The notes beneath the pieces were generated by a model. It was not told the DNA's origin, searched no databases, and saw only the letters and a list, made by a program, of their open reading frames with translations. The position numbers and the translations under genes are program-made. A DNA stretch of 64,000 bases from Paenibacillus tundrae. Its GTDB lineage: Bacteria; Bacillota; Bacilli; Paenibacillales; Paenibacillaceae. The stretch covers positions 2,046,001 through 2,110,000 of the forward strand of contig NZ_CP145605.1 of NCBI RefSeq assembly GCF_036884255.1, written 5' to 3'. Below, one piece after another: positions 1 through 64,000 of this stretch. Every line of letters starts with the position of its first letter. Within the stretch, counting starts at the first letter, position 1.

Positions 1-163
1 AGAGGTTTCAGAGGAAGTACGAACTAATGCAAACCGTAACATCATTGACGTTACTCCACCCCATATGAATGACGTTCCTAACGAGCCATCTTCATCTGAG
101 GAACAACGGGAAATGGACTTCGGAGCTGAAGCTCAACCAACTAACGATGGGCCAGGCTTCTGA
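1..163 (+). CDS. recT: C-terminal tail of RecT-like recombinase (partial)
   Basis: An open frame enters from the left edge and stops with TGA at 161-163, overlapping the ATG of the next gene (ATGA). The 53 visible residues read like the acidic, disordered tail of phage RecT proteins (EEVRTNANRNIIDVTPP near the start, then many Glu, Asp and Pro). RecT anneals single strands during phage recombination. The position just before a metallo-beta-lactamase-fold gene matches many Bacillus and Listeria phages. The catalytic annealing domain is outside the window, so the identity rests on the tail motif and gene order. Confidence 0.6.
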   Translation, partial: EVSEEVRTNANRNIIDVTPPHMNDVPNEPSSSEEQREMDFGAEAQPTNDGPGF

Positions 164-870
164 TGATCGAGATTACTTCCCTCGGCTCCAGCAGCGCGGG
201 TAACGCCTATCGTATCACTGATGGCAAAACCCCGCTCTTGCTGGATGCAGGACTTAAATATAAGGAGATTCAACGTGCTCTTGCCTTTCAGGTATCGTCC
301 TTAGCAGGATGCCTTGTAAGTCATGAGCATGGCGACCATAGTGTCGCTATCAAGGATCTGATCAAGGCTAGTGTGGACATTTACACCAGCGCTGGTACTG
401 CAGATGCATTGGGGATTGACAGTCACCGTTTGCATCGCATATCTGCCCTAGAGCCATTCACAATTGGTACCTGGTCGATTCTACCGTTTGACGTTCAGCA
501 CGATGCAGCGGAGCCTTTGGGCTTCCTCTTGGCTAATACAGCAGGGGACAAGCTGCTTTTCGCAACTGATACCTATTACATCAAGCATCGGTTCAACGGT
601 CTGACTCACATCATGATCGAGTGCAACTATTCAATCAATATACTCAATCAAAATATTGCCGCTGGCCGTGTGCCGGCGGTCATGAAACATAGATTGCTTC
701 GTTCTCACTTCTCGCTCGAGAACGTGAAAGAGTTCATCAGAGCGAATGACATGCGTCGTGTGCAAGAGATTCACTTACTCCATCTGTCAGACAACAACAG
801 CGACGAAGAATTGTTTAAACGGGAAATAGCAGCCCTCACAGGCAAACTGGTTTATGTAGCAGGTAGGTGA
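163..870 (+). CDS. MBL-fold metallo-hydrolase of the phage recombination module
   Basis: A 235-residue metallo-beta-lactamase-fold protein. The zinc motif HEHGDH lies near residues 53-58, with further likely metal ligands downstream (DVQHD near 109-113, FATDTYYIKH near 128-137). Such proteins usually follow recT in Gram-positive phages. A nuclease or phosphodiesterase role in recombination is often assumed, but the substrate is not known. The start overlaps the recT stop (ATGA), which suggests translational coupling. Its length is normal for the family and no residues appear missing. Confidence 0.85.
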   Translation: MIEITSLGSSSAGNAYRITDGKTPLLLDAGLKYKEIQRALAFQVSSLAGCLVSHEHGDHSVAIKDLIKASVDIYTSAGTADALGIDSHRLHRISALEPFTIGTWSILPFDVQHDAAEPLGFLLANTAGDKLLFATDTYYIKHRFNGLTHIMIECNYSINILNQNIAAGRVPAVMKHRLLRSHFSLENVKEFIRANDMRRVQEIHLLHLSDNNSDEELFKREIAALTGKLVYVAGR

Positions 871-874
871 TGGC

Positions 875-1063
875 ATGGATGATCTAACTGGCAAGCCGCT
901 CCTAAAGAGCATGATGGGCGAGCGGATCTGGCGGCTGTTTGATACTGACAAGGCAGCCTTCCAACGAGAGACGCTTGCATATTTCGAACGAGGTTACCCG
1001 GATTGGGAAGTCAAGCGGGTTAAAGAACCGCACGTATTCTTACAACACAGAAAGGGTCGATGA
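875..1063 (+). CDS. Small phage protein, unknown function
   Basis: A 62-residue basic protein starting at ATG 875 behind AGGTAGGTGATGG, four bases after the preceding stop. It has no membrane segment or cysteine cluster. The C-terminal half is rich in Arg, Lys and aromatic residues (YPDWEVKRVKEPHVFLQHRKGR), which would suit nucleic-acid contact, but this is only a composition argument. It sits in the early replication-recombination operon, with tight spacing on both sides. I do not recognise a named family. Confidence 0.6.
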   Translation: MDDLTGKPLLKSMMGERIWRLFDTDKAAFQRETLAYFERGYPDWEVKRVKEPHVFLQHRKGR

Positions 1064-1066
1064 TAC

Positions 1067-1267
1067 TTGGCAATTGTGAAGCAAATATCGGTTGGGGCTT
1101 CATTCACGAAAAATCTAGGCAACTTTCAGAGTTTGAAGGTGGAGGCCACTGTCGTTATGGAGTTGCAGGACGGTGACGATCCGAATGCTGTATACGCTGA
1201 AGCGTGGGAAACAGTGCAAGCGCAAGTACGCAAAGGACTGGCTAACAAGGTTGATAAAAATAATTAA
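1067..1267 (+). CDS. Small conserved-looking phage protein
   Basis: A 66-residue protein with a TTG start at 1067, three bases after the previous stop; a GTG at 1076 is an alternative. The body alternates short beta-like stretches (FQSLKVEATVVMELQDGDD) and ends in a helix rich in Ala and Lys. The pattern VGASFTKNLGNFQSLKVEATV is of a type I associate with small early-region phage proteins, but I cannot assign a function. It lies directly before the replication initiator and is probably in the same transcript. Confidence 0.55.
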   Translation: MAIVKQISVGASFTKNLGNFQSLKVEATVVMELQDGDDPNAVYAEAWETVQAQVRKGLANKVDKNN

Positions 1268-1285
1268 CAACAGGGGATGAACGGT

Positions 1286-2278
1286 ATGCCCGAAGGCAGT
1301 TACCCGTTTCCGATTTACTCCGGCATCTTGGAGCCAGAACACTACAAACGAATAGGCAACGCGATATGGCTTTTCCTCTGGTGCATCAGTTCAACTACGA
1401 AGGAGATTGAGGAAGAGGAAACTGTCTGGGGCGTTGTCCTCGGCGGTAAGCCAATGAAGCTGTCTGAGATAGCCGAGTATTTTGGAGTTAACGACAAGAC
1501 AGTGAGCCGCTGGTTAAACGATCTGGAAACTAACAAGTACATTGAAGTGACCAGGGCACCAAGAGGATTAATCCTGAAGGTTCGAAATTCCAAAAAGAGA
1601 TCAGACAAAAGTGTCCGATCAGTCGAAAGTGAACAGACAAAAGTGTCTGATCATACTGTCGGTGATAAGACAGATATGTCCGATCACAATCAAAGTGATA
1701 AGACAATATTGTCCGATCAGTCGGCAAGTGATCAGACAGAAATGTCCGATCACACACCAATTTTGGGTAGTGATCAGACAAATATGTCCGATCTAAAAGA
1801 TATTACTACTATTACTACTACTGCTACTACTAACGAAGCATCAGATTCATGGGATGGCATTTTGAATCCTGTTCCTCCTGAGGACGATGGGATGATTGGA
1901 ATATTGAATGCCTATTGCAAGATGCACAACAAACTAGATTTTCACGTTAATCAAAACGAACGTTCAGCCATGGGTAAGATGGTCGCCGGAGGTACGCCTA
2001 ACCCTTTTACCATCCGAACTATGGCAAGCCTACTTGAGGCAAAACGTCAACGTGAGGGAAACACATTCAAGCTTCCAAAGAGCTTTTTGTACTATGTCGA
2101 AGGTATCGAGGAGGCTTGGAAAGTCCATCAAGCAACGGAACAACAGCAGCCATTTAAACCTGCTTTGGTACCGAACGCACAAGCCCCAGCGGCTACTCAG
2201 CCGCGCAGATTAAGCCGTCAGCAGCAAGAACTTGCAGACTTAAGACGGCGAGCGGAGGAGGAACGTAAGCGTGGATAG
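1286..2278 (+). CDS. Phage replication initiator (DnaD/O-like, wHTH) containing the origin
   Basis: A protein of about 330 residues. Residues 1-100 contain a winged-helix domain (MKLSEIAEYFGVNDKTVSRWLNDLETNKYI) like other phage replisome organisers. Residues about 105-170 are a hydrophilic linker of repeats such as SDQTEMSDH. The C-terminal part (about 190-290) resembles the DnaD-like region that contacts the helicase loader. ATG 1286 fits the AGGGG ribosome site better than ATG 1277. The linker DNA carries six iterons, so the gene probably encodes the protein that binds its own internal origin, as in lambda O. It is followed by a helicase loader and a DnaB helicase, which supports an initiator role. 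Confidence 0.85.
   Translation: MPEGSYPFPIYSGILEPEHYKRIGNAIWLFLWCISSTTKEIEEEETVWGVVLGGKPMKLSEIAEYFGVNDKTVSRWLNDLETNKYIEVTRAPRGLILKVRNSKKRSDKSVRSVESEQTKVSDHTVGDKTDMSDHNQSDKTILSDQSASDQTEMSDHTPILGSDQTNMSDLKDITTITTTATTNEASDSWDGILNPVPPEDDGMIGILNAYCKMHNKLDFHVNQNERSAMGKMVAGGTPNPFTIRTMASLLEAKRQREGNTFKLPKSFLYYVEGIEEAWKVHQATEQQQPFKPALVPNAQAPAATQPRRLSRQQQELADLRRRAEEERKRG
1599..1793. repeat. Six iterons, predicted phage replication origin inside the initiator gene
   Basis: Six 22-bp dyads lie at 1599-1620, 1631-1652, 1664-1685, 1697-1718, 1730-1751 and 1772-1793. Their consensus is GATMAGACA-N4-TGTCCGATC, with left and right arms nearly complementary. Start-to-start distances are 32, 33, 33, 33 and 42 bp, close to three or four helical turns, so the sites would face the same side of DNA. 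The repeat is in register with codons (11 per unit), giving the SDQ/SDK-rich linker of the protein. Iteron origins embedded in initiator genes are known in lambdoid and several Gram-positive phages. Confidence 0.8.
1794..1840. other. AT-rich trinucleotide tract beside iterons, candidate unwinding element
   Basis: Directly after the last iteron is an AT-rich run of ATT and ACT triplets (1801-1835), encoding Ile and Thr codons. On the minus strand it reads as repeated TAG/TAA triplets. In Bacillus chromosomal origins, repeated TAG triplets form the DnaA-trio where the initiator opens the duplex. The position next to iterons makes this a natural unwinding site. Function is inferred, not shown. 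Confidence 0.5.
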
Positions 2279-2606
2279 AGCTGAAATTTTTGACTTGTTA
2301 ATCGAGATCAAGGAGAACTACCCCAATTTCGATGTGAGTGAAGAGAATGTGGATCGCCACATGAAGTATCTGCATGATTTCTCGTTTGAAGCAGCTCAGC
2401 AAAACCTTCAGGAGCATGTAAGGACGGGGAAGTGGCCACCTAATATTGCTGAGATCCGCGGCAATTTAGGAGACCAGGAAGCTCGGAAACGTGAGCTAGA
2501 AGCAACTAGGGCTTATCTGGATCAACGAGAAGCAAATCGGGCAAAGGCAACGTTACCGCCTCCCGGATGGAAGGATGGTTTACTTGCAAAACTTCGGAGC
2601 GATTGA
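2271..2606 (+). CDS. Replicative helicase loader/inhibitor (G39P-like)
   Basis: A 111-residue protein with a GTG start at 2271 behind GGAGGAGG, overlapping the initiator end by 8 bases. It is all-helical in appearance (IFDLLIEIKENYPNFDVSEENVDRHM...), with the motif TGKWPPNIAEIR around residues 52-63. This matches the family of loaders and inhibitors of phage SPP1 helicase G40P. These small proteins hold the DnaB-type hexamer inactive and deliver it to the initiator at the origin. It lies between the initiator and the dnaB-type gene and overlaps both, as expected for a coupled replication module. Confidence 0.82.
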   Translation: MDRAEIFDLLIEIKENYPNFDVSEENVDRHMKYLHDFSFEAAQQNLQEHVRTGKWPPNIAEIRGNLGDQEARKRELEATRAYLDQREANRAKATLPPPGWKDGLLAKLRSD

Positions 2607-3996
2607 AGACAGGCTGCCGATTAGCATCGAATTTGAACAAGCTGCTCTTGGTGCATTAATACTCAAAGCGGATGAAGCATTGGAACATTTTGAGCTACTT
2701 ACACCGGATGCATTTTATGACAAGGCCAATCGCCTGATTTATAAGACTATCTCTGAACTGGCAGATGCCCAGCAGCCGATTGATCTGACGACGGTAACCG
2801 CCCGTCTGAAGGAGAAAGGTGAGTTAGAGGACGTTGGAAATGTAAGTTACCTGGCTAAACTCGCTCATGGCGTTCCAACCGCTGCGAATGCAGGTTACTA
2901 CTTCGAACAGTTAAAGGATCTGGCAATCACCCGTGAGTTTATTCAAACCAGCATGTTGCAAGTCGAACAAGCAATAGCTGGCACGAAGGTTCCACAGTTA
3001 CTTGCCAGTGCCCAGCAGTCACACAACAAGATTGCCGATCGTGCTGCACCAAAACAAGATTTCAAGCCAATCAAGGACGTGCTCATGCGGTTCGTGGATG
3101 ACGTGGAGACGCGGGTATACAACGTCAAGAACGGTATCGTCAACGGGTTGCACACTGGATTCATTGATTTGGATAGCATCACAGGTGGATTGCAACGTAG
3201 TGACCTTATTATCGTCGCGGCACGGCCATCCGTAGGTAAGACGGCTTTTGCACTGAACATCACGCAAAATGTCGCTAAGAATACGAAAGATGCAGTGGCA
3301 CTTTTCAGCTTGGAAATGTCTGATGGGCAGTTCGCTCAACGACTTGTCAGTTCAGAAGGAAATGTCGATGCCAGTTCGATTCGGATGGGTGACATACAAG
3401 ATGAAGACTGGATCAAAATGACCACAGCTATTGGTACCTTGGCTGAAACGAATATCTACGTGGACGATTCGGCAGGGATCACCATCCAGGACATATGTTC
3501 CAAGTGTCGCCGCTTGAAGAAGGAAAAAGGCTTAGCAATGATCATGATCGATTATCTGCAGCTGATCGAAGTTGCTGGAGGTAAAGGTAAGTCGGGTGAG
3601 AATCGTCAACAAGAGGTTTCGTTCATCAGTCGGACATTGAAGCACTTGGCGCGTGAATTGGATGTTCCCATTGTCGCACTTTCACAACTCAGTCGGGCAG
3701 TCGAGCAACGCCAGGACAAGCGTCCAATGATGAGTGACTTGCGGGAATCCGGATCCATTGAGCAAGATGCCGACATTGTAGCGTTCTTGTACCGGGACGA
3801 CTACTACAACCAGGAAACCGAGAAGAAGAATATCATCGAGATCATCATTGGTAAGCAGCGTAATGGACCGGTAGGTACGGTGGAGCTGGTGTTCTTGAAG
3901 AACTTTAATAAATTCGTTAACTATAACCGAACACATAACGATTCATACGGGCCAACACCGCCAGAACCGCCTAAAAATATCGAACAACGCCAATAG
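2575..3996 (+). CDS. dnaB: Replicative DNA helicase, DnaB family
   Basis: A 473-residue helicase that unwinds DNA at the phage fork. The N-terminal DnaB domain covers about residues 15-125 (EQAALGALI, DAFYDKANRLIYKTI). The RecA-like motor domain has Walker A ARPSVGKT at 216-223 and Walker B MIMIDYLQL at 322-330, followed by the LSQLSRAVEQR segment and DLRESGSIEQDAD. Length is normal for DnaB. It overlaps the loader gene by 32 bases. TTG 2584 has better spacing to GGAAGG than ATG 2575, so the first three residues may not be translated. Confidence 0.95.
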   Translation: MVYLQNFGAIEDRLPISIEFEQAALGALILKADEALEHFELLTPDAFYDKANRLIYKTISELADAQQPIDLTTVTARLKEKGELEDVGNVSYLAKLAHGVPTAANAGYYFEQLKDLAITREFIQTSMLQVEQAIAGTKVPQLLASAQQSHNKIADRAAPKQDFKPIKDVLMRFVDDVETRVYNVKNGIVNGLHTGFIDLDSITGGLQRSDLIIVAARPSVGKTAFALNITQNVAKNTKDAVALFSLEMSDGQFAQRLVSSEGNVDASSIRMGDIQDEDWIKMTTAIGTLAETNIYVDDSAGITIQDICSKCRRLKKEKGLAMIMIDYLQLIEVAGGKGKSGENRQQEVSFISRTLKHLARELDVPIVALSQLSRAVEQRQDKRPMMSDLRESGSIEQDADIVAFLYRDDYYNQETEKKNIIEIIIGKQRNGPVGTVELVFLKNFNKFVNYNRTHNDSYGPTPPEPPKNIEQRQ

Positions 3997-4014
3997 GCGT
4001 AGGGAGGAACGGAT

Positions 4015-4173
4015 ATGAAACAGGGAAAAAAGCCGACAAAGCGGCAAAAAATGGAGATTAAAGCAAACGGCTTGAGTATGGATAACTGGCTTGTTGAACG
4101 TGATACACCAAGCATGATGATTATTGTTCACCGGGAATCCGGAAATTCTCGAACCATTCGGCGAGGAGCCTGA
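4015..4173 (+). CDS. DUF6906 family small phage protein
   Basis: A 52-residue basic protein with a strong ribosome site (GTAGGGAGGAACGGAT before ATG 4015). The opening MKQGKKPTKRQK, then LSMDNWLVERD and a C-terminal short beta segment with HRESG, match the small DUF6906 proteins seen in many Bacillales phages. Function is unknown. The stop overlaps the next ATG (ATGA at 4171-4175 region), so the two are coupled. Confidence 0.75.
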   Translation: MKQGKKPTKRQKMEIKANGLSMDNWLVERDTPSMMIIVHRESGNSRTIRRGA

Positions 4174-4382
4174 TGGGTAGCCCTTGGACGCGATGGAGCG
4201 TCTACGAATACATGAAACATCGATTCGTCCGAACTGGTCATGTTCCCAATGTAGATGAGCTGCGGACTGAATTTACGGGGATTGATCAAACTGAGCTCCA
4301 TGAGGGGATCGCTGAGTTTGAGACAATCGTCGGTGATTGGTCAGAAGTGGAGGTACAGCATGCAACAACGAAAACCAATTGA
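4173..4382 (+). CDS. Small phage protein, unknown
   Basis: A 69-residue protein starting at ATG 4173, overlapping the previous stop. It is acidic and mostly helical, with a conserved-looking start (WTRWSVYEYMKHRFVRTGHVPNVDELRTEF) that resembles a small helix-turn-helix or recruiting module. No catalytic motif is visible. It overlaps the next small gene by 23 bases. Early-region context suggests an accessory replication or recombination role, but this is a guess. Confidence 0.6.
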   Translation: MGSPWTRWSVYEYMKHRFVRTGHVPNVDELRTEFTGIDQTELHEGIAEFETIVGDWSEVEVQHATTKTN

Positions 4383-4515
4383 TCCATTCTTTCAAAGCAA
4401 GATTAAGTACGACGTGGTTGGTGAACAGGGGCAGCTCATTGGTGAAGTTTTCTTGCTTAGTCGGGATATGTTGCCTACCAAGCAACCTGATCGGAAGGAG
4501 CTGATCACCAAATGA
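4360..4515 (+). CDS. Small phage protein, unknown
   Basis: A 51-residue protein beginning at ATG 4360 behind GTGGAGG, read in a different frame from the gene it overlaps. The sequence (MQQRKPIDPFFQSKIKYDVV) has no known motif. Its stop overlaps the start of the RusA gene (ATGATT at 4512). The good ribosome site and the tight coupling on both sides support a real gene. Confidence 0.6.
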   Translation: MQQRKPIDPFFQSKIKYDVVGEQGQLIGEVFLLSRDMLPTKQPDRKELITK

Positions 4516-4931
4516 TTGCTTTCACGGTTTATGGGGAGCCAGTTGCTCAAGGGAGACCGCGAGCATCTACGCAAGGTGGCTTTGTTCGAATGTACGATCC
4601 AAAGAAGTCCAAAGATTACAAGGATTATGTTCGATTGGCTGCTGCTGAGCATGCACCCGGTGCACTGCTCGAAGGACCACTTGGAATGGTGTTGACAGTG
4701 TACCGATCAACACCGAAATCCTTCAGCAAGAAGAAGGCAGCGTTGGCTGAATTCGGAGAGATCCGCCCGATCAGCAAGCCTGACGTGGACAACTACCTGA
4801 AGGGCGTGAAGGACGCACTCAAAGGCGTTATTTGGAAAGATGATAGCCAGGTTGTTGAAGTCTTTGCTCAGAAGCGATACAGCGCCAGACCGCGCATTGA
4901 AGTGAAAATCAAACAGTATTCACAATTATAA
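4512..4931 (+). CDS. rusA: RusA-family Holliday junction resolvase
   Basis: A 139-residue endonuclease that resolves four-way DNA junctions. The N-terminal strand FTVYGEPVAQGRPR is the family signature. The acidic active-site residues are D91 and D93 (KPDVDN), with D110/D111 (WKDDSQV) and K97 at the spacing of the E. coli RusA residues. It overlaps the preceding stop. It closes the recombination and replication block with recT and dnaB, where it would process recombination intermediates or clear branches before packaging. Confidence 0.92.
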   Translation: MIAFTVYGEPVAQGRPRASTQGGFVRMYDPKKSKDYKDYVRLAAAEHAPGALLEGPLGMVLTVYRSTPKSFSKKKAALAEFGEIRPISKPDVDNYLKGVKDALKGVIWKDDSQVVEVFAQKRYSARPRIEVKIKQYSQL

Positions 4932-4952
4932 AATTCGAGGGGATGAACGAAT

Positions 4953-5780
4953 ATGACAAACGAAATGGTGAAATTTACGGCAGAAGTAGCAAAGGGTATC
5001 AGCGTAGGAACGAAGGATGTAACGATTAAGTTGCTTATTCCTCTTGCTGCAGTTGAGTCCAGACTTTCTTCCTTGGCTAAGCTTCAGGAAAAAGAAGTGA
5101 TGGTATACCTCGGAGATCCGCAAGGCTCATTCGACTTCGACGATGAAGATCAAGATCCAATGTACCGGACTTATGAAGGTGGTCGCCGTGTAACAACCGA
5201 TTCATCAGGTGTGGTAACGAGAATTGAAGGATCTGAGGAAGAGAAGGACGAGAACCAGGCGGAATTGATTGATGGTGAAGGCAACCCTGTTCAGCAGCAG
5301 GAGCCAACTGAAAGCGATGAGGAAACGGAAAATGACGATGGACAGCCTACTGTTACGCCAACAGGTGAAGAAGATCCAGGTACAGATAAAGACGATCCAT
5401 ATGGTGATAACGACGATATTCCGGACTGGATGAGACAGAGCGGTGATGGTCAACCCAAATCAGTGGAAATGGACTTCTCAACTGATAATTCCACAGGCGA
5501 TCAGAATCCATCCGATCAAGATACACCTTCGGGTGGTACAGAAGGGGCTCCTGATGAATCTTCCAAGGATGCGCTTGAACAGTACATCATCACTCAGCGG
5601 CCATCCTTCCCTGACATGCCGCTTGATTTCCCGGATCTCTTCCAACAGAAGCGTGATCAAGGCGTCACATGGCGTGAAATTGCCAATAGCGTTGGCATGA
5701 CGTCCGGTCAATTGAGTAGCAAGCTTACGAAGTATAAAGAACGTGTTAAGGAAGCAATGGCTGCTAACGGAGTAGCATAA
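4953..5780 (+). CDS. Acidic phage protein with C-terminal HTH-like segment
   Basis: A 275-residue protein after GAGGGGATGAACGAAT. Three parts are visible. Residues 1-90 are a folded-looking region (KFTAEVAKGISVGTKDVTIKL). Residues about 95-195 are a very acidic, low-complexity linker of Asp, Glu, Thr and Pro. Residues 200-275 contain PSFPDMPLDFPDLF and a helix-turn-helix-like stretch (VTWREIANSVGMTSGQLSSKL). I do not recognise the family. The acidic linker and HTH suggest a DNA-associated regulator or DNA mimic, but neither is shown. It is the last gene before a hairpin that ends the early block. Confidence 0.7.
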   Translation: MTNEMVKFTAEVAKGISVGTKDVTIKLLIPLAAVESRLSSLAKLQEKEVMVYLGDPQGSFDFDDEDQDPMYRTYEGGRRVTTDSSGVVTRIEGSEEEKDENQAELIDGEGNPVQQQEPTESDEETENDDGQPTVTPTGEEDPGTDKDDPYGDNDDIPDWMRQSGDGQPKSVEMDFSTDNSTGDQNPSDQDTPSGGTEGAPDESSKDALEQYIITQRPSFPDMPLDFPDLFQQKRDQGVTWREIANSVGMTSGQLSSKLTKYKERVKEAMAANGVA

Positions 5781-5801
5781 ACATCATTCATATAGCAACT
5801 A

Positions 5802-5825
5802 CCCCGGTCAAACATTTGACCGGGG
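5802..5825. terminator. Bidirectional hairpin between early genes and HNH cargo
   Basis: CCCCGGTCA and TGACCGGGG form a nine-base GC-rich perfect stem around AACATT. It lies between convergent genes (the acidic protein ending at 5780 and the minus-strand HNH gene ending at 5841). There is no long T-run on the plus side, so termination strength is uncertain. Confidence 0.6.
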
Positions 5826-5840
5826 AATAATTGACTATTT

Positions 5841-6785
5841 TCAGGAGTAAAAACTATAGAGCTGATCAAGGCTAATTTCTATTTTTGATTTTTTTAGCCT
5901 ACTGATTCTTTTGTTAAATAACGTATCGATTAAAAGCTTTTTCTCTACAAATATAGCATGATGCAGCTTTTTGTGACATGTACTACAAAGTGAAATAATA
6001 TTAGCTTCCACATCTAAGCTAACTGGTACAATGTCTTGAAATCCCATAGGGACAAGATGGTGTGCCTCTACGTAATTTTTACCTGTTTTAAAAGAAGTGA
6101 ACTCTTTGTGATTGGAATTGAATTCACATAGGTTATTGGCAAGTTCGATAGCATTGCGTGCCACAATAGGATCTCTTGAATACTTAAACTTACTATTGCT
6201 CAATACTTTATTTTGTTTAGGTTTGGGAGCATCAATTATTACTAGGTTTTCTGGCACTTTAACATTAGCGATTTCTTTTTGATAGCTAGGGTCATCGGCT
6301 TCTTCATCGATATCGCTGTAGGAAAGAAATCTCATTTTAAGTTCGAAGGGATTCTCTGTTCTATAAAACTCTATATACTCAGCATCATCTTCAGGAACTA
6401 TTACAAAAGGTTTTTCTTTACCAGCTAAAGTCTGATTTTTACGTTCAGCAAGTATATATCTATAGCTATGAGAGAAGGAATCTTTTAAGAGGTTTAAGAG
6501 ATCGTGCTTTGAATCATATCTTATCTGGTATGTATCGTTTGTTCTTGATTTAATCAAAGATTTTTGTAGTGATACAGGAAAGATTTTTTCCTGATACAAG
6601 AGGTTAATTCTGTTTCTATTTAGTTTACCATGAGGATCCGGTTGACTAGACATTAGAAACGATTCGTGAAAATCAATGGGTACAGTGCTCCCCCATTGAA
6701 AGATACTCCAATCAACTTTTTTTCTTCCTACTAGATTTGGAGCATTAGGTCTTGTCCAGCTAGTTTCTTTTACCAGAAATATCAT
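5841..6785 (-). CDS. HNH endonuclease, AT-rich cargo gene
   Basis: A minus-strand protein of about 314 residues. The C-terminal HNH nuclease domain has YVEAHHLVPMGF and then NIISLCSTCHKKLHH, giving the His-His, Asn and CxxCH elements that bind metal. The upstream CEFN replaces the more usual CxxC of related McrA-type enzymes. The first 200 residues are an unassigned domain. The frame is open further upstream to 6845; ATG 6785 has no close ribosome site, and ATT codons after GGGGGAGAG are other possible starts. Its strand and low GC differ from the neighbours, so it looks like an acquired gene, plausibly anti-phage or homing. Confidence 0.78.
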   Translation of the reverse strand: MIFLVKETSWTRPNAPNLVGRKKVDWSIFQWGSTVPIDFHESFLMSSQPDPHGKLNRNRINLLYQEKIFPVSLQKSLIKSRTNDTYQIRYDSKHDLLNLLKDSFSHSYRYILAERKNQTLAGKEKPFVIVPEDDAEYIEFYRTENPFELKMRFLSYSDIDEEADDPSYQKEIANVKVPENLVIIDAPKPKQNKVLSNSKFKYSRDPIVARNAIELANNLCEFNSNHKEFTSFKTGKNYVEAHHLVPMGFQDIVPVSLDVEANIISLCSTCHKKLHHAIFVEKKLLIDTLFNKRISRLKKSKIEISLDQLYSFYS

Positions 6786-6805
6786 TCCAATCTGAATAGT
6801 TTTTG

Positions 6806-6840
6806 ACTCTCCCCCGCAAGCTTGCCGGCACGACGGGGGA
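6806..6840. other. GC-rich inverted repeat upstream of HNH gene
   Basis: TCCCCCG and CGGGGGA arms flank a segment holding the palindrome GCAAGCTTGC. It lies between the divergently transcribed HNH gene and arpU. It may be a regulatory site or the remnant of a terminator that predates the insertion. Confidence 0.35.
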
Positions 6841-6888
6841 CACATCGAATAAACTCACCAAAATTATACCACGGGTGAGGGGATCATA

Positions 6889-7365
6889 ATGGGGAAAAGA
6901 CGAAAAAACAACTTACAACTGACGTTTAACATACTGCCGATTGACGAGAAAGCTACCCGCCGCGCTGTGGAGGAATATTTGGAAACCGTTCGGCAGTACC
7001 GGCAGATCGGTTTCACACGCAGAGAGGCAGCGATCACGCAGGCGTATGTTTATAGAGAGCACCAATCTACAAATGCTATCAGCAAACAAACAGAAATTAT
7101 TGCTGTTTACAACGTAGATAAGGAAACGGAACTGAAGGAAAAAGATCGTTTGCTCAGGTTGGCCATGGAAAGGCTATCGTCTATTCAGCGTGAGGTAATA
7201 CAACGGAGTTATCTGGACAATGAAGGTGAGTTTGATTACATCAGTTGTGGAGAAATGGGGCTAAGCGATAGAACATATAGAAGAATTAAAAATGAAGCGA
7301 TAAACATTTTATCCTTTGCTCTGGATCTAACAGTTTCACATAATGAAGTAATTTTAGTAGAGTAG
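6889..7365 (+). CDS. ArpU-family late-gene transcription regulator
   Basis: A 158-residue sigma-factor-like protein of the ArpU family, which controls late or lysis genes in many Gram-positive prophages. The N-terminal part is RRKNNLQLTFNILPIDEKATRRAVEEYL. The C-terminal region (about 95-150) is a region-4-like helix-turn-helix (RLSSIQREVIQRSYLDNEGEFDYISCGEMGLSDRTYRRIKNEA, quoted in parts: RLSSIQREVIQRSYL and GLSDRTYRRIKNEA). The start follows GGGTGAGGGGATCATA. It separates early from late genes and has its own terminator just after the stop, so its product probably acts at the packaging-gene promoter. Confidence 0.88.
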   Translation: MGKRRKNNLQLTFNILPIDEKATRRAVEEYLETVRQYRQIGFTRREAAITQAYVYREHQSTNAISKQTEIIAVYNVDKETELKEKDRLLRLAMERLSSIQREVIQRSYLDNEGEFDYISCGEMGLSDRTYRRIKNEAINILSFALDLTVSHNEVILVE

Positions 7366-7392
7366 TCGATGATATTTTCGGCTACTTTTTTT
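7362..7392 (+). terminator. Rho-independent terminator after arpU
   Basis: GTAGTCGA pairs with TCGGCTAC around TGATATTT, followed by a run of seven T. It begins inside the stop codon region of arpU and separates it from the next cargo gene. Confidence 0.8.
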
Positions 7393-7423
7393 AATGATAT
7401 TATAAGTTGAGGAGAGGTGGAGG

Positions 7424-9040
7424 ATGAATTCAAAAGGGAATTTTATAGAAGTTTATGCAACCTATAGCGATATTTTTGGTGAGAAATTTGATAAAGACAA
7501 GTTAATCAGTATGATATATGACCTTCCACTCGGAGGAGTGATTAACATTTTATCAATGCTCAATGCTCGTGAACGTAGTGATACAGAAATAAGAGCTCGT
7601 TTTTATTCTTTCTTAAAAAATAGTCCAAATGCAGATTATATAATTCAGGGGTTAGAAGGAAGAACATTGTATACTTCCCAAGGGCTACTTTCTATTTGGA
7701 AATGGTTACTCACATATGGTGATTTCAATAAAATGAACGAGTGGGTGGATCCTGATCAGGGTATTTTTATTGTCCTATATCTTCATCTAATCCTTGGTGA
7801 CTATCTTTATTCAAGTGAAAGTGAAGAGAATGATGATGCAATTATCTACGAGTTGTTCAGTAACTTGAACTTTAATTCCCAATTAGATGTGTACTCGGCT
7901 TTTGGACGTGCATGTGTTATATATGATGAGATTGCTAAAGATACGAGTAATTTCAGCACTAATGAATACATGGATATCAATTTGGCCTTCGAAAATAAAT
8001 ATGGATACAGTATTAAAGAATATCTAGCTTGCTTGTTTTCTATAGTTGCAACGTTTGATGTAGCAAAACAGAAAATTCAGAGTAGTGGCGCGAGAGATAT
8101 TAACTATTTTAAACAATTTTCGAATAATGTTAGAATCGATGAGATTATGGAACAACTATCAGTAAATATAAATAATGCTAGAGAATGGTCTATTAAAAAT
8201 GTTGAGAATAGTTGGAATTTTCAGCTTTTTAAAGAAAAACCTTTGATTAAATTAAACAACGGATTTTACTTACCATTCAGTCTCAGATTTCTTCATGAAC
8301 AGGTTTACTCTCAACTTTTCTTTAAAATCAGAGAATGTTTTCCAAAAGATGATGGACAAATAATTAGTTTTATAGGGAGGTGTTTTGAAAAATATGTTGA
8401 GATCATAACTGAAGAAGCTTTAAAAGTTTCTAATATTAAATATGAAACTATACCAGAGTTTCGGTTTAAGAATGATAGATCCCCCGATTTCATGGTTCGG
8501 TTAGGTGGGAAGTTACTAGCAGTTGAAGCTAAAAATAGAAGATTAAAACTGGACTCTATAATAAATAGAAATCAAGAAACAATAGATTCTGATGTGAAGA
8601 ATATGATCGAAGAACCGATAATGCAATTGCACAAATGTTTGAAAAAACTATTTGAACGCAAACATCAATCTGTAGTGGGTGTTGACGAAATCTACCTTGT
8701 AGTTGTAACACAAGGGTCTATATCCACACTTCCGAATTTTATGAAAGATATTGAAAATCATGTTTTTGGAGAATTTGAAATTCCAGTAAAGGCTATCTAT
8801 CATTTTGATATTGAAGAGTATGAATATTTGTTAGGAATAGTTGGAAAAAAAGGTGCTAAACCGATATTTAGAATTCTTAATGATAAGACTAATTTGGCTC
8901 CATATGTATCATTTAAGAACTATTTGTACATGAAATCTTATATCAATAAGCGATTAGCCTTTATTGGAGATAAATTTAAGCATTACACTAATATTTTTGA
9001 GAACATGCTAACAGGGAAGACTGGAGACAGTGGCCGTTAA
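7424..9040 (+). CDS. Putative PD-(D/E)XK nuclease, AT-rich cargo
   Basis: A 538-residue protein of low GC and A/T-ending codons unlike the phage core. The region around residues 345-372 has a PD-(D/E)XK signature: D355 in SPDF, a strand, then E368-A-K370 in LLAVEAK. The N-terminal 330 residues are mostly helical and unassigned. The start follows GAGGAGAGGTGGAGG. A terminator lies just upstream and a structured region downstream, so it is an independent unit between the late regulator and the packaging genes, where prophages often carry defence genes. The nuclease assignment rests on the motif only. Confidence 0.7.
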   Translation: MNSKGNFIEVYATYSDIFGEKFDKDKLISMIYDLPLGGVINILSMLNARERSDTEIRARFYSFLKNSPNADYIIQGLEGRTLYTSQGLLSIWKWLLTYGDFNKMNEWVDPDQGIFIVLYLHLILGDYLYSSESEENDDAIIYELFSNLNFNSQLDVYSAFGRACVIYDEIAKDTSNFSTNEYMDINLAFENKYGYSIKEYLACLFSIVATFDVAKQKIQSSGARDINYFKQFSNNVRIDEIMEQLSVNINNAREWSIKNVENSWNFQLFKEKPLIKLNNGFYLPFSLRFLHEQVYSQLFFKIRECFPKDDGQIISFIGRCFEKYVEIITEEALKVSNIKYETIPEFRFKNDRSPDFMVRLGGKLLAVEAKNRRLKLDSIINRNQETIDSDVKNMIEEPIMQLHKCLKKLFERKHQSVVGVDEIYLVVVTQGSISTLPNFMKDIENHVFGEFEIPVKAIYHFDIEEYEYLLGIVGKKGAKPIFRILNDKTNLAPYVSFKNYLYMKSYINKRLAFIGDKFKHYTNIFENMLTGKTGDSGR

Positions 9041-9206
9041 ATAACCTTAATTTGTCCGTTAGTTGGCCCAGTACTGTACTTTTAATGTTGTATATTGGTA
9101 ATGTGGAAATCGAGCGAGAATGAAACGCACGGCTGCACAATGCGGCATTAGACCGGGGCGTTCCTCTTCTCGCCTTTTCTATTTCAATTAATTGGAGGTA
9201 CTATAT
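9041..9206 (+). ncRNA. Candidate structured RNA or terminator-like leader
   Basis: Between two genes, bases about 9112-9175 can form nested helices: GCGAGAA with TTCTCGC outside, AACGC with GCGTT inside that, and CTGCA with TGCGG as a small inner hairpin. CTTTTCTATTTC follows the outer stem. This could be an intrinsic terminator for the nuclease gene, a small phage RNA, or a leader of the next gene. The palindrome GTACTGTAC lies upstream near 9071. No known RNA family was recognised. Confidence 0.4.
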
Positions 9207-9407
9207 ATGAAACCATCAATTGGACGCATCGTTCATTATAAGGATACTGAAGGTAAGACACTTGCCGCCATGGTCGTCCACGTCAATCCAGACACTGAAG
9301 GAATGGTTAATTTGACCGTGTGGAATGAGTTTGGTAAGCAGTTCAATACGTTGAACGTCCATCAAGGAGACGGAGCAAAGCAGTGGAACTTGCCGCCACG
9401 CGTTTAA
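9207..9407 (+). CDS. Small conserved phage protein
   Basis: A 66-residue beta-rich protein starting at ATG 9207 behind TTGGAGGTACTATAT. It has IGRIVHYKD at the start and GDGAKQWNLPPRV at the end. This pair of motifs (an opening Pro-x-IGRIVHY strand and a closing W-x-x-PPRV) recurs in small phage proteins of many hosts as I remember them. Function is unknown; the fold is probably a small beta barrel. Confidence 0.7.
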   Translation: MKPSIGRIVHYKDTEGKTLAAMVVHVNPDTEGMVNLTVWNEFGKQFNTLNVHQGDGAKQWNLPPRV

Positions 9408-9502
9408 TCATTTCGTTGATTTTAACGATATGATCATGTCGAGGTAGTGCTCGATTTGATATGTAGGAATGGAGTATGGATTTAGAAGGGAGGAGTGGGC
9501 TG

Positions 9503-9778
9503 GTGGATACTACTATTGATAAAGAACTTCAAGAAACGGCAATCGTATTTCTAAAGTGGGCTAGGAACAAGCTTGAGAATGAGTCGGTCGATATAGACAC
9601 TATGAATTTGGTTCCTCAGATTGCAGGAGTGGCATGCACCATGATTACGAACATGAAAGATCAAGGAGCCACTGAGAGCCTTGAACAATTCGTTCAGAAG
9701 CTCCAGCAGCCAGGCGGAAAACTAGCATTAAAAGAGATTCTCAGTAATACTATTTCTGATTCTCTAAATAAGAACTGA
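9503..9778 (+). CDS. Small helical protein, unknown
   Basis: A 91-residue protein from GTG 9503, chosen because GGGAGGAG lies at the right distance; ATG 9476 is possible. It is helical and amphipathic, with no cysteines or known motif. Its 3' end overlaps by 29 bases with the 3' end of a minus-strand small gene, so the two transcripts would be complementary at their ends. Confidence 0.5.
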   Translation: MDTTIDKELQETAIVFLKWARNKLENESVDIDTMNLVPQIAGVACTMITNMKDQGATESLEQFVQKLQQPGGKLALKEILSNTISDSLNKN

Positions 9779-10001
9779 GTTCTCTATGATAATCCTTCAA
9801 GATTTGGAGGGTCATTTCAGCTGACATTCCTAATGTTATGTTGGACATCATAACAATTTTAGTATTGGTTTCACCGAACATGGATTCCATTTCCGTATAC
9901 TTTGGATTTTTCAGAGCTTCATCCAGTCTAGAAGTTAGCGAATTCGTTAATTCAGGAACTAGATTCTTTATTTTACTTTCAAAATCAAACTCAAAACTCA
10001 T
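9750..10001 (-). CDS. Small helical protein, unknown
   Basis: An 83-residue minus-strand protein with a clear GAGGAGAG ribosome site before ATG 10001. It is helical (FDFESKIKNLVPELTNSLTSRLDEAL) with a Met-rich middle. It is convergent with, and overlaps, the preceding plus-strand small gene. Opposite orientation within the late region marks it as cargo. No family recognised. Confidence 0.5.
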   Translation of the reverse strand: MSFEFDFESKIKNLVPELTNSLTSRLDEALKNPKYTEMESMFGETNTKIVMMSNITLGMSAEMTLQILKDYHRELSSYLENQK

Positions 10002-10406
10002 GCTTAATCTCTCCTCATAGGTTCAAATGGTGTGCGACAACTTCATTTTAGCAGAAAGAGGAAATAGCAGGTTGGATTATATATGAATTAGCTAGGAATC
10101 AGCAGGAAACGACGGGTTTGTTCCAGTTCATCGGGACTCACCCGTTTTCTGTTCCTTGACCCGTATTGGTAGCTTCAGTAAAATGGTCTTGTTCTTCCTC
10201 TATAGTTACAAAGCACGTATGCTTTAAAGCAAAGAGCAAAGCGTTTTTGCTGCGGACGGTACGGACGCCAATCTTGTAAAAGCGTCACACGATTTGCCAA
10301 AAGCGTCACTTTATAGCCAGTAAACGTAATTTCATTAGCCATTATCGTACATATTACAGCCAAAGTCGTTCCTTCGGGATCGGCTTTTTTTATTGGAGGA
10401 GTTCAA
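10002..10406. other. Gene-poor interval with hairpin terminator and short repeats
   Basis: About 400 bases without a convincing gene. AAAAGCGTCAC occurs twice about 21 bases apart near 10278-10309. A hairpin with AGCC/GGCT ends, a TTCG loop and a run of T lies at 10358-10391 and is a likely terminator. A possible minus-strand frame of 62 codons at 10175-10363 lacks a ribosome site and overlaps this hairpin's upstream region, so I do not call it. Confidence 0.45.
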
Positions 10407-10541
10407 TTGATTAGCAGCAGAAGACGTAAAAGGAAACGGGCACGACCCAATAAGCAGCCTGAGAAGTGCAGAGGTTGTGTATGGGGTAGATGGGATGGAG
10501 TGAAACAATTTTGTAGTAGACCTGTTTGTACAAAAAAATAA
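10407..10541 (+). CDS. Tiny basic protein with two Cys pairs
   Basis: A 44-residue protein with a TTG start at 10407 behind TTGGAGGAGTTCAA. The first 17 residues are highly basic (SSRRRKRKRARPNK). CxxC at residues 25-28 and a second pair CSRPVC near 37-42 could bind one zinc ion. It is too short for standard gene calling. The strong ribosome site and spaced cysteines argue that it is real; function is unknown, perhaps nucleic-acid binding. Confidence 0.5.
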   Translation: MISSRRRKRKRARPNKQPEKCRGCVWGRWDGVKQFCSRPVCTKK

Positions 10542-10605
10542 TTTTCTGTCGCATATTGTATCATTTTGGAAACCCAGTTATTATTGTTCGGGGGAGTTGA
10601 GAAAT

Positions 10606-11250
10606 ATGAACAATAAAAGCAAGGTTCAGAATCCACTTACAATTATTGCAATCTTCGCGGGAATTGCTGAAATAGCAGGAACTGGAGTGTTGCTAGGCTT
10701 ACCTTTAGAGATACAAAGTACATTTATATGGTTTGTTATGTTATTCCCAGTGGGATTGGTAACAGCATTCTTTTTGGTTTTGTTATTCAAGCACAATGTC
10801 CTTTATGCTCCAAGTGATTTTGTAGACGAGAACAATTTTATGAATCTACTTCAAAATAAAAAGGTTCAAAATGATCTCATTGAAGTTGTGGATTTGCTAC
10901 AACAGATAAAAGAAAATAACACAACAAACGAGCAACTCAAAGGTGTTCTTAATGAAGTTATGCTTAAACTTGAACGTACAAAAGAAAGCAATGAAGATAT
11001 TATTGATAATTTCAACGAAATAAATAAAATTAATAAATTTTTAAGTTACAGTGTCGAAAAGTCTAGTTTGGAGATTGATACAAATTTAATTGAAGTTATT
11101 AAAAGCGCTGGAAACGAAGGTATAACTAGAACGGAATTAGCAAGAAAACTTGGCCTAAGTACGGCCAGAACTTTCGCTAGGGCTTCAAAATTTGTTAATA
11201 TGAAGCTTATCAGAATAGAGAATAACGTTTACTATTATAATGTGAACTGA
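10606..11250 (+). CDS. Two-TM, coiled-coil, winged-helix cargo protein
   Basis: A 214-residue protein from ATG 10606 (CGGGGGAG nine bases upstream). Residues about 10-62 form two membrane segments joined by a short loop (GLPLEIQSTFIWFVMLFP). Then comes VLYAPSDFVDENNF, a helical region at about 80-150 likely to coil, and a C-terminal winged helix at about 158-214 (GITRTELARKLGLSTART). The same TM module with APSDF appears, as I remember, on varied C-terminal domains in bacterial accessory genes. Low GC marks it as cargo. A membrane-tethered sensor or transcription factor is possible. Confidence 0.65.
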   Translation: MNNKSKVQNPLTIIAIFAGIAEIAGTGVLLGLPLEIQSTFIWFVMLFPVGLVTAFFLVLLFKHNVLYAPSDFVDENNFMNLLQNKKVQNDLIEVVDLLQQIKENNTTNEQLKGVLNEVMLKLERTKESNEDIIDNFNEINKINKFLSYSVEKSSLEIDTNLIEVIKSAGNEGITRTELARKLGLSTARTFARASKFVNMKLIRIENNVYYYNVN

Positions 11251-11515
11251 TTTTGGCACCCATCGTGGTGCTTTTTCTTTTGCTCTAATATGACGAGATA
11301 CGATCAGTTTTAAGCTTGAATAGGTGAGAACGTCCGTTTGCAGGGGTCAACCATTTTAAGAGCGGAGAACAGCAACTGAGTGAGCGTACGCATGCATATG
11401 ATGGTCACCCAATCGTTGAAACCAACTCAACACAAAGAAGGGGTAAGGAATTGATCCATAACATCACTTTTCAAGCTCTTATGCCGACATAATAGTATGA
11501 AGGGAGATGTCCAAA
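11251..11515. other. Interval with terminator hairpin
   Basis: GCACC and GGTGC around CATCGT, followed by TTTTTCTTTT at 11255-11282, form an intrinsic terminator for the winged-helix gene. The remaining 230 bases contain no gene that I can support; the ribosome site of the next gene is at its end. Confidence 0.65.
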
Positions 11516-12112
11516 ATGATTGAGCAAGATGCTGAAAAATATTTGCAATGCATGGAAGAAATCAAAGCTCGAATCGGAGTTATAGAAACGCTTGGAATCC
11601 AAAATAGCGTCACGATTTTTGAAATTGAATTCATTTATCTGCAGTTTAGAAAGATAGTCGAGCTCATAATGTTTTCTTCAATATCAGCAAATAGAGTTGA
11701 ATATAAGAAACAACATCGAAGATTCAAAACTCATTGGAATGCTAAAAGGATTTTAAAGAGTATGCATGAAATTAATCCAAACTTCTATCCCCAACCAAGT
11801 AGACAGGGATATGACAGTGAAAATCAAAGGACGGCAGATCCGATTTTAGATGGTTATCTCACGAAAGATGATTTAGTTAGGTTGAATGATCAGTGTGGAG
11901 AAATATTACACGCTACGAATCCTTACAGTAGAGAAAAGAATTATAGAGCGTACTACGATGAAGTGAGTTCATGGGTACTTAAAATAGTGAATCTACTGAG
12001 TCATCACCAAGTTCAATTGATTGACAGAGACTATCAGCTATGGGTGGGTATGCAAGAAGAAATGTCTGGAAGAGCGTTTTATTCAATAATGAGATTAGAA
12101 GGAACTACTTAA
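11516..12112 (+). CDS. Helical cargo protein, unknown
   Basis: A 198-residue protein; ATG 11516 is preferred over 11507 because GAAGGGAG is nine bases upstream. It is almost entirely helical, with FRKIVELIMFSSISAN near residue 45, INPNFYPQPSRQGYD near 85 and CGEILHATNPY near 132. The arrangement resembles a widespread uncharacterised family seen as single cargo genes. The helical bundle may be HEPN-like, but the Rx4-6H catalytic motif is absent. Low GC and isolated terminators on both sides make it a separate moron unit. Confidence 0.55.
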   Translation: MIEQDAEKYLQCMEEIKARIGVIETLGIQNSVTIFEIEFIYLQFRKIVELIMFSSISANRVEYKKQHRRFKTHWNAKRILKSMHEINPNFYPQPSRQGYDSENQRTADPILDGYLTKDDLVRLNDQCGEILHATNPYSREKNYRAYYDEVSSWVLKIVNLLSHHQVQLIDRDYQLWVGMQEEMSGRAFYSIMRLEGTT

Positions 12113-12153
12113 TAAGCGCCTGTTCTCATTTTTTATCTTGCAGAACACAAATA

Positions 12154-12180
12154 AGGGCAAACCGTAAATGGTCTGCCCTC
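12154..12180. terminator. Terminator hairpin between convergent cargo genes
   Basis: GGGCAAACC pairs with GGTCTGCCC around GTAAAT, with one mismatch and a following CTCTTT. It lies between the helical cargo gene and a small minus-strand membrane peptide gene, so it can serve both. Confidence 0.6.
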
Positions 12181-12185
12181 TTTGC

Positions 12186-12290
12186 TTATTTGGATTTCAT
12201 TGCTTGGATTACTGCAGTCTTATATTTGTATCGGTGAATCAAGACTAAGCAAATCCACGGGATTGTAACGGTCAATAGAGCCGTCATCAT
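12186..12290 (-). CDS. 34-residue single-TM peptide on the opposite strand
   Basis: A minus-strand frame with tandem ATG codons at 12290 and 12287 and GGAAGGTG about nine bases upstream. The peptide has one hydrophobic segment (LLTVTIPWICLVLI) followed by a basic tail (HRYKYKT). Small membrane peptides of this type include holin-like proteins and type I toxins. It is below usual gene-calling length. It stops just before the shared terminator hairpin. Confidence 0.4.
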   Translation of the reverse strand: MMTALLTVTIPWICLVLIHRYKYKTAVIQAMKSK

Positions 12291-12417
12291 ATGCGTTCAC
12301 ACCTTCCGTAATTTGGTCACCGTAATCATCGTTCTATGGGTAGGAATAGTTGTGATGGCCAAGACATTTTCTTTAAAACAGCCCTTTGTCATCATAAAAT
12401 CAATGGAGGTAATTGAG

Positions 12418-12933
12418 ATGAACATCAGAATCGTGCCAATCGATCAGATTAATGCAGCTGCCTACAACCCTCGGGTTGATTTACAGCCAGGCGATCCTGA
12501 GTATGAGAAGCTGAAGCGTAGCATTGAGGAATTCGGCTATGTGGAGCCGATCGTCTGGAATGAACGCACAGGGAACATGGTCGGCGGTCATCAGCGGTAT
12601 AAGGTAATGATTAACGAGCTTGGACACACTGAGCTGCAGGTATCTGTGGTTGATCTAGATGATCAGCAGGAACGGCTCCTGAATATTGCTCTGAATAAGG
12701 TATCAGGTGATTGGGATGAAGATGCCCTATCGCAGTTGCTTGTTGAGCTGCAACAGGAAGGTGTGGATATTTCCTTGTCCGGGTTCGACGATGTGGATCT
12801 AAAGCAAATGCTTGGTGACATCGATGTGCCGAACTTTGATGTAGGTACCGCAGAGGATCAAGGAGATCTGGGCGTATTAACTTCACGTTTGGTGACTTGT
12901 CCGCACTGCGGGGAGGAATTCGAGCATGATTGA
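12418..12933 (+). CDS. ParB/Srx-fold nuclease domain protein paired with Mom
   Basis: A 171-residue protein from ATG 12418 behind ATGGAGGTAATTGAG. Residues 1-95 form a ParB N-terminal domain (VPIDQINAAAYNPR, then FGYVEPIVWNERTGNMVGGHQR, quoted with GGHQR at about 55-59). Residues 85-150 are typical of phage ParB-like proteins (LNIALNKVSGDWDE). The C terminus has a small CPHCGEEFEHD zinc-knuckle-like element, lacking a second Cys pair. The gene overlaps the mom-like gene by 8 bases. The ParB domain next to Mom is a recurrent pair and may help Mom find DNA. Confidence 0.85.
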   Translation: MNIRIVPIDQINAAAYNPRVDLQPGDPEYEKLKRSIEEFGYVEPIVWNERTGNMVGGHQRYKVMINELGHTELQVSVVDLDDQQERLLNIALNKVSGDWDEDALSQLLVELQQEGVDISLSGFDDVDLKQMLGDIDVPNFDVGTAEDQGDLGVLTSRLVTCPHCGEEFEHD

Positions 12934-13534
12934 TTTAAAAGTGGATTGGGCGACTCATGCAGCCGCTAAGTTTGCCTGTGAGAACTTCCATTATAGCCGC
13001 AGCTTGCCAGCAGGGAAGTCGGTTAAAGTAGGGGCTTGGGAAGATGGTCAATTTATCGGGGTTGTCATATTCAGTCGTGGGGCGACTCAAAATATCGGTT
13101 CCCCATACGGATTGACGCAGCGCGAATGTTGTGAACTTACACGGGTTGCATTGACCAAGCATCAATCATTTGTATCGGAGATCCTTGCCAAAGCAATTCG
13201 ATTCTTAAAGGAGCAATCGCCAAACGTTGAGCTGATCGTCAGTTATGCAGACGTTGAACAGAACCATCATGGCGGGATTTATCAGGCAACAAATTGGATT
13301 TACGAAGGAAAGACAGACGGAGAGCATTACTTCATCATCAAAGGGAAGAAGGTACATCCTAAGTCGATCCACAGCAAGTATGGTACAGGTAGTCAACGTA
13401 TCGACTGGATCAAGAACAACTTGGATAGCAATGCTGAGTTGTATCGTACAGAGGGTAAGCACAAATACTTGATGCCGTTGAACAAGAAGATGCGGCGTAA
13501 GATTATGCTTCTTCATAAACCTTATCCCAAATAA
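12926..13534 (+). CDS. Mom-like adenine modification protein
   Basis: A 202-residue protein resembling phage Mu Mom, a GNAT-fold enzyme that converts adenine to N6-carbamoylmethyl-type adenine and so shields phage DNA from restriction. Visible family features include HYSRSLPAGKSVKVGAWEDG near residue 25, FSRGATQNIGSPYGL, ECCELTRVAL near 72, SYADVEQNHHGGIYQATNW and the C-terminal KHKYLMPL with basic tail. Its start lies inside the ParB-domain gene with GGGGAGGAATTCGAGC as ribosome site. It would modify phage DNA before packaging, which fits its position upstream of terminase. Confidence 0.88.
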   Translation: MIDLKVDWATHAAAKFACENFHYSRSLPAGKSVKVGAWEDGQFIGVVIFSRGATQNIGSPYGLTQRECCELTRVALTKHQSFVSEILAKAIRFLKEQSPNVELIVSYADVEQNHHGGIYQATNWIYEGKTDGEHYFIIKGKKVHPKSIHSKYGTGSQRIDWIKNNLDSNAELYRTEGKHKYLMPLNKKMRRKIMLLHKPYPK

Positions 13535-13665
13535 AGAGGGAGACGCGCTAACGTCTCCCTGATCACCCAGGGTATCCCCCGGCTGAGATAGCGGCAAGCC
13601 ACGCGTGGCATTCTCTCAGATCCGCTATCTCGCATTCCATCATAACGGAAAGCTGAGGGATACGC
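13535..13665. other. Structured intergenic region with competing helices
   Basis: GGGAGACG and ACGTCTCCC (about 13539-13559) form a hairpin after mom. Then GAGATAGCGG at 13585-13594 pairs perfectly with CCGCTATCTC at 13622-13631, enclosing the palindrome GCCACGCGTGGC. CTGAGA at 13583-13588 can instead pair with TCTCAG at 13614-13619, so two structures compete. It may be an mRNA leader switch for the next gene, a recombination or packaging site, or a processed RNA. Confidence 0.5.
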
Positions 13666-13875
13666 ATGAGAACACCAGATGAAGTTTTGTTGCAACACGA
13701 ACTCGCAGTAGCGGAGAGTATCCTTGAGAGCAAAGAGCAGTACCGAAAAATCGTTAAAGCAGCCATTGCCCAGTGGGTGAAAGACCTACAGGCTGGACAT
13801 ATAAAGATGCAGACGGTTCAGGATCTGGAACGTCTCATTGAATTGGATATCAAGCTTCAGCAGGATGAGTTTTAA
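13666..13875 (+). CDS. Small helical phage protein upstream of terminase
   Basis: A 69-residue helical protein from ATG 13666 behind GCTGAGGGATACGC. It consists of two long helices (PDEVLLQHELAVAESILESK and a second containing QTVQDLERLIELDIKLQ). No motif is recognised. Small helical proteins are frequent just before terminase genes. Its TAA stop overlaps the stop of the minus-strand DUF4145 gene within a shared TTAA. Confidence 0.6.
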   Translation: MRTPDEVLLQHELAVAESILESKEQYRKIVKAAIAQWVKDLQAGHIKMQTVQDLERLIELDIKLQQDEF

Positions 13876-14531
13876 GTAGTCTCAGGAACTGGTCTTTCAC
13901 GCATCTCTATTTGCTCTCGTTGGCCTTCTGAGATTGTTTGATTATAGAGTTCATTTAGCATTTTCGGCTGAGTTATTTGATTCTCAACAATGAAATTTAT
14001 AAGTCCGAATAAAGTCAATGTAGTGTGATTGTCATCTTTCAGGTCAAGTTTACCGGGATGAACTGCATTGTTTCCAACGACTCTTACAATATCTAATGCT
14101 TGTTCTACTCTTTGTGGAAGACCATTTCGTACTAATAACTTAATATTATCGTTTATTCCTTTACTATTTTCGCCTACCAGTTCGGTTAAAAGTTTTTCAA
14201 GAACGAGTCTTAACAGTGCAGCGGCTCCTCTGGGCGACAGAGGGGCTATACTTCTTGCTTCCTCATAATCTTGAACTAATTCAATAGGCATATCTTGATG
14301 AGGGGAAGGGATTTTACTGTAAGACTCAACAGGAATGATCATCTCACTTTTATACCAATATGATCTCTGAAAACAATGATCACATGTACACATGGCTAAT
14401 TCCGCTAGCTCAAAATAGCCATCTGATCCTCCGTAGAAAAGATCGTCCCAGCTCTGTGTAGTGTAAACTTCACAATAAGGACAACTGAATTTATCTGATC
14501 TGTAATCCGGAATAAAATATTTAGTCTGCAT
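13872..14531 (-). CDS. DUF4145 domain protein with N-terminal zinc ribbon
   Basis: A 219-residue minus-strand protein with AAAGGAAA before ATG 14531. CPYC (about 17-20) and CTCDHC (about 49-54) form a zinc ribbon. The rest is the all-helical DUF4145 domain, with SPRGAAALLRLVLEKLL at about 100-116 and RVVGNNAVHPG at about 149-159. DUF4145 is grouped with HEPN-type helical domains and often occurs in restriction and other defence proteins. Opposite strand and lower GC mark it as cargo inserted just before terminase. Confidence 0.82.
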   Translation of the reverse strand: MQTKYFIPDYRSDKFSCPYCEVYTTQSWDDLFYGGSDGYFELAELAMCTCDHCFQRSYWYKSEMIIPVESYSKIPSPHQDMPIELVQDYEEARSIAPLSPRGAAALLRLVLEKLLTELVGENSKGINDNIKLLVRNGLPQRVEQALDIVRVVGNNAVHPGKLDLKDDNHTTLTLFGLINFIVENQITQPKMLNELYNQTISEGQREQIEMRERPVPETT

Positions 14532-14603
14532 GAATTGTTTCCTTTCTAGTTTAGGATGTTCCTTAATTATACATTTTTTTGTTGGGGGTGGTGATGAATG
14601 TAG

Positions 14604-15491
14604 ATGGCCAGAGAACGCAGTCCCGAGCGGGACAAGGCTAAACTGATGTGGCTGGAGAGCGGCGGGACGATGAAGTTAAAAGACATCGCCGCCGCTCTTT
14701 TTGTTGGGGAAACGCAGATAAGAAAGTGGAAGTCTCAGGATGCTTGGGCATCCGAGTTGAATAGTAACGTTACCAATGATTCCAATAGTAACGTTACCAA
14801 ACGCGGGGCGCCCAAAGGGAACAAAAATGCTGTCGGGAATCGTGGGGGAGCACCCCCAGGGAATAAACGTGCTGTCGGCAATAAAGGCGGTAACGGTGGA
14901 CCATTTGGGAACAAGAAAGCCGTAACGACAGGTGAGTATGAAACCATTTGGCTTGATGCCTTGGAAGATGACGAGCTGGATCTCATCGATCGGATTGATA
15001 CTGATCCGATTTTGCAGGCTGATGAAGCAATTATGAAATTTGAGATCCGAGAACGTCGGATGTTATTACGAATCAAGAGATTGACCGATGGACTGACCGA
15101 GAAGGAACGGCGTGTTCTTTATGAGCTCAAATCAATAAAGGAAGCCATGACGGTTCATGATGAGATGACAGGTAAAACGAAGGTCGTTCCGCATACTCGT
15201 ACAGAGCTGGTCGAATCCGAGATTGAGGAAAAGACATTCCGCGTCATTGATGACATCATTTCACTTGAAGAAGCTCTAACACGGGTCCAGGACAAGAAGT
15301 TGAAAGCTATTGAGCTGAAGGCGCGGCTACAGGATGAGGAGAAGCGTGTCCGTATTGAGATGCTGAAGCATGAGCTGATGATCAAACGTGGCGGTGCTGA
15401 ACCTGATGAAGTTGAAGATGATGGATTCATGGATGCTCTGAGGGGACGTGCTGCGGAGGTGTGGGCTAAAGATGGCAACTCTAAAGCTTAA
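14604..15491 (+). CDS. Terminase small subunit
   Basis: A 295-residue DNA-recognition subunit of the packaging motor. The N-terminal helix-turn-helix (GGTMKLKDIAAALFVGETQIRKWK) lies at about 19-42. Residues about 60-110 are the Gly/Asn-rich repeats (GAPKGNKNAVGN) typical of PBSX-type small terminases, and the C-terminal half is long helices. It begins behind GGGGGTGGTGATG. The gene overlaps the large subunit by 20 bases. It contains two copies of a 17-bp palindromic repeat that may be the packaging site. Confidence 0.92.
   Translation: MARERSPERDKAKLMWLESGGTMKLKDIAAALFVGETQIRKWKSQDAWASELNSNVTNDSNSNVTKRGAPKGNKNAVGNRGGAPPGNKRAVGNKGGNGGPFGNKKAVTTGEYETIWLDALEDDELDLIDRIDTDPILQADEAIMKFEIRERRMLLRIKRLTDGLTEKERRVLYELKSIKEAMTVHDEMTGKTKVVPHTRTELVESEIEEKTFRVIDDIISLEEALTRVQDKKLKAIELKARLQDEEKRVRIEMLKHELMIKRGGAEPDEVEDDGFMDALRGRAAEVWAKDGNSKA
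14760..14800. repeat. Tandem 17-bp repeats with GTAACGTTAC palindromes, candidate pac site
   Basis: AATAGTAACGTTACCAA occurs at 14760-14776 and again at 14784-14800, a 24-bp period. Each copy contains the perfect 10-bp palindrome GTAACGTTAC. The repeats lie inside the terminase small-subunit gene, as does the pac site of P22. They encode the repeated NSNVT peptide. Their role as a packaging or binding site is inferred. Confidence 0.45.
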
Positions 15492-16788
15492 ACCTTCATC
15501 ATTCAAGTGGAAACCCTTCTCTGACAAGCAAGTCCAAGTCCTGACTTGGTGGATGCCTGAAAGCCCTCATCATGATTTGGATGCAATCATTTGTGACGGG
15601 TCAGTTCGTGCCGGCAAGACAGTAGCAATGTCATTCAGCTTCATTGTATGGGCAACGGAGACGTTCCGAACTGAACAGTTTGGTATGGCAGGAAAGACGA
15701 TCGGGGCTTTACGCCGTAACGTTGTGGGTCCACTCAAACGTATGCTTGCCAGTCGTGGGTACCAGGTGCATGACAACAAGACTGAAAACGTCCTGACGGT
15801 ATCCCGTGGGCTTGTCAGCAACCAATTTTTCCTGTTTGGCGGTAAGGACGAACGATCACAGGAACTAATCCAAGGTATCACCTTGGCGGGTATGTTCTTC
15901 GATGAGGTAGCCCTGATGCCGAAGTCCTTCGTGGATCAGGCAACTGCCCGTTGTTCGGTTGAAGATGCAAAGATGTGGTTCAACTGTAACCCTGCGGGAC
16001 CTTATCACTGGTTCAAAGTGGAATGGTTAGATAACCTTGTTGTTAAACGGGCTATTCATTTACACTTCACCATGGAAGACAATCTTTCGTTGTCCGAACG
16101 TGTCCGAGATCGGTACCGTAGGATGTACACCGGAATATTCTATGACCGATTTATTCTTGGACTGTGGGTTATGGCAGAAGGTGTGATCTTCTCCAAGTTC
16201 AATGACAAGCTGCATAAGAAACCACGCGACTGGTTCCCTACAAAGTTTGATCGCAAGTTTATATGTATTGACTACGGAGCTAATAACCCAACCACCTTTT
16301 TAAAATATGGTGTGGTTGGTAACGTCTATTATGAGCTGGACGAATACTATCATGACATAAAGAAGCTAGGCGAACGGACAAACAGCGAATATGCTGACGA
16401 TCTACTGGCTTTTGTCGATGGTGATGAATATGCAGTCTTTATTGACCCGAGCGCCAAGGCTTTCATCATTGAACTGAAGCGTAGAGGAATTAACCATGTT
16501 AAGGCTGCGGTCAATGATGTACTGGATGGTATTCAAACCGTTTCAAATCGTTTCCAAAACGATGAATTGTATATCTGTGCCGCCAACACCAACTCTCTCA
16601 AAGAGTTGGTTTCTTACATTTGGGACGAGAAAGCATCCCAACGTGGTGAAGACAAGCCGATTAAACAAAATGACCATACCTGTGATGCTCGGCGATATGG
16701 CATTCACACAGATTACCTAATGCAGCAATCTAAAGCACGTAAAAATGAAAGGAATCAACGAAATGATGAGGGAGTGGGGTGGATTTAA
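15472..16788 (+). CDS. Terminase large subunit (PBSX type)
   Basis: The ATPase-nuclease of the packaging motor, about 438 residues from ATG 15472 (GCGGAGGTG upstream); a GTG at 15448 is an unlikely alternative. The Walker A-like motif is DGSVRAGKTVAMS at about 38-50 and Walker B is GMFFDEVALMP at about 139-149. The C-terminal nuclease domain has ICIDYGANNPTTF (about 265) and VFIDPSAK (about 325), with acidic metal ligands. Full length for the PBSX/Terminase_3 group. It overlaps the small subunit and is followed immediately by the portal gene. Confidence 0.95.
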   Translation: MATLKLKPSSFKWKPFSDKQVQVLTWWMPESPHHDLDAIICDGSVRAGKTVAMSFSFIVWATETFRTEQFGMAGKTIGALRRNVVGPLKRMLASRGYQVHDNKTENVLTVSRGLVSNQFFLFGGKDERSQELIQGITLAGMFFDEVALMPKSFVDQATARCSVEDAKMWFNCNPAGPYHWFKVEWLDNLVVKRAIHLHFTMEDNLSLSERVRDRYRRMYTGIFYDRFILGLWVMAEGVIFSKFNDKLHKKPRDWFPTKFDRKFICIDYGANNPTTFLKYGVVGNVYYELDEYYHDIKKLGERTNSEYADDLLAFVDGDEYAVFIDPSAKAFIIELKRRGINHVKAAVNDVLDGIQTVSNRFQNDELYICAANTNSLKELVSYIWDEKASQRGEDKPIKQNDHTCDARRYGIHTDYLMQQSKARKNERNQRNDEGVGWI

Positions 16789-18279
16789 TTGAGTACCATT
16801 GAAGATACAGCGGGGCCAACGTTTATTCCGATCACTATCGCCAAAGCTGAGGTTCCTGCTAGTGAAAGGCTGCCAGATCTTTTTTCAGGTAGTTATACAC
16901 CAGAAAACTTGATCAGTTACCCTCAAGGTGGAGATCCTGCTAGTTGCAAAGCGATTGTGAAAGAAAGTAATATCCTCCCCCAATGTGTAGACGCATATAA
17001 AAGGAATATTGCTGGATATGGAATAGCTTTGGAATATGCCGCGGGGGAATCAGATGAAACGGCTCAAGGTGAATGGGACTTAGCAGATAAGTTTCTTAAA
17101 ACGGCCAATCTTGAAAAGTCAACGGATACCATTATTGAAGATTTAATCTGTGACTTAGAGGAATGCGGTAATGCTTATTTAGAGGTTGCCCGTGGTCAAG
17201 GAAGTGAACTTCCAGCCTTGTACAGGATTCCGCCTAATAACGTTCGATGTACGCCAGAACACGATAGGGTGGAAGTGAAGTACAAACGGATGATTAAAGG
17301 GAACGTTGAAACATTTACCCAGCAATCATATGTAAGGAAGTATGCACAGAAGAGGGGCGGCAAAACGACGTGGTTCCGACCATTTGGGACGAAAATCGAC
17401 GATACATCGTCTGAAATAATCCATCTTCGTATCGGTAATGATGGTGCATACGGTGAACCTCGTTGGTTTGGTAATACTCCTGGTGTGCTGGGAAGCCGGA
17501 AGGCTGAAGAACTGAATCTAGGTTACTTTTCTAATGGGCGAATGTTGAAGATGATCTTGACTGTGATCAATGGCCGTTTAACTAAACGATCTATTGAGCT
17601 GCTTAAGGAAGCGAGAGGACAAGATTCACAAGACGGCATTCTCTATTTAGAAGTCGAAGGTGATGAGATAGGTGGACCACTTGATGAGAGTCGGGAAAAA
17701 TCGCAAATCAAACTTGATAAGTTGAATGACCTTCTTCAACAGGATGCCTTATTTCTGGAATATGGTAAGGAAAAGAAGGCGGATATCCTTTCTTCATTCC
17801 GAATGCCTCCGATTCTGGTTGGGCAAAGTTCAGATTATAACCGTGCTACAGCTCAAGCGGCGCTGCAGTTTGCCGAGGAACAAGTTTTCCAACCTTATCG
17901 ACAATGGATCATGGACGAAGTGTTCAACAATCGGCTTTTACCTGATATGAATATTCACCGAGTGAAAGCCATATTGAGAGGACCGAATATTATTGATCCA
18001 GAAGATCGTAAAGCAATGTTGGAATTCATCGCTGACCGCGGTATCATGCTGGTTCGTGACCTGATCCCGATTGCTGAGGATGTCCTTGGTACAACCGTCG
18101 ATGAAAGCAAGTTCAGCCAAGAGTACCTTGATACACCGATTGCTCAATTGGCAAGCAGCCAACCCGCTATACTCGATCCTGAAGAACAAGGCGATGCTGA
18201 CGACCTGCAGGAACGTGTTTCCGTTATTGCGAAGCGTTTGCTACGTAAGGGGAGGGCAGAGGTGGGCGTCCATGTGTGA
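16789..18279 (+). CDS. Portal protein (PBSX family)
   Basis: A 496-residue portal, the dodecameric ring through which DNA enters the head. It starts with TTG at 16789 directly after the terminase stop. Features include DAYKRNIAGYGIALEY near 65, LICDLEECGNAYLEV near 120, IIHLRIGNDGAYGEPRW near 207 and a C-terminal FRMPPILVGQSSDYNRATAQAALQFA segment near 340 that is typical of phage portals. The last about 60 residues are basic (RLLRKGRAEVG). It overlaps the head morphogenesis gene by 8 bases. Confidence 0.93.
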   Translation: MSTIEDTAGPTFIPITIAKAEVPASERLPDLFSGSYTPENLISYPQGGDPASCKAIVKESNILPQCVDAYKRNIAGYGIALEYAAGESDETAQGEWDLADKFLKTANLEKSTDTIIEDLICDLEECGNAYLEVARGQGSELPALYRIPPNNVRCTPEHDRVEVKYKRMIKGNVETFTQQSYVRKYAQKRGGKTTWFRPFGTKIDDTSSEIIHLRIGNDGAYGEPRWFGNTPGVLGSRKAEELNLGYFSNGRMLKMILTVINGRLTKRSIELLKEARGQDSQDGILYLEVEGDEIGGPLDESREKSQIKLDKLNDLLQQDALFLEYGKEKKADILSSFRMPPILVGQSSDYNRATAQAALQFAEEQVFQPYRQWIMDEVFNNRLLPDMNIHRVKAILRGPNIIDPEDRKAMLEFIADRGIMLVRDLIPIAEDVLGTTVDESKFSQEYLDTPIAQLASSQPAILDPEEQGDADDLQERVSVIAKRLLRKGRAEVGVHV

Positions 18280-19102
18280 GTCTTGTTGGGAGCTGATTGC
18301 CAAAGCTGATGACGATGAATTCCTTGATAGCCTTGAGCTGACATTTGTGGAACGCAAGTTGCTCGAAGAGTTGTACAAGCAAGGCGAGGATCGGATCATG
18401 GAGATCCTTGAACTTCAGGGACAAGCTCTGCAAGATGCAATAGCTGAGCTGAGCGAAGAAGCTTTAGGAAACATCGGTGAGCTTGGCAATGTGCTACTTG
18501 CTTTACACACTTCTGATGTCTTCAGTCATCTGTTTGAAACGGCGGTACAGGAAGCATTTGAACCGTTGTTTAATCTGGCTGGGGAATCGGAGTTGTTACA
18601 GCTTGTTGATGAGAAGACATGGAGCATAGGCAACGAAGCGGCTAAGCAATTTGTGCAGGAAATACGCAGCCTGGTACCCGATATGACTCAATCATCAACG
18701 GATACGCTCCTTCGTAGCTTCGAAAAAGCGATTGAGGAAGGGAATACACCGTCTGAACGTGCTTTATTGGTGCAGGAGATCAGCGCTATAGCTGCTACAG
18801 GCGAGGATGGTCCATTTACCATGCAACGAGCTCAGCGGATCTCGCGAACTATGAGCACGGCAGCAGCCAATGGCGGTAAGCTTGAAGGCTGGAAGCAATC
18901 CGAAATTGCTAAGGGTAAGAAATGGCGTTCTGCTGGGGGTTCACGTACCCGGAAGACCCACCGCAAGGCATATGGTCAAGTCGTGGATCTGGATAAGCCG
19001 TTTAAGGTGGGCAAGAGCAAGTTGATGTATCCGGGTGATCCTGCTGGAGATCCGGAAGAAATCATAAATTGCCGCTGCGCGATGCAGTTGGTACTTGATT
19101 AG
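18272..19102 (+). CDS. Minor head protein, SPP1 gp7-like
   Basis: A 276-residue head morphogenesis protein starting at ATG 18272, inside the end of the portal gene. The frame is open further upstream but GAGGTGGG supports this start. The N-terminal half is helical. The C-terminal third carries the family core: RAQRISRTMSTAAANG, then KKWRSAGGSRTRKTHRKAYGQ, and DPEEIINCRCAM at the end. Such proteins bind portal and help early DNA ejection. Order portal, gp7-like, protease, capsid is normal. Confidence 0.9.
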   Translation: MCESCWELIAKADDDEFLDSLELTFVERKLLEELYKQGEDRIMEILELQGQALQDAIAELSEEALGNIGELGNVLLALHTSDVFSHLFETAVQEAFEPLFNLAGESELLQLVDEKTWSIGNEAAKQFVQEIRSLVPDMTQSSTDTLLRSFEKAIEEGNTPSERALLVQEISAIAATGEDGPFTMQRAQRISRTMSTAAANGGKLEGWKQSEIAKGKKWRSAGGSRTRKTHRKAYGQVVDLDKPFKVGKSKLMYPGDPAGDPEEIINCRCAMQLVLD

Positions 19103-19115
19103 AGGTGAACTGAAT

Positions 19116-19247
19116 ATGAGAAGCGTTGGTATGGTGCTGTTGTGGTCATGCCTGTTTGCTGTGCAATTATACATGAGAGGAGGTGAGAGAAGAAATGACC
19201 TACAAAATGAAGGACGCAAAGATTACGCACTTGTCGCTGGTAGATAA
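19116..19247 (+). CDS. Possible 43-residue membrane peptide overlapping protease start
   Basis: A short frame with AGAGGTG eight bases before ATG 19116. It encodes a hydrophobic segment (VGMVLLWSCLFAVQLYM) followed by a basic, polar tail. It overlaps the first 53 bases of the next gene in another frame. The ribosome site is good, but overlap with a certain gene makes it tentative; it may only couple translation into the protease gene. Confidence 0.35.
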   Translation: MRSVGMVLLWSCLFAVQLYMRGGERRNDLQNEGRKDYALVAGR

Positions 19248-20430
19248 GGGCGCTAATGGTGTGCCATTTGCCATTATCAAAGCAGCGGGTAAGAACGCCA
19301 TTCAGAAGCAAGTTCAGATTGCAAAGGTGGATGACACGCAACACATCGTTATTGGTGTGGTGTATCAGCCAGATGTCGAAGATGCCCATGGTGACATGAT
19401 GGATTCTGTCGAGATCGAGAAGGCAGCGCATCTCTTTATGCAAGAGCAGCACACCTACAACATCGATAAGCAGCATGACCTGGACGCTGACAAAGGCTAT
19501 GTGGTTGAATCATACATTGCCCCGTGCGACATGGAGATTGGCGACCAAGTGATTGCTAAAGGCTCGTGGGTTGCTGGTGTGAAGGTCACTGACGACGACA
19601 CATGGGAAGACATCCAGAAGGGAGACATCACTGGATTCAGCATGTTTGGTGTTGGTAAACGTGAAGAGGTTGAGGAAGAAGTGTCCAAAGGTCTCATGCA
19701 CAATATTAAAAAGGCGATTACTGCAGCAGTAGCACCCATCATCAAGGGGGCTGTAGCTGACAAATACAATAAGAACCGGAAGAACCGCGAATTTTGGGCA
19801 GCGCAAGACGCCTTGAATGCGGTTCTTTTTCGTTGGGACTCATGGGAATCAGGTATGGAAACAGATCCCGAGATTATTCGTGATGCTCTGCAGGATTTTG
19901 TTGAGATCGCACAGGACGTATTAGTGCAGGAAGACATCGTGAAGGCGATCGGTAAACCACCGGAAGCTATCGTGAAGGCTGGCAAAAAGATATCTGCAAG
20001 CAACCTGCAGCACATTGATGATGCCATTGCTACATTGACCGACCTTAAAAATAAAACGGCTCCCGAAGAAGAGTCCGAGGAGGAAGAAGATTTGAAAGCA
20101 GATGACATTGTAAAAGCGGTACAGGCAGCTGTTGCACCTATTGTTAAGCAAGTGGAAGGATTGAATGCTGAAATCAAAGAGTTGAAGAAACAGGATGGCG
20201 AAGGTGATCCAGATCCTAACGTTGGAACGGGCGCTAAACCAGAAGCCGACGCTGTGACCGATGCTATTGCTAAGGCTCTTGAACCACTGACCCAGCAAAT
20301 GACCACATTGGCCGCTGATGTGCAGCTCGTTAAGAACAGTCGGGCTGGCAGCGCTCAAGGACCTGATAACGATCAGATTACCAAAAGCGCAGTTCCCAGC
20401 TACATCACAGCAATGAACGGAGGACAATAA
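19195..20430 (+). CDS. XkdF-type prohead protease fused to scaffold-like region
   Basis: A 411-residue protein from ATG 19195 behind GAGGAGGTGAG. Residues 1-155 match the XkdF phage protease domain (ITHLSLVDKGANGVPFAI, VVYQPDVEDAHGD, DKQHDLDADKGYVVESY and the DITGFSMFGVG end). Residues from about 160 onward are helical and charged, with repeats of Ala, Lys and Glu (EEESEEEEDLKADDIVK), as in internal scaffolds. The fused layout gives a self-cleaving scaffold protease made just before the major capsid protein. Confidence 0.88.
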   Translation: MTYKMKDAKITHLSLVDKGANGVPFAIIKAAGKNAIQKQVQIAKVDDTQHIVIGVVYQPDVEDAHGDMMDSVEIEKAAHLFMQEQHTYNIDKQHDLDADKGYVVESYIAPCDMEIGDQVIAKGSWVAGVKVTDDDTWEDIQKGDITGFSMFGVGKREEVEEEVSKGLMHNIKKAITAAVAPIIKGAVADKYNKNRKNREFWAAQDALNAVLFRWDSWESGMETDPEIIRDALQDFVEIAQDVLVQEDIVKAIGKPPEAIVKAGKKISASNLQHIDDAIATLTDLKNKTAPEEESEEEEDLKADDIVKAVQAAVAPIVKQVEGLNAEIKELKKQDGEGDPDPNVGTGAKPEADAVTDAIAKALEPLTQQMTTLAADVQLVKNSRAGSAQGPDNDQITKSAVPSYITAMNGGQ

Positions 20431-20432
20431 TC

Positions 20433-21377
20433 ATGACTAACAATGCACAATTGATTTCTAAGGAACAACAGATCGCAAGAATTCATAAATCCGTTAATAT
20501 CACTATGCCTAAAAAAGAGGCAGAAGAATTTATGGTTGATACAACCAAAAAAGCAACAACTTTACCGAAGTTGAACACCAAGTACAGAGATGTACCAGCT
20601 GGTAAACTTGATCGTTTGAAAGTGAAATCTCGTCAGATCCGACAACATACTGGTAGTGAAGCACCAAGCGGTACCGGTGGAATTGAAACACCACAAGTTG
20701 ATTATGCAGTTCGAAAAGTGTATTGGGATGAGTGGTTGAAAAACGATGATGTTTGGTACAACAATACTGCTCGTGGAGAAGATATCGAAACCAAAACGAT
20801 TGACTTAATTCAATCGCAGTTTGGTGTTGATTTGCAGGATCTCCTGTTTAACGGCGATACCGATGCAAAGTTGTCTGATGGAACAACTACTGATCCATTC
20901 TTGTCAGTGCTGGACGGATTTGTGAAGAGGATGAAAGCATCCACGCTTAAAACCGACCTTGCTGCTAATGAACCTACCATTGATGACTTTGTCAATCATG
21001 TGATGCTGCTTGATGAAAAATATTTGAACATGACTGATCTCACATGGATTATGAATCGCCGCACGTACCAGAAGCTGGTTTCCTTAGTCCAAAAGCGGCC
21101 AACTACATTGGGTGACGTTACACTGATTAATGGTAAGTTGACGGAGATCGCTGGATATCCAATTGAAGTTGTTCAATCCTTGCAAGGTGGATTTGTTGCA
21201 TTGACTCCACTCAGCAACTTGGTGCCGGTGTTTACTCGCGATTTGCAATACAAACGTACCGCTGAAGGAGCAACGGCAGCGATTAAAGATTCAACGTATC
21301 ACATCCTTTTTGCCCACGCTGATGCGGTTATCCTTGAACTTGAATCCGTCGCTTACATGACAGGCAGTAAACTATAA
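20433..21377 (+). CDS. Major capsid protein (HK97 fold)
   Basis: A 314-residue capsid protein with AACGGAGGACAATA before ATG 20433. It shows the usual HK97-fold pattern: an N-terminal arm, YRDVPAGKLDRLKVKSRQI, a P-loop region, then TWIMNRRTYQKLVSLVQKR and a late beta-rich section with HILFAHADAVILELESVAYMTGSKL. It follows the protease-scaffold gene by two bases, as in PBSX and skin. Predicted to be among the most strongly expressed late proteins. Confidence 0.9.
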   Translation: MTNNAQLISKEQQIARIHKSVNITMPKKEAEEFMVDTTKKATTLPKLNTKYRDVPAGKLDRLKVKSRQIRQHTGSEAPSGTGGIETPQVDYAVRKVYWDEWLKNDDVWYNNTARGEDIETKTIDLIQSQFGVDLQDLLFNGDTDAKLSDGTTTDPFLSVLDGFVKRMKASTLKTDLAANEPTIDDFVNHVMLLDEKYLNMTDLTWIMNRRTYQKLVSLVQKRPTTLGDVTLINGKLTEIAGYPIEVVQSLQGGFVALTPLSNLVPVFTRDLQYKRTAEGATAAIKDSTYHILFAHADAVILELESVAYMTGSKL

Positions 21378-21390
21378 TAGGGGGTAACAC

Positions 21391-21630
21391 ATGATGCCAA
21401 AAGTACAATATAAAAACCAAACGGGCGCACTTCATGTTGGTGGAGGGCGCTTTTTTTATGCTAACAAACCGGTTGATCTAACGGATAAAGAATGGGCATT
21501 GCTTGAAGATCGAGAGGATCTGGAATTGGTCACTACAGATAAAGCCAAAGGAAAGGGTTCTACTGCAGATACTGAAAAGGATAAAAAGGAGCCTGCCAAT
21601 GAACCCGACAATCCTACGGCAACGAAGTAG
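21391..21630 (+). CDS. Small head-associated protein (YqbF-like?)
   Basis: A 79-residue protein after GGGGGTAACAC. Residues 1-55 are a small beta domain (VQYKNQTGALHVGGGRFFYANKPVDLTDKEW). Residues 55-79 are a Lys/Asp/Pro-rich disordered tail. Position between capsid and connector genes matches small YqbF-type or decoration proteins of skin-like phages, but similarity is only by layout. It overlaps the next gene by 32 bases. Confidence 0.6.
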   Translation: MMPKVQYKNQTGALHVGGGRFFYANKPVDLTDKEWALLEDREDLELVTTDKAKGKGSTADTEKDKKEPANEPDNPTATK

Positions 21631-21985
21631 GGTAACCCAAGTCCAAGATGCCAATGATCAATTACTTGAACAATATATTGATGATGCACAGGTTCGAATG
21701 GAATTGTTCTTACCTGTGCCATTTCCGGACACGCCGGACAAAACAATCATTCTTGCTTGGGTGAAGCTGGCTGAAGGACTTGCCTTGCAAGATAGTGAAG
21801 AATATCTTGCTGCTGTTGCACGTAACTATGGGTCAGAAAGCGATGGTGCATGGACTTATACCCGGAATGCAGTTAAAGGCGTTACGACTGGAAACGTAGA
21901 TGTTGATACCATTCTATCGCTTTGGATACGGAAAAATCAGGCCGATCCAGACGACGGTGGAAACATTAGGGCGTTGATTCTATGA
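21599..21985 (+). CDS. Head-tail connector (gp6/YqbG-like)
   Basis: A 128-residue adaptor from ATG 21599, with AAAAGGAG nine bases before it, inside the end of the preceding gene. It is helical at the start (TQVQDANDQLLEQYIDDAQVRMEL) and end (DVDTILSLWIRKN). The pattern of a helix pair, a long loop and a short terminal helix fits the first connector ring beneath the portal in HK97-like and PBSX phages. It overlaps the next start by four bases. Confidence 0.75.
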   Translation: MNPTILRQRSRVTQVQDANDQLLEQYIDDAQVRMELFLPVPFPDTPDKTIILAWVKLAEGLALQDSEEYLAAVARNYGSESDGAWTYTRNAVKGVTTGNVDVDTILSLWIRKNQADPDDGGNIRALIL

Positions 21986-22305
21986 ATCACCGATTTAAAA
22001 CGCCGCTTACTGTTTATCGGGTAGGCAATAAGCGAGATGATAACAATTTGTTTGATGTTCGGGAGCCTGGTCAATCAACCACCTTAAAATGCCATCTCAT
22101 TAAGACGGAGATATCCGACAAGACAGATACCAAACCTGTGATGTACATCATTAAAAAGACTATTGGTGTGCCGAAGTCGGCAGATGTCCAAATCAGTGAT
22201 GAGATTGTGTTGAGTGGTCGCCGCTATTTGGTGATCGATGCGAATCCACGTCGATATTGGATGGAGCTCTTAGCTTCATGTGAGGTGAAGGGCAATGATC
22301 GTTAA
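21982..22305 (+). CDS. Head closure / head-tail joining protein (YqbH-like)
   Basis: A 107-residue beta-rich protein starting in the stop of the preceding gene. FKTPLTVYRVGNKR is followed by LKCHLIKTEISDKTDTKPVMYIIKKTIGVP and DEIVLSGRRYLVIDANPRRYWMELL, the usual layout of small beta-barrel head-closure proteins (dynamic ring below the connector). Gene order supports the assignment more than residues do. Confidence 0.75.
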   Translation: MNHRFKTPLTVYRVGNKRDDNNLFDVREPGQSTTLKCHLIKTEISDKTDTKPVMYIIKKTIGVPKSADVQISDEIVLSGRRYLVIDANPRRYWMELLASCEVKGNDR

Positions 22306-22819
22306 TGATTTTGATGGACTTGCGAAGCGATTCAAACGGCTTGCCGATAAGGGAATGAAGCAAGTCTTGACCAACGTTGCTGAAGCGATGGGTGAAAGCC
22401 TGTTAAACCATATCATTGACGAGATTGACAGCCAAGGGCTGATTGATACAGGTCTAATGTGGAACTCTTTTACCCGTGGCGGTGACGGCAACGTTTGGGA
22501 ATGGGATATTGATCGCAATTCAATCACATTGGAAGTCGGTTCCGACCTCGGATCTGGTTCGTCCAATCAAAATGAGTGGGGCTATCCAAGGCTGATCAAT
22601 GAGGGATACACAATCCATAAGGCTCACTTTGTACCAGGTTACTGGAACAGCGGTGGGTCTTTTGTGTATGACCGTAATGCCAAAGGTGGATTTATGGCAA
22701 AGCCGCGTAGCTTCATCGGTCGTAAGTATTTCGATATTGCTGTTACACAGTTTGAAGGCGGCATGAACCAGCTCATCATTCAACGCCTGGACAAAGAACT
22801 GGAAAGGGTGTTGCGTTGA
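22295..22819 (+). CDS. HK97 gp10-like tail component
   Basis: A 174-residue protein overlapping the head-closure gene by 11 bases. FDGLAKRFKRLADKGMKQVL and IDTGLMWNSFTRGGDGNVWEW are features of HK97 gp10-type proteins: a helical start, then a beta region ending in a PRSFIGRKYFD segment. These proteins are needed to complete and join tails. Overlap with neighbours on both sides shows tight coupling. Confidence 0.85.
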   Translation: MIVNDFDGLAKRFKRLADKGMKQVLTNVAEAMGESLLNHIIDEIDSQGLIDTGLMWNSFTRGGDGNVWEWDIDRNSITLEVGSDLGSGSSNQNEWGYPRLINEGYTIHKAHFVPGYWNSGGSFVYDRNAKGGFMAKPRSFIGRKYFDIAVTQFEGGMNQLIIQRLDKELERVLR

Positions 22820-23289
22820 TGGATGCAGGTTTAAATACATGGGGTGAAATTGTACGGCACGTTTACCCGGATCTCCAAATGTTCCATGATCGATCGCAGT
22901 GGCTGGCGGGAAACTTCGATACGCCATCGGTGTTTATTGAAACGGATCTCGTATCTGATAAGGTCAGTACCCCGCGTGCTAACCGAATTGTGGAGGACGT
23001 GGGTCTGGTGTTCCATTTTGACAAGGAACGAGTGACGGAAGAAGACGAGGGAGAACCAATTCCTTTCGATCTAACGCCATTCTTCATGTTCTTACGCCAG
23101 AGGAAGTACCTCTACGCTTCGAAACGCTTTGGTATTGCAATGATTATGGAGCCACCACGCAACCGACCTGAAAAGGATCGGATTGAGGTCACCTGCAGGT
23201 ATTCCTACCTGATCAGTGTTCCGAAGATTCCGGTACCGAAGATTAATGAATTTTACATTGGCTATGAAGGAAAGGAGCTGGCTCCATGA
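22819..23289 (+). CDS. Tail terminator-like protein (YqbJ-type)
   Basis: A 156-residue protein starting at ATG 22819 (TTG 22816 is possible) and overlapping the previous stop. It has a helical beginning (NTWGEIVRHVYPDLQMF) and alternating strands, with DLTPFFMFLRQRKY and a RIEVTCRYSYLISV strand. Its place between the gp10-like gene and the sheath matches tail terminators of PBSX-like phages. The identity is by order and size. Confidence 0.7.
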   Translation: MDAGLNTWGEIVRHVYPDLQMFHDRSQWLAGNFDTPSVFIETDLVSDKVSTPRANRIVEDVGLVFHFDKERVTEEDEGEPIPFDLTPFFMFLRQRKYLYASKRFGIAMIMEPPRNRPEKDRIEVTCRYSYLISVPKIPVPKINEFYIGYEGKELAP

Positions 23290-23534
23290 GTACACGAAAC
23301 AGGGACAAACCCGCTACTCAGGCAATGCAAGACCTGAACAAGCGGACAAAGGATGAATGGATTGAGGGTGCAGCCGCCTTGAAGCATGAACGCTTTGAGG
23401 TGGCGGGCGCCCTTTTTGATTGTAAGGCTGATACCTTGCTATCACAGCAGGAAGTACAAAACCGATTGGATGCATACTTGCGACCAGTGACGGTAAAGAA
23501 GGAGGAAACGTTGAATGTCGATTCAGAGAGCTAG
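23286..23534 (+). CDS. YqzN/YkzM-domain small protein
   Basis: An 82-residue protein overlapping genes on both sides. The C-terminal half (ERFEVAGALFDCKADTLLSQQEVQNRL) resembles the YqzN/YkzM domain found in small proteins at the same position, just before the sheath gene, in skin and PBSX prophages. Role unknown. The ribosome site of the sheath gene (AAGGAGG) lies within its end. Confidence 0.7.
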   Translation: MSTRNRDKPATQAMQDLNKRTKDEWIEGAAALKHERFEVAGALFDCKADTLLSQQEVQNRLDAYLRPVTVKKEETLNVDSES

Positions 23535-24867
23535 ACCAGGTGCGTATGTCGAATTGATCGCATTGGCTAAGGCCAGAATTGTAGCAGTGACAGGCCGTGT
23601 GCTTATCCCGTATCAATCAGAGTGGGGAGCAGTCAGCCAGGCTGTTGATATGGCGGACACATCCGAAAGACTCAAGGAAAGCGGCCTACAAGTGGACGAG
23701 CTGGAGCTGGCATCCGAAACGGGCGCAACCGTGGTCGGGTACCGTGTGACGAATGGATCTGAAAAGGCTGCCGCTATTACTGTCACGGATAGTTACACGA
23801 TTGAAGCACGTTATCCAGGACTCCGCGGTAACGACTTTGAATACATGATCCGGACAAGCTTAGTGGATGCCACTAAGAAAGAAATCATCGTCCGTGATAC
23901 CAAAGGTATTTACGACACAGAGACATTTCTTGTTGCTGACAAATCTGCTGCAGAAGAAACGCTAAAGAAATCCAACATGATTCGTTTCAGATCTACTGGT
24001 GCGGTGGATCTGGTAGACGTGGCGTACACGCCACTAACAGGTGCTGTATCCGGCACTGCAATGATTACGGCATCTGAATGGAGCCGGGTTTTTAACCGTG
24101 TCGATGGTTTGACGTTCGATGTGTTTTACTTACCTTCCACTGAGGCTTCTGTTCAAGCGGCTGCCAAACAGTGGCTCCTTGATCGTCGTTTGAAAGCCCG
24201 TAGGCTTGCTCAGTTGGTTGTTGCTGGGATTGGACTAGACGATACCGATATCGACAAGCACAATGCCCGTAGTAGAAATATGAACGCTCGATATATCGTC
24301 AATTGTTCCATTGCCGGTACGCATATCAATGGGAAAACATACAACTCGGTGAAATGGGCAGCATGGTTGGCTGGTTTGATGGCTGGTACTCCGGCGAATA
24401 AGTCGTTTACTGGTGTGAAAGTACCTATGACTCAGGCTGCCATTGACTGGAGTCACTCCGAAGTCATCAAAGGATTGGCTGAGGGTACATTGATGGCTAC
24501 GCGTGACGGTTACGACTACATCATTGAATCAGCAGTGAATACACTGACTACGTTGGGCGCAGGTGAGCGTGAGGACTTTGGTAAGATTCGTGTTTCCATG
24601 ACCATTGATCAGGTCTTGAACGATATTTATTCAACAGCCAAGAAGTGGAAGGCAAAGCTTGATAACGACAAAGATGGTCGGGGGATGTTTATCGCGGCTG
24701 TGTTGGAGTACTTGGCAATCCGTAGAACTCAGAAAGCGATTGATGAGGGTTACACCTTCACGGAAGATCCCAACAACGTAAGTGATTTCGATTACGCGTA
24801 TTTCAAATTGTTCGCCAAGCCGCTTGATGCAATTGAAGCATTCTACATCACATGGGAGGTGGCGTAA
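23515..24867 (+). CDS. Tail sheath protein
   Basis: A 450-residue contractile sheath subunit, starting at ATG 23515 with AAGGAGGAAACGTTGA. Features include IQRARPGAYVEL at the N terminus, EYMIRTSLVDATKKEIIVRD, VFNRVDGLTFDVFYLPS and the C-terminal VSMTIDQVLNDIYSTA with FYITWEV at the end. A sheath means that the phage is a myovirus-type particle. Normal length for XkdK/YqbK proteins. The tube gene follows at once. Confidence 0.94.
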   Translation: MSIQRARPGAYVELIALAKARIVAVTGRVLIPYQSEWGAVSQAVDMADTSERLKESGLQVDELELASETGATVVGYRVTNGSEKAAAITVTDSYTIEARYPGLRGNDFEYMIRTSLVDATKKEIIVRDTKGIYDTETFLVADKSAAEETLKKSNMIRFRSTGAVDLVDVAYTPLTGAVSGTAMITASEWSRVFNRVDGLTFDVFYLPSTEASVQAAAKQWLLDRRLKARRLAQLVVAGIGLDDTDIDKHNARSRNMNARYIVNCSIAGTHINGKTYNSVKWAAWLAGLMAGTPANKSFTGVKVPMTQAAIDWSHSEVIKGLAEGTLMATRDGYDYIIESAVNTLTTLGAGEREDFGKIRVSMTIDQVLNDIYSTAKKWKAKLDNDKDGRGMFIAAVLEYLAIRRTQKAIDEGYTFTEDPNNVSDFDYAYFKLFAKPLDAIEAFYITWEVA

Positions 24868-25311
24868 TTGGAACGCGAACTTATTGGTCGAAACCTTTCG
24901 GTTGAGGATGATAATGGCGATTCTATCCAGACCATTAAAGAAATTGAGGTTACATTGAATCCTGAAACATTGGATATTGTCCGTGCCAGACGCATGGCGA
25001 AGACTAAGCAAATTGTGGGTTATGAGATCCCGATCAAGCTGGTCATGTCTAAATTAGAGTCACGGTTGCGTTATCGATTATTGGAAGATTTCAAGGCAGG
25101 CAAGACTATGTTCTTGGATCGGATCACAGGGGCATTGGAAGATATGATCACTGGTAATGTGGAGCGTGTTTTGCTTACGGGTATTCACATCCACGGTAAC
25201 ATGGATATCATAGTTGCGCAGATTGATAGTAACACTGGTATTGATATCACACTTGAAGGTACTGTTACAGACTTTGAGTTTGTAGAGCAATTCCCAGATT
25301 ACATGGCTTAA
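24868..25311 (+). CDS. Tail tube protein (XkdM/YqbM)
   Basis: A 147-residue tube subunit with a TTG start directly at the sheath stop, behind GGGAGGTGGCGTAA. The N-terminal region ELIGRNLSVEDDNG and the strand pair ending EGTVTDFEFVEQFPDYM are typical of XkdM-type tubes. It is followed not by the chaperone gene, as usual, but by an AT-rich inserted cargo gene. Confidence 0.88.
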   Translation: MERELIGRNLSVEDDNGDSIQTIKEIEVTLNPETLDIVRARRMAKTKQIVGYEIPIKLVMSKLESRLRYRLLEDFKAGKTMFLDRITGALEDMITGNVERVLLTGIHIHGNMDIIVAQIDSNTGIDITLEGTVTDFEFVEQFPDYMA

Positions 25312-25336
25312 AGCTATCCCCAAAAATATTATTATG

Positions 25337-25345
25337 TGGTAAAAT
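25337..25345 (+). promoter_or_regulatory. Extended -10 promoter of membrane HEPN-like moron
   Basis: TGGTAAAAT gives a TGn extended -10 about 35 bases before the start of the AT-rich cargo gene. No clear -35 is seen, which extended -10 promoters tolerate. It would allow expression in the lysogen independent of late phage transcription. Confidence 0.45.
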
Positions 25346-25379
25346 TTATGAAGCTAACATGTCTAATTGGGGGAATTAT

Positions 25380-26255
25380 ATGTCATTCAGAAAAACCAAT
25401 TCGAGATATAAAAGGATTATACTGCGGATAGTGGCTATTTTACTTTTTTGTCTTGCTATCGTAACAAGTGCCTTTCCAGAACTAATAAAATGGCCAAAAT
25501 TGAAAATCGATGGTTATGTTCTTGTTTTTCTGATATCTGGATGTATTATTTTGAGTATTGAATATCTTAAAACAATAAAAATGATTCTAAACAAGAAAAG
25601 TTTTCTAAAAGCTAGCATTGTAGTCTTAGGAATTATAATAATAGTTTTGAGAATGTTCTTTGAAAAAATTAGATTTGATAACACCTCTTTATATGTATTG
25701 GTTCTTTTAGTCCTAATATTGCTAATTCCTAATATTCAAGATCTCATTTTGAGAATTAAAAAAATTAAAAAGGGAGACTTTGAATTAGAGTGGGATGAAC
25801 AGATGATTAAAGAATTAATAAACAATATTGAAAAAGTTGAAGAAAGAAAAATTGATCATAAAGAAGATGACACTAAACAGCCAAATCAAGCAAAAGACGA
25901 TACTCCTAGTGTCGATTACTTCAAAGAAAGTTTAAAACCGTATATTGACGAGCCAAGGATTATTCTTATTCTAGTAGCTATAGAGATTGAAAAAAGAGTA
26001 AGAAATCTAGCCTTTGATACTGGGACAAAAATTATAATGTCTCATAGACAAGCTTTAAAAGAAGTGATTGATAAAAACATAATCTCTACTGAAGTATTGT
26101 TGATGAATGATCAATTTATGAAAGTAAGAAATGTTGTAGTGCATGGAAGAGATGATGAATTATCTAATAAGGATCTCTATGAAACAGCTAGTCTTGGTCT
26201 GAGAATTTTAGCGTTTTTACCAATAAAATATAAAATCAACGAACAGAGTTCCTAG
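25380..26255 (+). CDS. Membrane-anchored HEPN-like moron inside the tail operon
   Basis: A 291-residue AT-rich gene between the tube and chaperone genes. ATG 25380 is preferred over 25359 (GGGGGAATTAT before it). Four hydrophobic segments fall within about residues 12-125, followed by a charged linker at 130-190. The C-terminal helical domain (about 190-285) carries R250-NVVV-H255, an Rx4H motif of HEPN ribonucleases, in MKVRNVVVHGRDDE. With its own promoter and terminator it is a classic moron. A membrane-tethered RNase-type defence effector is plausible; the motif alone supports this. Confidence 0.7.
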   Translation: MSFRKTNSRYKRIILRIVAILLFCLAIVTSAFPELIKWPKLKIDGYVLVFLISGCIILSIEYLKTIKMILNKKSFLKASIVVLGIIIIVLRMFFEKIRFDNTSLYVLVLLVLILLIPNIQDLILRIKKIKKGDFELEWDEQMIKELINNIEKVEERKIDHKEDDTKQPNQAKDDTPSVDYFKESLKPYIDEPRIILILVAIEIEKRVRNLAFDTGTKIIMSHRQALKEVIDKNIISTEVLLMNDQFMKVRNVVVHGRDDELSNKDLYETASLGLRILAFLPIKYKINEQSS

Positions 26256-26277
26256 AAATAGGGGCTCTGTTTTATTT
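26243..26277 (+). terminator. Strong terminator overlapping moron stop codon
   Basis: ACAGAGTTCCTA pairs with TAGGGGCTCTGT around a GAAA tetraloop, a 12-base stem with two G-U pairs, followed by TTTATTTT. The stop codon of the moron lies inside the hairpin. It would block moron transcription from entering the tail genes and, unless bypassed, could also limit late read-through. Confidence 0.85.
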
Positions 26278-26288
26278 TGGGAGGAATT

Positions 26289-26702
26289 ATGATGAGCGAC
26301 AAATTACAAAAATATCTTGCAGCTGGTACGGCTGACACTAAGCCAGAACAAATTGAAGTGGATCTGGATGGAGAGAAGTGGTCTGTTCGTCGTTTGACCA
26401 CGATGGATCTGCGCCGTGCCTATGAAGCGGCATACAACGATGATGGTACACCAAAAGGGAATTTTAATGACATCGATGCGATGATTGTTAAAGCTACTGA
26501 ACACGATTTTGATTGGAAGAACGTTAAACTGCTGACCGCATACAATTGTGTGACTAAAAACGAATTGCCACCGCGTATGTTGAACAATCCGGATCATTAT
26601 GCAAAGTTGTCCAAAGCCGTTCGGAATTTCAAAGAGACGAAGGAAGAGCTGCTTAGAGAAGCAAAAAACTTATCCGGCGAGACGGAGACGCAAGCTGGGT
26701 AG
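26289..26702 (+). CDS. Tail assembly chaperone (XkdN-like), upstream frame
   Basis: A 137-residue chaperone from ATG 26289 behind GGGAGGAATT. Key parts are LQKYLAAGTADTKPEQIEVDLDG (first 30 residues) and VRRLTTMDLRRAYEAAY near 38-54, then a helical body. It matches the XkdN-type chaperones that coat the tape measure during tail building. A slippery A AAA AAC heptamer lies 33 bases before its stop, and a second frame continues beyond it, as in lambda G/GT. This is the in-frame product, expected to be the abundant one. Confidence 0.85.
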   Translation: MMSDKLQKYLAAGTADTKPEQIEVDLDGEKWSVRRLTTMDLRRAYEAAYNDDGTPKGNFNDIDAMIVKATEHDFDWKNVKLLTAYNCVTKNELPPRMLNNPDHYAKLSKAVRNFKETKEELLREAKNLSGETETQAG

Positions 26703-26839
26703 CATCCTTTTGGATCAACCAGAAAAAGTTACCGTCCGAAGTCTTGCCGTATGAAGTAAATAAGAACAGGCAGTACCTATTTTGCCTAGCCGCATCGATG
26801 CTGGCTGAGGAAGAACTGAAGAAGCTTAACAAAAAGTAG
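26289..26839 (+). CDS. Tail assembly chaperone -1 frameshift fusion (GT-type)
   Basis: Predicted minor product: ribosomes slip by -1 at the heptamer A AAA AAC (26663-26669) and continue in the other frame to TAG 26837-26839, passing the normal stop at 26700. The added part is about 57 residues, including SWVASFWINQKKLPSEVLPYEV and a helical LAEEELKKLNKK end. The -1 frame has no stop from the slip site onward. In many phages such G-GT pairs are needed for the right tail length; the conserved layout is chaperone, slip, then tape measure, as here. Confidence 0.75.
26663..26669 (+). promoter_or_regulatory. Slippery heptamer A AAA AAC for -1 frameshift
   Basis: The heptamer fits X XXY YYZ in the chaperone frame (GCA AAA AAC), 33 bases before the zero-frame stop. 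The downstream -1 frame is open for about 170 bases until just before the tape measure gene. A stimulatory downstream structure was not clearly seen. Confidence 0.7.
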
Positions 26840-26860
26840 GCCGGGAAGGGGGTGCATACT

Positions 26861-29800
26861 ATGTCTACGGCCAGTCGTATTACAGTACCTATTGAAGCAA
26901 GGGATCTCGTATCCGGTACGCTGCGTCGTATGCAAAGCGGACTCAGAAATACGCAAGACGATGTTGGCGGTCTTCGTCGTGCTGCGGATCGCATGGGACA
27001 AGAGTTCAGTTCGTCCATCCATCGCGCCGGCGAATCGGCTCGTGATCTAGGAGCTCAGGTCGGACGTGCAGCAGATGAGACGCGTCAACTCGGACGTGCA
27101 GTTGTAGGTGATTTGTTTCGCCGCGCACGTTCCAGTGCTGAAGACTTCCGTCGTTCCGTTTCCCGTGCTGATGCAGAAGTTAGGGGGGTGTCTGATGCTC
27201 ACGTAAGATTGCATGCAGATGACCAGATCAGTCCGCTGATCGATAACATATCTGCCAAGATAACGGGCTTGGCCGCTCTTGGTGGCGGGTTGATACTCGG
27301 CGGGGGTATGTCGGATGCAATGTTTGGCGGTGTGGGTGATTATTATCAAGAAACTGCTCGTCTTGCTCCATATCTATCGTCACAACAACGATCTGAGGTA
27401 CTAGCTACGAATGATCACTTGTACGCTCAAGGACTTATCTCTGATAAGGCTACAGGAGCTAGAGAACTTTCAACCCTCGTGCCGATGGTACAAGATAAAT
27501 CAAAAGTAAGTGAAGCTTTTGCTGCTACTACTAAATTACAGGCAGTGATCCCTGACTCTGGTTCTGAAGAGATGCAAAGAGCGGTTACTCAAACAGCAAA
27601 GAATTTCAAAGAATCATATTCCCAAGTAGCTGACAGCATCGCTCATGCGTACATGTCCGTGGGTGATCCTCAAAAAGACTTAGCCGATACGTTCTGGGAG
27701 TATAGCCCTTACTTCGCGAGTAGCGGTGTAGACTCGGCTCAAATGAGTAATTTTTTAAGTAGTACAGTCAAAGAAGGCGCCTTTAACTTCGACAAGCCGG
27801 GTGATTTCTTCAAAGAAGTTTTCGGCGTTAAAGCTTTGAATGTCGATGATATGTCTAGTTACTTTGAGGCTCGCGGCGCAGGGAAAAAGGAAGCGGCTCG
27901 CCAAGCTGCTGCTTTTACTGACGATATTAACTCAGGAGACAAGCAGAAGGCACAAGGGGCAATAGCTGCTCTCCTTGCAGATCTGGCCAGCCAGAACCGA
28001 AATGAGTTAAAGCAATCCTTAACGACTCTGGGTTCAGCTACAGGTGAGGACAACGCAGACGCTATTCTAAAAACATATGGTGTTGCTTTTGAAAAAGCGC
28101 CTGATATGACTGGAACTACGGATAAAATGGTTTCTCAGCAACAAGCGGCAAACCCGATGACTGAATATATCCAGGCGCAGAATGCAATGAAGTCTCAGCT
28201 ACAGGATATTGGCGGTAACATTATGCAAGCATCTGTTCCTGCGATGAAGGAATTCAACTCCCTATTGACGGATAACAAGGTTCAGATTGAAGCGTTAGGA
28301 TCTGGGGTAGCAACAGGAATTAGTAACATCGTTAGCTTTTATCACGAGTTTTCTGGTGTCATTAACTCGGTTCTTGGGGTATTAGCAGGTGTATTGGTTC
28401 TCAAAGGTGCAGTTGGTATGGCTAAAGGAACAAAGCAACTATACGATGATGTCACCGGCGCTGGTAGATCGGTTTGGAATAGACTTCCTGGTACCCGCAA
28501 GTTTGGTGGCGGCGGTGGTTCATCGCCGATCAGTGGAGCTGATCTTGTCTCCAGCATGAACGTCAATGCTTCTCGTGTTTATGTCACCGGCAACATGGGC
28601 GGTGGAAATGGCGGGGGTAACAGCAGAAACCGACGGAGAAATCGCCGGAATGGCGGTTCAGACGGGTCAAACTCAAGAACGAACAAACCTAGCAAAACGA
28701 TCACCAAAACCGACATTATTGGCGATAAGAAGACGAAACCGCAAACCAGCACCAAGACAAAGGGTAAGGACGTTTCTTCTACTACAACCAAACCGTCGAA
28801 AACCAATCCTAAGCTAGGTTCAGATGGTTTGCTAACGACTGGACTAAAAGGTACAGGCGGTGCTGCCAAAGGCGTTCTGAAAGGTCTTGGTGTACTCGGC
28901 ACAATTGCCAATGTTGGCTTTTCTGCTTATGACATGTACGGGGTTGCTAAGGAACAAGGTTGGAAGGAAGCTATTTCTACTCAGGGTGGATCTACGGTTG
29001 GTAGTTTAGCAGGTGGTACAATTGGTGGTTTACTCGGGTCATTAGTTGGTCCATTAGGAACTGCCGCAGGTGCTGCAGTCGGCAGCTGGGCAGGGGAGAA
29101 GCTTGGTTCATGGGCGGATTCAAGCGGTGTAACTCGTGACATCGTAGATGGTGTATCCAATCTTACGAGCTCAATCAAGGATTGGATGGGGTTTGGCTCA
29201 AAAGACGAGCCTAAGCCGACTCCTTCAAAGCCTGAATTACCTAAAGAATCATTCATTACCACCACTGCATCCACAACCAAAGAAGCTGAACAGAAGATTA
29301 AAGAGACAATGGAGAACGTTGTTTCCAATGTGCAGCAGAGTGGATTGAAGCAAGGTCTTACAGATGCAATGAACGAGAGCGGCGTTACCCAAGCTGCAGA
29401 TCATATCAAGGACAAGCTGGTGAGTATGTTCCGAGGTTCCGAGTCTAAAGAAGCAGAAAGCAACATCAAGTCTGTTGGTACGGCGGCTAAGGAAACTGAA
29501 CAGAAAGCTAAGGACTTGGGAGTTACATCTAAATCAGCGGCACAGGATGTGGTAAGCAGTAATAGCAAGGCTGGTCAAAGCTTTAGTAGTGTTAGTTCGG
29601 CAGCTCAAAGTGCTGTCAGCCAAGTGCATAGGGATCTGATGTCGCTGAGTAGCGTTTCAAGCCAGGGCAGTAGTTGGGGAAGCAACCTGATCAGCATGAT
29701 GGTTTCGGGTATGCGTAGTCAGTTTCCTTCATTGACTTCTGTTGTCTCCAACGCCGCCAAGATCATGCAAAGCTACCTTGGATTCGCATCACCTACAGAT

Positions 29801-30175
29801 GAGGGGCCGGCTAGTAAGTCAGACAAATGGGCACCGAACTTTGTCTCGATGTTTGCTGATGGTTTGCGTCCGGATTCGATTAAAGAACGGATGAACCTGA
29901 TTGCTGGGACGATGCGTGACGGTGTGGATGGCATCGAAGGGGCAAGTTTGTCCGGAAGTCCTATTCCGGTTCGAACAACGCCATTATCTGCAGAAGCATC
30001 CACTGGTAGCAAGTCAGTAACGATCGGCAACATTACGATTGACTTTGGACAACTCGCTAAAGGCATTACTAATTTTGCAGAGTTTGCTCAAATGCTGAAA
30101 AGTCCTGAAGGACGGGCATTACTTCGTGATGTTTTGGGAGAAGAGTTATACAAAGCATTGGAGACAGGGGGTTAA
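26861..30175 (+). CDS. Tail tape measure protein
   Basis: A protein of about 1104 residues that sets tail length, from ATG 26861 (GGGAAGGGGG eight bases before); GTG 26852 is possible. The N-terminal 100 residues are Arg-rich helices. Hydrophobic segments occur near 125-150 and 490-510 (VINSVLGVLAGVLVLKGAVGM), with a glycine-zipper stretch near 710-740 (GGTIGGLLGSLVGPLG). The middle (about 570-640) is a low-complexity Gly, Asn, Lys and Thr linker. Near 970 SYLGFASPTDEGPASKSDKW is a common tape-measure end motif. Length suggests a tail of roughly 150 nm by the usual rule. Confidence 0.93.
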   Translation: MSTASRITVPIEARDLVSGTLRRMQSGLRNTQDDVGGLRRAADRMGQEFSSSIHRAGESARDLGAQVGRAADETRQLGRAVVGDLFRRARSSAEDFRRSVSRADAEVRGVSDAHVRLHADDQISPLIDNISAKITGLAALGGGLILGGGMSDAMFGGVGDYYQETARLAPYLSSQQRSEVLATNDHLYAQGLISDKATGARELSTLVPMVQDKSKVSEAFAATTKLQAVIPDSGSEEMQRAVTQTAKNFKESYSQVADSIAHAYMSVGDPQKDLADTFWEYSPYFASSGVDSAQMSNFLSSTVKEGAFNFDKPGDFFKEVFGVKALNVDDMSSYFEARGAGKKEAARQAAAFTDDINSGDKQKAQGAIAALLADLASQNRNELKQSLTTLGSATGEDNADAILKTYGVAFEKAPDMTGTTDKMVSQQQAANPMTEYIQAQNAMKSQLQDIGGNIMQASVPAMKEFNSLLTDNKVQIEALGSGVATGISNIVSFYHEFSGVINSVLGVLAGVLVLKGAVGMAKGTKQLYDDVTGAGRSVWNRLPGTRKFGGGGGSSPISGADLVSSMNVNASRVYVTGNMGGGNGGGNSRNRRRNRRNGGSDGSNSRTNKPSKTITKTDIIGDKKTKPQTSTKTKGKDVSSTTTKPSKTNPKLGSDGLLTTGLKGTGGAAKGVLKGLGVLGTIANVGFSAYDMYGVAKEQGWKEAISTQGGSTVGSLAGGTIGGLLGSLVGPLGTAAGAAVGSWAGEKLGSWADSSGVTRDIVDGVSNLTSSIKDWMGFGSKDEPKPTPSKPELPKESFITTTASTTKEAEQKIKETMENVVSNVQQSGLKQGLTDAMNESGVTQAADHIKDKLVSMFRGSESKEAESNIKSVGTAAKETEQKAKDLGVTSKSAAQDVVSSNSKAGQSFSSVSSAAQSAVSQVHRDLMSLSSVSSQGSSWGSNLISMMVSGMRSQFPSLTSVVSNAAKIMQSYLGFASPTDEGPASKSDKWAPNFVSMFADGLRPDSIKERMNLIAGTMRDGVDGIEGASLSGSPIPVRTTPLSAEASTGSKSVTIGNITIDFGQLAKGITNFAEFAQMLKSPEGRALLRDVLGEELYKALETGG

Positions 30176-30178
30176 CTC

Positions 30179-30844
30179 ATGCTTGCAATGTCTCAGGGAT
30201 CAACCAGATTAACCTTCCCTATCACGCCAGCCGAGGTTCAAATCACAACAGGAAATGATGTGGATTCATTCAACGTTATAACTGGACAAGAGCGAACAGG
30301 GAAACCCACTGCCAAGTTGCAGCGGGTTTCTTTTTCGGCTATCTTACCGCGTGAATGGCGTGAAATATGGGAGACGGATAAGAAGCAAACCGTTACCTAC
30401 AAACGTCCTGAAACAACATGGCAACTGTTGGAGAAGTGGAAACCCAAGCCTGTTGTGCTGAATTTTGAGGAGTTGTTCAGCACAACGATGTTGATCGAGA
30501 ACATGGAGATCGTTTATAAAGACGGGCAAGGCAACATTCACATGACAATGACTTTGGTCGAGTATAAGCCAGTCAAAATTATTTCATATTCCAACACAAA
30601 ACAGCTCCTTAAGCCTGGTGTGATTATTACGAAAGCCAGCAAGAGCCGTCCGAATACCACAAGTAAAAGCGGTAAAAAAGACGACAAGAAGAAGACTACG
30701 ACCAAGAAGAAAGTCGCAGCAAAGAAGAAGTCCACGGCAGCCGCCAAGGATGCTGCAGATAATGCGACAGGTTCATTTGACTACACAGGTCGCAAAAACA
30801 ATATTGCAGCCGCAATGAAAAAAACGAGCTATATACAAAGTTAA
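30179..30844 (+). CDS. Baseplate/tail protein XkdP-like with Lys-rich tail
   Basis: A 221-residue protein four bases after the tape measure. Residues 1-130 have the XkdP-type beginning (TRLTFPITPAEVQITTGND, RVSFSAILPREW and TTMLIENMEIVYKDGQGN). Instead of the LysM peptidoglycan-binding end of PBSX XkdP, the last 80 residues are Lys/Thr/Ala-rich (KKTTTKKKVAAKKK). It lies between tape measure and hub genes, as XkdP does, and probably joins the tail tip. Confidence 0.8.
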   Translation: MLAMSQGSTRLTFPITPAEVQITTGNDVDSFNVITGQERTGKPTAKLQRVSFSAILPREWREIWETDKKQTVTYKRPETTWQLLEKWKPKPVVLNFEELFSTTMLIENMEIVYKDGQGNIHMTMTLVEYKPVKIISYSNTKQLLKPGVIITKASKSRPNTTSKSGKKDDKKKTTTKKKVAAKKKSTAAAKDAADNATGSFDYTGRKNNIAAAMKKTSYIQS

Positions 30845-30857
30845 TAGGAGGGCAAAC

Positions 30858-31838
30858 ATGGACAAATTTGCAGTCATATACGGTAAACAGGATGCCAGGT
30901 CTGCCCTCACTCCTGCAATAACGGACATTTCATGGTCATCCCAACGAGATGAGATTGCGCGCAGTATGACAGTTCGGCTGCGCGATATCCCAACAGTTAG
31001 TGTAGCTGGTATGCTGATGTGCTTTTCGCATAAGGTGGGTAAATCCCTTCTTCATCATAAGAACCAGTTTTTCCACGGACCCATCATTGACTACGAAAAA
31101 GATGAATTTACAGGCGCTTGGGAGATCAAGGCCAGGGAGATTGGATGGTACCTTGCGAAGAACAAAGGTGTGCGACCATACCTGAAGGGCGAAGCGGGGG
31201 CTGAATTGCAGAAGTACATCAAAACAACTGGAGTTGATTTTCGTTGTCCTGCCCTCGGGTTTAACCTGGATGAACGATACGGGACGATGGCACACTCTGA
31301 GGTGATCCTGGATGTGTTGCAAAAGGCATATGAGCGTAGTGGCTACCGGTACCATGTCGATGCGATCCGGACGGAGCAACATTTTTATCTGCAAGTCGTG
31401 AGGGAAGGCACCAATGAAAAGGTGCCTATTTTTGTACCTGAACAGATGGAAGCGAGCAGCGCAGGGTACAACATCGAGGACACATACACGGTTGTCACTG
31501 CTCAAAAATATAAGGATGACAAGCTATCTGTATCAGTTACAAAAACGGATGCCAGCGCCTTGAAAACCTTTGGTCGAATGGAAGAAATCATCGAAGTAGA
31601 AGAGGAAGAGAATCCGACCACTGTTGCTACTCAGCGACTAAAAGCAATGGCTAAGCCTAAGCAACTCAAGCGAATCACGGTACGTCATGAGGATTATACA
31701 TTGGCTGGCTTACGGGCTGGTTGGCTCGTGCTGATCAAGACAACTGTGGTTACCAAATGGATCGTAGAGAGTGCCGACACGAGCTGGAGCAACGGCATAT
31801 TTACGGTCAAGATGGTCTTGGAACGGAGGGAAGCATAA
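30858..31838 (+). CDS. Baseplate hub protein (XkdQ-like)
   Basis: A 326-residue protein after ATAGGAGGGCAAAC. It starts with DKFAVIYGKQDARSALTPAITDISWSS, has MTVRLRDIP and an IKAREIGWYLAKNKG stretch, and ends in a TLAGLRAGWLVLIKTTVVTKW strand region. This matches XkdQ/YqbQ hub proteins, relatives of late-control protein D that cap the tube. Its TAA stop overlaps the start of the next gene. Confidence 0.88.
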   Translation: MDKFAVIYGKQDARSALTPAITDISWSSQRDEIARSMTVRLRDIPTVSVAGMLMCFSHKVGKSLLHHKNQFFHGPIIDYEKDEFTGAWEIKAREIGWYLAKNKGVRPYLKGEAGAELQKYIKTTGVDFRCPALGFNLDERYGTMAHSEVILDVLQKAYERSGYRYHVDAIRTEQHFYLQVVREGTNEKVPIFVPEQMEASSAGYNIEDTYTVVTAQKYKDDKLSVSVTKTDASALKTFGRMEEIIEVEEEENPTTVATQRLKAMAKPKQLKRITVRHEDYTLAGLRAGWLVLIKTTVVTKWIVESADTSWSNGIFTVKMVLERREA

Positions 31839-32161
31839 TGATGGGTGATGCGATTCAACTGATGAAAGAAAAGCTGAAAGGTCACATTGATGCGCGGGAT
31901 ACAGAACGTGCGACCCTTGTTAGCTGGCCTAATCCGAAGATTGAGATTGATGGAGATCCGCATCCCTATGAATCAGGAAGTATTGTTATTGCAGATTATT
32001 TACAGGAACGTGAGATTGAGATCACTTTTGAGGTCGTGGAGCCAGAGCCAGCGATTTTGAAAGGTAAACTCCTGATCCCTAGCCCGTTGGAGGTGGGAGA
32101 TAGGCTGCTTGTATCACGCATGACGGGTCAGCGTTATTACGTGTTGGGAAAGGAGCGTTAG
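31838..32161 (+). CDS. XkdR-like baseplate protein (DUF2577)
   Basis: A 107-residue protein starting at ATG 31838 or 31841, just behind GGAACGGAGGG, overlapping the hub stop. It carries MKEKLKGHIDARDTERATLVSWPNPKIEIDG and ends in GDRLLVSRMTGQRYYVLGKE, the OB-fold-like layout of DUF2577. This family sits next to XkdQ in PBSX and skin prophages. The frame is open upstream, but that part overlaps the hub gene. Confidence 0.85.
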   Translation: MMGDAIQLMKEKLKGHIDARDTERATLVSWPNPKIEIDGDPHPYESGSIVIADYLQEREIEITFEVVEPEPAILKGKLLIPSPLEVGDRLLVSRMTGQRYYVLGKER

Positions 32162-32164
32162 CAC

Positions 32165-32608
32165 ATGAATGAAGACGAAACGTTATTCCCTGAAATGGAT
32201 CTCGAAGAAGTAGACGTCACCGATCTAGTCGATAACATTCCTTCTGAAACCAAATGGACATACAAAATGGATTTTCGCAATCGCCGAGCTGTCCTTGATG
32301 AGTATGGGCGTCCTGTTCGCACGAAAAGTTATGAGGAATTTCTTGTTGAAACGGGCATGAAAATCCTATGCACAGAACGCTTTCAATATGTCGTCTATGG
32401 AGAAGATGTAGGCGTTGAAAAATCAGAGTGGCCAGGATGGGAAGACAATGAGATTATCCGTGATATTGAAGAAGCACTAACGGCTCATCCTGAAATAGAA
32501 CAAGCTGAGGTAATATCAATGACTCGTGTTGACCGTGGGATGGATCTGACAATTAAAATTATGGGCTTAGTTGGCACGGCTGAATTGAGTGAGGTGATTG
32601 ATGTATGA
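32165..32608 (+). CDS. XkdS-like baseplate wedge protein (DUF2634)
   Basis: A 147-residue protein with GGAAAGGAGCGTTAGC upstream. LFPEMDLEEVDVTDL is a typical beginning of DUF2634. WTYKMDFRNRRAVLDEYGRPVRTKSYEEFLVETGMKI (quoted in pieces: WTYKMDFRNR and EEFLVETGMKI) and DIEEALTAHPEIEQAE follow the T4 gp25-type wedge fold. It overlaps the J-like gene by four bases. Confidence 0.87.
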   Translation: MNEDETLFPEMDLEEVDVTDLVDNIPSETKWTYKMDFRNRRAVLDEYGRPVRTKSYEEFLVETGMKILCTERFQYVVYGEDVGVEKSEWPGWEDNEIIRDIEEALTAHPEIEQAEVISMTRVDRGMDLTIKIMGLVGTAELSEVIDV

Positions 32609-33429
32609 GCTTGATTATTAACGATCTGCCAAAGTTTCCTTCGATTCCGATTTTGGAGGAAACGCCTGATATGATCTATCAGCGATGGGTTAACCGTGTT
32701 ATTGCCTTGGCGAATGAACGAGGAGATCCACCGCCACCTGTAGGCGAAGGTGAATTCTTTTACGACATGTGGTACCCAATCGCACAAGAAGTAGCCGAAC
32801 AACAGGAGTTATGGGGCTATGGCGTACTACAAGCTACGCCGATCTGGGCAGATGATGAGTTTCTGGACGCACACGGCTGGGCTGACGGAATAGTGCGTAA
32901 AGATGGTGAATCTAATGATGATTATCGACTACGGATTCTTGAACGTGCATTTACCGAAGAGGGCAGCGGCCGCCGAACAGATTACGAGCGCTGGGCAAAG
33001 GAGATCCAAGGCGTTGGAGCTGCTGTCGCAAGGGAAAAAGAGCGACATGACAACTCCATTGACCTATATCTAACTGACATGAACGGCCAGCCGATCACGC
33101 TAGAATTTGCTGAGCAAGTCAAAGCGCTAATGTGGGATGAATATCGCATTGCCGGTCATGATCTGGCTGTGCATCCAGCTCCGGTGTTTGTAGTTACGGT
33201 AAAAGCGACATTGGAAACGACGGAAGAACTGCCTAAACTGGCTGAGCTGATCCGTCAGCGTGTAGTGGCATACGCTAATGGTCGCAATAAGTTGTTGTAC
33301 AACTACATTGCAGCTCTATTGCTTGTGCCTGGTGTCGAGAATTACAGTGACTTCACGATTAATGATGAACTTGAGGATGTAGACGTGCCTGCTGTGTCGT
33401 TGCTGCAGGTAGAGGTGGTGTTATCATGA
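32605..33429 (+). CDS. Baseplate J-like protein (XkdT-like), short form
   Basis: A 274-residue baseplate wedge arm protein. It has a helical start, IWADDEFLDAHGWADGIVRK (about 80-99), DDYRLRILERAFTEEGSGRRTDYERWAKEIQGVGAA (split: DYRLRILERAFTEEG and TDYERWAKEIQGVGAA) and C-terminal strands. PBSX XkdT is about 348 residues as I remember; the missing part is the beta insertion usually found after the EFLD segment. The simplified form may be a variant of this phage group rather than a deletion, since no frame damage is visible. Confidence 0.85.
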   Translation: MSLIINDLPKFPSIPILEETPDMIYQRWVNRVIALANERGDPPPPVGEGEFFYDMWYPIAQEVAEQQELWGYGVLQATPIWADDEFLDAHGWADGIVRKDGESNDDYRLRILERAFTEEGSGRRTDYERWAKEIQGVGAAVAREKERHDNSIDLYLTDMNGQPITLEFAEQVKALMWDEYRIAGHDLAVHPAPVFVVTVKATLETTEELPKLAELIRQRVVAYANGRNKLLYNYIAALLLVPGVENYSDFTINDELEDVDVPAVSLLQVEVVLS

Positions 33430-34079
33430 TCCCTGTTCGATACCGTGAGGTCTTGCCGCCTTACTGGTACGAAAACGAGGTAGCAGTCTGGCATTTTGGA
33501 GTAATGGAGGAAGAGATAGATTTACGAGAACAGAAGATGAATGACCTCGTAAATCAGTTTCTATTGCAAAGGGCTACCTGGGGGCTGGGTATTAAGGAAT
33601 GGATTTACTTCCGTGCGGAACAAGTTGGCACATTGGCTAACCGCCGCGAAGCAATTCGCAGGAAACGGTTAGCGAAGAAGCCGTTCAAGTTACCTATTCT
33701 CCGACAGATCGGCTTACAGTATGGCAAGCTCTTACAGGTGAGAGAAGAGTTTCAGGCTAAAGAGATTCACTTTGAATATGACTCAAAAGCTCCAATCAAT
33801 TTAGCGGGGCTATTTGGTGATTTCGAATATATCCGTCCTGTTCACATTAACCGTGCCGTTCCTGTGATTAAGACGACTACTCCAGCGATTACGCTCAGCG
33901 GGAATGTATATTGTCATGCCGTAGATTTTCCGATATGCGGTTTAGAAATGCCCCTTGAATTGGGGAGAAGTGGGGTTCTGGCTTCTCAAAGTATTACAAT
34001 CGCGCCGACTGCGTCGCATACTCGGATTGACAGTCCAATTACAGGTTTTGAAATACCCATGCAAGGAGGAGTGCCTTAA
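33426..34079 (+). CDS. XkdU-like baseplate/tail protein
   Basis: A 217-residue protein overlapping the J-like gene. It begins RYREVLPPYWYENEVAVWHF, has helices through about residue 110 and then beta-rich turns with repeated ITLSGN / ITIAPT / ITGFEIP segments. The position after baseplate J corresponds to XkdU (DUF2313-type) proteins that link baseplate and fibre. The C-terminal beta repeats may form the fibre anchor. Confidence 0.75.
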   Translation: MIPVRYREVLPPYWYENEVAVWHFGVMEEEIDLREQKMNDLVNQFLLQRATWGLGIKEWIYFRAEQVGTLANRREAIRRKRLAKKPFKLPILRQIGLQYGKLLQVREEFQAKEIHFEYDSKAPINLAGLFGDFEYIRPVHINRAVPVIKTTTPAITLSGNVYCHAVDFPICGLEMPLELGRSGVLASQSITIAPTASHTRIDSPITGFEIPMQGGVP

Positions 34080-34399
34080 TGGCAGATATTATTCAATCGC
34101 TATTGCTTGATTACTTGGTAACGGATGCTGATTCGCATTTTGACCATGCTCTAGTCAATGTAGGAGGTGAACTAGTCCAATACCCCATCTATAACACGGT
34201 TATTTCTGGACGAACAATACGCAAATACGTCTATTTAAGTGACACAGAAGTAGTAGGTAAACAGATTCTTGGTGCATCCCTTATGGATGGGCAGGGTCGA
34301 ACACTTGCTAACCAAGCTCTTAATGTTATTAAGAACGATCGGGGTTTTCTGATCGGGTTTGAACTCTCGATTAAGTTGGAGGTGAAGGCGATTGTATAA
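34079..34399 (+). CDS. Small tail-fibre-linked protein
   Basis: A 106-residue protein overlapping its neighbours by one base and eight bases. It is mostly beta (HALVNVGGELVQYPIYNTVISGRTIRKYVYL) with an ALMDGQGR-like turn. It probably bridges baseplate and fibre or assists fibre folding, judged only by location between XkdU and the fibre gene. No family recognised. Confidence 0.65.
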   Translation: MADIIQSLLLDYLVTDADSHFDHALVNVGGELVQYPIYNTVISGRTIRKYVYLSDTEVVGKQILGASLMDGQGRTLANQALNVIKNDRGFLIGFELSIKLEVKAIV

Positions 34400-37319
34400 C
34401 AAACAGGAGTGGAAAGATGAGATACCCGATCTGACTAAGCCAATTATGGATTCATCTACAGGAAAACAAAAAACGGATCGGCAGACTGGTCGGCCTCTCT
34501 TTGAACTTGTGCAGGAAGGAACTCGTATAACCTCATCTAGATTAAATACAATGGAAGACGGCATCGAAGCTGCCCATGGCTTAGTTGAGATTTTGATTAA
34601 GGAAATGGGTGGGAACTTTGTTGCAACTTCTAATGGAATTAGAGGTTTGGCTTGCACTACGCAAGGTTTGAAAGTGACATGGACAGCTGGTGTTGCTTAT
34701 GTAAATGGGTTGCGATATGAGGTGGCTGCGGGTGAAATCGATTTAGCGCCAACGAAAGGTCAGTATGTGTATGTAGACACTGATGGCGTGGTTAAAGTAG
34801 CCACAAATGTAAAAGTCGTTCACAAGGGCTTAGTTATTTTTTATGCTTCGACAGATACCAGCGGTGTAATTTCTTCTGAAGATCGTCGAGTTAATCTCAA
34901 TATGGAAGAGCTTCGGAAACGGATTGAAAGTGTTGAGAATGACATAATCACAAAAACAAATACAGCGGAAAGAAATGCGAAAACATACACAGATGAGCGG
35001 GTAGGCGTGCTTACTGACCTCAAAACGAATGCAAAAGGAAATGCTGTCCTAGCTATTAACGAGCTTTTTCAATCTGTCAGTAACGGGAAAGAATTACTAG
35101 CCAATGCGATTACTGACATGGGTCAACCGACATTGGCTACTGATTCTTACGAGGTAATGTCTGAGCACATTGGTATGCTGACTACCAATACCTTCATGAA
35201 AGAGTTCGGCATCACTACTGCTGGGTATGATCTACCTACAACTCTGACTCAGGTGATGAAGGTCAGCTTCAGATATGTAGGTCTCCTCAACTCATTTGCT
35301 CCGTACATTCTGTACTCGAACAATGGCTACCTATGGACACCTGCTACAATTACTGTCCCTGAAGGAGTATTACTTAATTCAGCTAGGCAAATGGCCTACG
35401 GCAGTGACTTGTTCATTGTCTTGGCTAACGGCAAAAACTTACTTCGCTCAGGGAATGGGGTTGACTGGGAATTAGTAACGCAACCTACGAGCTCTGCTAC
35501 TAGCTGGACTAACATTGTATATGCTGGCGGTATGTTCTGTGTAACCGATGGCAAGTCAACTATGCTCTCTGTTAATGGCTACACCTGGACTGTATATGAG
35601 AACTCTGTCGCCGCCCTGAATACTGGAGGTAATATTCCTAATAACCTTACAGGAGGAGAATCAAGCCACGCCAAGTTTATCATGTCCTACCCAGCGGACG
35701 TAAACAGCACCAACATCATTTACTCCAATGACGGAGTTGCCTGGAATCATATTGTGACTTCTTCAGGACTGCTGCCTCCTGTAGTAGGAGCATTTACCTT
35801 CGGATCTAGAGGATGGGTTGCGCTAGGCGTTGAAGGGGTAGCTACTTCTGTAGACGGGGCTCTCTGGGAAGTAACTACTTTTACAGGCAGTCAGATCAAC
35901 AGTGTTCCGAGTGGCTGTTTAGCTTACTTCGGTGGGCAATATGTGGTAGCTGGTCAGTCTAGGAACGCATCTAATTTTACCCGTGCCGCCATCTTCACAT
36001 CTAGAGATGGCAATGTGTGGGAGCGTGTCTGGATGTCAGCTGATAACTTCACTCTATCGTCTTTTCGTAGCTTGGCATATGACGAAGAGTCGGCCATCTT
36101 CTACTCGACAACCACACTACTGACGGTATACACCGGTAAGGTGAATCCCGGTAGCATCTTCGATGATGCCAGAGTACGCGAGCGAAACTTCCGTACCAGC
36201 CTTGCACAAGCCATCTTTAAGCAAACTGTAGGTACTTCCACAGTTGCTGCGCCTGAGTTGATGCTGGAGAATATTGCACGAATTCCAAGGAACGTAGCTG
36301 CTACGGATTGGGTGAATCGACAGACCATCGCGCCAGCTGTTTTAGTTAAAGCTGTATGTATGGTTAAGGCTTCCTTTGTTGGCGTAACCCAACTCGCCAG
36401 CGGGGCTACTTCGGGCAATGCGATTCGATCTCAGAATGGCGGGACAAGCTTCGCAACAGTCAGCACGCCTAAAGTAGATGCTGTCGATATTGCTCACAAC
36501 AATGCAGGTATGATCGTAGCGGTTGGTCAAGCATCGTCTGGAGTAGTTGCGTCCGCTATGTATTCCACCAACGTAGGACTTTCGTGGACTGCTGTATCGA
36601 CTGCGCAATTGTCAGCTAGCTTGGACTTCGGCATTATCCAATGGACGGGTACTAAGTTCATCGCCATCACCAGATCGGCAGCGGTATATTCTTCTACAGA
36701 TGGTACTACGTGGTCTTCTGAGCCTGTTTGGATGGGTCTTAGAACAGGTACGATTATCGACTCTGTGATTACTCCACAGGGTATGTACATCATGACTAAC
36801 TACAACATCCTGTACACCGCGGACTATGTTACGTATGAGACCATCTTGACTTGTAACAACTCATGCCTGTCTGCTTTAGCCTATGGCAACGGCGTCTTAG
36901 TAGTTACAACTACTGCTGTTACTGTCATCAACAGGCCAGACGGTACGCAGGATATGTCCAAACGAGGAGAAGTACTAACGAGTACAGATGGTGGCGTAAC
37001 CTGGCAGTTCAATATATTAGGCTCCAACAATGCTGGCTGGGGTGGAGGTAGTGCTAAGCAGTTCACGGACGTGACCTTCAACAGAGGACTATTTGTAGCT
37101 ACGTTGAATAGCTCGTCTAGTCCGAATATTGCTGTATCACACGATGGCGTTAACTGGATTGGGCGAAGCAAAGCAAGTGGAGCCAGTGCAACCAACTACA
37201 GTAGAGTCACGGGCTTCGGGGGAGTGTTCATCGCATTCCCAGGGGGATCAGCTAACAGTACTTGGATGACATCCGGCACTATCGACCAAGAACTATACAA
37301 CGCGGGACGAGGCTATTAA
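34392..37319 (+). CDS. Tail fibre/receptor-binding protein with two beta-propeller-like repeats
   Basis: A 975-residue protein, TTG start at 34392 behind GGAGGTGAAGGCGA. Residues 1-75 look like a baseplate-attachment part. Residues 80-170 are beta-rich with a coiled region. From about 290 a BNR/sialidase-like repeat recurs, with an Asp-Gly-x-x-Trp turn: NGVDWE, NGYTWT, DGVAWN, DGALWE, DGNVWE, then, after a helical spacer near 600-640, NVGLSW, DGTTWS, DGGVTW, DGVNWI. This suggests two propellers. They would bind host surface glycans. Codon choice differs from neighbours in using many TCT and ACT codons. Confidence 0.85.
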   Translation: MYNKQEWKDEIPDLTKPIMDSSTGKQKTDRQTGRPLFELVQEGTRITSSRLNTMEDGIEAAHGLVEILIKEMGGNFVATSNGIRGLACTTQGLKVTWTAGVAYVNGLRYEVAAGEIDLAPTKGQYVYVDTDGVVKVATNVKVVHKGLVIFYASTDTSGVISSEDRRVNLNMEELRKRIESVENDIITKTNTAERNAKTYTDERVGVLTDLKTNAKGNAVLAINELFQSVSNGKELLANAITDMGQPTLATDSYEVMSEHIGMLTTNTFMKEFGITTAGYDLPTTLTQVMKVSFRYVGLLNSFAPYILYSNNGYLWTPATITVPEGVLLNSARQMAYGSDLFIVLANGKNLLRSGNGVDWELVTQPTSSATSWTNIVYAGGMFCVTDGKSTMLSVNGYTWTVYENSVAALNTGGNIPNNLTGGESSHAKFIMSYPADVNSTNIIYSNDGVAWNHIVTSSGLLPPVVGAFTFGSRGWVALGVEGVATSVDGALWEVTTFTGSQINSVPSGCLAYFGGQYVVAGQSRNASNFTRAAIFTSRDGNVWERVWMSADNFTLSSFRSLAYDEESAIFYSTTTLLTVYTGKVNPGSIFDDARVRERNFRTSLAQAIFKQTVGTSTVAAPELMLENIARIPRNVAATDWVNRQTIAPAVLVKAVCMVKASFVGVTQLASGATSGNAIRSQNGGTSFATVSTPKVDAVDIAHNNAGMIVAVGQASSGVVASAMYSTNVGLSWTAVSTAQLSASLDFGIIQWTGTKFIAITRSAAVYSSTDGTTWSSEPVWMGLRTGTIIDSVITPQGMYIMTNYNILYTADYVTYETILTCNNSCLSALAYGNGVLVVTTTAVTVINRPDGTQDMSKRGEVLTSTDGGVTWQFNILGSNNAGWGGGSAKQFTDVTFNRGLFVATLNSSSSPNIAVSHDGVNWIGRSKASGASATNYSRVTGFGGVFIAFPGGSANSTWMTSGTIDQELYNAGRGY

Positions 37320-37367
37320 TTAGCCCAACTGAGATAAAATTGATTTTAATGCCATTCGGCATTATTG

Positions 37368-37408
37368 ATCCTCTCTGAATTCAGGGAGGATTCTTTATAT
37401 TATTTTGA
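37368..37408 (+). terminator. Terminator after tail fibre
   Basis: ATCCTCTCTG and CAGGGAGGAT (one G-U pair) around AATT form a ten-base stem followed by TCTTTATATTATTTT. It lies between fibre and holin genes and may lower lysis-gene expression relative to structural genes. Confidence 0.75.
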
Positions 37409-37421
37409 TGGGGGATATGAA

Positions 37422-37841
37422 ATGGAGAAAGTGGGGAAATGGGCTTTAGCCGCAGGTAGCTGGCTGGTGTCATACTTATTTGGAGGTTGGTCTGGAGTGC
37501 TGGGAGTTTTGTTAGTTTTCGTTATGCTAGATTATATAACCGGGATTGCTGCTGCTGCGCATACTGGACAGCTTAAAAGTAAAATTGGCCTTATCGGGAT
37601 TGCCCGTAAGGTCTTTGTTTTTGCCATGGTGGCAGTTGGGCATTTGGTTGATGGTATTTTAGGTGACGGTCATTTATTTCGGGATACGGTCGCTTTCTTT
37701 TATATTGCGAACGAGCTGTTGTCTATTACCGAAAATGGCGGGAGACTAGGAGCGCCAGTTCCTGCTGTGATCAAACAAGCAATTGAAGTCTTGAAGGGTA
37801 AAGGTGGCAATAACGATAAAGGAGCTGGTACGAATGCTTAA
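37422..37841 (+). CDS. Phage holin (phage_holin_4 / toxin-secretion type)
   Basis: A 139-residue membrane protein from ATG 37422 (GATGGGGGATATGAA upstream). Three or four hydrophobic segments are visible: LAAGSWLVSYLFGG, VLGVLLVFVMLDYITGI, KVFVFAMVAVGHLVDGIL and AFFYIANELLSI. The motif MLDYITGIAAA followed by SKIGLIGIARK is characteristic of this holin family. It makes the membrane lesion that releases the amidase. It overlaps the amidase gene by 8 bases. Confidence 0.93.
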   Translation: MEKVGKWALAAGSWLVSYLFGGWSGVLGVLLVFVMLDYITGIAAAAHTGQLKSKIGLIGIARKVFVFAMVAVGHLVDGILGDGHLFRDTVAFFYIANELLSITENGGRLGAPVPAVIKQAIEVLKGKGGNNDKGAGTNA

Positions 37842-38541
37842 AGTATGGATTGATGCAGGACATGGTGGCAAGGATCCGGGAGCAGTAGCCAATGGAATCC
37901 AAGAGAAGGATATCGCCCTGAAGGTATCACTCGGCATTAAGGAACGATTGGAAGAAACATATGAGGATGTACAAGTTCTGCTCTCAAGATCCACGGATGT
38001 ATTTTTAGAACTTCGTGATCGGACAGCTAAGGCAAACGCAGCTGGTGCTGACGTCCTGGTTTCTATTCATTGCAACGCAGGTGGTGGCAAGGGAGGATTT
38101 GAGTCTTTCCGTTATACTTCGGCTTCACAAAATAGTATCAAGCTTCAGGAGACATTGCACAAGGCGATTATGTCCAAGCTCGGTGGAATTGATCGTGGGC
38201 AGAAGTCGAAGAATCTGCACATGGTGCGTGAATCCAGGATGCCAGCAGTCCTGACAGAGAACTTGTTTGTTGATGTGGTAGCAGACGCAGATTGCCTTAA
38301 ACAAGCAAGTGTAATCAAAACGATTATAGAGGGTCACGTCCTAGGCATTGCAGCATACTTAGGACTTACTAGCAAGTTAATGGAAGTTCAACCTGTGAAA
38401 CCAAGAGATATTAATATAGTTAGTAAATGGGCTGAAACCGCGTGGAGGGACATGTCAGAAAGAGGATACTTCGATGGTCAACGTCCGGGGTCACCCATTA
38501 CACGAGAGGAAGTTGCCGTTTTACTTAGTAGAATTTTATAA
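37834..38541 (+). CDS. Endolysin, N-acetylmuramoyl-L-alanine amidase (Amidase_3)
   Basis: A 235-residue lysis enzyme from ATG 37834 (AAAGGAG ten bases before); the frame is open upstream. Zinc and catalytic residues are H10 (DAGHGG), E24 (QEKD), H79 (VSIHCNAG) and E142 (LTENLFVD). The C-terminal 45 residues (KWAETAWRDMSERGYFDGQRPGSPITREEVAVLL in parts) resemble an S-layer-homology-like cell wall-binding segment. There is no signal peptide, so it needs the upstream holin. Confidence 0.94.
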   Translation: MLKVWIDAGHGGKDPGAVANGIQEKDIALKVSLGIKERLEETYEDVQVLLSRSTDVFLELRDRTAKANAAGADVLVSIHCNAGGGKGGFESFRYTSASQNSIKLQETLHKAIMSKLGGIDRGQKSKNLHMVRESRMPAVLTENLFVDVVADADCLKQASVIKTIIEGHVLGIAAYLGLTSKLMEVQPVKPRDINIVSKWAETAWRDMSERGYFDGQRPGSPITREEVAVLLSRIL

Positions 38542-38572
38542 AAAAATTCAAGGAAGTTTTTTTATAAAAAGA

Positions 38573-38600
38573 GAGGCGCCAGAGAATAAGCGCCTCTTCA
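38573..38600. terminator. Bidirectional terminator
   Basis: GAGGCGC pairs with GCGCCTC around CAGAGAATAA, followed by TTC on the plus side and by AAA-rich sequence on the other. It separates the amidase gene from the convergent secreted-protein gene. Confidence 0.75.
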
Positions 38601-38610
38601 TACATGGAGA

Positions 38611-39345
38611 TTAAGGAGTTTCAGTCAAGAATGAATAACCATCAACCAATCCACGAACAGTATAGGTAGCATATGCTACACTAGCGACATAGTGATCTTC
38701 AAAAACATTTTTATTGTAGTTTGCATTTTTCGCAGAATTTGTATAATCCTTTGAGAAAACTAATCCTATATTTGTACCACCTTCCCCAAAAAGACCAAAA
38801 GCTCTAACCTGCACGACACTCCCAATACTACTATGGTATTCTTGATTAGTGTCACGAATTACAAAGTTTCCAGTTAAGAAGTTATTTACGAATCCAATAT
38901 CATGCGTTCCATGTCCAGTGAGCTCTACTTTGTTAAAATTCCCCTTGAAGTACCAGCTGGCATCACTTACTTGTGGCGTTGAAGATGATTGAACCGATTG
39001 AGTTGAGAAGTTTTGGTTTACTGGTATTGCATGAAGCTTGACAAAGTTTGCATCTTCTTCAGAGAAAATTTCACCGATCTCATATTTGTCAGCAATCTCA
39101 GTGAGCTTAGCATTGATTTCGTTCGTTGTCATTTCATTTGAAAAGGTATTAATATTTGTTATAGGTATGGCGTTTTCTTTTACGGAATTCGCTTCTTCTT
39201 GAGAGAGTATTTCTCCTGCACCATAATTCGCTTCGATTTCACTTATAGGACTTGGGTTAACGCTTTGAGCATTAGCTGCCATAGGCAACAGTAAAGTAAA
39301 TGCTCCAGCAGTTAATAATGTTTGGATAGTCTTTTTGTTCAACAT
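38611..39345 (-). CDS. Secreted protein with duplicated EEAN motif, lysogenic-conversion candidate
   Basis: A 244-residue protein with a signal peptide (residues 1-27, AxA cut near ANAQS). Residues 31-57 and 78-104 are a repeat of about 27-29 residues: SEIEANYGAGEILSQEEAN and TEIADKYEIGEIFSEEDAN, each followed by a conserved AIP triplet (NAIPI/HAIPV). The C-terminal half (about 120-244) is beta-rich. Its AT content, opposite strand and position after the lysis genes make it a moron expressed by the lysogen. AAAGGAGATAACTACAAA precedes the start. Confidence 0.7.
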   Translation of the reverse strand: MLNKKTIQTLLTAGAFTLLLPMAANAQSVNPSPISEIEANYGAGEILSQEEANSVKENAIPITNINTFSNEMTTNEINAKLTEIADKYEIGEIFSEEDANFVKLHAIPVNQNFSTQSVQSSSTPQVSDASWYFKGNFNKVELTGHGTHDIGFVNNFLTGNFVIRDTNQEYHSSIGSVVQVRAFGLFGEGGTNIGLVFSKDYTNSAKNANYNKNVFEDHYVASVAYATYTVRGLVDGYSFLTETP

Positions 39346-39375
39346 TTTGTAGTTATCTCCTTTAGGTTGAATATT

Positions 39376-39392
39376 ATGTTAAAGTTTAACAT
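39376..39392. promoter_or_regulatory. 17-bp palindrome upstream of secreted gene
   Basis: ATGTTAAAGTTTAACAT is a perfect dyad about a single central base, 30 bases before the start of the minus-strand secreted gene and close to a CATAAT-like -10. It is a likely operator or DNA-bending site. Confidence 0.5.
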
Positions 39393-39535
39393 TAAAATTA
39401 ATTTACCATATATGGGTGTTTTAGGTATATAGGACTTTGGGATTAATTGTATTTTATTAGTTGCTAAAGGTTGTTTTTCAACGTGAGATGGTATAAAGTT
39501 GGATGTAATGTTACAGGATGAGGAGGAAATGCTGT

Positions 39536-39646
39536 ATGCAACATTCATTTAGCATACCAGGAATAATAATATTGTTACTGGGATTAGGCCTCGTAGTATT
39601 TATTGTAAGAAGTATAGTGAATAAGATTTGGTATTCAAAAAAATAA
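39536..39646 (+). CDS. 36-residue single-TM peptide
   Basis: ATG 39536 is preceded by GAGGAGGAAATGCTGT. The peptide is one hydrophobic helix (IPGIIILLLGLGLVVFIV) with a basic end (RSIVNKIWYSKK). It is divergent from the secreted protein and ends before a strong hairpin terminator. Small membrane peptides such as this may be holin-like, toxin-like or regulatory; too little information to choose. Confidence 0.5.
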   Translation: MQHSFSIPGIIILLLGLGLVVFIVRSIVNKIWYSKK

Positions 39647-39688
39647 TATTTCAACTATAATTAATAGAAAGTTAGATAACCGTTACGA

Positions 39689-39736
39689 AACGAAACAAAA
39701 AAGGACACTGATGACAGTGTCCTTTTTTGTTTCGTT
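39689..39736. terminator. Perfect 22-bp hairpin terminator
   Basis: A perfect stem of 22 base pairs (39689-39710 with 39715-39736) with loop ATGA. GGACACTG and CAGTGTCC are the GC part, flanked by A and T runs on both sides. It works in both directions and closes the transcripts of the small membrane gene and the hicAB operon. Confidence 0.85.
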
Positions 39737-39852
39737 GTTCTTTTACTGAAAATTCTCTAAAAGTGTCCATATTTATCATTATAAAAAATGATAATATGCC
39801 TGATGGAACTATCTGAAGTCCTCTTCTTAAAAGCGAACGGGTAGACAGCTGA

Positions 39853-40257
39853 TTATTTAATACCCAATGCATCCTTAACTGAGTTCTGTAGAAGCTGAGA
39901 GAAGTTCAATTCGGCATCTTTGCCGGCATCTCTCAACCACTGTGGGACAGTGCAATTAACTGTAACTGATTTATTCGCTGCAGCATCACGATACGGAGGG
40001 AGGAAAACCTCAACAAATACAATTCGGTCGCTCGGATCGTTCAACTCAATAGCATCAAGTTCAGAAGGTGAAGGAATCTCAGCATTTTCATGTTCCATTT
40101 CAATAATGCAATCAATCAACATGCTTTTAGCATCTTTAATGGCAGTTTGAACGTCAGGTGCAAGAACTGCTGTTCCAGGCACGTCAGGGAAATAAAGACC
40201 AATGCCACCATCTTCACCTTTTTCAACTACAGCAGGGAAAATAAATGTGTTTACCAA
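39853..40257 (-). CDS. hicB: HicB antitoxin
   Basis: A 134-residue antitoxin. The N-terminal HicB-like fold runs from TFIFPAVVEKGEDGGIGLYFPDVPGTAVLAPDVQTAIKDA (split: GIGLYFPDVPGTAV) to about 65. The C-terminal region (VTVNCTVPQWLRDAGKDAELNFSQLLQNSVKDAL, in parts) looks like a ribbon-helix-helix DNA-binding element. It would neutralise HicA and repress its own promoter. It is the downstream gene on the minus strand with 111 bases between them, containing a dyad operator. Confidence 0.92.
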   Translation of the reverse strand: MVNTFIFPAVVEKGEDGGIGLYFPDVPGTAVLAPDVQTAIKDAKSMLIDCIIEMEHENAEIPSPSELDAIELNDPSDRIVFVEVFLPPYRDAAANKSVTVNCTVPQWLRDAGKDAELNFSQLLQNSVKDALGIK

Positions 40258-40294
40258 TTTATCTCGCTCCTTAAATTCATTTTATTTTACACCT

Positions 40295-40320
40295 GTCGTG
40301 TTATCTATACATAACATGAC
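40295..40320. promoter_or_regulatory. Dyad operator upstream of hicB
   Basis: GTCGTGTTAT and ATAACATGAC form a ten-base dyad with one mismatch around CTATAC. It lies 38 bases before the hicB start, so hicB may have its own repressed promoter, as described for E. coli hicAB. Confidence 0.5.
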
Positions 40321-40368
40321 GAACCGGTCTATGCCGGAGGCAAGCAATGGCTTTAGAGAAGGGAGGGG

Positions 40369-40584
40369 TTAAAAGATAACCCCTGATGTCTTCTCGATGC
40401 TTTTGAGTGTGCCAATCGGTATCGTCTGACCACTGTTGTGGAAACTGATGATAGCAAATCTGGATGGATCATCTTTATGTATCCATTTACTATGACTTCC
40501 GCCGCCAGTGTGTGAAGGGGATTTTATAAATCCTTCTTCTTTCAACCGTTTGAGCACTTCTCGTACCGTTCGCTGTTTCGGCAT
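40369..40584 (-). CDS. hicA: HicA mRNA interferase toxin
   Basis: A 71-residue toxin with AAAGGAGGTAAGCG before ATG 40584. It has the double-stranded-RNA-binding-like HicA fold: EVLKRLKEEGF, then GGGSHSKWIHKDD with the catalytic His (about residue 30), and ISFHNSGQTIPIGTLKSIEK. It cleaves mRNA when not bound by HicB. The order toxin then antitoxin is normal for hicAB. It may stabilise the prophage or block other phages. Confidence 0.92.
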   Translation of the reverse strand: MPKQRTVREVLKRLKEEGFIKSPSHTGGGSHSKWIHKDDPSRFAIISFHNSGQTIPIGTLKSIEKTSGVIF

Positions 40585-40608
40585 CGCTTACCTCCTTTCT
40601 ATAGTATA

Positions 40609-40653
40609 ATTATAACACGTGTTTTTATGCGTGTCAAATAATTACGCGCGTAA
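40609..40653 (-). promoter_or_regulatory. hicA promoter with overlapping palindromes
   Basis: On the minus strand, TTGACA (40632-40637) and TATAAT (40609-40614) have perfect consensus with a 17-base spacer. The spacer contains ACACGTGT (40615-40622), and TTACGCGCGTAA lies at 40642-40653 just upstream. Related ATGCGTG words occur twice. These are likely operators for HicB, giving autoregulation. Confidence 0.8.
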
Positions 40654-40717
40654 ATATGCGTGTTTTTATTTTGGTTGAGAAAAAGAGCAGGAGGGATAAC
40701 CTCTCTGCTCTTTATTC

Positions 40718-41386
40718 CTAACTTACCTCTTTGATCAAACCCTCGTTATTATTCCGCACATTCCCTACTGCAGAATCGACCTTGTAGGCACTCATTCCAG
40801 CAGCGTCATACGGTCTGAGTAGCCCCAGAATGCTTTCCTTATCCGAATCCTTTTTCAACCATTCCGCTTCATCCTGTGACCGAAGAATGACTGGCATTCG
40901 ATCGTGGATGTCTGACATAAGGCTATTAGGTTCTGTAGTGATGATTGTGCAAGTCGACAGCTTTCTTCCGTCCTGATCGATCCATGTATCATATAGACCA
41001 GCAAGAGAGAAGATTGAATTGTCCTTCATTAGAATCCGCATTGGTTGCTTATTCGATCCTTCTTTCTTCCACTCGTAGAATCCATTACAAGGCACAATAC
41101 ATCTTTTAGAACTAATCAGTCGCTTGAAAGCTGGTTTCTCATCTAACGTCTCAGCTCGGGCGTTGATCATCTTACTCCCGATTTTGTCATCCTTTGCCCA
41201 AGAAGGTACAAGACCCCAACGTAGTGAGCCCAATCGATTCCCTTTACTACTTCCAATGATCGTCGGAATATACTGCATTGGCGCAGCGTTAAAGTTTGGT
41301 TTGTAATCAAATCCTTCTGCAATTGACGCCATATAACGTTCCATAATGTCTTCTAGTGGATCTATTATAGTAAATCTTCCGCACAT
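40718..41386 (-). CDS. SRAP-domain protein (YedK/HMCES family)
   Basis: A 222-residue protein from ATG 41386 (AAAGGAGG eight bases upstream), so that Cys2 (MCGRF) becomes the N-terminal catalytic residue that crosslinks to abasic sites in single-stranded DNA. Other family features are NAAPMQYIPTI (about 36), RWGLVPSWAKD (about 60), NARAETLDEKPAFK (about 80), CIVPCNGFYEWKK (about 100) and MTPVI-like RMPVILRSQDE (about 165). Many phages and hosts carry it. Here it lies inside the prophage right arm. Confidence 0.93.
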   Translation of the reverse strand: MCGRFTIIDPLEDIMERYMASIAEGFDYKPNFNAAPMQYIPTIIGSSKGNRLGSLRWGLVPSWAKDDKIGSKMINARAETLDEKPAFKRLISSKRCIVPCNGFYEWKKEGSNKQPMRILMKDNSIFSLAGLYDTWIDQDGRKLSTCTIITTEPNSLMSDIHDRMPVILRSQDEAEWLKKDSDKESILGLLRPYDAAGMSAYKVDSAVGNVRNNNEGLIKEVS

Positions 41387-41392
41387 ACTCAC

Positions 41393-41601
41393 TGCCTCCT
41401 TTGAGACGATATACTATGTAATTTTACTCAAAATATTGAGATTAGAAACGGGTAATATGTGGAGTTAGTTATCCATAAAAAAATAAAAATGCAATAAATT
41501 AGATGATATTTATAGATCAGCAAGTTTATGTTTAGACATATTGTGATTTATTCTGTAATCTTCAAACAGATATACATTAAGCACAAAAAAGGGGTAGTAA
41601 G
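41393..41601. other. AT-rich intergenic region
   Basis: About 200 AT-rich bases between divergent SRAP and secreted-protein genes. TTTAGACATATTGTGATTTATTCTG contains no clear consensus promoter. AAAAAGGGGTAG near the right end is the ribosome site of the next gene. Confidence 0.4.
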
Positions 41602-42348
41602 ATGAAAAAGAAAATTAGCTTTATACTTAGTTTAGCACTATTTGTTTCAATCCTAATCCCACTTGCTTCAGTAAGTGCATACATGGGTGGACTAGCGGAT
41701 GGAAAAGTAATGATTTTAACCGACGGTAATCCATATCATCCTGCGCAAGACAGCACTTATTTAATTACTGATAGTGATGAAACTACATATTATACTATTC
41801 CTGTCGGTAAAGCGATTTCAGTCAATCTAGGTTCAAAGACAAATTTTAATTACATTCGTATTTTGGCAGACTCAAACCAATTAGCAATAAATACGTATGC
41901 TAACTCCCATGTGGCTGGAAAAAGAGTAGATGCATTATATAGTGGTGCTCCTGATGGTTCTTTAAAAGATTTAAGTATCTCAGGAATACAATACGTACAA
42001 TTGAAAAATAATTCGAATGTAGATATTAACCTTTACGAGTTTGATGTATTTACAACAGACCCTACAGTTCCAGAACCACAACCACAACCTGAGCCTGAGC
42101 CTCAACCTCAGCCAGATAGTAACAGGGCTATTATGGTCATAACAATGACAACTGGCTTGGAAAAGGAATATGACTTAAGCATGCAAGAAGTTAACAGCTT
42201 CATTGACTGGTATGAAGCGAAACAAGCGGGAAGTGGAAGGGCGTCATATGCAATTGACAAGCATGACAATAACAAAGGTCCGTTCAAGAGTCGGAAGGAT
42301 TATATCTTGTTTGATCGGGTACTGACATTTGAGGTAAGTGAATACTAA
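41602..42348 (+). CDS. Secreted prophage protein with Pro/Glu linker
   Basis: A 248-residue protein with a signal peptide (residues 1-27, cut near SVSAY). Residues 30-155 are beta-rich. A Pro-Gln-Glu linker (PEPQPQPEPEPQ) covers about 157-173. The C-terminal domain (about 176-248) has TTGLEKEYDLSMQEVNSFIDWYEAK and a KGPFKSRKDYILFDRVLTFEV end, which I associate with proteins near Paenibacillus prophages. It is the last prophage gene before the attachment junction and may modify the lysogen surface. Confidence 0.7.
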   Translation: MKKKISFILSLALFVSILIPLASVSAYMGGLADGKVMILTDGNPYHPAQDSTYLITDSDETTYYTIPVGKAISVNLGSKTNFNYIRILADSNQLAINTYANSHVAGKRVDALYSGAPDGSLKDLSISGIQYVQLKNNSNVDINLYEFDVFTTDPTVPEPQPQPEPEPQPQPDSNRAIMVITMTTGLEKEYDLSMQEVNSFIDWYEAKQAGSGRASYAIDKHDNNKGPFKSRKDYILFDRVLTFEVSEY

Positions 42349-42357
42349 AAGAGTTGG

Positions 42358-42390
42358 GGCTTCATCGGTTCAATACTGATGAAGTCTTTT
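42358..42390 (+). terminator. Terminator after secreted protein
   Basis: CTTCATC and GATGAAG with an eleven-base loop, followed by TCTTTTAA. It lies about 105 bases before the predicted right attachment site, and so would insulate the prophage from cotJC. Confidence 0.65.
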
Positions 42391-42469
42391 AATGTGGTTT
42401 TCCAAGGATGCCATTAGTCTTATCTCGATGCTAAAGTCATAAAAATAATGAATTGGCATAGCGATATGT

Positions 42470-42515
42470 TAATTTATGAACGATAACTATAGTGCACGGA
42501 AGAATTTGCTCATCT
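42470..42515. other. Predicted right prophage attachment junction (attR)
   Basis: Up to about 42493 the sequence is AT-rich and non-coding; from about 42494 (GCACGGAAGAATTTGC) it reads as cotJC codon by codon. The junction is therefore within 42490-42500. The left junction, with the matching 5' part of cotJC and a recombinase gene, should lie upstream of the window. The exact core cannot be set without it. Confidence 0.65.
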
Positions 42516-42882
42516 CGAAATGATTGCAACCATGATCTACAAGCTTACCAAAGATGTAACGGTAGAGCAGTTGGAGCAGGCAGGCTTAGATGCACATTAC
42601 GTCAATCATGATCGAGCGTTGTTCTATAATAATGCTGCAGGCGTGCCTTTCACGGCTACGTATATCCAAGCTAAAGGTGATCCGATTGCCGATCTCTATG
42701 AGGATATTGCAGCCGAGGAGAAGGCACGAGCTACTTATCAATGGTTAATCGATATGACCGATGATGTTGATCTACAAGATAGTCTGAAGTTTCTGCGTGA
42801 ACGGGAAATTGTGCATTCTCTGCGATTCCGCGAAGCTGTGGAGATCCTGAAGGATGATCGGGATACGAAGAAGATATTTTAG
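42494..42882 (+). pseudogene. cotJC: 3' two thirds of cotJC, interrupted by prophage
   Basis: A frame open from about 42496 with EEFAHLEMIATMIYKL, TATYIQAKGDPIADLYEDIAAEEKARATYQW and FLREREIVHS motifs of CotJC, a spore-coat manganese-catalase-family protein. The complete protein is about 189 residues as I remember it; the 128 residues here correspond to position 62 to the end with no gap, stop or frameshift. The break falls just before the EExxH metal-binding segment. The intact state suggests recent interruption or selection to restore the gene by excision. ATG 42520 could only give a useless fragment. Confidence 0.88.
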
Positions 42883-42918
42883 GGGTTAGGTACCGGTTAT
42901 CAGTAGATTTGAATAAAG

Positions 42919-42948
42919 AGCCACTCCTTTATATTAAGGAGTGGCTTT
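42919..42948 (+). terminator. Terminator of cotJ operon
   Basis: GCCACTCCTT pairs perfectly with AAGGAGTGGC around TATATT, followed by TTT. It is the natural end of the cotJ transcript. Confidence 0.75.
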
Positions 42949-43123
42949 GGCATTAGCGCGAGGCACCTACATATATAGAACTTACGACTAATAAACATAA
43001 ACATCTATACATCACATCGTTTGATTTAACCAAACTCATAACAATGTACAATCTTAACATGAAATTCATATAATGATAGTTAAATAGAAACATCAACAAA
43101 TGAGCAGAGGAGAGAGCCGATCA

Positions 43124-43489
43124 ATGAGCTATGAGAATGCACTTCAACGTTATATTCATGCGACAAACACACATCACTTTGAGAATGTTAACCAGTTACT
43201 ACACCCCAATGCGGTTTACTGGTTTTCAGATCAAACGTGCAAGACGACTCACGAAATTCAAAATTATTTTGAGAACTCTTGGGATACGATTAAGGATGAA
43301 GTCTACTCCATTTCAGATGTACAATGGCTAGTGACTGAAGAGAATACGGCAACATGTATCTATACATATCATTATGAGGGAGTGCTTAACGGAAAGTTTG
43401 TATCTGGCAGTGGTAGGGCAACGAATGTTTTTGTCAAAGTAAACGAAGAAGAGTGGAACATCATTCACGAACACCTCAGCAGTCTTTAG
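43124..43489 (+). CDS. SnoaL/NTF2-like small protein
   Basis: A 121-residue protein from ATG 43124 (AGAGGAGAGAG upstream; ATG 43100 also in frame). ENALQRYIHATNTHHFENVNQLLHPNAVYWFSD (in parts) begins with helices and a H-P-N-A turn as in NTF2-like folds, then ENTATCIYTYHYEGVLNGKF and GSGRATNVFVKVNEEEWNIIHEHLS strands. It fits DUF4440/SnoaL ketosteroid isomerase-like proteins, often of unknown substrate. It is a single host gene downstream of cotJC. Confidence 0.8.
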   Translation: MSYENALQRYIHATNTHHFENVNQLLHPNAVYWFSDQTCKTTHEIQNYFENSWDTIKDEVYSISDVQWLVTEENTATCIYTYHYEGVLNGKFVSGSGRATNVFVKVNEEEWNIIHEHLSSL

Positions 43490-43806
43490 CGCATCCTTAA
43501 CACATAGTCGTAGCAGTATCCCATTATGAAAATGGATCACTTTATCTAGATAATCAATTAGATTAGAGACATGAAGCAACTTATTACAAACAGGAAGGAA
43601 ACTATTTACGAGAACAGAGAACATGATCAAATAGAAACGAAATGGCAACCTTTAAACAGGGTGGATATCATTTGATTCTGTTTTACATTTTATATGTATA
43701 ATTGCTATAATAATACTTATTAAGTTAAATCAAGAATCCCCCTCAAACTTCACAGGATACTTGTACCGCTAACGCTAGACACAATACATACTTTGGGAGT
43801 GATCGG
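43490..43806. other. 317-bp intergenic region
   Basis: No supported gene. A 34-codon frame at 43571 lacks a convincing ribosome site. The interval probably contains the promoter for the next small membrane gene. Confidence 0.4.
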
Positions 43807-44046
43807 ATGACAAGAAGTGGATTTAGGAACATGCCGATGTGGTTTATACTCGTTGCAATTGCAGTGATTGTTCTCATTTCAGTCAATTTCTTTTACTTGA
43901 ATACTGCGGTTAATATGATTGCATTAACAATCTTGAATGTTGCCAACGCCATTCGATTCTGGAAGGCTGAACGGAGCGTGGCCATCGTGCTATTAATAGC
44001 AGGTGTTGCTTGTGGGCTGTATCTCATCAAGTACTTATTGAATTGA
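43807..44046 (+). CDS. Small membrane protein, two TM segments
   Basis: A 79-residue protein with GGGAGTGATCGG before ATG 43807. Two hydrophobic segments (WFILVAIAVIVLISVNFFYL and VAIVLLIAGVACGLYLIKYLL) are separated by a short loop containing TILNVANAIRFWKAERS. It is a small integral membrane protein of unknown function. A terminator follows. Confidence 0.7.
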   Translation: MTRSGFRNMPMWFILVAIAVIVLISVNFFYLNTAVNMIALTILNVANAIRFWKAERSVAIVLLIAGVACGLYLIKYLLN

Positions 44047-44077
44047 AATCTCTCAAGAAGCGCTACAAATAAAATCT

Positions 44078-44104
44078 GGTCGTCCACTTTGGCGATCTTT
44101 TTTT
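44078..44104 (+). terminator. Terminator after small membrane gene
   Basis: GGTCG and CGATC form a short stem with a ten-base loop, followed by TTTTTTTT. The stem is short, but the T-run is strong. Confidence 0.55.
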
Positions 44105-44112
44105 ATGCATAA

Positions 44113-44153
44113 TAAAAAAACAACCGCCATTGTAGTTCACCAATGAACGGTTG
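44113..44153 (-). terminator. Terminator of the KAS III operon
   Basis: CAACCG and CGGTTG with inner CATTG and CAATG form a stem about the loop TAGTTCAC. On the minus strand it is followed by a run of seven T, so it ends the minus-strand operon. Confidence 0.8.
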
Positions 44154-44180
44154 CCTTCATTATATTTAATAGTCAACTAA

Positions 44181-45173
44181 TTAATATTCAACGATCATGG
44201 CAACATTTTGCCACCCAGCACCGACAGTCCAGAACAGCACTTTGTCACCACGTTCAATCTGTCCTGAGGCAATAGCTCGGTGTAATGCAATGAATGGACT
44301 GCTCGTGGATGTATAACCGAACTCATCTCCGATGTACACCGCAATTTCATCCGCAATCCCAATGTTCGCCGATACCGCACGAATATTGGCAATAGACAGT
44401 TGAGAGAAGCAAGCGGCTTTAATTTCACTCGGTGCTATTTCATTACGCGCGAGCAACGTCCGAATAGACTCGGAAGCGGCATCTACACAGATGGAATCAT
44501 CGAAAGGTGTGAATTTCACGTGAAAAGCACCTGCGTCTACTCCGGTTTTACCCAGCTTCGCTAATCCTTCAGCAGGAAAGAGAGAGTTACCATACACACA
44601 CGTATCTGTCTGATAGATGGAGTCAATGAAACCAACACGCTGCTCCTCGCGCTCCACGATTACGGCTGCTGCAGCATCTCCGAAGTTAGCAAAGTATACT
44701 GGATCATCAGGGTTCGCATGAGGAGCTATATAATCCGAACCGATAATTAGAGCGCGGCGGATTCTTGGATTGCCTAACATCTGGCGGCTAACCTGTTCGA
44801 AGGCTGCGGTCATTCCAGCACAGTTGGCATTGCTATCGATACAGATGGTATGAGAAGCTCCGTTAATCAGACGGTGAATCATTAAGGAATTCGTAGGGAA
44901 GATGTACTCTGGTGTTTGGCTTGCATAAGCAATGAGGTCAATGTCTGCACCCGTCAGTCCAGCCTTCTCAAGAACATTGCTAGCCGCTTCGAACGCCATA
45001 CTAAGTGAGTTCTCATCCTCATTGTCAATCTTATAACGCTGATCGCGCCCAAGTGCTTTTAACAAACCACGAATATCTACACCTCTTGCATCAAAATGTT
45101 CAATATAAACGTCATTGCCCACTTTGTTTGACGGATGATAGATATCGATGTCTACAATACGAATTCCGGCCAT
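44181..45173 (-). CDS. Atypical KAS III-family enzyme
   Basis: A 330-residue thiolase-fold protein of the FabH/KAS III group. The nucleophile is C118 (DSNANCAGM). The usual catalytic His and Asn are not present: the region that holds His in FabH reads CFSQLSIANIRAV (255-267), and the GNTSAAS motif reads GYTSTSS with Y287 in place of Asn. It therefore probably does not carry out normal decarboxylative condensation; relatives of this kind transfer acyl groups to form esters or amides. It ends the minus-strand operon after the TPP enzyme, CMD-like and STAS-like genes. Confidence 0.85.
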   Translation of the reverse strand: MAGIRIVDIDIYHPSNKVGNDVYIEHFDARGVDIRGLLKALGRDQRYKIDNEDENSLSMAFEAASNVLEKAGLTGADIDLIAYASQTPEYIFPTNSLMIHRLINGASHTICIDSNANCAGMTAAFEQVSRQMLGNPRIRRALIIGSDYIAPHANPDDPVYFANFGDAAAAVIVEREEQRVGFIDSIYQTDTCVYGNSLFPAEGLAKLGKTGVDAGAFHVKFTPFDDSICVDAASESIRTLLARNEIAPSEIKAACFSQLSIANIRAVSANIGIADEIAVYIGDEFGYTSTSSPFIALHRAIASGQIERGDKVLFWTVGAGWQNVAMIVEY

Positions 45174-45224
45174 CTTCGTTCTCCTCCTGTGCGGGACGGT
45201 TTATCCAGAGCTTGTCCGCCTGGT

Positions 45225-45452
45225 ATTTTAAGTAGTTGTTCAAAAAGTCCGCTTTTGATTACGAAGGATGCCTGACTGCATCTCAGCGTCGAATATGGGA
45301 TTCAGTCGAAATAAGTGGATGCTTACGGAGCTTGTTTCCTTCGGAAACATGTAGTTGCTCACCTAGTTTGCCTACGCTCCGCTACTCCATTTCTATCTTC
45401 ACCCCATCTTCTCGGTACTGAAAACCGTCCTTTTTGAACTTGCATTTTAAGT
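45225..45452. mobile_element. MITE-like element with 9-bp target duplication
   Basis: Bases 45234-45443 are bounded by inverted ends (GTTGTTCAAAAAGTCCGC at the left; the right end read inward is GCAAGTTCAAAAAGGACGG), about 20 bases with few mismatches. Direct repeats ATTTTAAGT flank it at 45225-45233 and 45444-45452. There is no transposase frame, so it is a non-autonomous element. It lies between the STAS-like and KAS III genes in the operon. The right duplication contains the stop codon of the STAS-like gene, which is preserved. Confidence 0.75.
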
Positions 45453-45797
45453 TGTCACAGTAGATATGATTTCGAGGTTGTCCAGACCAACCGCACGGCC
45501 GAGTCGGGATAACTGCATTTTAAGAATAGAATTATTCTCAAGGGTCAGAACAATTTTTTTGTACCCGTCTTTTTTGAACATCGCGAGGCAGCCTTCAAGC
45601 AATGGCACAATATCTGGAGCAGTAACGTTCAGCTTTTTGCAATCAATATTCAAGTTATACTCTTGGGTGTTAATCGGAGCAATGGTATCTTGATACGCAG
45701 AGATCGAACGTAATCCGTCTTCCTGTGAAAATGAACCTTCTAGCTCGATGTTTAATACCTTGTTTGCTGCATCCGTTTTAAGAATAAAACTTCCCAT
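45447..45797 (-). CDS. STAS-like small protein
   Basis: A 116-residue protein. VLNIELEGSFSQEDGLRSISAYQDTIAPINTQEYNLNIDCKKLNVTAPDIVPLLEGCLAMF (visible in parts: LNIELEGSFSQEDG, YNLNIDCKKLNV, PLLEGCLAMFK) alternates strands and helices like a STAS/SpoIIAA-type fold. The phosphorylatable Ser of anti-sigma antagonists is not obvious. Such modules may scaffold or regulate partner enzymes. The MITE has inserted right after its stop. Confidence 0.65.
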   Translation of the reverse strand: MGSFILKTDAANKVLNIELEGSFSQEDGLRSISAYQDTIAPINTQEYNLNIDCKKLNVTAPDIVPLLEGCLAMFKKDGYKKIVLTLENNSILKMQLSRLGRAVGLDNLEIISTVTT

Positions 45798-45922
45798 GAT
45801 TGTTCTCTCCCTTTTAATGAGTTAAGGCTATCCCGAAGGATAATTTAACCATATTATAAAGGGATTGATGTAAGAAGATCAATAAAAAAGTCGAATCATG
45901 TATAAAGATGTAGAAAAGTGAA

Positions 45923-46291
45923 TTATTGGATTTCCTCGAGTGTCGCGAGCAAGATATTAAACGCGCTGATGATACGTGGTGCGCCAACACATGGAGCCAA
46001 ATGTAGCAGAATTCCTTTGAGTTGCTCGACGGTTATTCCAACACTCAGAGCCATCGTATAATGCACGCCCAGCTGCTCATATTGTCCCTGTGTAATTAAT
46101 GAAGAGATGATCGCAACTTCTTTCCACTGATCTGTTATCGTGGTACGTTGAAAAATATCCCCGTAGGCTGTCCCCATAATGAATTCAGCCAATTCAGGAA
46201 ACTGTTCCTTGATCGGATTCAGCGCACGTGCACCATACTCGCCAGATAACTTGGCAAAACGTTCTAATCCCTGATTTACGTGTTCACTCAT
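45923..46291 (-). CDS. Carboxymuconolactone decarboxylase-like (AhpD fold) protein
   Basis: A 122-residue protein of the CMD/AhpD-like family, with helices including FPELAEFIMGTAYGDIFQRT, WKEVAIISSLITQGQYEQL and HYTMALSVGITVEQLKGILLHLAPCVG. The AhpD CxxC redox pair is absent, so it is of the CMD type rather than a peroxidase. Its start follows the TPP enzyme stop by 11 bases, so the two are co-transcribed. Confidence 0.9.
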   Translation of the reverse strand: MSEHVNQGLERFAKLSGEYGARALNPIKEQFPELAEFIMGTAYGDIFQRTTITDQWKEVAIISSLITQGQYEQLGVHYTMALSVGITVEQLKGILLHLAPCVGAPRIISAFNILLATLEEIQ

Positions 46292-46302
46292 CGCTGTTCC
46301 TC

Positions 46303-47946
46303 CTAGTTCAAATTAAGTGTACGATGGGCTGTTGGTGGAATTTCATCACGATCCGTAAGCAGTTCAATGACCGTAACTTGATTTAATTGTTGGGCTTCCT
46401 TAAGCGCAACATTGAATTCAGCCTGCGTCTCTGCTCGGAAGGCCACTGCGCCAAGAGATTCTGCAAACTTCGCTGCATCCATTGGAACCTCGAATAATGT
46501 GCCATCGATCCGGCCTGTTGTTTTTTGCATACCTTTGAGTGCCATGTCCAATTGCTTGTTGTTCACCACGATAAAAATCACGGGGAGCTGGTTACAGACA
46601 GCGGTATTAATCTCAGTCCCTAACATCATGAAGCAGCCATCCCCTGTAATACATACGATTGTTTCTTCAGGCGCAGCTGCTTTGGCTCCGATTGCCATAC
46701 CGATGGCATTACCCATGCAAGCGAAGTAGGCATCGAATACGAAACTTCCTGGTTTCTTGACTTTGTATCGCTGAACCGCATGGAATCCGTGGCTACCATC
46801 ATCCACGAACAAGGTGTGGTCATACGGAAGGATATCGCTCATGTTCTCGAGGACAGATGCCAACGATAACTGAGATAATTCTGGAAGCGGAAGGAAGTAA
46901 TCCGCAGGTGGTAACGCTCTGTTCATTGCTTGAAGTTGTATTGTATGTTCTGTGAGGTTCCCAAGAAGGTGGTTCATATTATCTTTAAGATCGCCGGAGA
47001 TATGTAAGGTTTGTGAGTTTAGAATTTTACCAACGAAGGTAGGGTCGCTATCAAACTGGATTAGGTATGCCGGATGATTCTCTGGCTTAAGGTTACAAAT
47101 CGTCATATCACTCAAACGAGAACCTAGCACAATATATAGATCACTCTGATTCATCAGATCATCCGCATGTGGGAAACCTCCGACTCCACAAGGGCCATGA
47201 TATAACGGATGATTCCAGGCGATGGCACCTTTTCCACCAGGTGAAGTGATGACGGGAATATGAAGGAGTTCGGCAAGCTGTAACAGTTCATCATGAGCAT
47301 GTGCACGGCCAACGCCCTTGCCAGCGATAATTAATGGATGTTTGGATTGTTGAATTAAGGGGAGAACTCGGTTTAGATTAGTAACACTGATCATAGGCTC
47401 AGGCTCGGGAAGGATGATTCGGCATTGTTCCACAAGTTCGGTCTGTACATCAAACGGAAGGCAAAGATGAACAGGGCCTTTGTTTGGACCTAGTGCGATG
47501 GAGATCGCATGATTAAAAAGGGTAGCGAAGTGGTCTCCACGCTCGACAAGCTTACTGAATAATGTGGCGGGTCTGAACATCTCAGCTAGATCGGCCAAAT
47601 AAGACGAGGAATCCTGGCATTGGGGAAGTCCCAATTCTTGAATGGACTGATGTCCGGTAATAAATAGTACAGGTAGGTTGTTCGCCTTCGCATGGGCAGC
47701 GGCGGTTAATAGATTGGTTCCGCCTGGACCTGAGGTTGCAAATGCTACACCCAATCTCCCAGTCTGAAGTGCATAACCCGATGCGGCGAATCCTGAACTA
47801 GATTCATGGCGTCCAGGGATGAATTCCAGTCCATAATCGACCATCTTCAACGCAGCAGGGCAAATGGATTTTCCGATAATTCCAAAGACATGGGTCACGC
47901 CTAGATTACGCAGAGCTTCCGCTAAATAATCTGCAACGGTTCTCAT
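46303..47946 (-). CDS. TPP-dependent enzyme, acetolactate synthase-like
   Basis: A 547-residue thiamine diphosphate enzyme from ATG 47946 (GCGAGGTG five bases upstream); the frame is open further to 48012. The catalytic Glu is E48 (GRHESSSGFAASGYA). The central domain is about 190-330 and the TPP-binding motif GDGCFMMLGTEINTAVCNQLPVIFIVVNN (in parts GDGCFMML and NN at the end) lies in the C-terminal domain. It likely carries out decarboxylation or carboligation of a 2-oxo acid, but the substrate is not known. It leads the four-gene operon. Confidence 0.9.
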   Translation of the reverse strand: MRTVADYLAEALRNLGVTHVFGIIGKSICPAALKMVDYGLEFIPGRHESSSGFAASGYALQTGRLGVAFATSGPGGTNLLTAAAHAKANNLPVLFITGHQSIQELGLPQCQDSSSYLADLAEMFRPATLFSKLVERGDHFATLFNHAISIALGPNKGPVHLCLPFDVQTELVEQCRIILPEPEPMISVTNLNRVLPLIQQSKHPLIIAGKGVGRAHAHDELLQLAELLHIPVITSPGGKGAIAWNHPLYHGPCGVGGFPHADDLMNQSDLYIVLGSRLSDMTICNLKPENHPAYLIQFDSDPTFVGKILNSQTLHISGDLKDNMNHLLGNLTEHTIQLQAMNRALPPADYFLPLPELSQLSLASVLENMSDILPYDHTLFVDDGSHGFHAVQRYKVKKPGSFVFDAYFACMGNAIGMAIGAKAAAPEETIVCITGDGCFMMLGTEINTAVCNQLPVIFIVVNNKQLDMALKGMQKTTGRIDGTLFEVPMDAAKFAESLGAVAFRAETQAEFNVALKEAQQLNQVTVIELLTDRDEIPPTAHRTLNLN

Positions 47947-48357
47947 TTGGGCACCTCGCTTCATGAAATAGGTTTTTAGACCCAAAGGTCTGATTCCTTT
48001 TTTTGAGAGCAAATTACGGTATTAGGTTGTAATAGGAAATAAATGCTTGATACTAGGAAGAGTATCTTTTTTTGTGGTTTTTTGTCAATAGATTTTTAAG
48101 ATTATTAATTTTTGATTCTTAGGCTGGTAGCGCTTAAAGTCTTACTACAACTCACAAAAAAATATAGTAAAATATAACTGGAACAAAATACCTATTATTT
48201 TCTAATTACATTTAATGTAAAATAATGACTTAAAATGATGGTTTTCAACTGAATTAAACAGAAAAATAAGAGCGAGGCTTCACTTTTCGTATCTACGCAA
48301 AAAGGAGTGGCGCTGTATCACTTTCTGGTATACTAGAATTCGATTGGAGTGAACTCA
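47947..48357. other. Divergent regulatory region
   Basis: Non-coding, AT-rich, between the TPP operon and the oxidoreductase gene. It holds the minus-strand promoter, an AGACC...GGTCT hairpin near 47990, a plus-strand TGGTATACT extended -10 at about 48326-48334 and a weak cre-like TGGTAGCGCTTAAA near 48124. Confidence 0.5.
48049..48088 (-). promoter_or_regulatory. Promoter and operator for the TPP-enzyme operon
   Basis: On the minus strand, TTGACA (48083-48088) and GATACT (48061-48066) with a 16-base spacer make a sigma-A-like promoter. The dyad GATACT...AGTATC (48049-48066) overlaps the -10 and is a likely repressor site. Confidence 0.65.
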
Positions 48358-49314
48358 ATGAAAAAGATTAAAATGGCTGTCATTGGATTAGGTAAAATGG
48401 GCTTACATATGATTCATCAAGCCAAGAATGAACAGCACGTAGACGTAGTGGCAGTATGTGATAGCAACGAGCAATCTCTTGCGGATTATACAGCCTCGAA
48501 CCCTGAGACAAGTACATATACGGATTATCGTCGTTTGTTAGATGAACATGAGATTGATCTGGTATACGTTGCGGTACCACCCAAATATCATTATGGAGTA
48601 GTGATGGAGGTGCTTCAGCGTGGAATCCATATCTTCTGTGAGAAGCCTTTAGCTAACAGTGTAGAGGAAGCCGAAGCTATGCTTGCTGCAGCTGAGCAGT
48701 CAGGTGTGCTCCATGCGATCCATTTCTCCATGCCTCATGAACCAGCAGTGCTTCAATTGCAGAAGCTAGTACAGGAGGGAAGTACGCTTGGTACTATTCG
48801 TAAAATTGAACTGGTTCTCCGGTTCCCGCAATGGCCGCGAGCTTGGCAACAGAATCCATGGATTTCGACCCGGGATCAGGGTGGATTTATTCTAGAAGTG
48901 GGTATTCACTGGATTCATGTGATCCAGACGGTGTTCGGTGGACTGAACGTCATAAACAGTCAGGTGCAATATCCCGATCATTCGAACGGTTGCGAGAGGG
49001 AAATTCATGCAGAAATGCAGCTTCAAGATGGCACTCGGGTAGAGATGAACGGAATCTCACACTTTGCGGGTGAAGAACGTGTATCTATGGTGGTGTATGG
49101 TACGGAAGGAACAATCGCGCTGGAAAACTGGGATCAACTGATGAGTGGGCGGATTGGAGAGTCACTAACACCCGTAACCGTTGATGAATCGCTGAGTGAA
49201 TTACCTGTACTGAAACATGTAATTGCACGTGTTCAAGACAAGCCGGGCAGAATATATGATTTCAGGGATGGGCTTGAAGCGCAACGGATCCTGGAGGCAC
49301 TTCGAAGTAAGTAA
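48358..49314 (+). CDS. Gfo/Idh/MocA-family oxidoreductase
   Basis: A 318-residue NAD(P)-dependent sugar-type dehydrogenase from ATG 48358 (TTGGAGTG seven bases before); GTG 48349 is in frame. The Rossmann motif is GLGKMG (about 10-15), with DLVYVAVPP, HIFCEKPLANS (about 90, the EKP catalytic lysine motif) and a C-terminal beta-sheet domain beginning at about 125. The substrate is unknown. It is a single-gene unit with its own extended -10 promoter. Confidence 0.9.
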   Translation: MKKIKMAVIGLGKMGLHMIHQAKNEQHVDVVAVCDSNEQSLADYTASNPETSTYTDYRRLLDEHEIDLVYVAVPPKYHYGVVMEVLQRGIHIFCEKPLANSVEEAEAMLAAAEQSGVLHAIHFSMPHEPAVLQLQKLVQEGSTLGTIRKIELVLRFPQWPRAWQQNPWISTRDQGGFILEVGIHWIHVIQTVFGGLNVINSQVQYPDHSNGCEREIHAEMQLQDGTRVEMNGISHFAGEERVSMVVYGTEGTIALENWDQLMSGRIGESLTPVTVDESLSELPVLKHVIARVQDKPGRIYDFRDGLEAQRILEALRSK

Positions 49315-49435
49315 CCTAAGCGATAAGAATAAATAACCGATAGGATACTTTCTGGATCTACTGAATCAAAAAAATGAATGTCTCAGAAGGCATTTCTTCC
49401 CTACACAGTGTCAATGTGATCCAAAATTACAAAAA

Positions 49436-49469
49436 AAGAAGCAGTTGCCGAATTCAGCAACTGCTTCTT
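49436..49469. terminator. Bidirectional terminator
   Basis: AAGAAGCAGTTGC and GCAACTGCTTCTT form a 13-base perfect stem around CGAATTCA, flanked by A and T runs. It serves the oxidoreductase and the convergent chemotaxis gene. Confidence 0.85.
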
Positions 49470-49507
49470 GTATTTAGTTTCACTAAACGATAGTTCTCAT
49501 TTCCTCA

Positions 49508-51226
49508 TTATGCAAGTTTGAATCGGTTCACGAGCTCATCCAGTGCATCGGACATTTGGTTCAATTGTTTGGATGTGTCGGTCATTTCTTGCAAGGAGGC
49601 TAATTGTTCCTCGGTCATGGCGGATACTTCTTCGGTTGCTGATGCAGTGTCTTCCACAACAGCGGATACGGCATGAATAGAAGACATAACAGCCTGACTG
49701 CCTGCTGTGAGCTCTTCCACCACAGCGGAGATGTCCACCATTTCCCCACTTAGATCATGAATGTGTTCTGTAATATTAGCAAAGGCATGTCCAGCATCCT
49801 CTATTGTTCGTAATCCTTCTGTGACATGAACAGTATTGGAGTCTACGATCTGAACGGTGTTATGCACACCTGCAAGTACAGTTTCAAGAATGCTTGTAAT
49901 ATGTTTGGCTGAGGTAGCGCTTTGATCTGCCAGGTTGCGAATTTCGGTGGCGACAACAGCGAACCCTTTGCCATGTTCTCCGGCGCGCGCAGCTTCAATT
50001 CCAGCGTTAAGAGCCAGGAGATTGGTCTGTCTAGCCGTTCCTGAGATCGATTCTGCAATGGAGATGACCTGATCAGACATTTTAGAGATGTCATTAATAG
50101 ACTCCTGAACGGAGCGGAACGATTGTTCAATGGTTTCCATTTTACCCACTGCATTATTAATGCGTCCTTGTCCATCCAGTGCGATTGATTCGGTTCTTAC
50201 AGCACGTTCAGCAACATCAGCTGTAGAAGCGGATACTCGGTTAAGTCCAGTCAGCGATTGCCCCATGGCAGCGACCATCGTTTGTGTCAGAACGACTTGT
50301 TCATCTGCGCCTTCAGCAACTCGTTCCATGGCGGTGGCAACTTCCTTACCTGCGGACAGGTTATCCGACACACCTTTATCCAATCGATCTGAAGCCGTAC
50401 TCAGGATGCTGGCATTGTTCTGAATCTCAAGCATCATTTGTTGCAATCCGAGCAGCATTGCATTAGCTGCATCTGCCAATTCGCGCGTCTCATCCTTCAT
50501 ATGGGTCGCAATCCGGAGGGTTAGATCTCCGTTAGATGAGCCAATGTCGTTCAGTGCGCTGGTGACGCTACGAATATTTTTGACAATAGAGCGGGACAGT
50601 GTCAGAGCTGCAATGATCGAAATCAAGGCAACAAGGATGAGCGCACCGTATAGTTCGATGTTGAGTAGCTCGTTTTTTTGTTTGAGTGCTTCAGTGCGTT
50701 GTTCGGTCAACACTAGCTCATTGGTGCGAAATGTTTTTAGTGAATCCCGAATTTGATCCATATCCTGCTTACCAGGATCATTCACGAAGAACGCTTGCAA
50801 GGTGGACGTGTCGTTAGCTCGTCGTGATTCAATAACTGGTTCACCCGCAACCTGTACCCAATTGTTTATTACATTATGTATGTTCTCAAGTAGGGCGAGC
50901 TGTGCTGGATTATCAGCAATGAGTGCTGCGAGCTGTGAGATGATTGTTTCCTTCTGTTCTAAACCCTCGGTGTAAGGTGCAAGATAACTGTCTTGTCCGG
51001 TAATGACATATCCTCGTTGACCTGTCTCCATGTCCACCATCGTTCTTTCCAACTCATACGTTAAATCATGTACTTTCATATCGTGATCGACCAAGAAATC
51101 CAGCTCCCGTTGGAGTTGGCTAATACTATTTTGGATCAATACAATAGAACCGGCTAGAACAGCCAGCACGAGCAAATAGCCCAAACCAATCTTGTAGAAA
51201 ATTTTAAAGGTTCTGCGCTTTACCAT
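49508..51226 (-). CDS. Methyl-accepting chemotaxis protein with CHASE3 domain
   Basis: A 572-residue receptor. TM1 is about residues 10-32, followed by an extracytoplasmic CHASE3 domain ([23 protein letters not shown]) to about 185. TM2 is about 190-210 ([19 protein letters not shown]), then HAMP and a long signalling coiled coil. The hairpin tip [44 protein letters not shown] (in parts: [21 protein letters not shown]) is conserved. It passes signals to CheA/CheW; the ligand is unknown. GAGAGGAATAACAAAC precedes the start. Confidence 0.95.
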
Positions 51227-51511
51227 GTTTGTTATTCCTCTCTGTCGGGTATATATATTTGTCGAAAAAACAGGAAAAACACTAAATTAGGACTTTAGAT
51301 GTAGGGTCTGGATGACTATTTTCAGTATTATACTTAAACTAAATCATTTTGTATATAGTTTGTTTACTTTATGTATAATGTTATCTGCTGAGTTGTATAA
51401 CGTTCGCGGAATGTGTTTTACAATGTTCGGTTTACACCTGCAAACGTTTATGTTTATCATGGGGAGGGAACGATTCCGAATACATATCCCAATCCGAAAG
51501 GACGCTTTGAT
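51227..51511. other. Divergent intergenic region
   Basis: About 285 bases between the chemotaxis and HAD genes. It is AT-rich with TATATATATT-like runs and holds no gene that I can support. The frame open upstream of the HAD start lacks a ribosome site before ATG 51413. Confidence 0.4.
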
Positions 51512-52198
51512 ATGACAAAAGAAAAGGTATTGCTTAAACCGGAAGCAATGATATTTGATATGGATGGCACACTATTTCAGACAGAGACGCTGTTGTTGCC
51601 TGCTTACCACCAGTTGTTTGATACGCTGAGAGCAGAAGGACACTTTGAAGGTGAGACCCCTCCAGAGGAACGGATGATTGGAAGTCTTGGTATGTTACTT
51701 GAAGATATATGGAAAGTAGTTATGCCTGAAGCATCGGAGGCGGCACATCGTCGCGCGGACGAATTGTTGCTTCAATTGGAGATTGAAGGTCTGGATCAAG
51801 GGGGTTCTACACTCTATCCTCACGTGAAGGAGACTTTAACAGCGCTCAAAGAGCAGGGGGTGCGGTTATTTGTTGCGAGTAATGGACTTGAGGATTACGT
51901 CAAAGGTGTAGCGTTTGCCCACGAGATCATGCCTTTGTTTGAAGGCGTGTACAGCGCTGGTCAATACAAAACCCCTTCCAAAATTAATCTCGTTCAGATC
52001 TTGCTTGAGAAACATCGGATTCAAGATGCGTGGATGGTGGGTGACCGTTCATCGGATGTAGAGGCAGGGAAAATGAATGGACAGACCGTTATTGGCTGCG
52101 CTTATGCTGGTTTTGGTAGGGATGAAGAACTGGCGGGATCGGATGTATTGATCTCTGATTTCACAGAACTACTTCGTCTGTATAAGGAAGCAGAATAA
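51512..52198 (+). CDS. HAD-family phosphatase
   Basis: A 228-residue hydrolase from ATG 51512 behind CGAAAGGACGC. Motif I is DMDGTLFQTE (about 16-25), motif II VASNGLED (about 124), motif III a Lys in GQYKTPSK (about 153), and motif IV MVGDRSSDVEAGKMNG (about 174). The helical cap after motif I is that of phosphoglycolate phosphatase/beta-phosphoglucomutase relatives. Substrate is unknown. A strong terminator follows. Confidence 0.93.
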   Translation: MTKEKVLLKPEAMIFDMDGTLFQTETLLLPAYHQLFDTLRAEGHFEGETPPEERMIGSLGMLLEDIWKVVMPEASEAAHRRADELLLQLEIEGLDQGGSTLYPHVKETLTALKEQGVRLFVASNGLEDYVKGVAFAHEIMPLFEGVYSAGQYKTPSKINLVQILLEKHRIQDAWMVGDRSSDVEAGKMNGQTVIGCAYAGFGRDEELAGSDVLISDFTELLRLYKEAE

Positions 52199-52241
52199 CC
52201 GTATAAAACATTTAACATATTTATTGTTGTTAACAAGGTAT

Positions 52242-52288
52242 AACCTGCATTTCCAATGAAGTTTCGTTGGAGGTGCTGGTTTTTTTGT
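52242..52288 (+). terminator. Terminator after HAD gene
   Basis: ACCTGCATTTCCAATG pairs, with one mismatch and a few G-U pairs, with CGTTGGAGGTGCTGGT around AAGTTT, followed by TTTTTTTGTTTT. Confidence 0.8.
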
Positions 52289-52289
52289 T

Positions 52290-52397
52290 TTAAACTCCTC
52301 ATATTCTTTCACATTCTTTCCCATTCACTCAATTCATTCACACGCTTCACATTTCCATTCACTCATCCACATTCACTCAGTTACATTCTCCCCTGTA
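52290..52397. repeat. Pyrimidine/CATTC-rich degenerate repeat
   Basis: About 100 bases almost free of G on the plus strand. CATTC occurs about seven times, and CATTCACTC three times, at irregular spacing. It lies between the terminator and the first ABC permease gene. It may be a regulator-binding cluster or a decayed tandem repeat. Confidence 0.45.
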
Positions 52398-52476
52398 AAA
52401 AGTGGATTTCCCCATCCCGCTTCACACGGTGATCGCTCTATACTTCTTGCAAAAGCAAGTAAGGGGGTCAATGTTG

Positions 52477-53367
52477 ATGAAGCCAAAAAAAGTGCATGCG
52501 TACCTGTTCATCTTTCCCAGTTTATTTCTAACTCTCGTGTTTGGGGTGTATCCCCTCATATGGGCTCTACGTTATATGTTCTACGATTATCAAGGCATTG
52601 GTACGCCCGTATTTATTGGACTTGGCAACTTTGCCCGCATTATGCGGGATACACAGTTCTGGTCAGCTGTTGGCAATACGGGAGTCTATGCATTAGGTAA
52701 ACTTGTGGTCACGATTCCGCTAGCTCTGACACTCGCCATCATCTTGAATCGCAAATGGAGAGGGCGTTCACTGCTAAGAGCTGTGTACTATCTTCCAACC
52801 ATTTTCAGTGCTTCAGTTATGGCGATTGTATTCTTTATTATTTTTAATTCGTACAACGGAATATTGAACCAACTACTGGTGAAGTATCATGTGATCTCTG
52901 CCCCGATTGGCTGGTTAGATGCCGATCATGCCATGATGACGACCATAATTATTGCGATCTGGGGAGCTGTGGGGAACTATATGCTGCTGTTTATTGCCGG
53001 TCTGCAGAGTATTCCTGAAGAACTGTATGAGGCGGCATCGCTGGACGGAGCGAATGAGTTCCAGAAGCTTAGAAATGTGACGATTCCACTACTCGGTCCT
53101 GTGCTGCAGATGATTATTATGCTGGCGATTACAACCGCACTCAAAGGATACGAGAGCATTATGGTACTAACCGAAGGAGGCCCGTATGGCAAAACGGAAG
53201 TGATGTACTTGTATCTGTTTAAATTGTTATTTCCGATATCCGCTGATACACAATCGCTCCAGCAACTGGGTTACGGCAGTGCAGTAGGCTTCACTACAGC
53301 CATCATTGTAGGTGCCGTCACACTCATTTATTTCTGGATATCCAAGAAGCTTAATGATGTTTATTAA
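52477..53367 (+). CDS. ABC sugar permease 1 (LplB/MalF type)
   Basis: A 296-residue membrane protein; ATG 52477 is nine bases after AAGGGGGT, ATG 52471 being too close. About six membrane segments start with AYLFIFPSLFLTLVFGVYPLIW. The EAA loop that contacts the ATPase is EELYEAASLDGANEFQKLRNVTIPLL (in parts EEAASLDGAN-like) near residue 190. It forms a heterodimer with the next permease. No ATPase gene is nearby, so a shared MsmX-type ATPase is expected. It starts the uronate-oligosaccharide operon. Confidence 0.93.
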   Translation: MKPKKVHAYLFIFPSLFLTLVFGVYPLIWALRYMFYDYQGIGTPVFIGLGNFARIMRDTQFWSAVGNTGVYALGKLVVTIPLALTLAIILNRKWRGRSLLRAVYYLPTIFSASVMAIVFFIIFNSYNGILNQLLVKYHVISAPIGWLDADHAMMTTIIIAIWGAVGNYMLLFIAGLQSIPEELYEAASLDGANEFQKLRNVTIPLLGPVLQMIIMLAITTALKGYESIMVLTEGGPYGKTEVMYLYLFKLLFPISADTQSLQQLGYGSAVGFTTAIIVGAVTLIYFWISKKLNDVY

Positions 53368-53388
53368 CAGCAGACAGGAGGAACGGAC

Positions 53389-54258
53389 ATGTCACAAACG
53401 GTCATAAATCCGAGTATTTCACCTAAGTGGGTTCAAGGAATAAAGCGAACACTACTCACTATTTTTCTGCTTATCATCGCTGTCCTGTCGTTGTTTCCGA
53501 TTCTATTAGTACTGCTAGGCTCGTTCAAAACAAATCAGGAATTAACGGGCGGTGCAACGATATTACCTAAGGTTTGGCAGTTCTCTAACTATGCTCAGGC
53601 ATGGCAGACAGCCAATTTCTCAGGATTTACGCTCAATAGTGTCTTTGTTAGCGTCACTGCAACAACAGGAATGCTGTTAGTTTCATCCATGTCTGCCTAT
53701 GCCGTGGATCGCGTGAACTTTAGAGGGAAGAAGGCGTACTCCATTTTGATGGCATCTACCTTGTTTATATCCATCGGAGCTGTGGTTCTGCGTCCGCAAT
53801 TTGATCTGATGGTCAAATTAGGCCTGAATCATACCCTATGGGGTGTCATCATTATTTTAATTAGCGCTCATGCCGCGACGTACTTCATTTTAGTGGGCTT
53901 CTTCAAAAGCATCCCGCGTGATCTAGATGAGGCAGCCATGATCGATGGCTGTAACTTCTACACCGTGTATTGGCGCATCATTCTTCCATTGCTTCGCCCC
54001 GGTTTGGCGGTTGCAGGACTTGGAGCATTTCAGAGCTCGTGGAATGAGTATATCTTGCCTTTTGTGTTCACGATGAACAATCCCAATTTGCAGACCTTGC
54101 CTGTGGGCTTGGCGAATCTACGTTATGGCATCGGGGCTGCTGCTGAGGTTCAACTTATGATGGCTGGGGCGTGTCTATCGATATTGCCACTGCTCGTTGT
54201 GTATATCTTTGCGAACAAATCCTTTATGCAGGTGACATTAGGTGCGGTCAAAGGCTAG
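53389..54258 (+). CDS. ABC sugar permease 2 (YtcP/MalG type)
   Basis: A 289-residue permease 21 bases after the first, with GACAGGAGGAACGGAC before ATG 53389. Six membrane segments are visible, from LLTIFLLIIAVLSLFPILLVLLGSF to the end. The EAA loop is PRDLDEAAMIDGCNFYTVYWRIILP near 175-199. It pairs with permease 1 in the carbohydrate uptake CUT1 family. The end TLGAVKG is typical for the group. Confidence 0.94.
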   Translation: MSQTVINPSISPKWVQGIKRTLLTIFLLIIAVLSLFPILLVLLGSFKTNQELTGGATILPKVWQFSNYAQAWQTANFSGFTLNSVFVSVTATTGMLLVSSMSAYAVDRVNFRGKKAYSILMASTLFISIGAVVLRPQFDLMVKLGLNHTLWGVIIILISAHAATYFILVGFFKSIPRDLDEAAMIDGCNFYTVYWRIILPLLRPGLAVAGLGAFQSSWNEYILPFVFTMNNPNLQTLPVGLANLRYGIGAAAEVQLMMAGACLSILPLLVVYIFANKSFMQVTLGAVKG

Positions 54259-54366
54259 GCGTAATCTCCTTAAAATGGGAACGGTATTATGGGATATTCT
54301 GCTGTGCTATACTCTTGTTAAAATCTCCAGTGGCAGAGCTAATCCGTATCCGAGGAGTGAACGCCG

Positions 54367-56118
54367 ATGAACATGAACTTCTATAAGATGACTCTGAAAA
54401 AAAGGATACAACTGTTGTACATTTTCCTGGTTGTATTATGCATCAGTGTAACAGGAATTAGCTCGTATCTCTTCGCTGCACGAAGCATTGAACGAAACGC
54501 GCTTGAGTTGAAGCAGGGCATCCTGAATAAGTCAGTTCAGGTAATGGATGAACATTTAAGGCACATCGTGGTATCTTCATATTCGTTTATGCTGAATGAC
54601 ACCTTTACTCAGGTGATGCGAGATGTTCGCAACAATAATGCCTCCCACTATTATCAGAATCTATCACTACTGCAAACGTCATTTACGCAATTGAAGCTTG
54701 TAGAGCCCTTAATTGATACGACCTTTTTAACAACACCAATTGGTGATTTTTACTCAACCAAAGATGTACCGAACCGGGATGATGGATTTGCTAAGGAGTA
54801 CGGGCAGCTTGTGAAGCAACAGGGCTGGAATACAATGTGGTTTGGTTCGCATCCAAGTCAGTTATTCCAGGCGAAGGAACATGTGTTGTCACTGTTACTC
54901 AAACCGATTGTGGTTGATAATCACTCCTTGTCTAACGTTTATATGGTGGTCAATATGAAGGAAGAAGCGATGAGGGATATTCTGGTTCAGGACTTGATGA
55001 ATAATTCAATTGAATTGTTTTTGCTGAACAAAAATGGGTCACAGGTTATCCGGTCAACCTCCCAGGATGTGAGTTACCTAACCGACCCTGAATTCAGCCG
55101 CGAGATCAGTCGTGGTACAGGCGGGGATTTTAGATATACGAGTAGTCAAGGAGAGGACATGCTCATCAACTATTCTGCATTATCAATGAATGAGGACTGG
55201 GTGATGGTCAGTGTGCAGTCCAAATCAGATTTATTGTCTCCACTGCGGAAGATTCGTTGGTTAGTTATTGGGATTATGGGTTTCTGCATCGTGCTCGCCC
55301 TAGGGCTGTCGAACTTGCTGGCATCTGCTCTGCTCAAACCGCTGAATAAGCTGCGTCGTTTAATGGTTGAAGTACAATCGAACGATCTGGATGTGCGCTT
55401 CCGCAGCAAGTACGATGATGAGGTCAGTGCGGTGGGGTATCGTTTTAATCGAATGCTGGATCAGATCCAGGTTTTGTTTGAGGAGGTACGGGTAACCGAG
55501 CGGGATAAACGACGTTTCGAAGTGAAAGCGCTTCAAGCACAGGTTGATCCTCACTTTCTCTACAATACGTTAAATACAATGTTCTGGAAAAGTGAGAGTG
55601 GTGAGAAAAAAGACGTTAGTGAAATGATCGTAGCATTGTCACTGTTGTTCCGACTCGGGTTGAATGATGGGAAGGACATGACCAATGTAGAACAAGAGAT
55701 TAAGCATGTAGAGCAGTACCTACAACTTCAACAACAATGTTATGAGGATCTATTCATTTATCGTATTGAGGTGGGTGATCCATCCTGTTATTCCGTAGAA
55801 TTATTGAAAATATTACTGCAGCCTTTAGTCGAAAACTCCATACTGCACGGATTCCGTGATAAGGATGAGCTCGGCGTCATTGTAATCAGAATTAATCGAG
55901 ATGAAGACATGCTGACACTTGAAGTCACTGATAACGGTTGTGGCATGGATATGGCTGAGGGGCAGATCAGAGAAGGAGTCGAAGGTAGACGTCAAGGATA
56001 TGCACTTGGGAATCTCCATGACAGATTAAGCCTATATTACGGAGATGCCGCTTCAGTTGTATTTGAGAGCAACATAGACGTCGGAACGACGGTTACCATC
56101 ACGATTCCAATCATCTGA
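54367..56118 (+). CDS. Sensor histidine kinase, YesM type
   Basis: A 583-residue kinase with CGAGGAGTGAACGCCG before ATG 54367. TM1 is about 13-35, then an extracellular sensing domain to about 295, TM2 about 298-320 (IRWLVIGIMGFCIVLALGL), HAMP, and the His_kinase domain with H396 in QVDPHFLYNTLN. The ATPase domain has LLKILLQPLVENSILHGF, DNGCGM and GYALGNLHDRL. It would sense the oligosaccharide or binding protein and phosphorylate the next gene product, switching on uptake. Confidence 0.95.
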   Translation: MNMNFYKMTLKKRIQLLYIFLVVLCISVTGISSYLFAARSIERNALELKQGILNKSVQVMDEHLRHIVVSSYSFMLNDTFTQVMRDVRNNNASHYYQNLSLLQTSFTQLKLVEPLIDTTFLTTPIGDFYSTKDVPNRDDGFAKEYGQLVKQQGWNTMWFGSHPSQLFQAKEHVLSLLLKPIVVDNHSLSNVYMVVNMKEEAMRDILVQDLMNNSIELFLLNKNGSQVIRSTSQDVSYLTDPEFSREISRGTGGDFRYTSSQGEDMLINYSALSMNEDWVMVSVQSKSDLLSPLRKIRWLVIGIMGFCIVLALGLSNLLASALLKPLNKLRRLMVEVQSNDLDVRFRSKYDDEVSAVGYRFNRMLDQIQVLFEEVRVTERDKRRFEVKALQAQVDPHFLYNTLNTMFWKSESGEKKDVSEMIVALSLLFRLGLNDGKDMTNVEQEIKHVEQYLQLQQQCYEDLFIYRIEVGDPSCYSVELLKILLQPLVENSILHGFRDKDELGVIVIRINRDEDMLTLEVTDNGCGMDMAEGQIREGVEGRRQGYALGNLHDRLSLYYGDAASVVFESNIDVGTTVTITIPII

Positions 56119-56129
56119 GGAGGGGTAGT

Positions 56130-57734
56130 ATGGATCATTTGACGGTATGTGTCATGGATGATATTCAGGCGGTTGTAAAAGGCATATCTTCGACCATTGC
56201 TTGGGAAGAGCATCAGGTGAAAATTGTAGGTACAGCCAACAATGGCGAACAAGGGTGGTTCCTACTTAATGAACAAGAGCCGGATCTTGTCATTACCGAT
56301 ATCAAAATGCCCCGCCTCAGCGGTCTTGAATTGATGAAACGGGCATCCGATGCAGGGCTGCGCACCAAGTTTATATTCATTAGTGGGTATTCTGATTTCC
56401 GTTATGCCCAAGAGGCGATTAAACTAGGTGCTTCCGATTATTTGCTCAAACCGTTTACCCCTGATGAAATATTAGGCGCAGTGCTCAAGGTAAGAGAAGT
56501 GATTGAAGGTGAGCAGGCACAGTCGAGGCAGCTTGAACAATTGGAACAAAAGGCGGAGAGCAGCAGCGTGCATATTCGTCATAGCTACCTTCTGGGACTG
56601 CTTCGTCAAGAGGTTGGTGGTTTTATGAATGAGAATCGTTGGGATGAACTACAGATCGATCTCGATTCTTCGAATCTTCAGCTCATGGTGATTGAAGTCG
56701 ACGGGTATACCCGGTGTGAAAATACAATACATCTGGATGCCGAGATCGTGCCTTTTGCGATCCAAAATATTGTGGAAGAGACGCTGAATCGCCACACCAG
56801 AGGGGTTGTATTACGCGAGAGCAGATACCGGCTTGTGGCGATGTTTAATACACCAGCATCCATGACAGCTCCAGAGCTGCTGGAGGAATGTCGGCTTAAT
56901 GTGGAACAATTCAGTAAAAAGACGATCTCAATCGGTTTGGGCACGATTGCCCGAAGACCTCAGGAGGTGTGGAGTGCGTATGCACACGCCGATAAAGCCA
57001 TTGCCTACCGCTTTTATAGTGAGGGTAACTGCATCTTCCAATATGCAATCGTCGAACGTCAGGAGTGGATAGCACCTGCTTACCCTTTGGAGAAGGAGAA
57101 GGAACTCTTTTATGCGCTCAAGTGTGGCAATGAGAGCACCTGTCACCGGATCATTGATGATATTTTGGATGAATGGCAGTTTTCGGAGGGATATCCTGAG
57201 CCACTTACTATGATCCGTTTGTTGTCCGGACTCGCGTTCGCCATCTATCGTGCTTTTTGCGATGAAATTACGGAGGAAGAACGCATGCGTTTAGAAGCTG
57301 ACCTGATGGTGCTGGAGGCGATGCGCTCGTTGACATTTGACGGTTGGAAAGGGTACATCAAGCACTTTAGCAGCATGGGCTGCGACATTATGGATAAGAA
57401 GCGGCTTACGGATGTGAAGCAGGCCATTCATAAAGCTCAGGAATTTATAAGTATGAACCTGGAAGAGAACCTGACGTTGAACCTTTGCGCTCAGTCGGTT
57501 CACTTAAGTCCTAGTTATTTTGCCAATGCATTCAAGAAAGAGACCGGCATGACCTTGATTCAATACATTACAAAAATGAGGATGGAGAAGGCCAAGGAAC
57601 TGTTGGTCGCAGGCATACAAGTACAGGAGATCTGTCAGATGCTGGGTTACGAGGATCGCCCGTATTTCAGCGGATTGTTCAAAAAGTACTGTGGTATGAC
57701 ACCTACGCATTTCCGTCAAATGTATCTGAATTAA
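56130..57734 (+). CDS. AraC-type response regulator, YesN type
   Basis: A 534-residue regulator 12 bases after the kinase gene, with CTGAGGAGGGGTAGT before ATG 56130. The receiver domain (1-120) has D57 (DLVITDIKMPRLSG) as the phosphorylation site. A long middle region (about 130-420) is typical of YesN. The C-terminal AraC domain has two helix-turn-helix units (LNLCAQSVHLSPSYFANAFKKETGM and VQEICQMLGYEDRPYFSGLFKK, in parts). It probably activates the adjacent binding-protein gene, whose 130-base leader lies downstream. Confidence 0.95.
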   Translation: MDHLTVCVMDDIQAVVKGISSTIAWEEHQVKIVGTANNGEQGWFLLNEQEPDLVITDIKMPRLSGLELMKRASDAGLRTKFIFISGYSDFRYAQEAIKLGASDYLLKPFTPDEILGAVLKVREVIEGEQAQSRQLEQLEQKAESSSVHIRHSYLLGLLRQEVGGFMNENRWDELQIDLDSSNLQLMVIEVDGYTRCENTIHLDAEIVPFAIQNIVEETLNRHTRGVVLRESRYRLVAMFNTPASMTAPELLEECRLNVEQFSKKTISIGLGTIARRPQEVWSAYAHADKAIAYRFYSEGNCIFQYAIVERQEWIAPAYPLEKEKELFYALKCGNESTCHRIIDDILDEWQFSEGYPEPLTMIRLLSGLAFAIYRAFCDEITEEERMRLEADLMVLEAMRSLTFDGWKGYIKHFSSMGCDIMDKKRLTDVKQAIHKAQEFISMNLEENLTLNLCAQSVHLSPSYFANAFKKETGMTLIQYITKMRMEKAKELLVAGIQVQEICQMLGYEDRPYFSGLFKKYCGMTPTHFRQMYLN

Positions 57735-57866
57735 TGAATGCAGGGAACATCATTTGTCCCCCATTCATAGTTATAATGTCCCTCACTTCATCAACGGTAG
57801 AGCGATTATCATTACGTTATCGGGTAACCTGAGAGGTTGTCCAGACAAGCATAGGGGGGCTTTTCA
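57735..57866 (+). promoter_or_regulatory. Leader and likely promoter of the binding-protein gene
   Basis: Contains TTATAAT near 57769 as a possible -10, preceded by GGGAACATC...TTGTCCC, an inverted repeat that may be the AraC-type regulator site. ATAGGGGGGC is the ribosome site of the binding-protein gene. Confidence 0.45.
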
Positions 57867-59267
57867 ATGGCTAAGAAATGGATGATGACTACACTGAGTG
57901 CATTGCTCGCATTGAGTTTGGCTGGATGTTCTACCAACAATGGAACGACAGCAAGCACCGGAACGGGTGGTAGTGATGGCAAAAGTACAGAAGGGAAAAC
58001 CAAGGTCATCTACTGGACGCCCGATCGCCATGATGCTGATTTTATGAAAACCAAAATTGATGAGTTTAATAAAACCAATAAGGATAATATTGAAGTGGAA
58101 ATGACCGTGATGGGTGACAATTACCCTCAAGCGGTAGATATTGCTTTTGCAAGTAAACAAGCACCGGATGTGCTGCAAGTCAATGATTTTCAGACCTATT
58201 ATCAAAAGGGATATCTAGCTCCAATTGACGGCTATATGAGCGAGGACATGAAGACTACGTTCAAAGACAGCCTAATCGATAATAAGAATACAATAGATGG
58301 AAAAATATATACTCTCCCGAATACAGGACAAGTGTGGAGACTCGTGTATAACAAAGATATTTTTCAAAAAGCCGGAATCACCAGTCCGCCTAAAACGTTG
58401 ACCGAAATGGTGGAGGATGCGAAGAAAATTACGGACGCTGGGAAAAGTGAAGGAATCTATGGCTTTGCTAGTCCGTTCAAAAGTGGAAGCGGTTTCTGGA
58501 GAGCAGCGAACACGATCGCAGGCGCCAGTAACAATTACGGCATCGATGGCTATAACTACCGTACAGGTCAATTCGATTTTGGCATGTACAAGGATGTTGC
58601 ACTTGCGCTTCGCCAAATGAGTGAGGATGGAAGTATGCTGCCAGGGGTTGAAAGTCTGGATATTGATCCGCTGAGAGCGCAGTTTGCACAAGGCAAAATT
58701 GGGATGTACATCAACCATTCCGGCGAACCAGGGGTATACAAAGATCAATTCCCTACCGAAGAGAACTGGGCTGCTGCTCCTGTGCCCACAAGTGATGGAA
58801 CGATCAAGGGTGCTTCGCAAGTTATAGGTGGTTCATATATCGGAATCAGTGCAGATTCAACGCAAAAAGAAGCGGCATGGAAGTTTATGGAGTATGTATA
58901 CAGCAAAGACCTTCAGAGTGAGTATTACGAAAAAGGCTATGGTATCTCCCTTATTCCAGCGGTATTAAGTTCAGGTAAGAAACCAAACATTCCTGGCATT
59001 GAAGGCTTCTTGCCGAAGCGCTATGATGCGATTTTCCCTGCGAATCCAGGGGTAGTAACAGAAAGCTCGCTGGAAGGAACGAAATGGACAGATGCATTTT
59101 CCATCTTTGTCTTTACCGGCGGCGATATCGATAATGTGATCAAAGATCTGGATAGCAGATACAATGCTGCGCTGGAGAAGACCAAAGCGGCAGGCTTAAC
59201 CAATATAAGCGCTGATCCTTCCTTTGATTCCTCCAAGCTTCAAGGCAAATTATCAACAGAAGAATAG
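57867..59267 (+). CDS. ABC oligosaccharide-binding lipoprotein
   Basis: A 466-residue extracellular binding protein with a lipobox (LSLAGC, Cys21) and a Ser/Thr/Gly-rich linker. The mature part is the family 1 solute-binding fold (VIYWTPDRHDADFMKTKIDEFNK, KQAPDVLQVNDFQTYYQKGYLAPID, TLPNTGQVWRLVYNKDIFQKAG in parts), ending AALEKTKAAGL. It catches the sugar and delivers it to the two permeases. It is placed after the regulators rather than first in the locus, and probably has its own promoter. Confidence 0.95.
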   Translation: MAKKWMMTTLSALLALSLAGCSTNNGTTASTGTGGSDGKSTEGKTKVIYWTPDRHDADFMKTKIDEFNKTNKDNIEVEMTVMGDNYPQAVDIAFASKQAPDVLQVNDFQTYYQKGYLAPIDGYMSEDMKTTFKDSLIDNKNTIDGKIYTLPNTGQVWRLVYNKDIFQKAGITSPPKTLTEMVEDAKKITDAGKSEGIYGFASPFKSGSGFWRAANTIAGASNNYGIDGYNYRTGQFDFGMYKDVALALRQMSEDGSMLPGVESLDIDPLRAQFAQGKIGMYINHSGEPGVYKDQFPTEENWAAAPVPTSDGTIKGASQVIGGSYIGISADSTQKEAAWKFMEYVYSKDLQSEYYEKGYGISLIPAVLSSGKKPNIPGIEGFLPKRYDAIFPANPGVVTESSLEGTKWTDAFSIFVFTGGDIDNVIKDLDSRYNAALEKTKAAGLTNISADPSFDSSKLQGKLSTEE

Positions 59268-59344
59268 CAGTAGTGATGCGTTCAATTAAGCGGCTGGGGT
59301 TCCAAGACTCTGGTCGCTAATTCCTAAGGAGAGGGGCAAGAACT

Positions 59345-59680
59345 ATGATATTGGAAAATGCAGCGATACCTGCACAAGTCATTAACGCAACGAGCTCTCG
59401 TAAAATTTTGGGTATGGGTGGAACATTGATGATGGTCGAGGTGAGCTTTGCGAAAGGCGGAATCGGTGAAGTTCACTCTCATGATCAGCATGAGCAGGTA
59501 AGCTATATCGTTAAGGGCAGTTTTGAGGTTCAAGTTGGTGAGGAGACACGCATCCTGAGGGCAGGGGATAGCTTCTATGCTGGCTATAACGTTCCGCACG
59601 GGGTCAAAGCACTGGAAGATTCCATCATTCTAGATGTGTTTACCCCTTTTCGTGAGGATTTCATTGAGGAGCCCCAATGA
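59345..59680 (+). CDS. kdgF: KdgF-like cupin, unsaturated uronate ketonisation
   Basis: A 111-residue cupin with GGAGAGGGGCAAGAACT before ATG 59345. Metal ligands are in EVHSHDQHEQVSYIVKG (His, His, Gln/Glu, near residues 43-52) and a second His in YNVPHGVKAL (about 85). The end LDVFTPFREDF matches KdgF proteins, which convert 4,5-unsaturated uronic acid monomers to the linear keto form after polysaccharide lyases act. The next gene, a lyase-fold protein, overlaps by four bases, so the two enzymes are coupled. Confidence 0.8.
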   Translation: MILENAAIPAQVINATSSRKILGMGGTLMMVEVSFAKGGIGEVHSHDQHEQVSYIVKGSFEVQVGEETRILRAGDSFYAGYNVPHGVKALEDSIILDVFTPFREDFIEEPQ

Positions 59681-61617
59681 GTGATTTCTTCCTTTCGACT
59701 GTTGAACTGCATCAGGCGGCGGACTATTATGAGCGACATTTTCCAGAGGAAGCACGAAATTCGGTGACCATTGCTAATCGTGCAATCATTAATGAATTTA
59801 TCGTTCCTTATACGAATGATCTCAGTCGATGGATTCCGATGGGAACCCCTGTAGATTGGCTTCATAATCCAACCAATGATCTGGAATTCACCTGGGGCAT
59901 GAACCGGCATTGGCATATGATTGATCTGGGCAAAGCGTATTTGATGAAAGGCAACCCCCTATATGTGTCCACCTTTATGGCTCACCTTCGAAGCTGGAGA
60001 GAGCAGAACCCAGTACCTGCTCAATTGCCTTATGATGAGGCCGTCTTTTTCCAAAAGCCGGGTCCTTGGCGTCTGCTGGAGACTGGACTGCGGGTACAGT
60101 CATGGATATCTGCCTACAAATACATGGAGGATAGTCCACTGCTGGACGCCGACTTTCAGGCAGAATTCAGGCAAGGTTTAGAGGAACACGCCGAATACTT
60201 GACCCGATACCTAGGAAGTACAGAGATTAATCATGCCATCATGCACATGCAGGGATTATTCATGATCGCGATCTTTCATCATACCCACCCAAGAGCTGCA
60301 TATTGGCGGCAGGTAGCGATGGAACGATTGGAGCTGTGTCTGCTTCACCAGATTAACTCAGAAGGAATACAAATTGAACTGACGACTCATTATCATAATG
60401 CGAGCATTGAAATGTTTGGAACACCGTATTTACTAGGGAAAATAGCGGGTCATCCTTTCTCAGCATGGTATGGTGAAAGTCTACGCAAAATGGGTGCGTT
60501 TACCGAAGCATTAATTCGGCCAGACCATCAATCAACCGGGATTGGTGACTCGGACTGGATCAGTGATGGAAGGCAGCGCTTAACCCTGCTTGGTGCCATT
60601 CTGGAGGACGATCATTGGATCGGTCGAGGGACAGAAAGCTCCGAATGTCTCTGGCTTCTCGGTGCAGATCAGTATAAACGTTGCACGCAACTTCAGGTAG
60701 CAAGTACACCTTCGTTGTCGAGCAGTGCGTTCCCACAGACAGGGTACTATGTGATGAGAGACCATCATCAATATCTCTTCTTGGATGCTGCTTCAATGGG
60801 CGGAGCACACGGGCATGCAGACGCGCTGAACATGGAGTGGATGTGGGGCAAGCAGCTTATGTTCACAGACACTGGACGTTATACGTACGAAGAAGGGGAA
60901 TGGCGACATTATTTTAAAAGCACACGAGCCCATAATACGATTACAGTGGATGGGCTAGATCAGACTCCTTACGTATCCACACAGCAATGGGGTGAGCCTG
61001 AAGCGGTAGCTACAACATTCCGTTGGGAGAGCAATGACTGCTATCATTTTGTGGATGCGTCGCATGACGGGTATACCCGCCTAGCTGATCCGGTTACACA
61101 TCGCCGCTGGATTATGTCAGGCGTAGACGTTCCTCTGCTCTTCATCGTGGATTGGCTGGATGCGGCAGAAGAGCATGTGTTAGAGCAACATTTCCACTTG
61201 CATCCAGATGCTCGTCTCACATGGGAAGGGGAAGCAGCTGACGAGCGAGTAGCTCAAATGACGTATTCAGGAACGAATACCACGCTTTCCATGCAGTGGG
61301 TCACAGCAGGTATAGCAGAACATGCATTACAGCTGACGGAGCATACAGGCTGGGTATCCGAAATATACGGCTCTAAACTTGAAACCACCGTCATTCAAGG
61401 CAAAGCTGCTTTTACAGGTTCAATCGGCATACTTACGATATGTTTGCCAGCGAATCAGCAGATCGATCAGGTAACACAGGTAACCTCGTGTAGACTTAAA
61501 CCTGAGCGGATGCAAATCGAAGTAGCATACAGGTATGGTGACGAAAGTGGGGTTATCGTTATTGATAACGACACTGTGCAATGGACGGCAGAAGAGGATT
61601 CCATTCCATCCCCATGA
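59677..61617 (+). CDS. Heparinase II/III-type polysaccharide lyase, cytoplasmic
   Basis: A 646-residue protein overlapping the KdgF-like gene. The N-terminal alpha/alpha toroid (to about 350) has N185-H186 in STEINHAIMHMQGLF and Y239 in LTTHYHNASIE. The beta-sheet domain has H378 and H380 in GGAHGHADALNMEW, and TDTGRYTYEEGEWRHYFKST (about 393-412). These match the catalytic Asn, Tyr and His of heparinase III-type lyases. There is no signal peptide, so it acts on oligosaccharides brought in by the ABC system. The exact substrate (alginate, hyaluronan, heparosan or other) is open. Confidence 0.88.
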   Translation: MSDFFLSTVELHQAADYYERHFPEEARNSVTIANRAIINEFIVPYTNDLSRWIPMGTPVDWLHNPTNDLEFTWGMNRHWHMIDLGKAYLMKGNPLYVSTFMAHLRSWREQNPVPAQLPYDEAVFFQKPGPWRLLETGLRVQSWISAYKYMEDSPLLDADFQAEFRQGLEEHAEYLTRYLGSTEINHAIMHMQGLFMIAIFHHTHPRAAYWRQVAMERLELCLLHQINSEGIQIELTTHYHNASIEMFGTPYLLGKIAGHPFSAWYGESLRKMGAFTEALIRPDHQSTGIGDSDWISDGRQRLTLLGAILEDDHWIGRGTESSECLWLLGADQYKRCTQLQVASTPSLSSSAFPQTGYYVMRDHHQYLFLDAASMGGAHGHADALNMEWMWGKQLMFTDTGRYTYEEGEWRHYFKSTRAHNTITVDGLDQTPYVSTQQWGEPEAVATTFRWESNDCYHFVDASHDGYTRLADPVTHRRWIMSGVDVPLLFIVDWLDAAEEHVLEQHFHLHPDARLTWEGEAADERVAQMTYSGTNTTLSMQWVTAGIAEHALQLTEHTGWVSEIYGSKLETTVIQGKAAFTGSIGILTICLPANQQIDQVTQVTSCRLKPERMQIEVAYRYGDESGVIVIDNDTVQWTAEEDSIPSP

Positions 61618-61643
61618 TTGAAACGAGTGGAGTTAGAACGGTG

Positions 61644-61684
61644 AGAAGGAGTGGATGTTCACGTAAGTGACATTCACTCCTTCT
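61644..61684. terminator. Bidirectional terminator
   Basis: AGAAGGAGTG and CACTCCTTCT, with inner ATGT.CAC and GTGACAT, make a long near-perfect hairpin around GTAA. It separates the lyase gene from the convergent YheC/YheD-type gene. Confidence 0.8.
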
Positions 61685-61699
61685 ACTGCATTCTAACAT

Positions 61700-62878
61700 T
61701 TATCTGGTTTTCCGGACTTTTCTCATCCGTGTACTTTTCTTCACCGTTGTTATGATGCTGCGTTCTTTTCGAGGGATGCCTGGTTTCTTATTGCGGTACA
61801 CCCACAATGCGTAAGCCAGAGGTTGAGTGATGGCTTTTTGATAGATTTCACGTTCACCAATACGAGCAAACACCTCACGCGCTGGCTTGGGATTCACCTC
61901 AAGCAGATAGATCCGACCACTCTTATCAATCGCTAAGTCTAATGCAAGCTCGCACAGATCCCCATACGTATCTTCTAGAAAGGAAGCTACATCAATGCCG
62001 AATTTCTCGGCAGTTGTATGGATCTCAATTCGCTGATCTTCATCCGATATCCATTGCTTCATCAAGCGGTTCATCGCTACCGCCTGCCCCCCGCCATGCA
62101 GATTGGACGTTACACTTTTCTCGGCTCCCATTCGTCCAGCACAACCAGTCAGTTCCCATTGTCCCTCGCCGTTCTTCTGAACAAGCATACGGTAATCATG
62201 CACACGCCCGTTGGGAAGCTGAAGCTGGATACCTTCTTGAACCAAATATTTATCTTTCATATTCCAGTGTTGGAGCAGGGAACCCAGTCGAGACAAGTGC
62301 ACTTTACGCGGTGTAATAATTCGCCTCTTCTGATCTCGTCCCTGCACCAAGACCATATTGGATTCACTTTTGATTCGTTCAATACGCAGAATGCCACGTC
62401 CACCGGTGCCATTAATCGGCTTGAGATAGATGAGAGCAGCACTTTTCAACATGCGATTCACGTCGGACATATCCTGGAACAGGATCGTTTCTGGCAGATG
62501 CTCGCGAAAGGCAGGTTTCCCAGACAGTGTCTGATGAATCGTCCACTTGTTGCGTAGTGGACGATTCAGAAAAAGGAGATGCCCGTATTTTTCACGAAAA
62601 GCAAGGAGCTGTTGAAATCGACGATTACGCTGTATCCGACAACGATCGAAGATCATATCGGGGAAAGGACGCCACTCTCTGGACCAACCCTTCTCCGAAT
62701 GAAAGACCATTGCTTCAATCTGCTTACCTCCCGGATGTACATCCGCAGGTGTGAATACATATATGTCGAGTCCCCGCTTGCGTCCTTCGAGGATCATCCT
62801 GCGATATATGCTCCGTTCTTCTAAGGCTCGGTGTTCGTTCAGGTACAACGTCATAATGCCTAGAACAGGTGAGGACAC
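61700..62878 (-). CDS. YheC/YheD-family ATP-grasp protein
   Basis: A 392-residue protein from GTG 62878, seven bases after GAAGGTGA; TTG 62884 is too close. The N-terminal part (SSPVLGIMTLYLNEHRALEER) is typical of the coat-associated YheC/YheD family. The ATP-grasp domain has AALIYLKPINGTGGRGILRIER (about 148-169), VQEGIQL, DYRMLVQKNGEGQW and a metal-binding end ALDLAIDKSGRIYLLEVNPKPAREVF (in parts). The family is found in endospore formers; the ligated substrate is not known. The C-terminal tail is very basic. Confidence 0.93.
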   Translation of the reverse strand: MSSPVLGIMTLYLNEHRALEERSIYRRMILEGRKRGLDIYVFTPADVHPGGKQIEAMVFHSEKGWSREWRPFPDMIFDRCRIQRNRRFQQLLAFREKYGHLLFLNRPLRNKWTIHQTLSGKPAFREHLPETILFQDMSDVNRMLKSAALIYLKPINGTGGRGILRIERIKSESNMVLVQGRDQKRRIITPRKVHLSRLGSLLQHWNMKDKYLVQEGIQLQLPNGRVHDYRMLVQKNGEGQWELTGCAGRMGAEKSVTSNLHGGGQAVAMNRLMKQWISDEDQRIEIHTTAEKFGIDVASFLEDTYGDLCELALDLAIDKSGRIYLLEVNPKPAREVFARIGEREIYQKAITQPLAYALWVYRNKKPGIPRKERSIITTVKKSTRMRKVRKTR

Positions 62879-62919
62879 AAACAATCACCTTCTTTAGCTT
62901 TTATTCCTTTCCAGTATGT

Positions 62920-62965
62920 CTTTCGAATAGATGTTCAAAGTGTACTTTTTGAACAACCTCTTCCA
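62920..62965. other. Dyad TGTTCAAAG...CTTTTTGAACA between coat-type genes
   Basis: TGTTCAAAG-TGTA-CTTTTTGAACA is a near-perfect inverted repeat between the two YheC/YheD-type genes. CTTTTTGAACAAC resembles the end of the MITE near 45.2 kb. It may be a MITE footprint or a weak terminator. Confidence 0.4.
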
Positions 62966-64000
62966 TTAACGTTTGGACTGACGGGCAAGATAGGCACTGT
63001 AGTGGAAAATGCGTTCCAGCGACCTGCGTCTGATCTGTGGTTCATCGAATTTCATAGGCTTTGCATTAGCTTCAAAAAACCAGATCTCGCCGAGATCATC
63101 CACCCCAAGATCCATGGACATCTCGCCAAGGGTATGCCCCGATCCACGTTCGACTTGCCTAGCAATCATCAGCGAGGTTGATTTCACCCTCTTCATTAGC
63201 GTGGTGCTTAACTCCTCACCGAAGAGCTCAGTCAACAGCTTTTCGGGATCCTCCACACTGCCTCCGCGAGGGACATGTGTCGTGATGCTGCGGGAACCGG
63301 CCAACCTCGCACCGACGCCCGTAACACTCCATTGACCTTTACTATTCTTCTGCACAAGTACCCGGAGATCGAAAGGGCGTTTGCGTGAAGATGCGAGTTC
63401 AATGCCTTGCTGCATAATGTACGGGGTATGACCCGTCTCTCTACGGATGCGAGCCCACAACTTGGCGAGTGTAGCAGTTTTGTATGTGGTGCTTTTTCTA
63501 GAACTTTGGACTTTGAGCCGATAAGGGAGCCGATCCTTCTCTTGAAACTTGAGCATCATGATGCCTTTTCCCGCTTTGCCGCTTTCGGGTTTCAAGTATA
63601 GATAAGGATAGGATTTGAGTACTGTAGCGAGTGCGGATGCACTGCGCATACGGCGAGTATAAGGTATTAGGTTTTGAGTCGATTTCGACTTCTTGAGCCA
63701 TTCAAATAGATTCCACTTGTTGAAGAAAAAAGGATTATATAACTCGATCCCAGATTCCATGCATTCAGCGATTTTACGTTGAACCGACGGTTTGCGCTCA
63801 TCCTCCCGGTTCGGTATGCGATTATACAGGACATGGGGAAGTGGGAAGGACTGTGAAGTCCATTTTCCACTTCCTTTGTTGTAGATGTAGCCCTTGACGG
63901 TGGAGCCAGCCACATTCAGATCGCGGACAGTCACGATGTAGACCACATACCCCATACTTTCTCCGGTTTGAATAATGTCTTGAAAATTTTGATGATTTCC
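62966..64000 (-). CDS. YheC/YheD-family ATP-grasp protein (5' end outside window)
   Basis: A minus-strand gene cut by the window end. The frame is open to base 64000; the 15 codons before ATG 63955 (GNHQNFQDIIQTGESMGY) already match the family, so the true start is beyond the window. The visible 344 residues include HVLYNRIPNREDER, YLYLKPESGKAGKGIMMLKF (ATP-grasp glycine loop), YIMQQGIEL, FDLRVLVQKNSKGQWSVTGVGAR and SMDLGVDDLGEIWFFEANAKPMKFDE (metal-binding, in parts). It is in tandem with its paralog. Confidence 0.92.
   Translation of the reverse strand, partial: GNHQNFQDIIQTGESMGYVVYIVTVRDLNVAGSTVKGYIYNKGSGKWTSQSFPLPHVLYNRIPNREDERKPSVQRKIAECMESGIELYNPFFFNKWNLFEWLKKSKSTQNLIPYTRRMRSASALATVLKSYPYLYLKPESGKAGKGIMMLKFQEKDRLPYRLKVQSSRKSTTYKTATLAKLWARIRRETGHTPYIMQQGIELASSRKRPFDLRVLVQKNSKGQWSVTGVGARLAGSRSITTHVPRGGSVEDPEKLLTELFGEELSTTLMKRVKSTSLMIARQVERGSGHTLGEMSMDLGVDDLGEIWFFEANAKPMKFDEPQIRRRSLERIFHYSAYLARQSKR

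Follow-up and report, generated by a model that had tools for sequence, protein, structure and literature searches.

A prophage splits the spore-coat gene cotJC of Paenibacillus tundrae inside its EExxH motif and may be removed again during sporulation

The spore-coat gene cotJC of Paenibacillus tundrae is split by a prophage of 53,490 bp (the core-to-core distance between the cotJC halves) that carries its own large serine recombinase (LSR), and joining the two flanks restores the entire reading frame. Judged from both junctions, it is well supported that the element can be excised precisely from cotJC, and by analogy with known elements of spore formers we consider it rather probable that this excision would be regulated and take place in the sporulating mother cell. 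The window, i.e. the whole stretch of 64,000 nucleotides that was analysed, is G000:C1:2046001-2110000, where G000 is its genome, a single contig of 6.53 Mb. Positions 1..42501 of the window belong to the element, and the upstream part of about 11 kb (G000:C1:2035012-2046000) holds attL, the LSR gene, the small gene e12 and a CI-like repressor gene.

At the right end of the prophage, the 3' half of cotJC (codons 64-189; 42502..42882, +, with the coding part at 42502-42879 and the stop codon at 42880-42882, +) starts at the crossover dinucleotide GA. It is undamaged and in frame, as the first-pass annotation of the window had noticed. An ORF start at 42520 was rejected as the gene start, for it is an internal ATG of this half. 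The attR site (42467..42535) consists of a phage arm, the core ACGGA-A-GA-AT (42496-42505) and finally the host arm. The first-pass annotation had also expected the 5' part of cotJC upstream of the window, together with cotJA and cotJB and a recombinase, and all of these turned up there: the 5' half is located at G000:C1:2034823-2035013 behind cotJA and cotJB (named from position and sequence, and from relatives beside cotJC in other genomes), a profile search of the genome gave an Mn_catalase match to it at G000:C1:2034826-2035023, and the LSR gene lies within the element, about 1.5 kb from the left junction. The attL core is at G000:C1:2035006, and the core common to attL and attR is ACGGA(G/A)GAAT, in which Glu is encoded by either base of the G/A mismatch.

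Codon 64 begins with the crossover GA and encodes the second Glu of E-E-F-A-H. The insertion therefore interrupts the EExxH motif itself, which we take to be the metal-binding motif of CotJC. The break, first described as lying just before this motif, is inside it, at the second Glu codon. The position of the crossover was deduced from the attP symmetry and the shared core. In the inferred attP of G000 the best dyad symmetry is centred on the core GA, giving a palindromic attP with a two-base crossover, and the dyad centre falls on the same GA in the inferred attP sites of 13 of 13 junctions at this insertion site (site A) from 11 genomes. Intact attP is present on a contig of G067 and on L104. 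E-E-x-x-H is retained at the end of the truncated 5' product, with the phage arm encoding the residues after the second Glu (left junctions G000_5, G014_5, G054_5, G189_5 and G136_5), which is probably a by-product of the similarity between attP and attB.

The joined flanks of G000 encode a stop-free CotJC of 189 aa, so the restoration of the frame by precise excision, proposed at the outset, holds for the sequence. An empty site exists in the same species, where G034 has an intact cotJC whose protein is 100% identical to the rejoined one, and the joined flanks match G034 in one alignment of 2,500 bp spanning the junction (94.8%). The two cotJC genes differ at 24 nucleotides, all of them synonymous, which fits a functional gene and does not give the date of the insertion. 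Purifying selection was considered as a test of regulated excision and rejected, since selection preceding the insertion explains a synonymous-only pattern equally well. Likewise, the lack of decay pointed out in the first-pass annotation is confirmed for both halves, but it is weak as an argument by itself, since a prophage of recent origin would also look undecayed. A second full-length CotJC, which had been named as evidence against a removable element, was not found in the G000 genome by the Mn_catalase profile search; the four other matches are frames of 290-317 aa with 26-36% identity to CotJC, one of which has an internal TAG.

The prophage encodes a virion gene set, identified in a scan of ten element proteins: the terminase large subunit (15472..16788, +; PHROG 2, E 3.1e-50), portal protein (16789..18279, +; PHROG 12, E 1.3e-35), a virion structural or capsid-type protein (20433..21377, +; PHROG 1623, E 5.1e-75), contractile tail sheath (23515..24867, +; PHROG 279, E 1.6e-76), a tape-measure or tail-lysin type protein (26861..30175, +; PHROGs 1047 and 973), baseplate and tail genes (32671..34079, +; PHROGs 6 and 521) and an endolysin (37834..38541, +; PHROG 2742, E 1.4e-50). 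A DnaB-type helicase gene is also present. Among isolated phages, the best kinship of the capsid-type protein is 35%, to Lactococcus phages, and one tail protein has no match. The genes nearest to attR (window 41602-42348) and attL (L007 9293-10306) look secreted by eye and have a common C-terminal "GLEKEYDLS" segment, being otherwise different; they gave no Pfam match and weak PHROG matches.

The LSR (G000:C1:2036502-2038115, -; 537 aa) contains Resolvase, Recombinase and Zn-ribbon domains, and its nearest solved relative by sequence is the SPbeta integrase YokA/SprA (PDB 9dxh, E 6.1e-52). According to the accessible text of PMC4191935, SprA and SprB excise SPbeta from spsM during sporulation.

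To see how far such insertions extend, we surveyed 75 genomes of the genus and 295 of the family (evenly drawn from a larger group), 44 of which overlap, making 326 different genomes; candidates were recognised by a weak best E-value in the per-genome table and each was then verified. An element interrupts cotJC in at least 21 of the 326 Paenibacillaceae genomes, and three insertion sites can be distinguished: codon 64 (site A; 12 genomes, including one hit twice), about codon 75 (site B; 2) and about codon 122 (site C; 7 and the one hit twice). Each site has its own LSR family, whose gene lies no more than about 3.5 kb from a cotJC half and mostly directly adjoins it; identity to the G000 LSR is 21-28% for the LSRs of sites B and C. 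Broken LSR genes occur in G054 and G232. The halves rejoin to an open frame of 189 codons in all split genomes tested (20 of 20; G232 of the 21 was left out, and G318 entered with the best of three 3' copies, two being dropped), and those of G142, joined at the shared core, contain no stop. The two halves lie on one contig in 12 of the 21 genomes, across the two ends of a contig in one and on different contigs in 8. Four further genomes with damaged or gapped cotJC and no clear element (G301, G264, G325 and G211) are outside the 21. When ORFs were read by eye, the site-B elements had genes of replication type, and phage structural genes were not evident.

Two genomes show more complicated arrangements. 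G318 (L064, L065 and L066, copies 3a, 3b and 3c) has three site-A 3' halves of cotJC, one of them decayed and two about 21 kb apart on the same contig, which would fit stacked prophages or prophages that took the half with them. In G232 (L069, L071, L072 and L070), cotJC is interrupted at both site A and site C; its middle piece has decayed, the LSR is broken, and a nearly full-length paralogue with 73% identity is found elsewhere in the genome.

For a wider search, an alignment of ten LSRs was used as query over genome contigs, and the best 80 named loci were kept, some of them from genomes that are also in the Paenibacillaceae set, which makes the counts overlap. Among these best 80 loci, 61 have a cotJC half at most 3 kb from the LSR, split at about codon 64. 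They come from Paenibacillus and many Clostridia and belong to the same LSR clade with the same target codon, and the junction core recurs across genera. Of 66 cotJC halves, 2 have a stop or frame break, 2 (L155 and L174) break off at codon 136, which would fit a second insertion, and 1 (L142) is without the first 27 codons. Four halves were flagged for stops, of which L141 and L157 look damaged, while the flags of L115 and L137 lie outside the coding half; contig ends truncate the halves of L146 and L161. A cotJC half is present at 15 of 80 LSR loci in the viral set, and many of these loci end soon after the LSR.

Five loci represent compact elements of about 3.5-7 kb, in which both cotJC halves are found in one short stretch. 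Their hosts are C. carboxidivorans P7, Alkaliphilus transvaalensis and three MAGs. No phage structural genes were evident in the five from their ORF lists and from a Pfam scan of seven proteins, and the e12 profile matched in three (L115, L142 and L145). The element of C. carboxidivorans P7, about 3.5 kb long, comprises the LSR, e12 and two small genes. These two lie between e12 and the LSR (L115 4474-5718), have no Pfam match and by eye encode a perhaps TIR-like protein and a small membrane protein, possibly a defence pair. Other cargo includes AgrB and GGDEF/HD proteins (L150 1703-5439) and, by eye, a response regulator with a sensor-type protein (L145). Besides, the cotJC 3' half ends at codon 136 after similar sequence in L155 (3875-4099), L174 (3434-3649), L188 (7594-7821) and L226 (7837-8055), and a gene that looks recombinase-like by eye ends beside cotJC codon 28 in L142 (3149-3262), which hints at further insertion sites at about codons 28 and 136.

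Relatives of this LSR also split sigK. Two partial sigK matches each were found in G006, G053, G128 and G158 (on different contigs in G006 and G158); the full-length matches in these four genomes fall below the sigK cut-off and are presumably of sigE type, whereas G000 has a match above it. The sigK-splitting LSRs of G006, G053 and G128, 45-46% identical to the G000 LSR, are accompanied by e12, and e12 had no match at the sigK-splitting LSR locus of G158. In a tree of 67 LSRs, the cotJC target is clustered (8 changes versus 17.4 when shuffled, with 0 of 500 shuffles as low), and a single Paenibacillaceae branch contains all four LSRs that split sigK, along with LSRs from other loci (3 changes, a count as low being reached in 34 of 500 shuffles). 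These other loci are not all sporulation genes. For example, relatives at L094, L095, L099, L100 and L101 adjoin other genes, such as an alpha/beta hydrolase-like gene by eye (G052) and a D-Ala-D-Ala carboxypeptidase gene (G156); those of G269 and G311 adjoin whole-looking YheC/D-type ATP-grasp genes, and the site in G300 is ambiguous. yheC/D was withdrawn as a further split target, as the neighbouring ATP-grasp gene is essentially whole, and the yheCD label in the tree denotes the neighbourhood only.

The small gene e12 (G000:C1:2041106-2041345, +; 79 aa) accompanies the LSR in 12 of 12 site-A Paenibacillaceae elements and, besides the LSR and the host cotJ genes, it is the one G000 gene found in each of them; G000, G014, G054, G041, G299, G032 and G214 were compared as whole elements and the remaining ones over end pieces, and the end pieces of G189, G305, G136 and G318 have e12 with no other G000 phage gene found. 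The e12 profile matched in 24 of 295 family genomes, 22 of which have an LSR relative (<=1e-40), and at E <= 0.01 it matched at 51 of the best 80 genome LSR loci and 64 of 80 viral LSR loci. No sequence similarity to SprB was detected, searches of Pfam, NCBIfam and PHROG gave no match, and against PDB phmmer had no match and a profile search nothing credible; a single-sequence structure model was poor (pLDDT 58). From its co-conservation with the LSR, we propose e12 as a candidate recombination directionality factor of the LSR. All 7 site-C elements share another small protein, for which the same role may be proposed on like grounds, and there the co-conservation is less specific because a repressor-like gene is also common to all 7.

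A close relative of the phage exists unintegrated in the assembly of G067, as a contig of 55,237 bp with a 68-bp terminal direct repeat, as expected from a circle. It represents a sister phage (LSR 81%, e12 84%) whose intact attP has the predicted form; blastn found no cotJC match on it, and cotJC is intact elsewhere in that genome. The contig does not give the timing or cause of this state. In a scan of 93 regions for mother-cell promoter motifs, weak enrichment was found upstream of e12 (strict sigE 0 versus 0.1; loose sigE 5 versus 1.4 +- 1.0; sigK-like 4 versus 0.8 +- 0.8; CATAnnnT 19 versus 13.9 +- 3.3) and upstream of the LSR (in the same order, 0 versus 0.1, 3 versus 2.2, 4 versus 0.8 and 27 versus 16.3 +- 3.3). 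The best single motif is of sigE/sigK type before e12 in C. carboxidivorans, and a sigE-like motif precedes the G000 LSR; neither is decisive. Among four species pairs picked from a list for their similar LSRs, dS of the LSR is below that of cotJC in three (0.03 versus 0.51, 0.44 versus 1.94 and 0.74 versus 1.52), which points to later transfer of the LSR; in the Caproiciproducens pair (L155/L160) the values match (0.79 versus 0.86), where the L155 cotJC match stops at codon 136.

Taken together, we propose that a temperate contractile-tailed phage integrates at the second Glu codon of the cotJC EExxH motif, for which its LSR alone would suffice with attB in cotJC. For excision, LSR and e12 would recombine attL with attR at the shared GA, yielding exact CotJC and a circular phage, and lytic induction would free the phage through the same reaction. 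During sporulation, excision would also be triggered in the terminal mother cell, as with SPbeta in spsM and skin in sigK; the coat protein would then be made from a rearranged, dying chromosome, the spore would retain the prophage, and the host would benefit or be spared. The action of LSR and e12 in the mother cell is suggested by SPbeta and skin, by the sigK-splitting relatives and by the compact elements, and the recurrence of cotJC interruption across many spore formers suggests a removable switch like skin. The first-pass annotation's idea of a skin-type regulated element is thereby partly supported: its structural predictions agree with the sequence, and it gains weight from the recurrence at three sites, the sigK-splitting LSR and e12 pairs, the compact elements and the circle-like sister phage with attP, but the promoter motifs are only weakly enriched and in three of four pairs the LSR looks younger than the host gene.

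The main alternative is ordinary lysogeny, which we regard as possible, if on the doubtful side. Here cotJC would be a conserved, dispensable attB, and lysogens would be without CotJC until the phage is induced or cured. cotJC is controlled by sigE and dispensable in B. subtilis, where its loss is mild, as this explanation would have it. In the accessible text of PMC11222575, cotCB and cotD mutants of C. difficile are without significant coat defect. The virion genes, the signs of horizontal LSR movement and the finding of no strong sporulation promoter in the scan also favour simple lysogeny, and 10 of 295 family genomes are without a CotJC-type match at 1e-15, others having paralogue-level matches only. 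Against it, relatives of LSR and e12 are inserted in sigK, which must be freed by excision to act in late sporulation, as is established for skin; the compact elements of Clostridia, without evident structural genes, keep the LSR and the cotJC halves; and one small gene has become the target of three LSR families. It is very improbable that element and gene are a decaying remnant that has lost recombination. Such cases exist, for cotJC is decayed both in G301, which has stops and a short insert, and in G232, with its broken LSR, double insertion and decayed middle piece, but the G000 LSR is stop-free with symmetric att arms and clean halves, and every difference from the intact gene of the same species is synonymous. 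Finally, an assembly artefact or misjoin, for which the halves on different contigs in 8 of 21 genomes could speak and nothing was found in G000, is scarcely credible given the single G000 contig, the 12 genomes with both halves on one contig and one more spanning contig ends, and a junction core that recurs across genera in independent assemblies.

Regulated excision from cotJC would also enter a broader reading, about which we are evenly divided, in which cotJC would be a "safe harbour" where developmental DNA rearrangement takes place throughout the Bacillota: three or more LSR families, related only distantly, would have settled independently at three codons, one old lineage of LSR plus e12 would extend across Bacilli and Clostridia and also into sigK, and e12 and the site-C protein would found new families of directionality factors. 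This lineage would have travelled as phages time and again, and in some cases as reduced elements retained solely as a mother-cell switch. If excision during sporulation is true, removable interruptions of spore genes would be common, convergent and old, rather than curiosities of a few Bacillus and Clostridium strains, and cotJC would be a second widespread target beside sigK. It would also supply dozens of natural LSR/attB/attP sets, candidate directionality-factor families and pared-down versions for side-by-side testing, and bear on whether phages choose mother-cell genes since the damage is undone in a cell dying anyway.

In the open-access literature we found no report of an element inside cotJC, and subscription reviews may mention one. 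Several known systems are comparable. In C. difficile, phi027 likewise adjoins a CotJC-type gene, the cotJC homologue cotG, but in the accessible texts of PMC11222575 and PMC12122855 cotG (678 bp) is described as a bacterial gene downstream of attR and not split. Paenibacillus larvae phage phiIBB_Pl23, compared for LSR and e12, has an LSR with 52.6% identity and an e12 homologue with 40%. The elements gin (gerE, B. cereus) and yin (yabG, C. botulinum) also interrupt spore genes and carry serine recombinases, and gin resembles the compact cotJC elements, which are likewise without evident phage structural genes; the interrupted gene is different, and excision data exist for gin and yin (accessible texts of PMC5595907 and PMC10747680). 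Skin in sigK (SpoIVCA in B. subtilis; CD1231/CD1234 in C. difficile) is an LSR-borne element splitting a mother-cell gene as well, and LSR and e12 relatives of the cotJC element themselves split sigK (G006, G053 and G128), whereas the cotJC element has virion genes and interrupts a gene for a coat protein. Similar in design, too, is SPbeta in spsM of B. subtilis, a complete prophage in a mother-cell sporulation gene with a related LSR and a small partner protein, its directionality factor SprB, and exact restoration of the gene is expected for cotJC too; the cotJC element differs in its target, in e12, which is not detectably related to SprB, and in that its excision during sporulation is proposed here by analogy.
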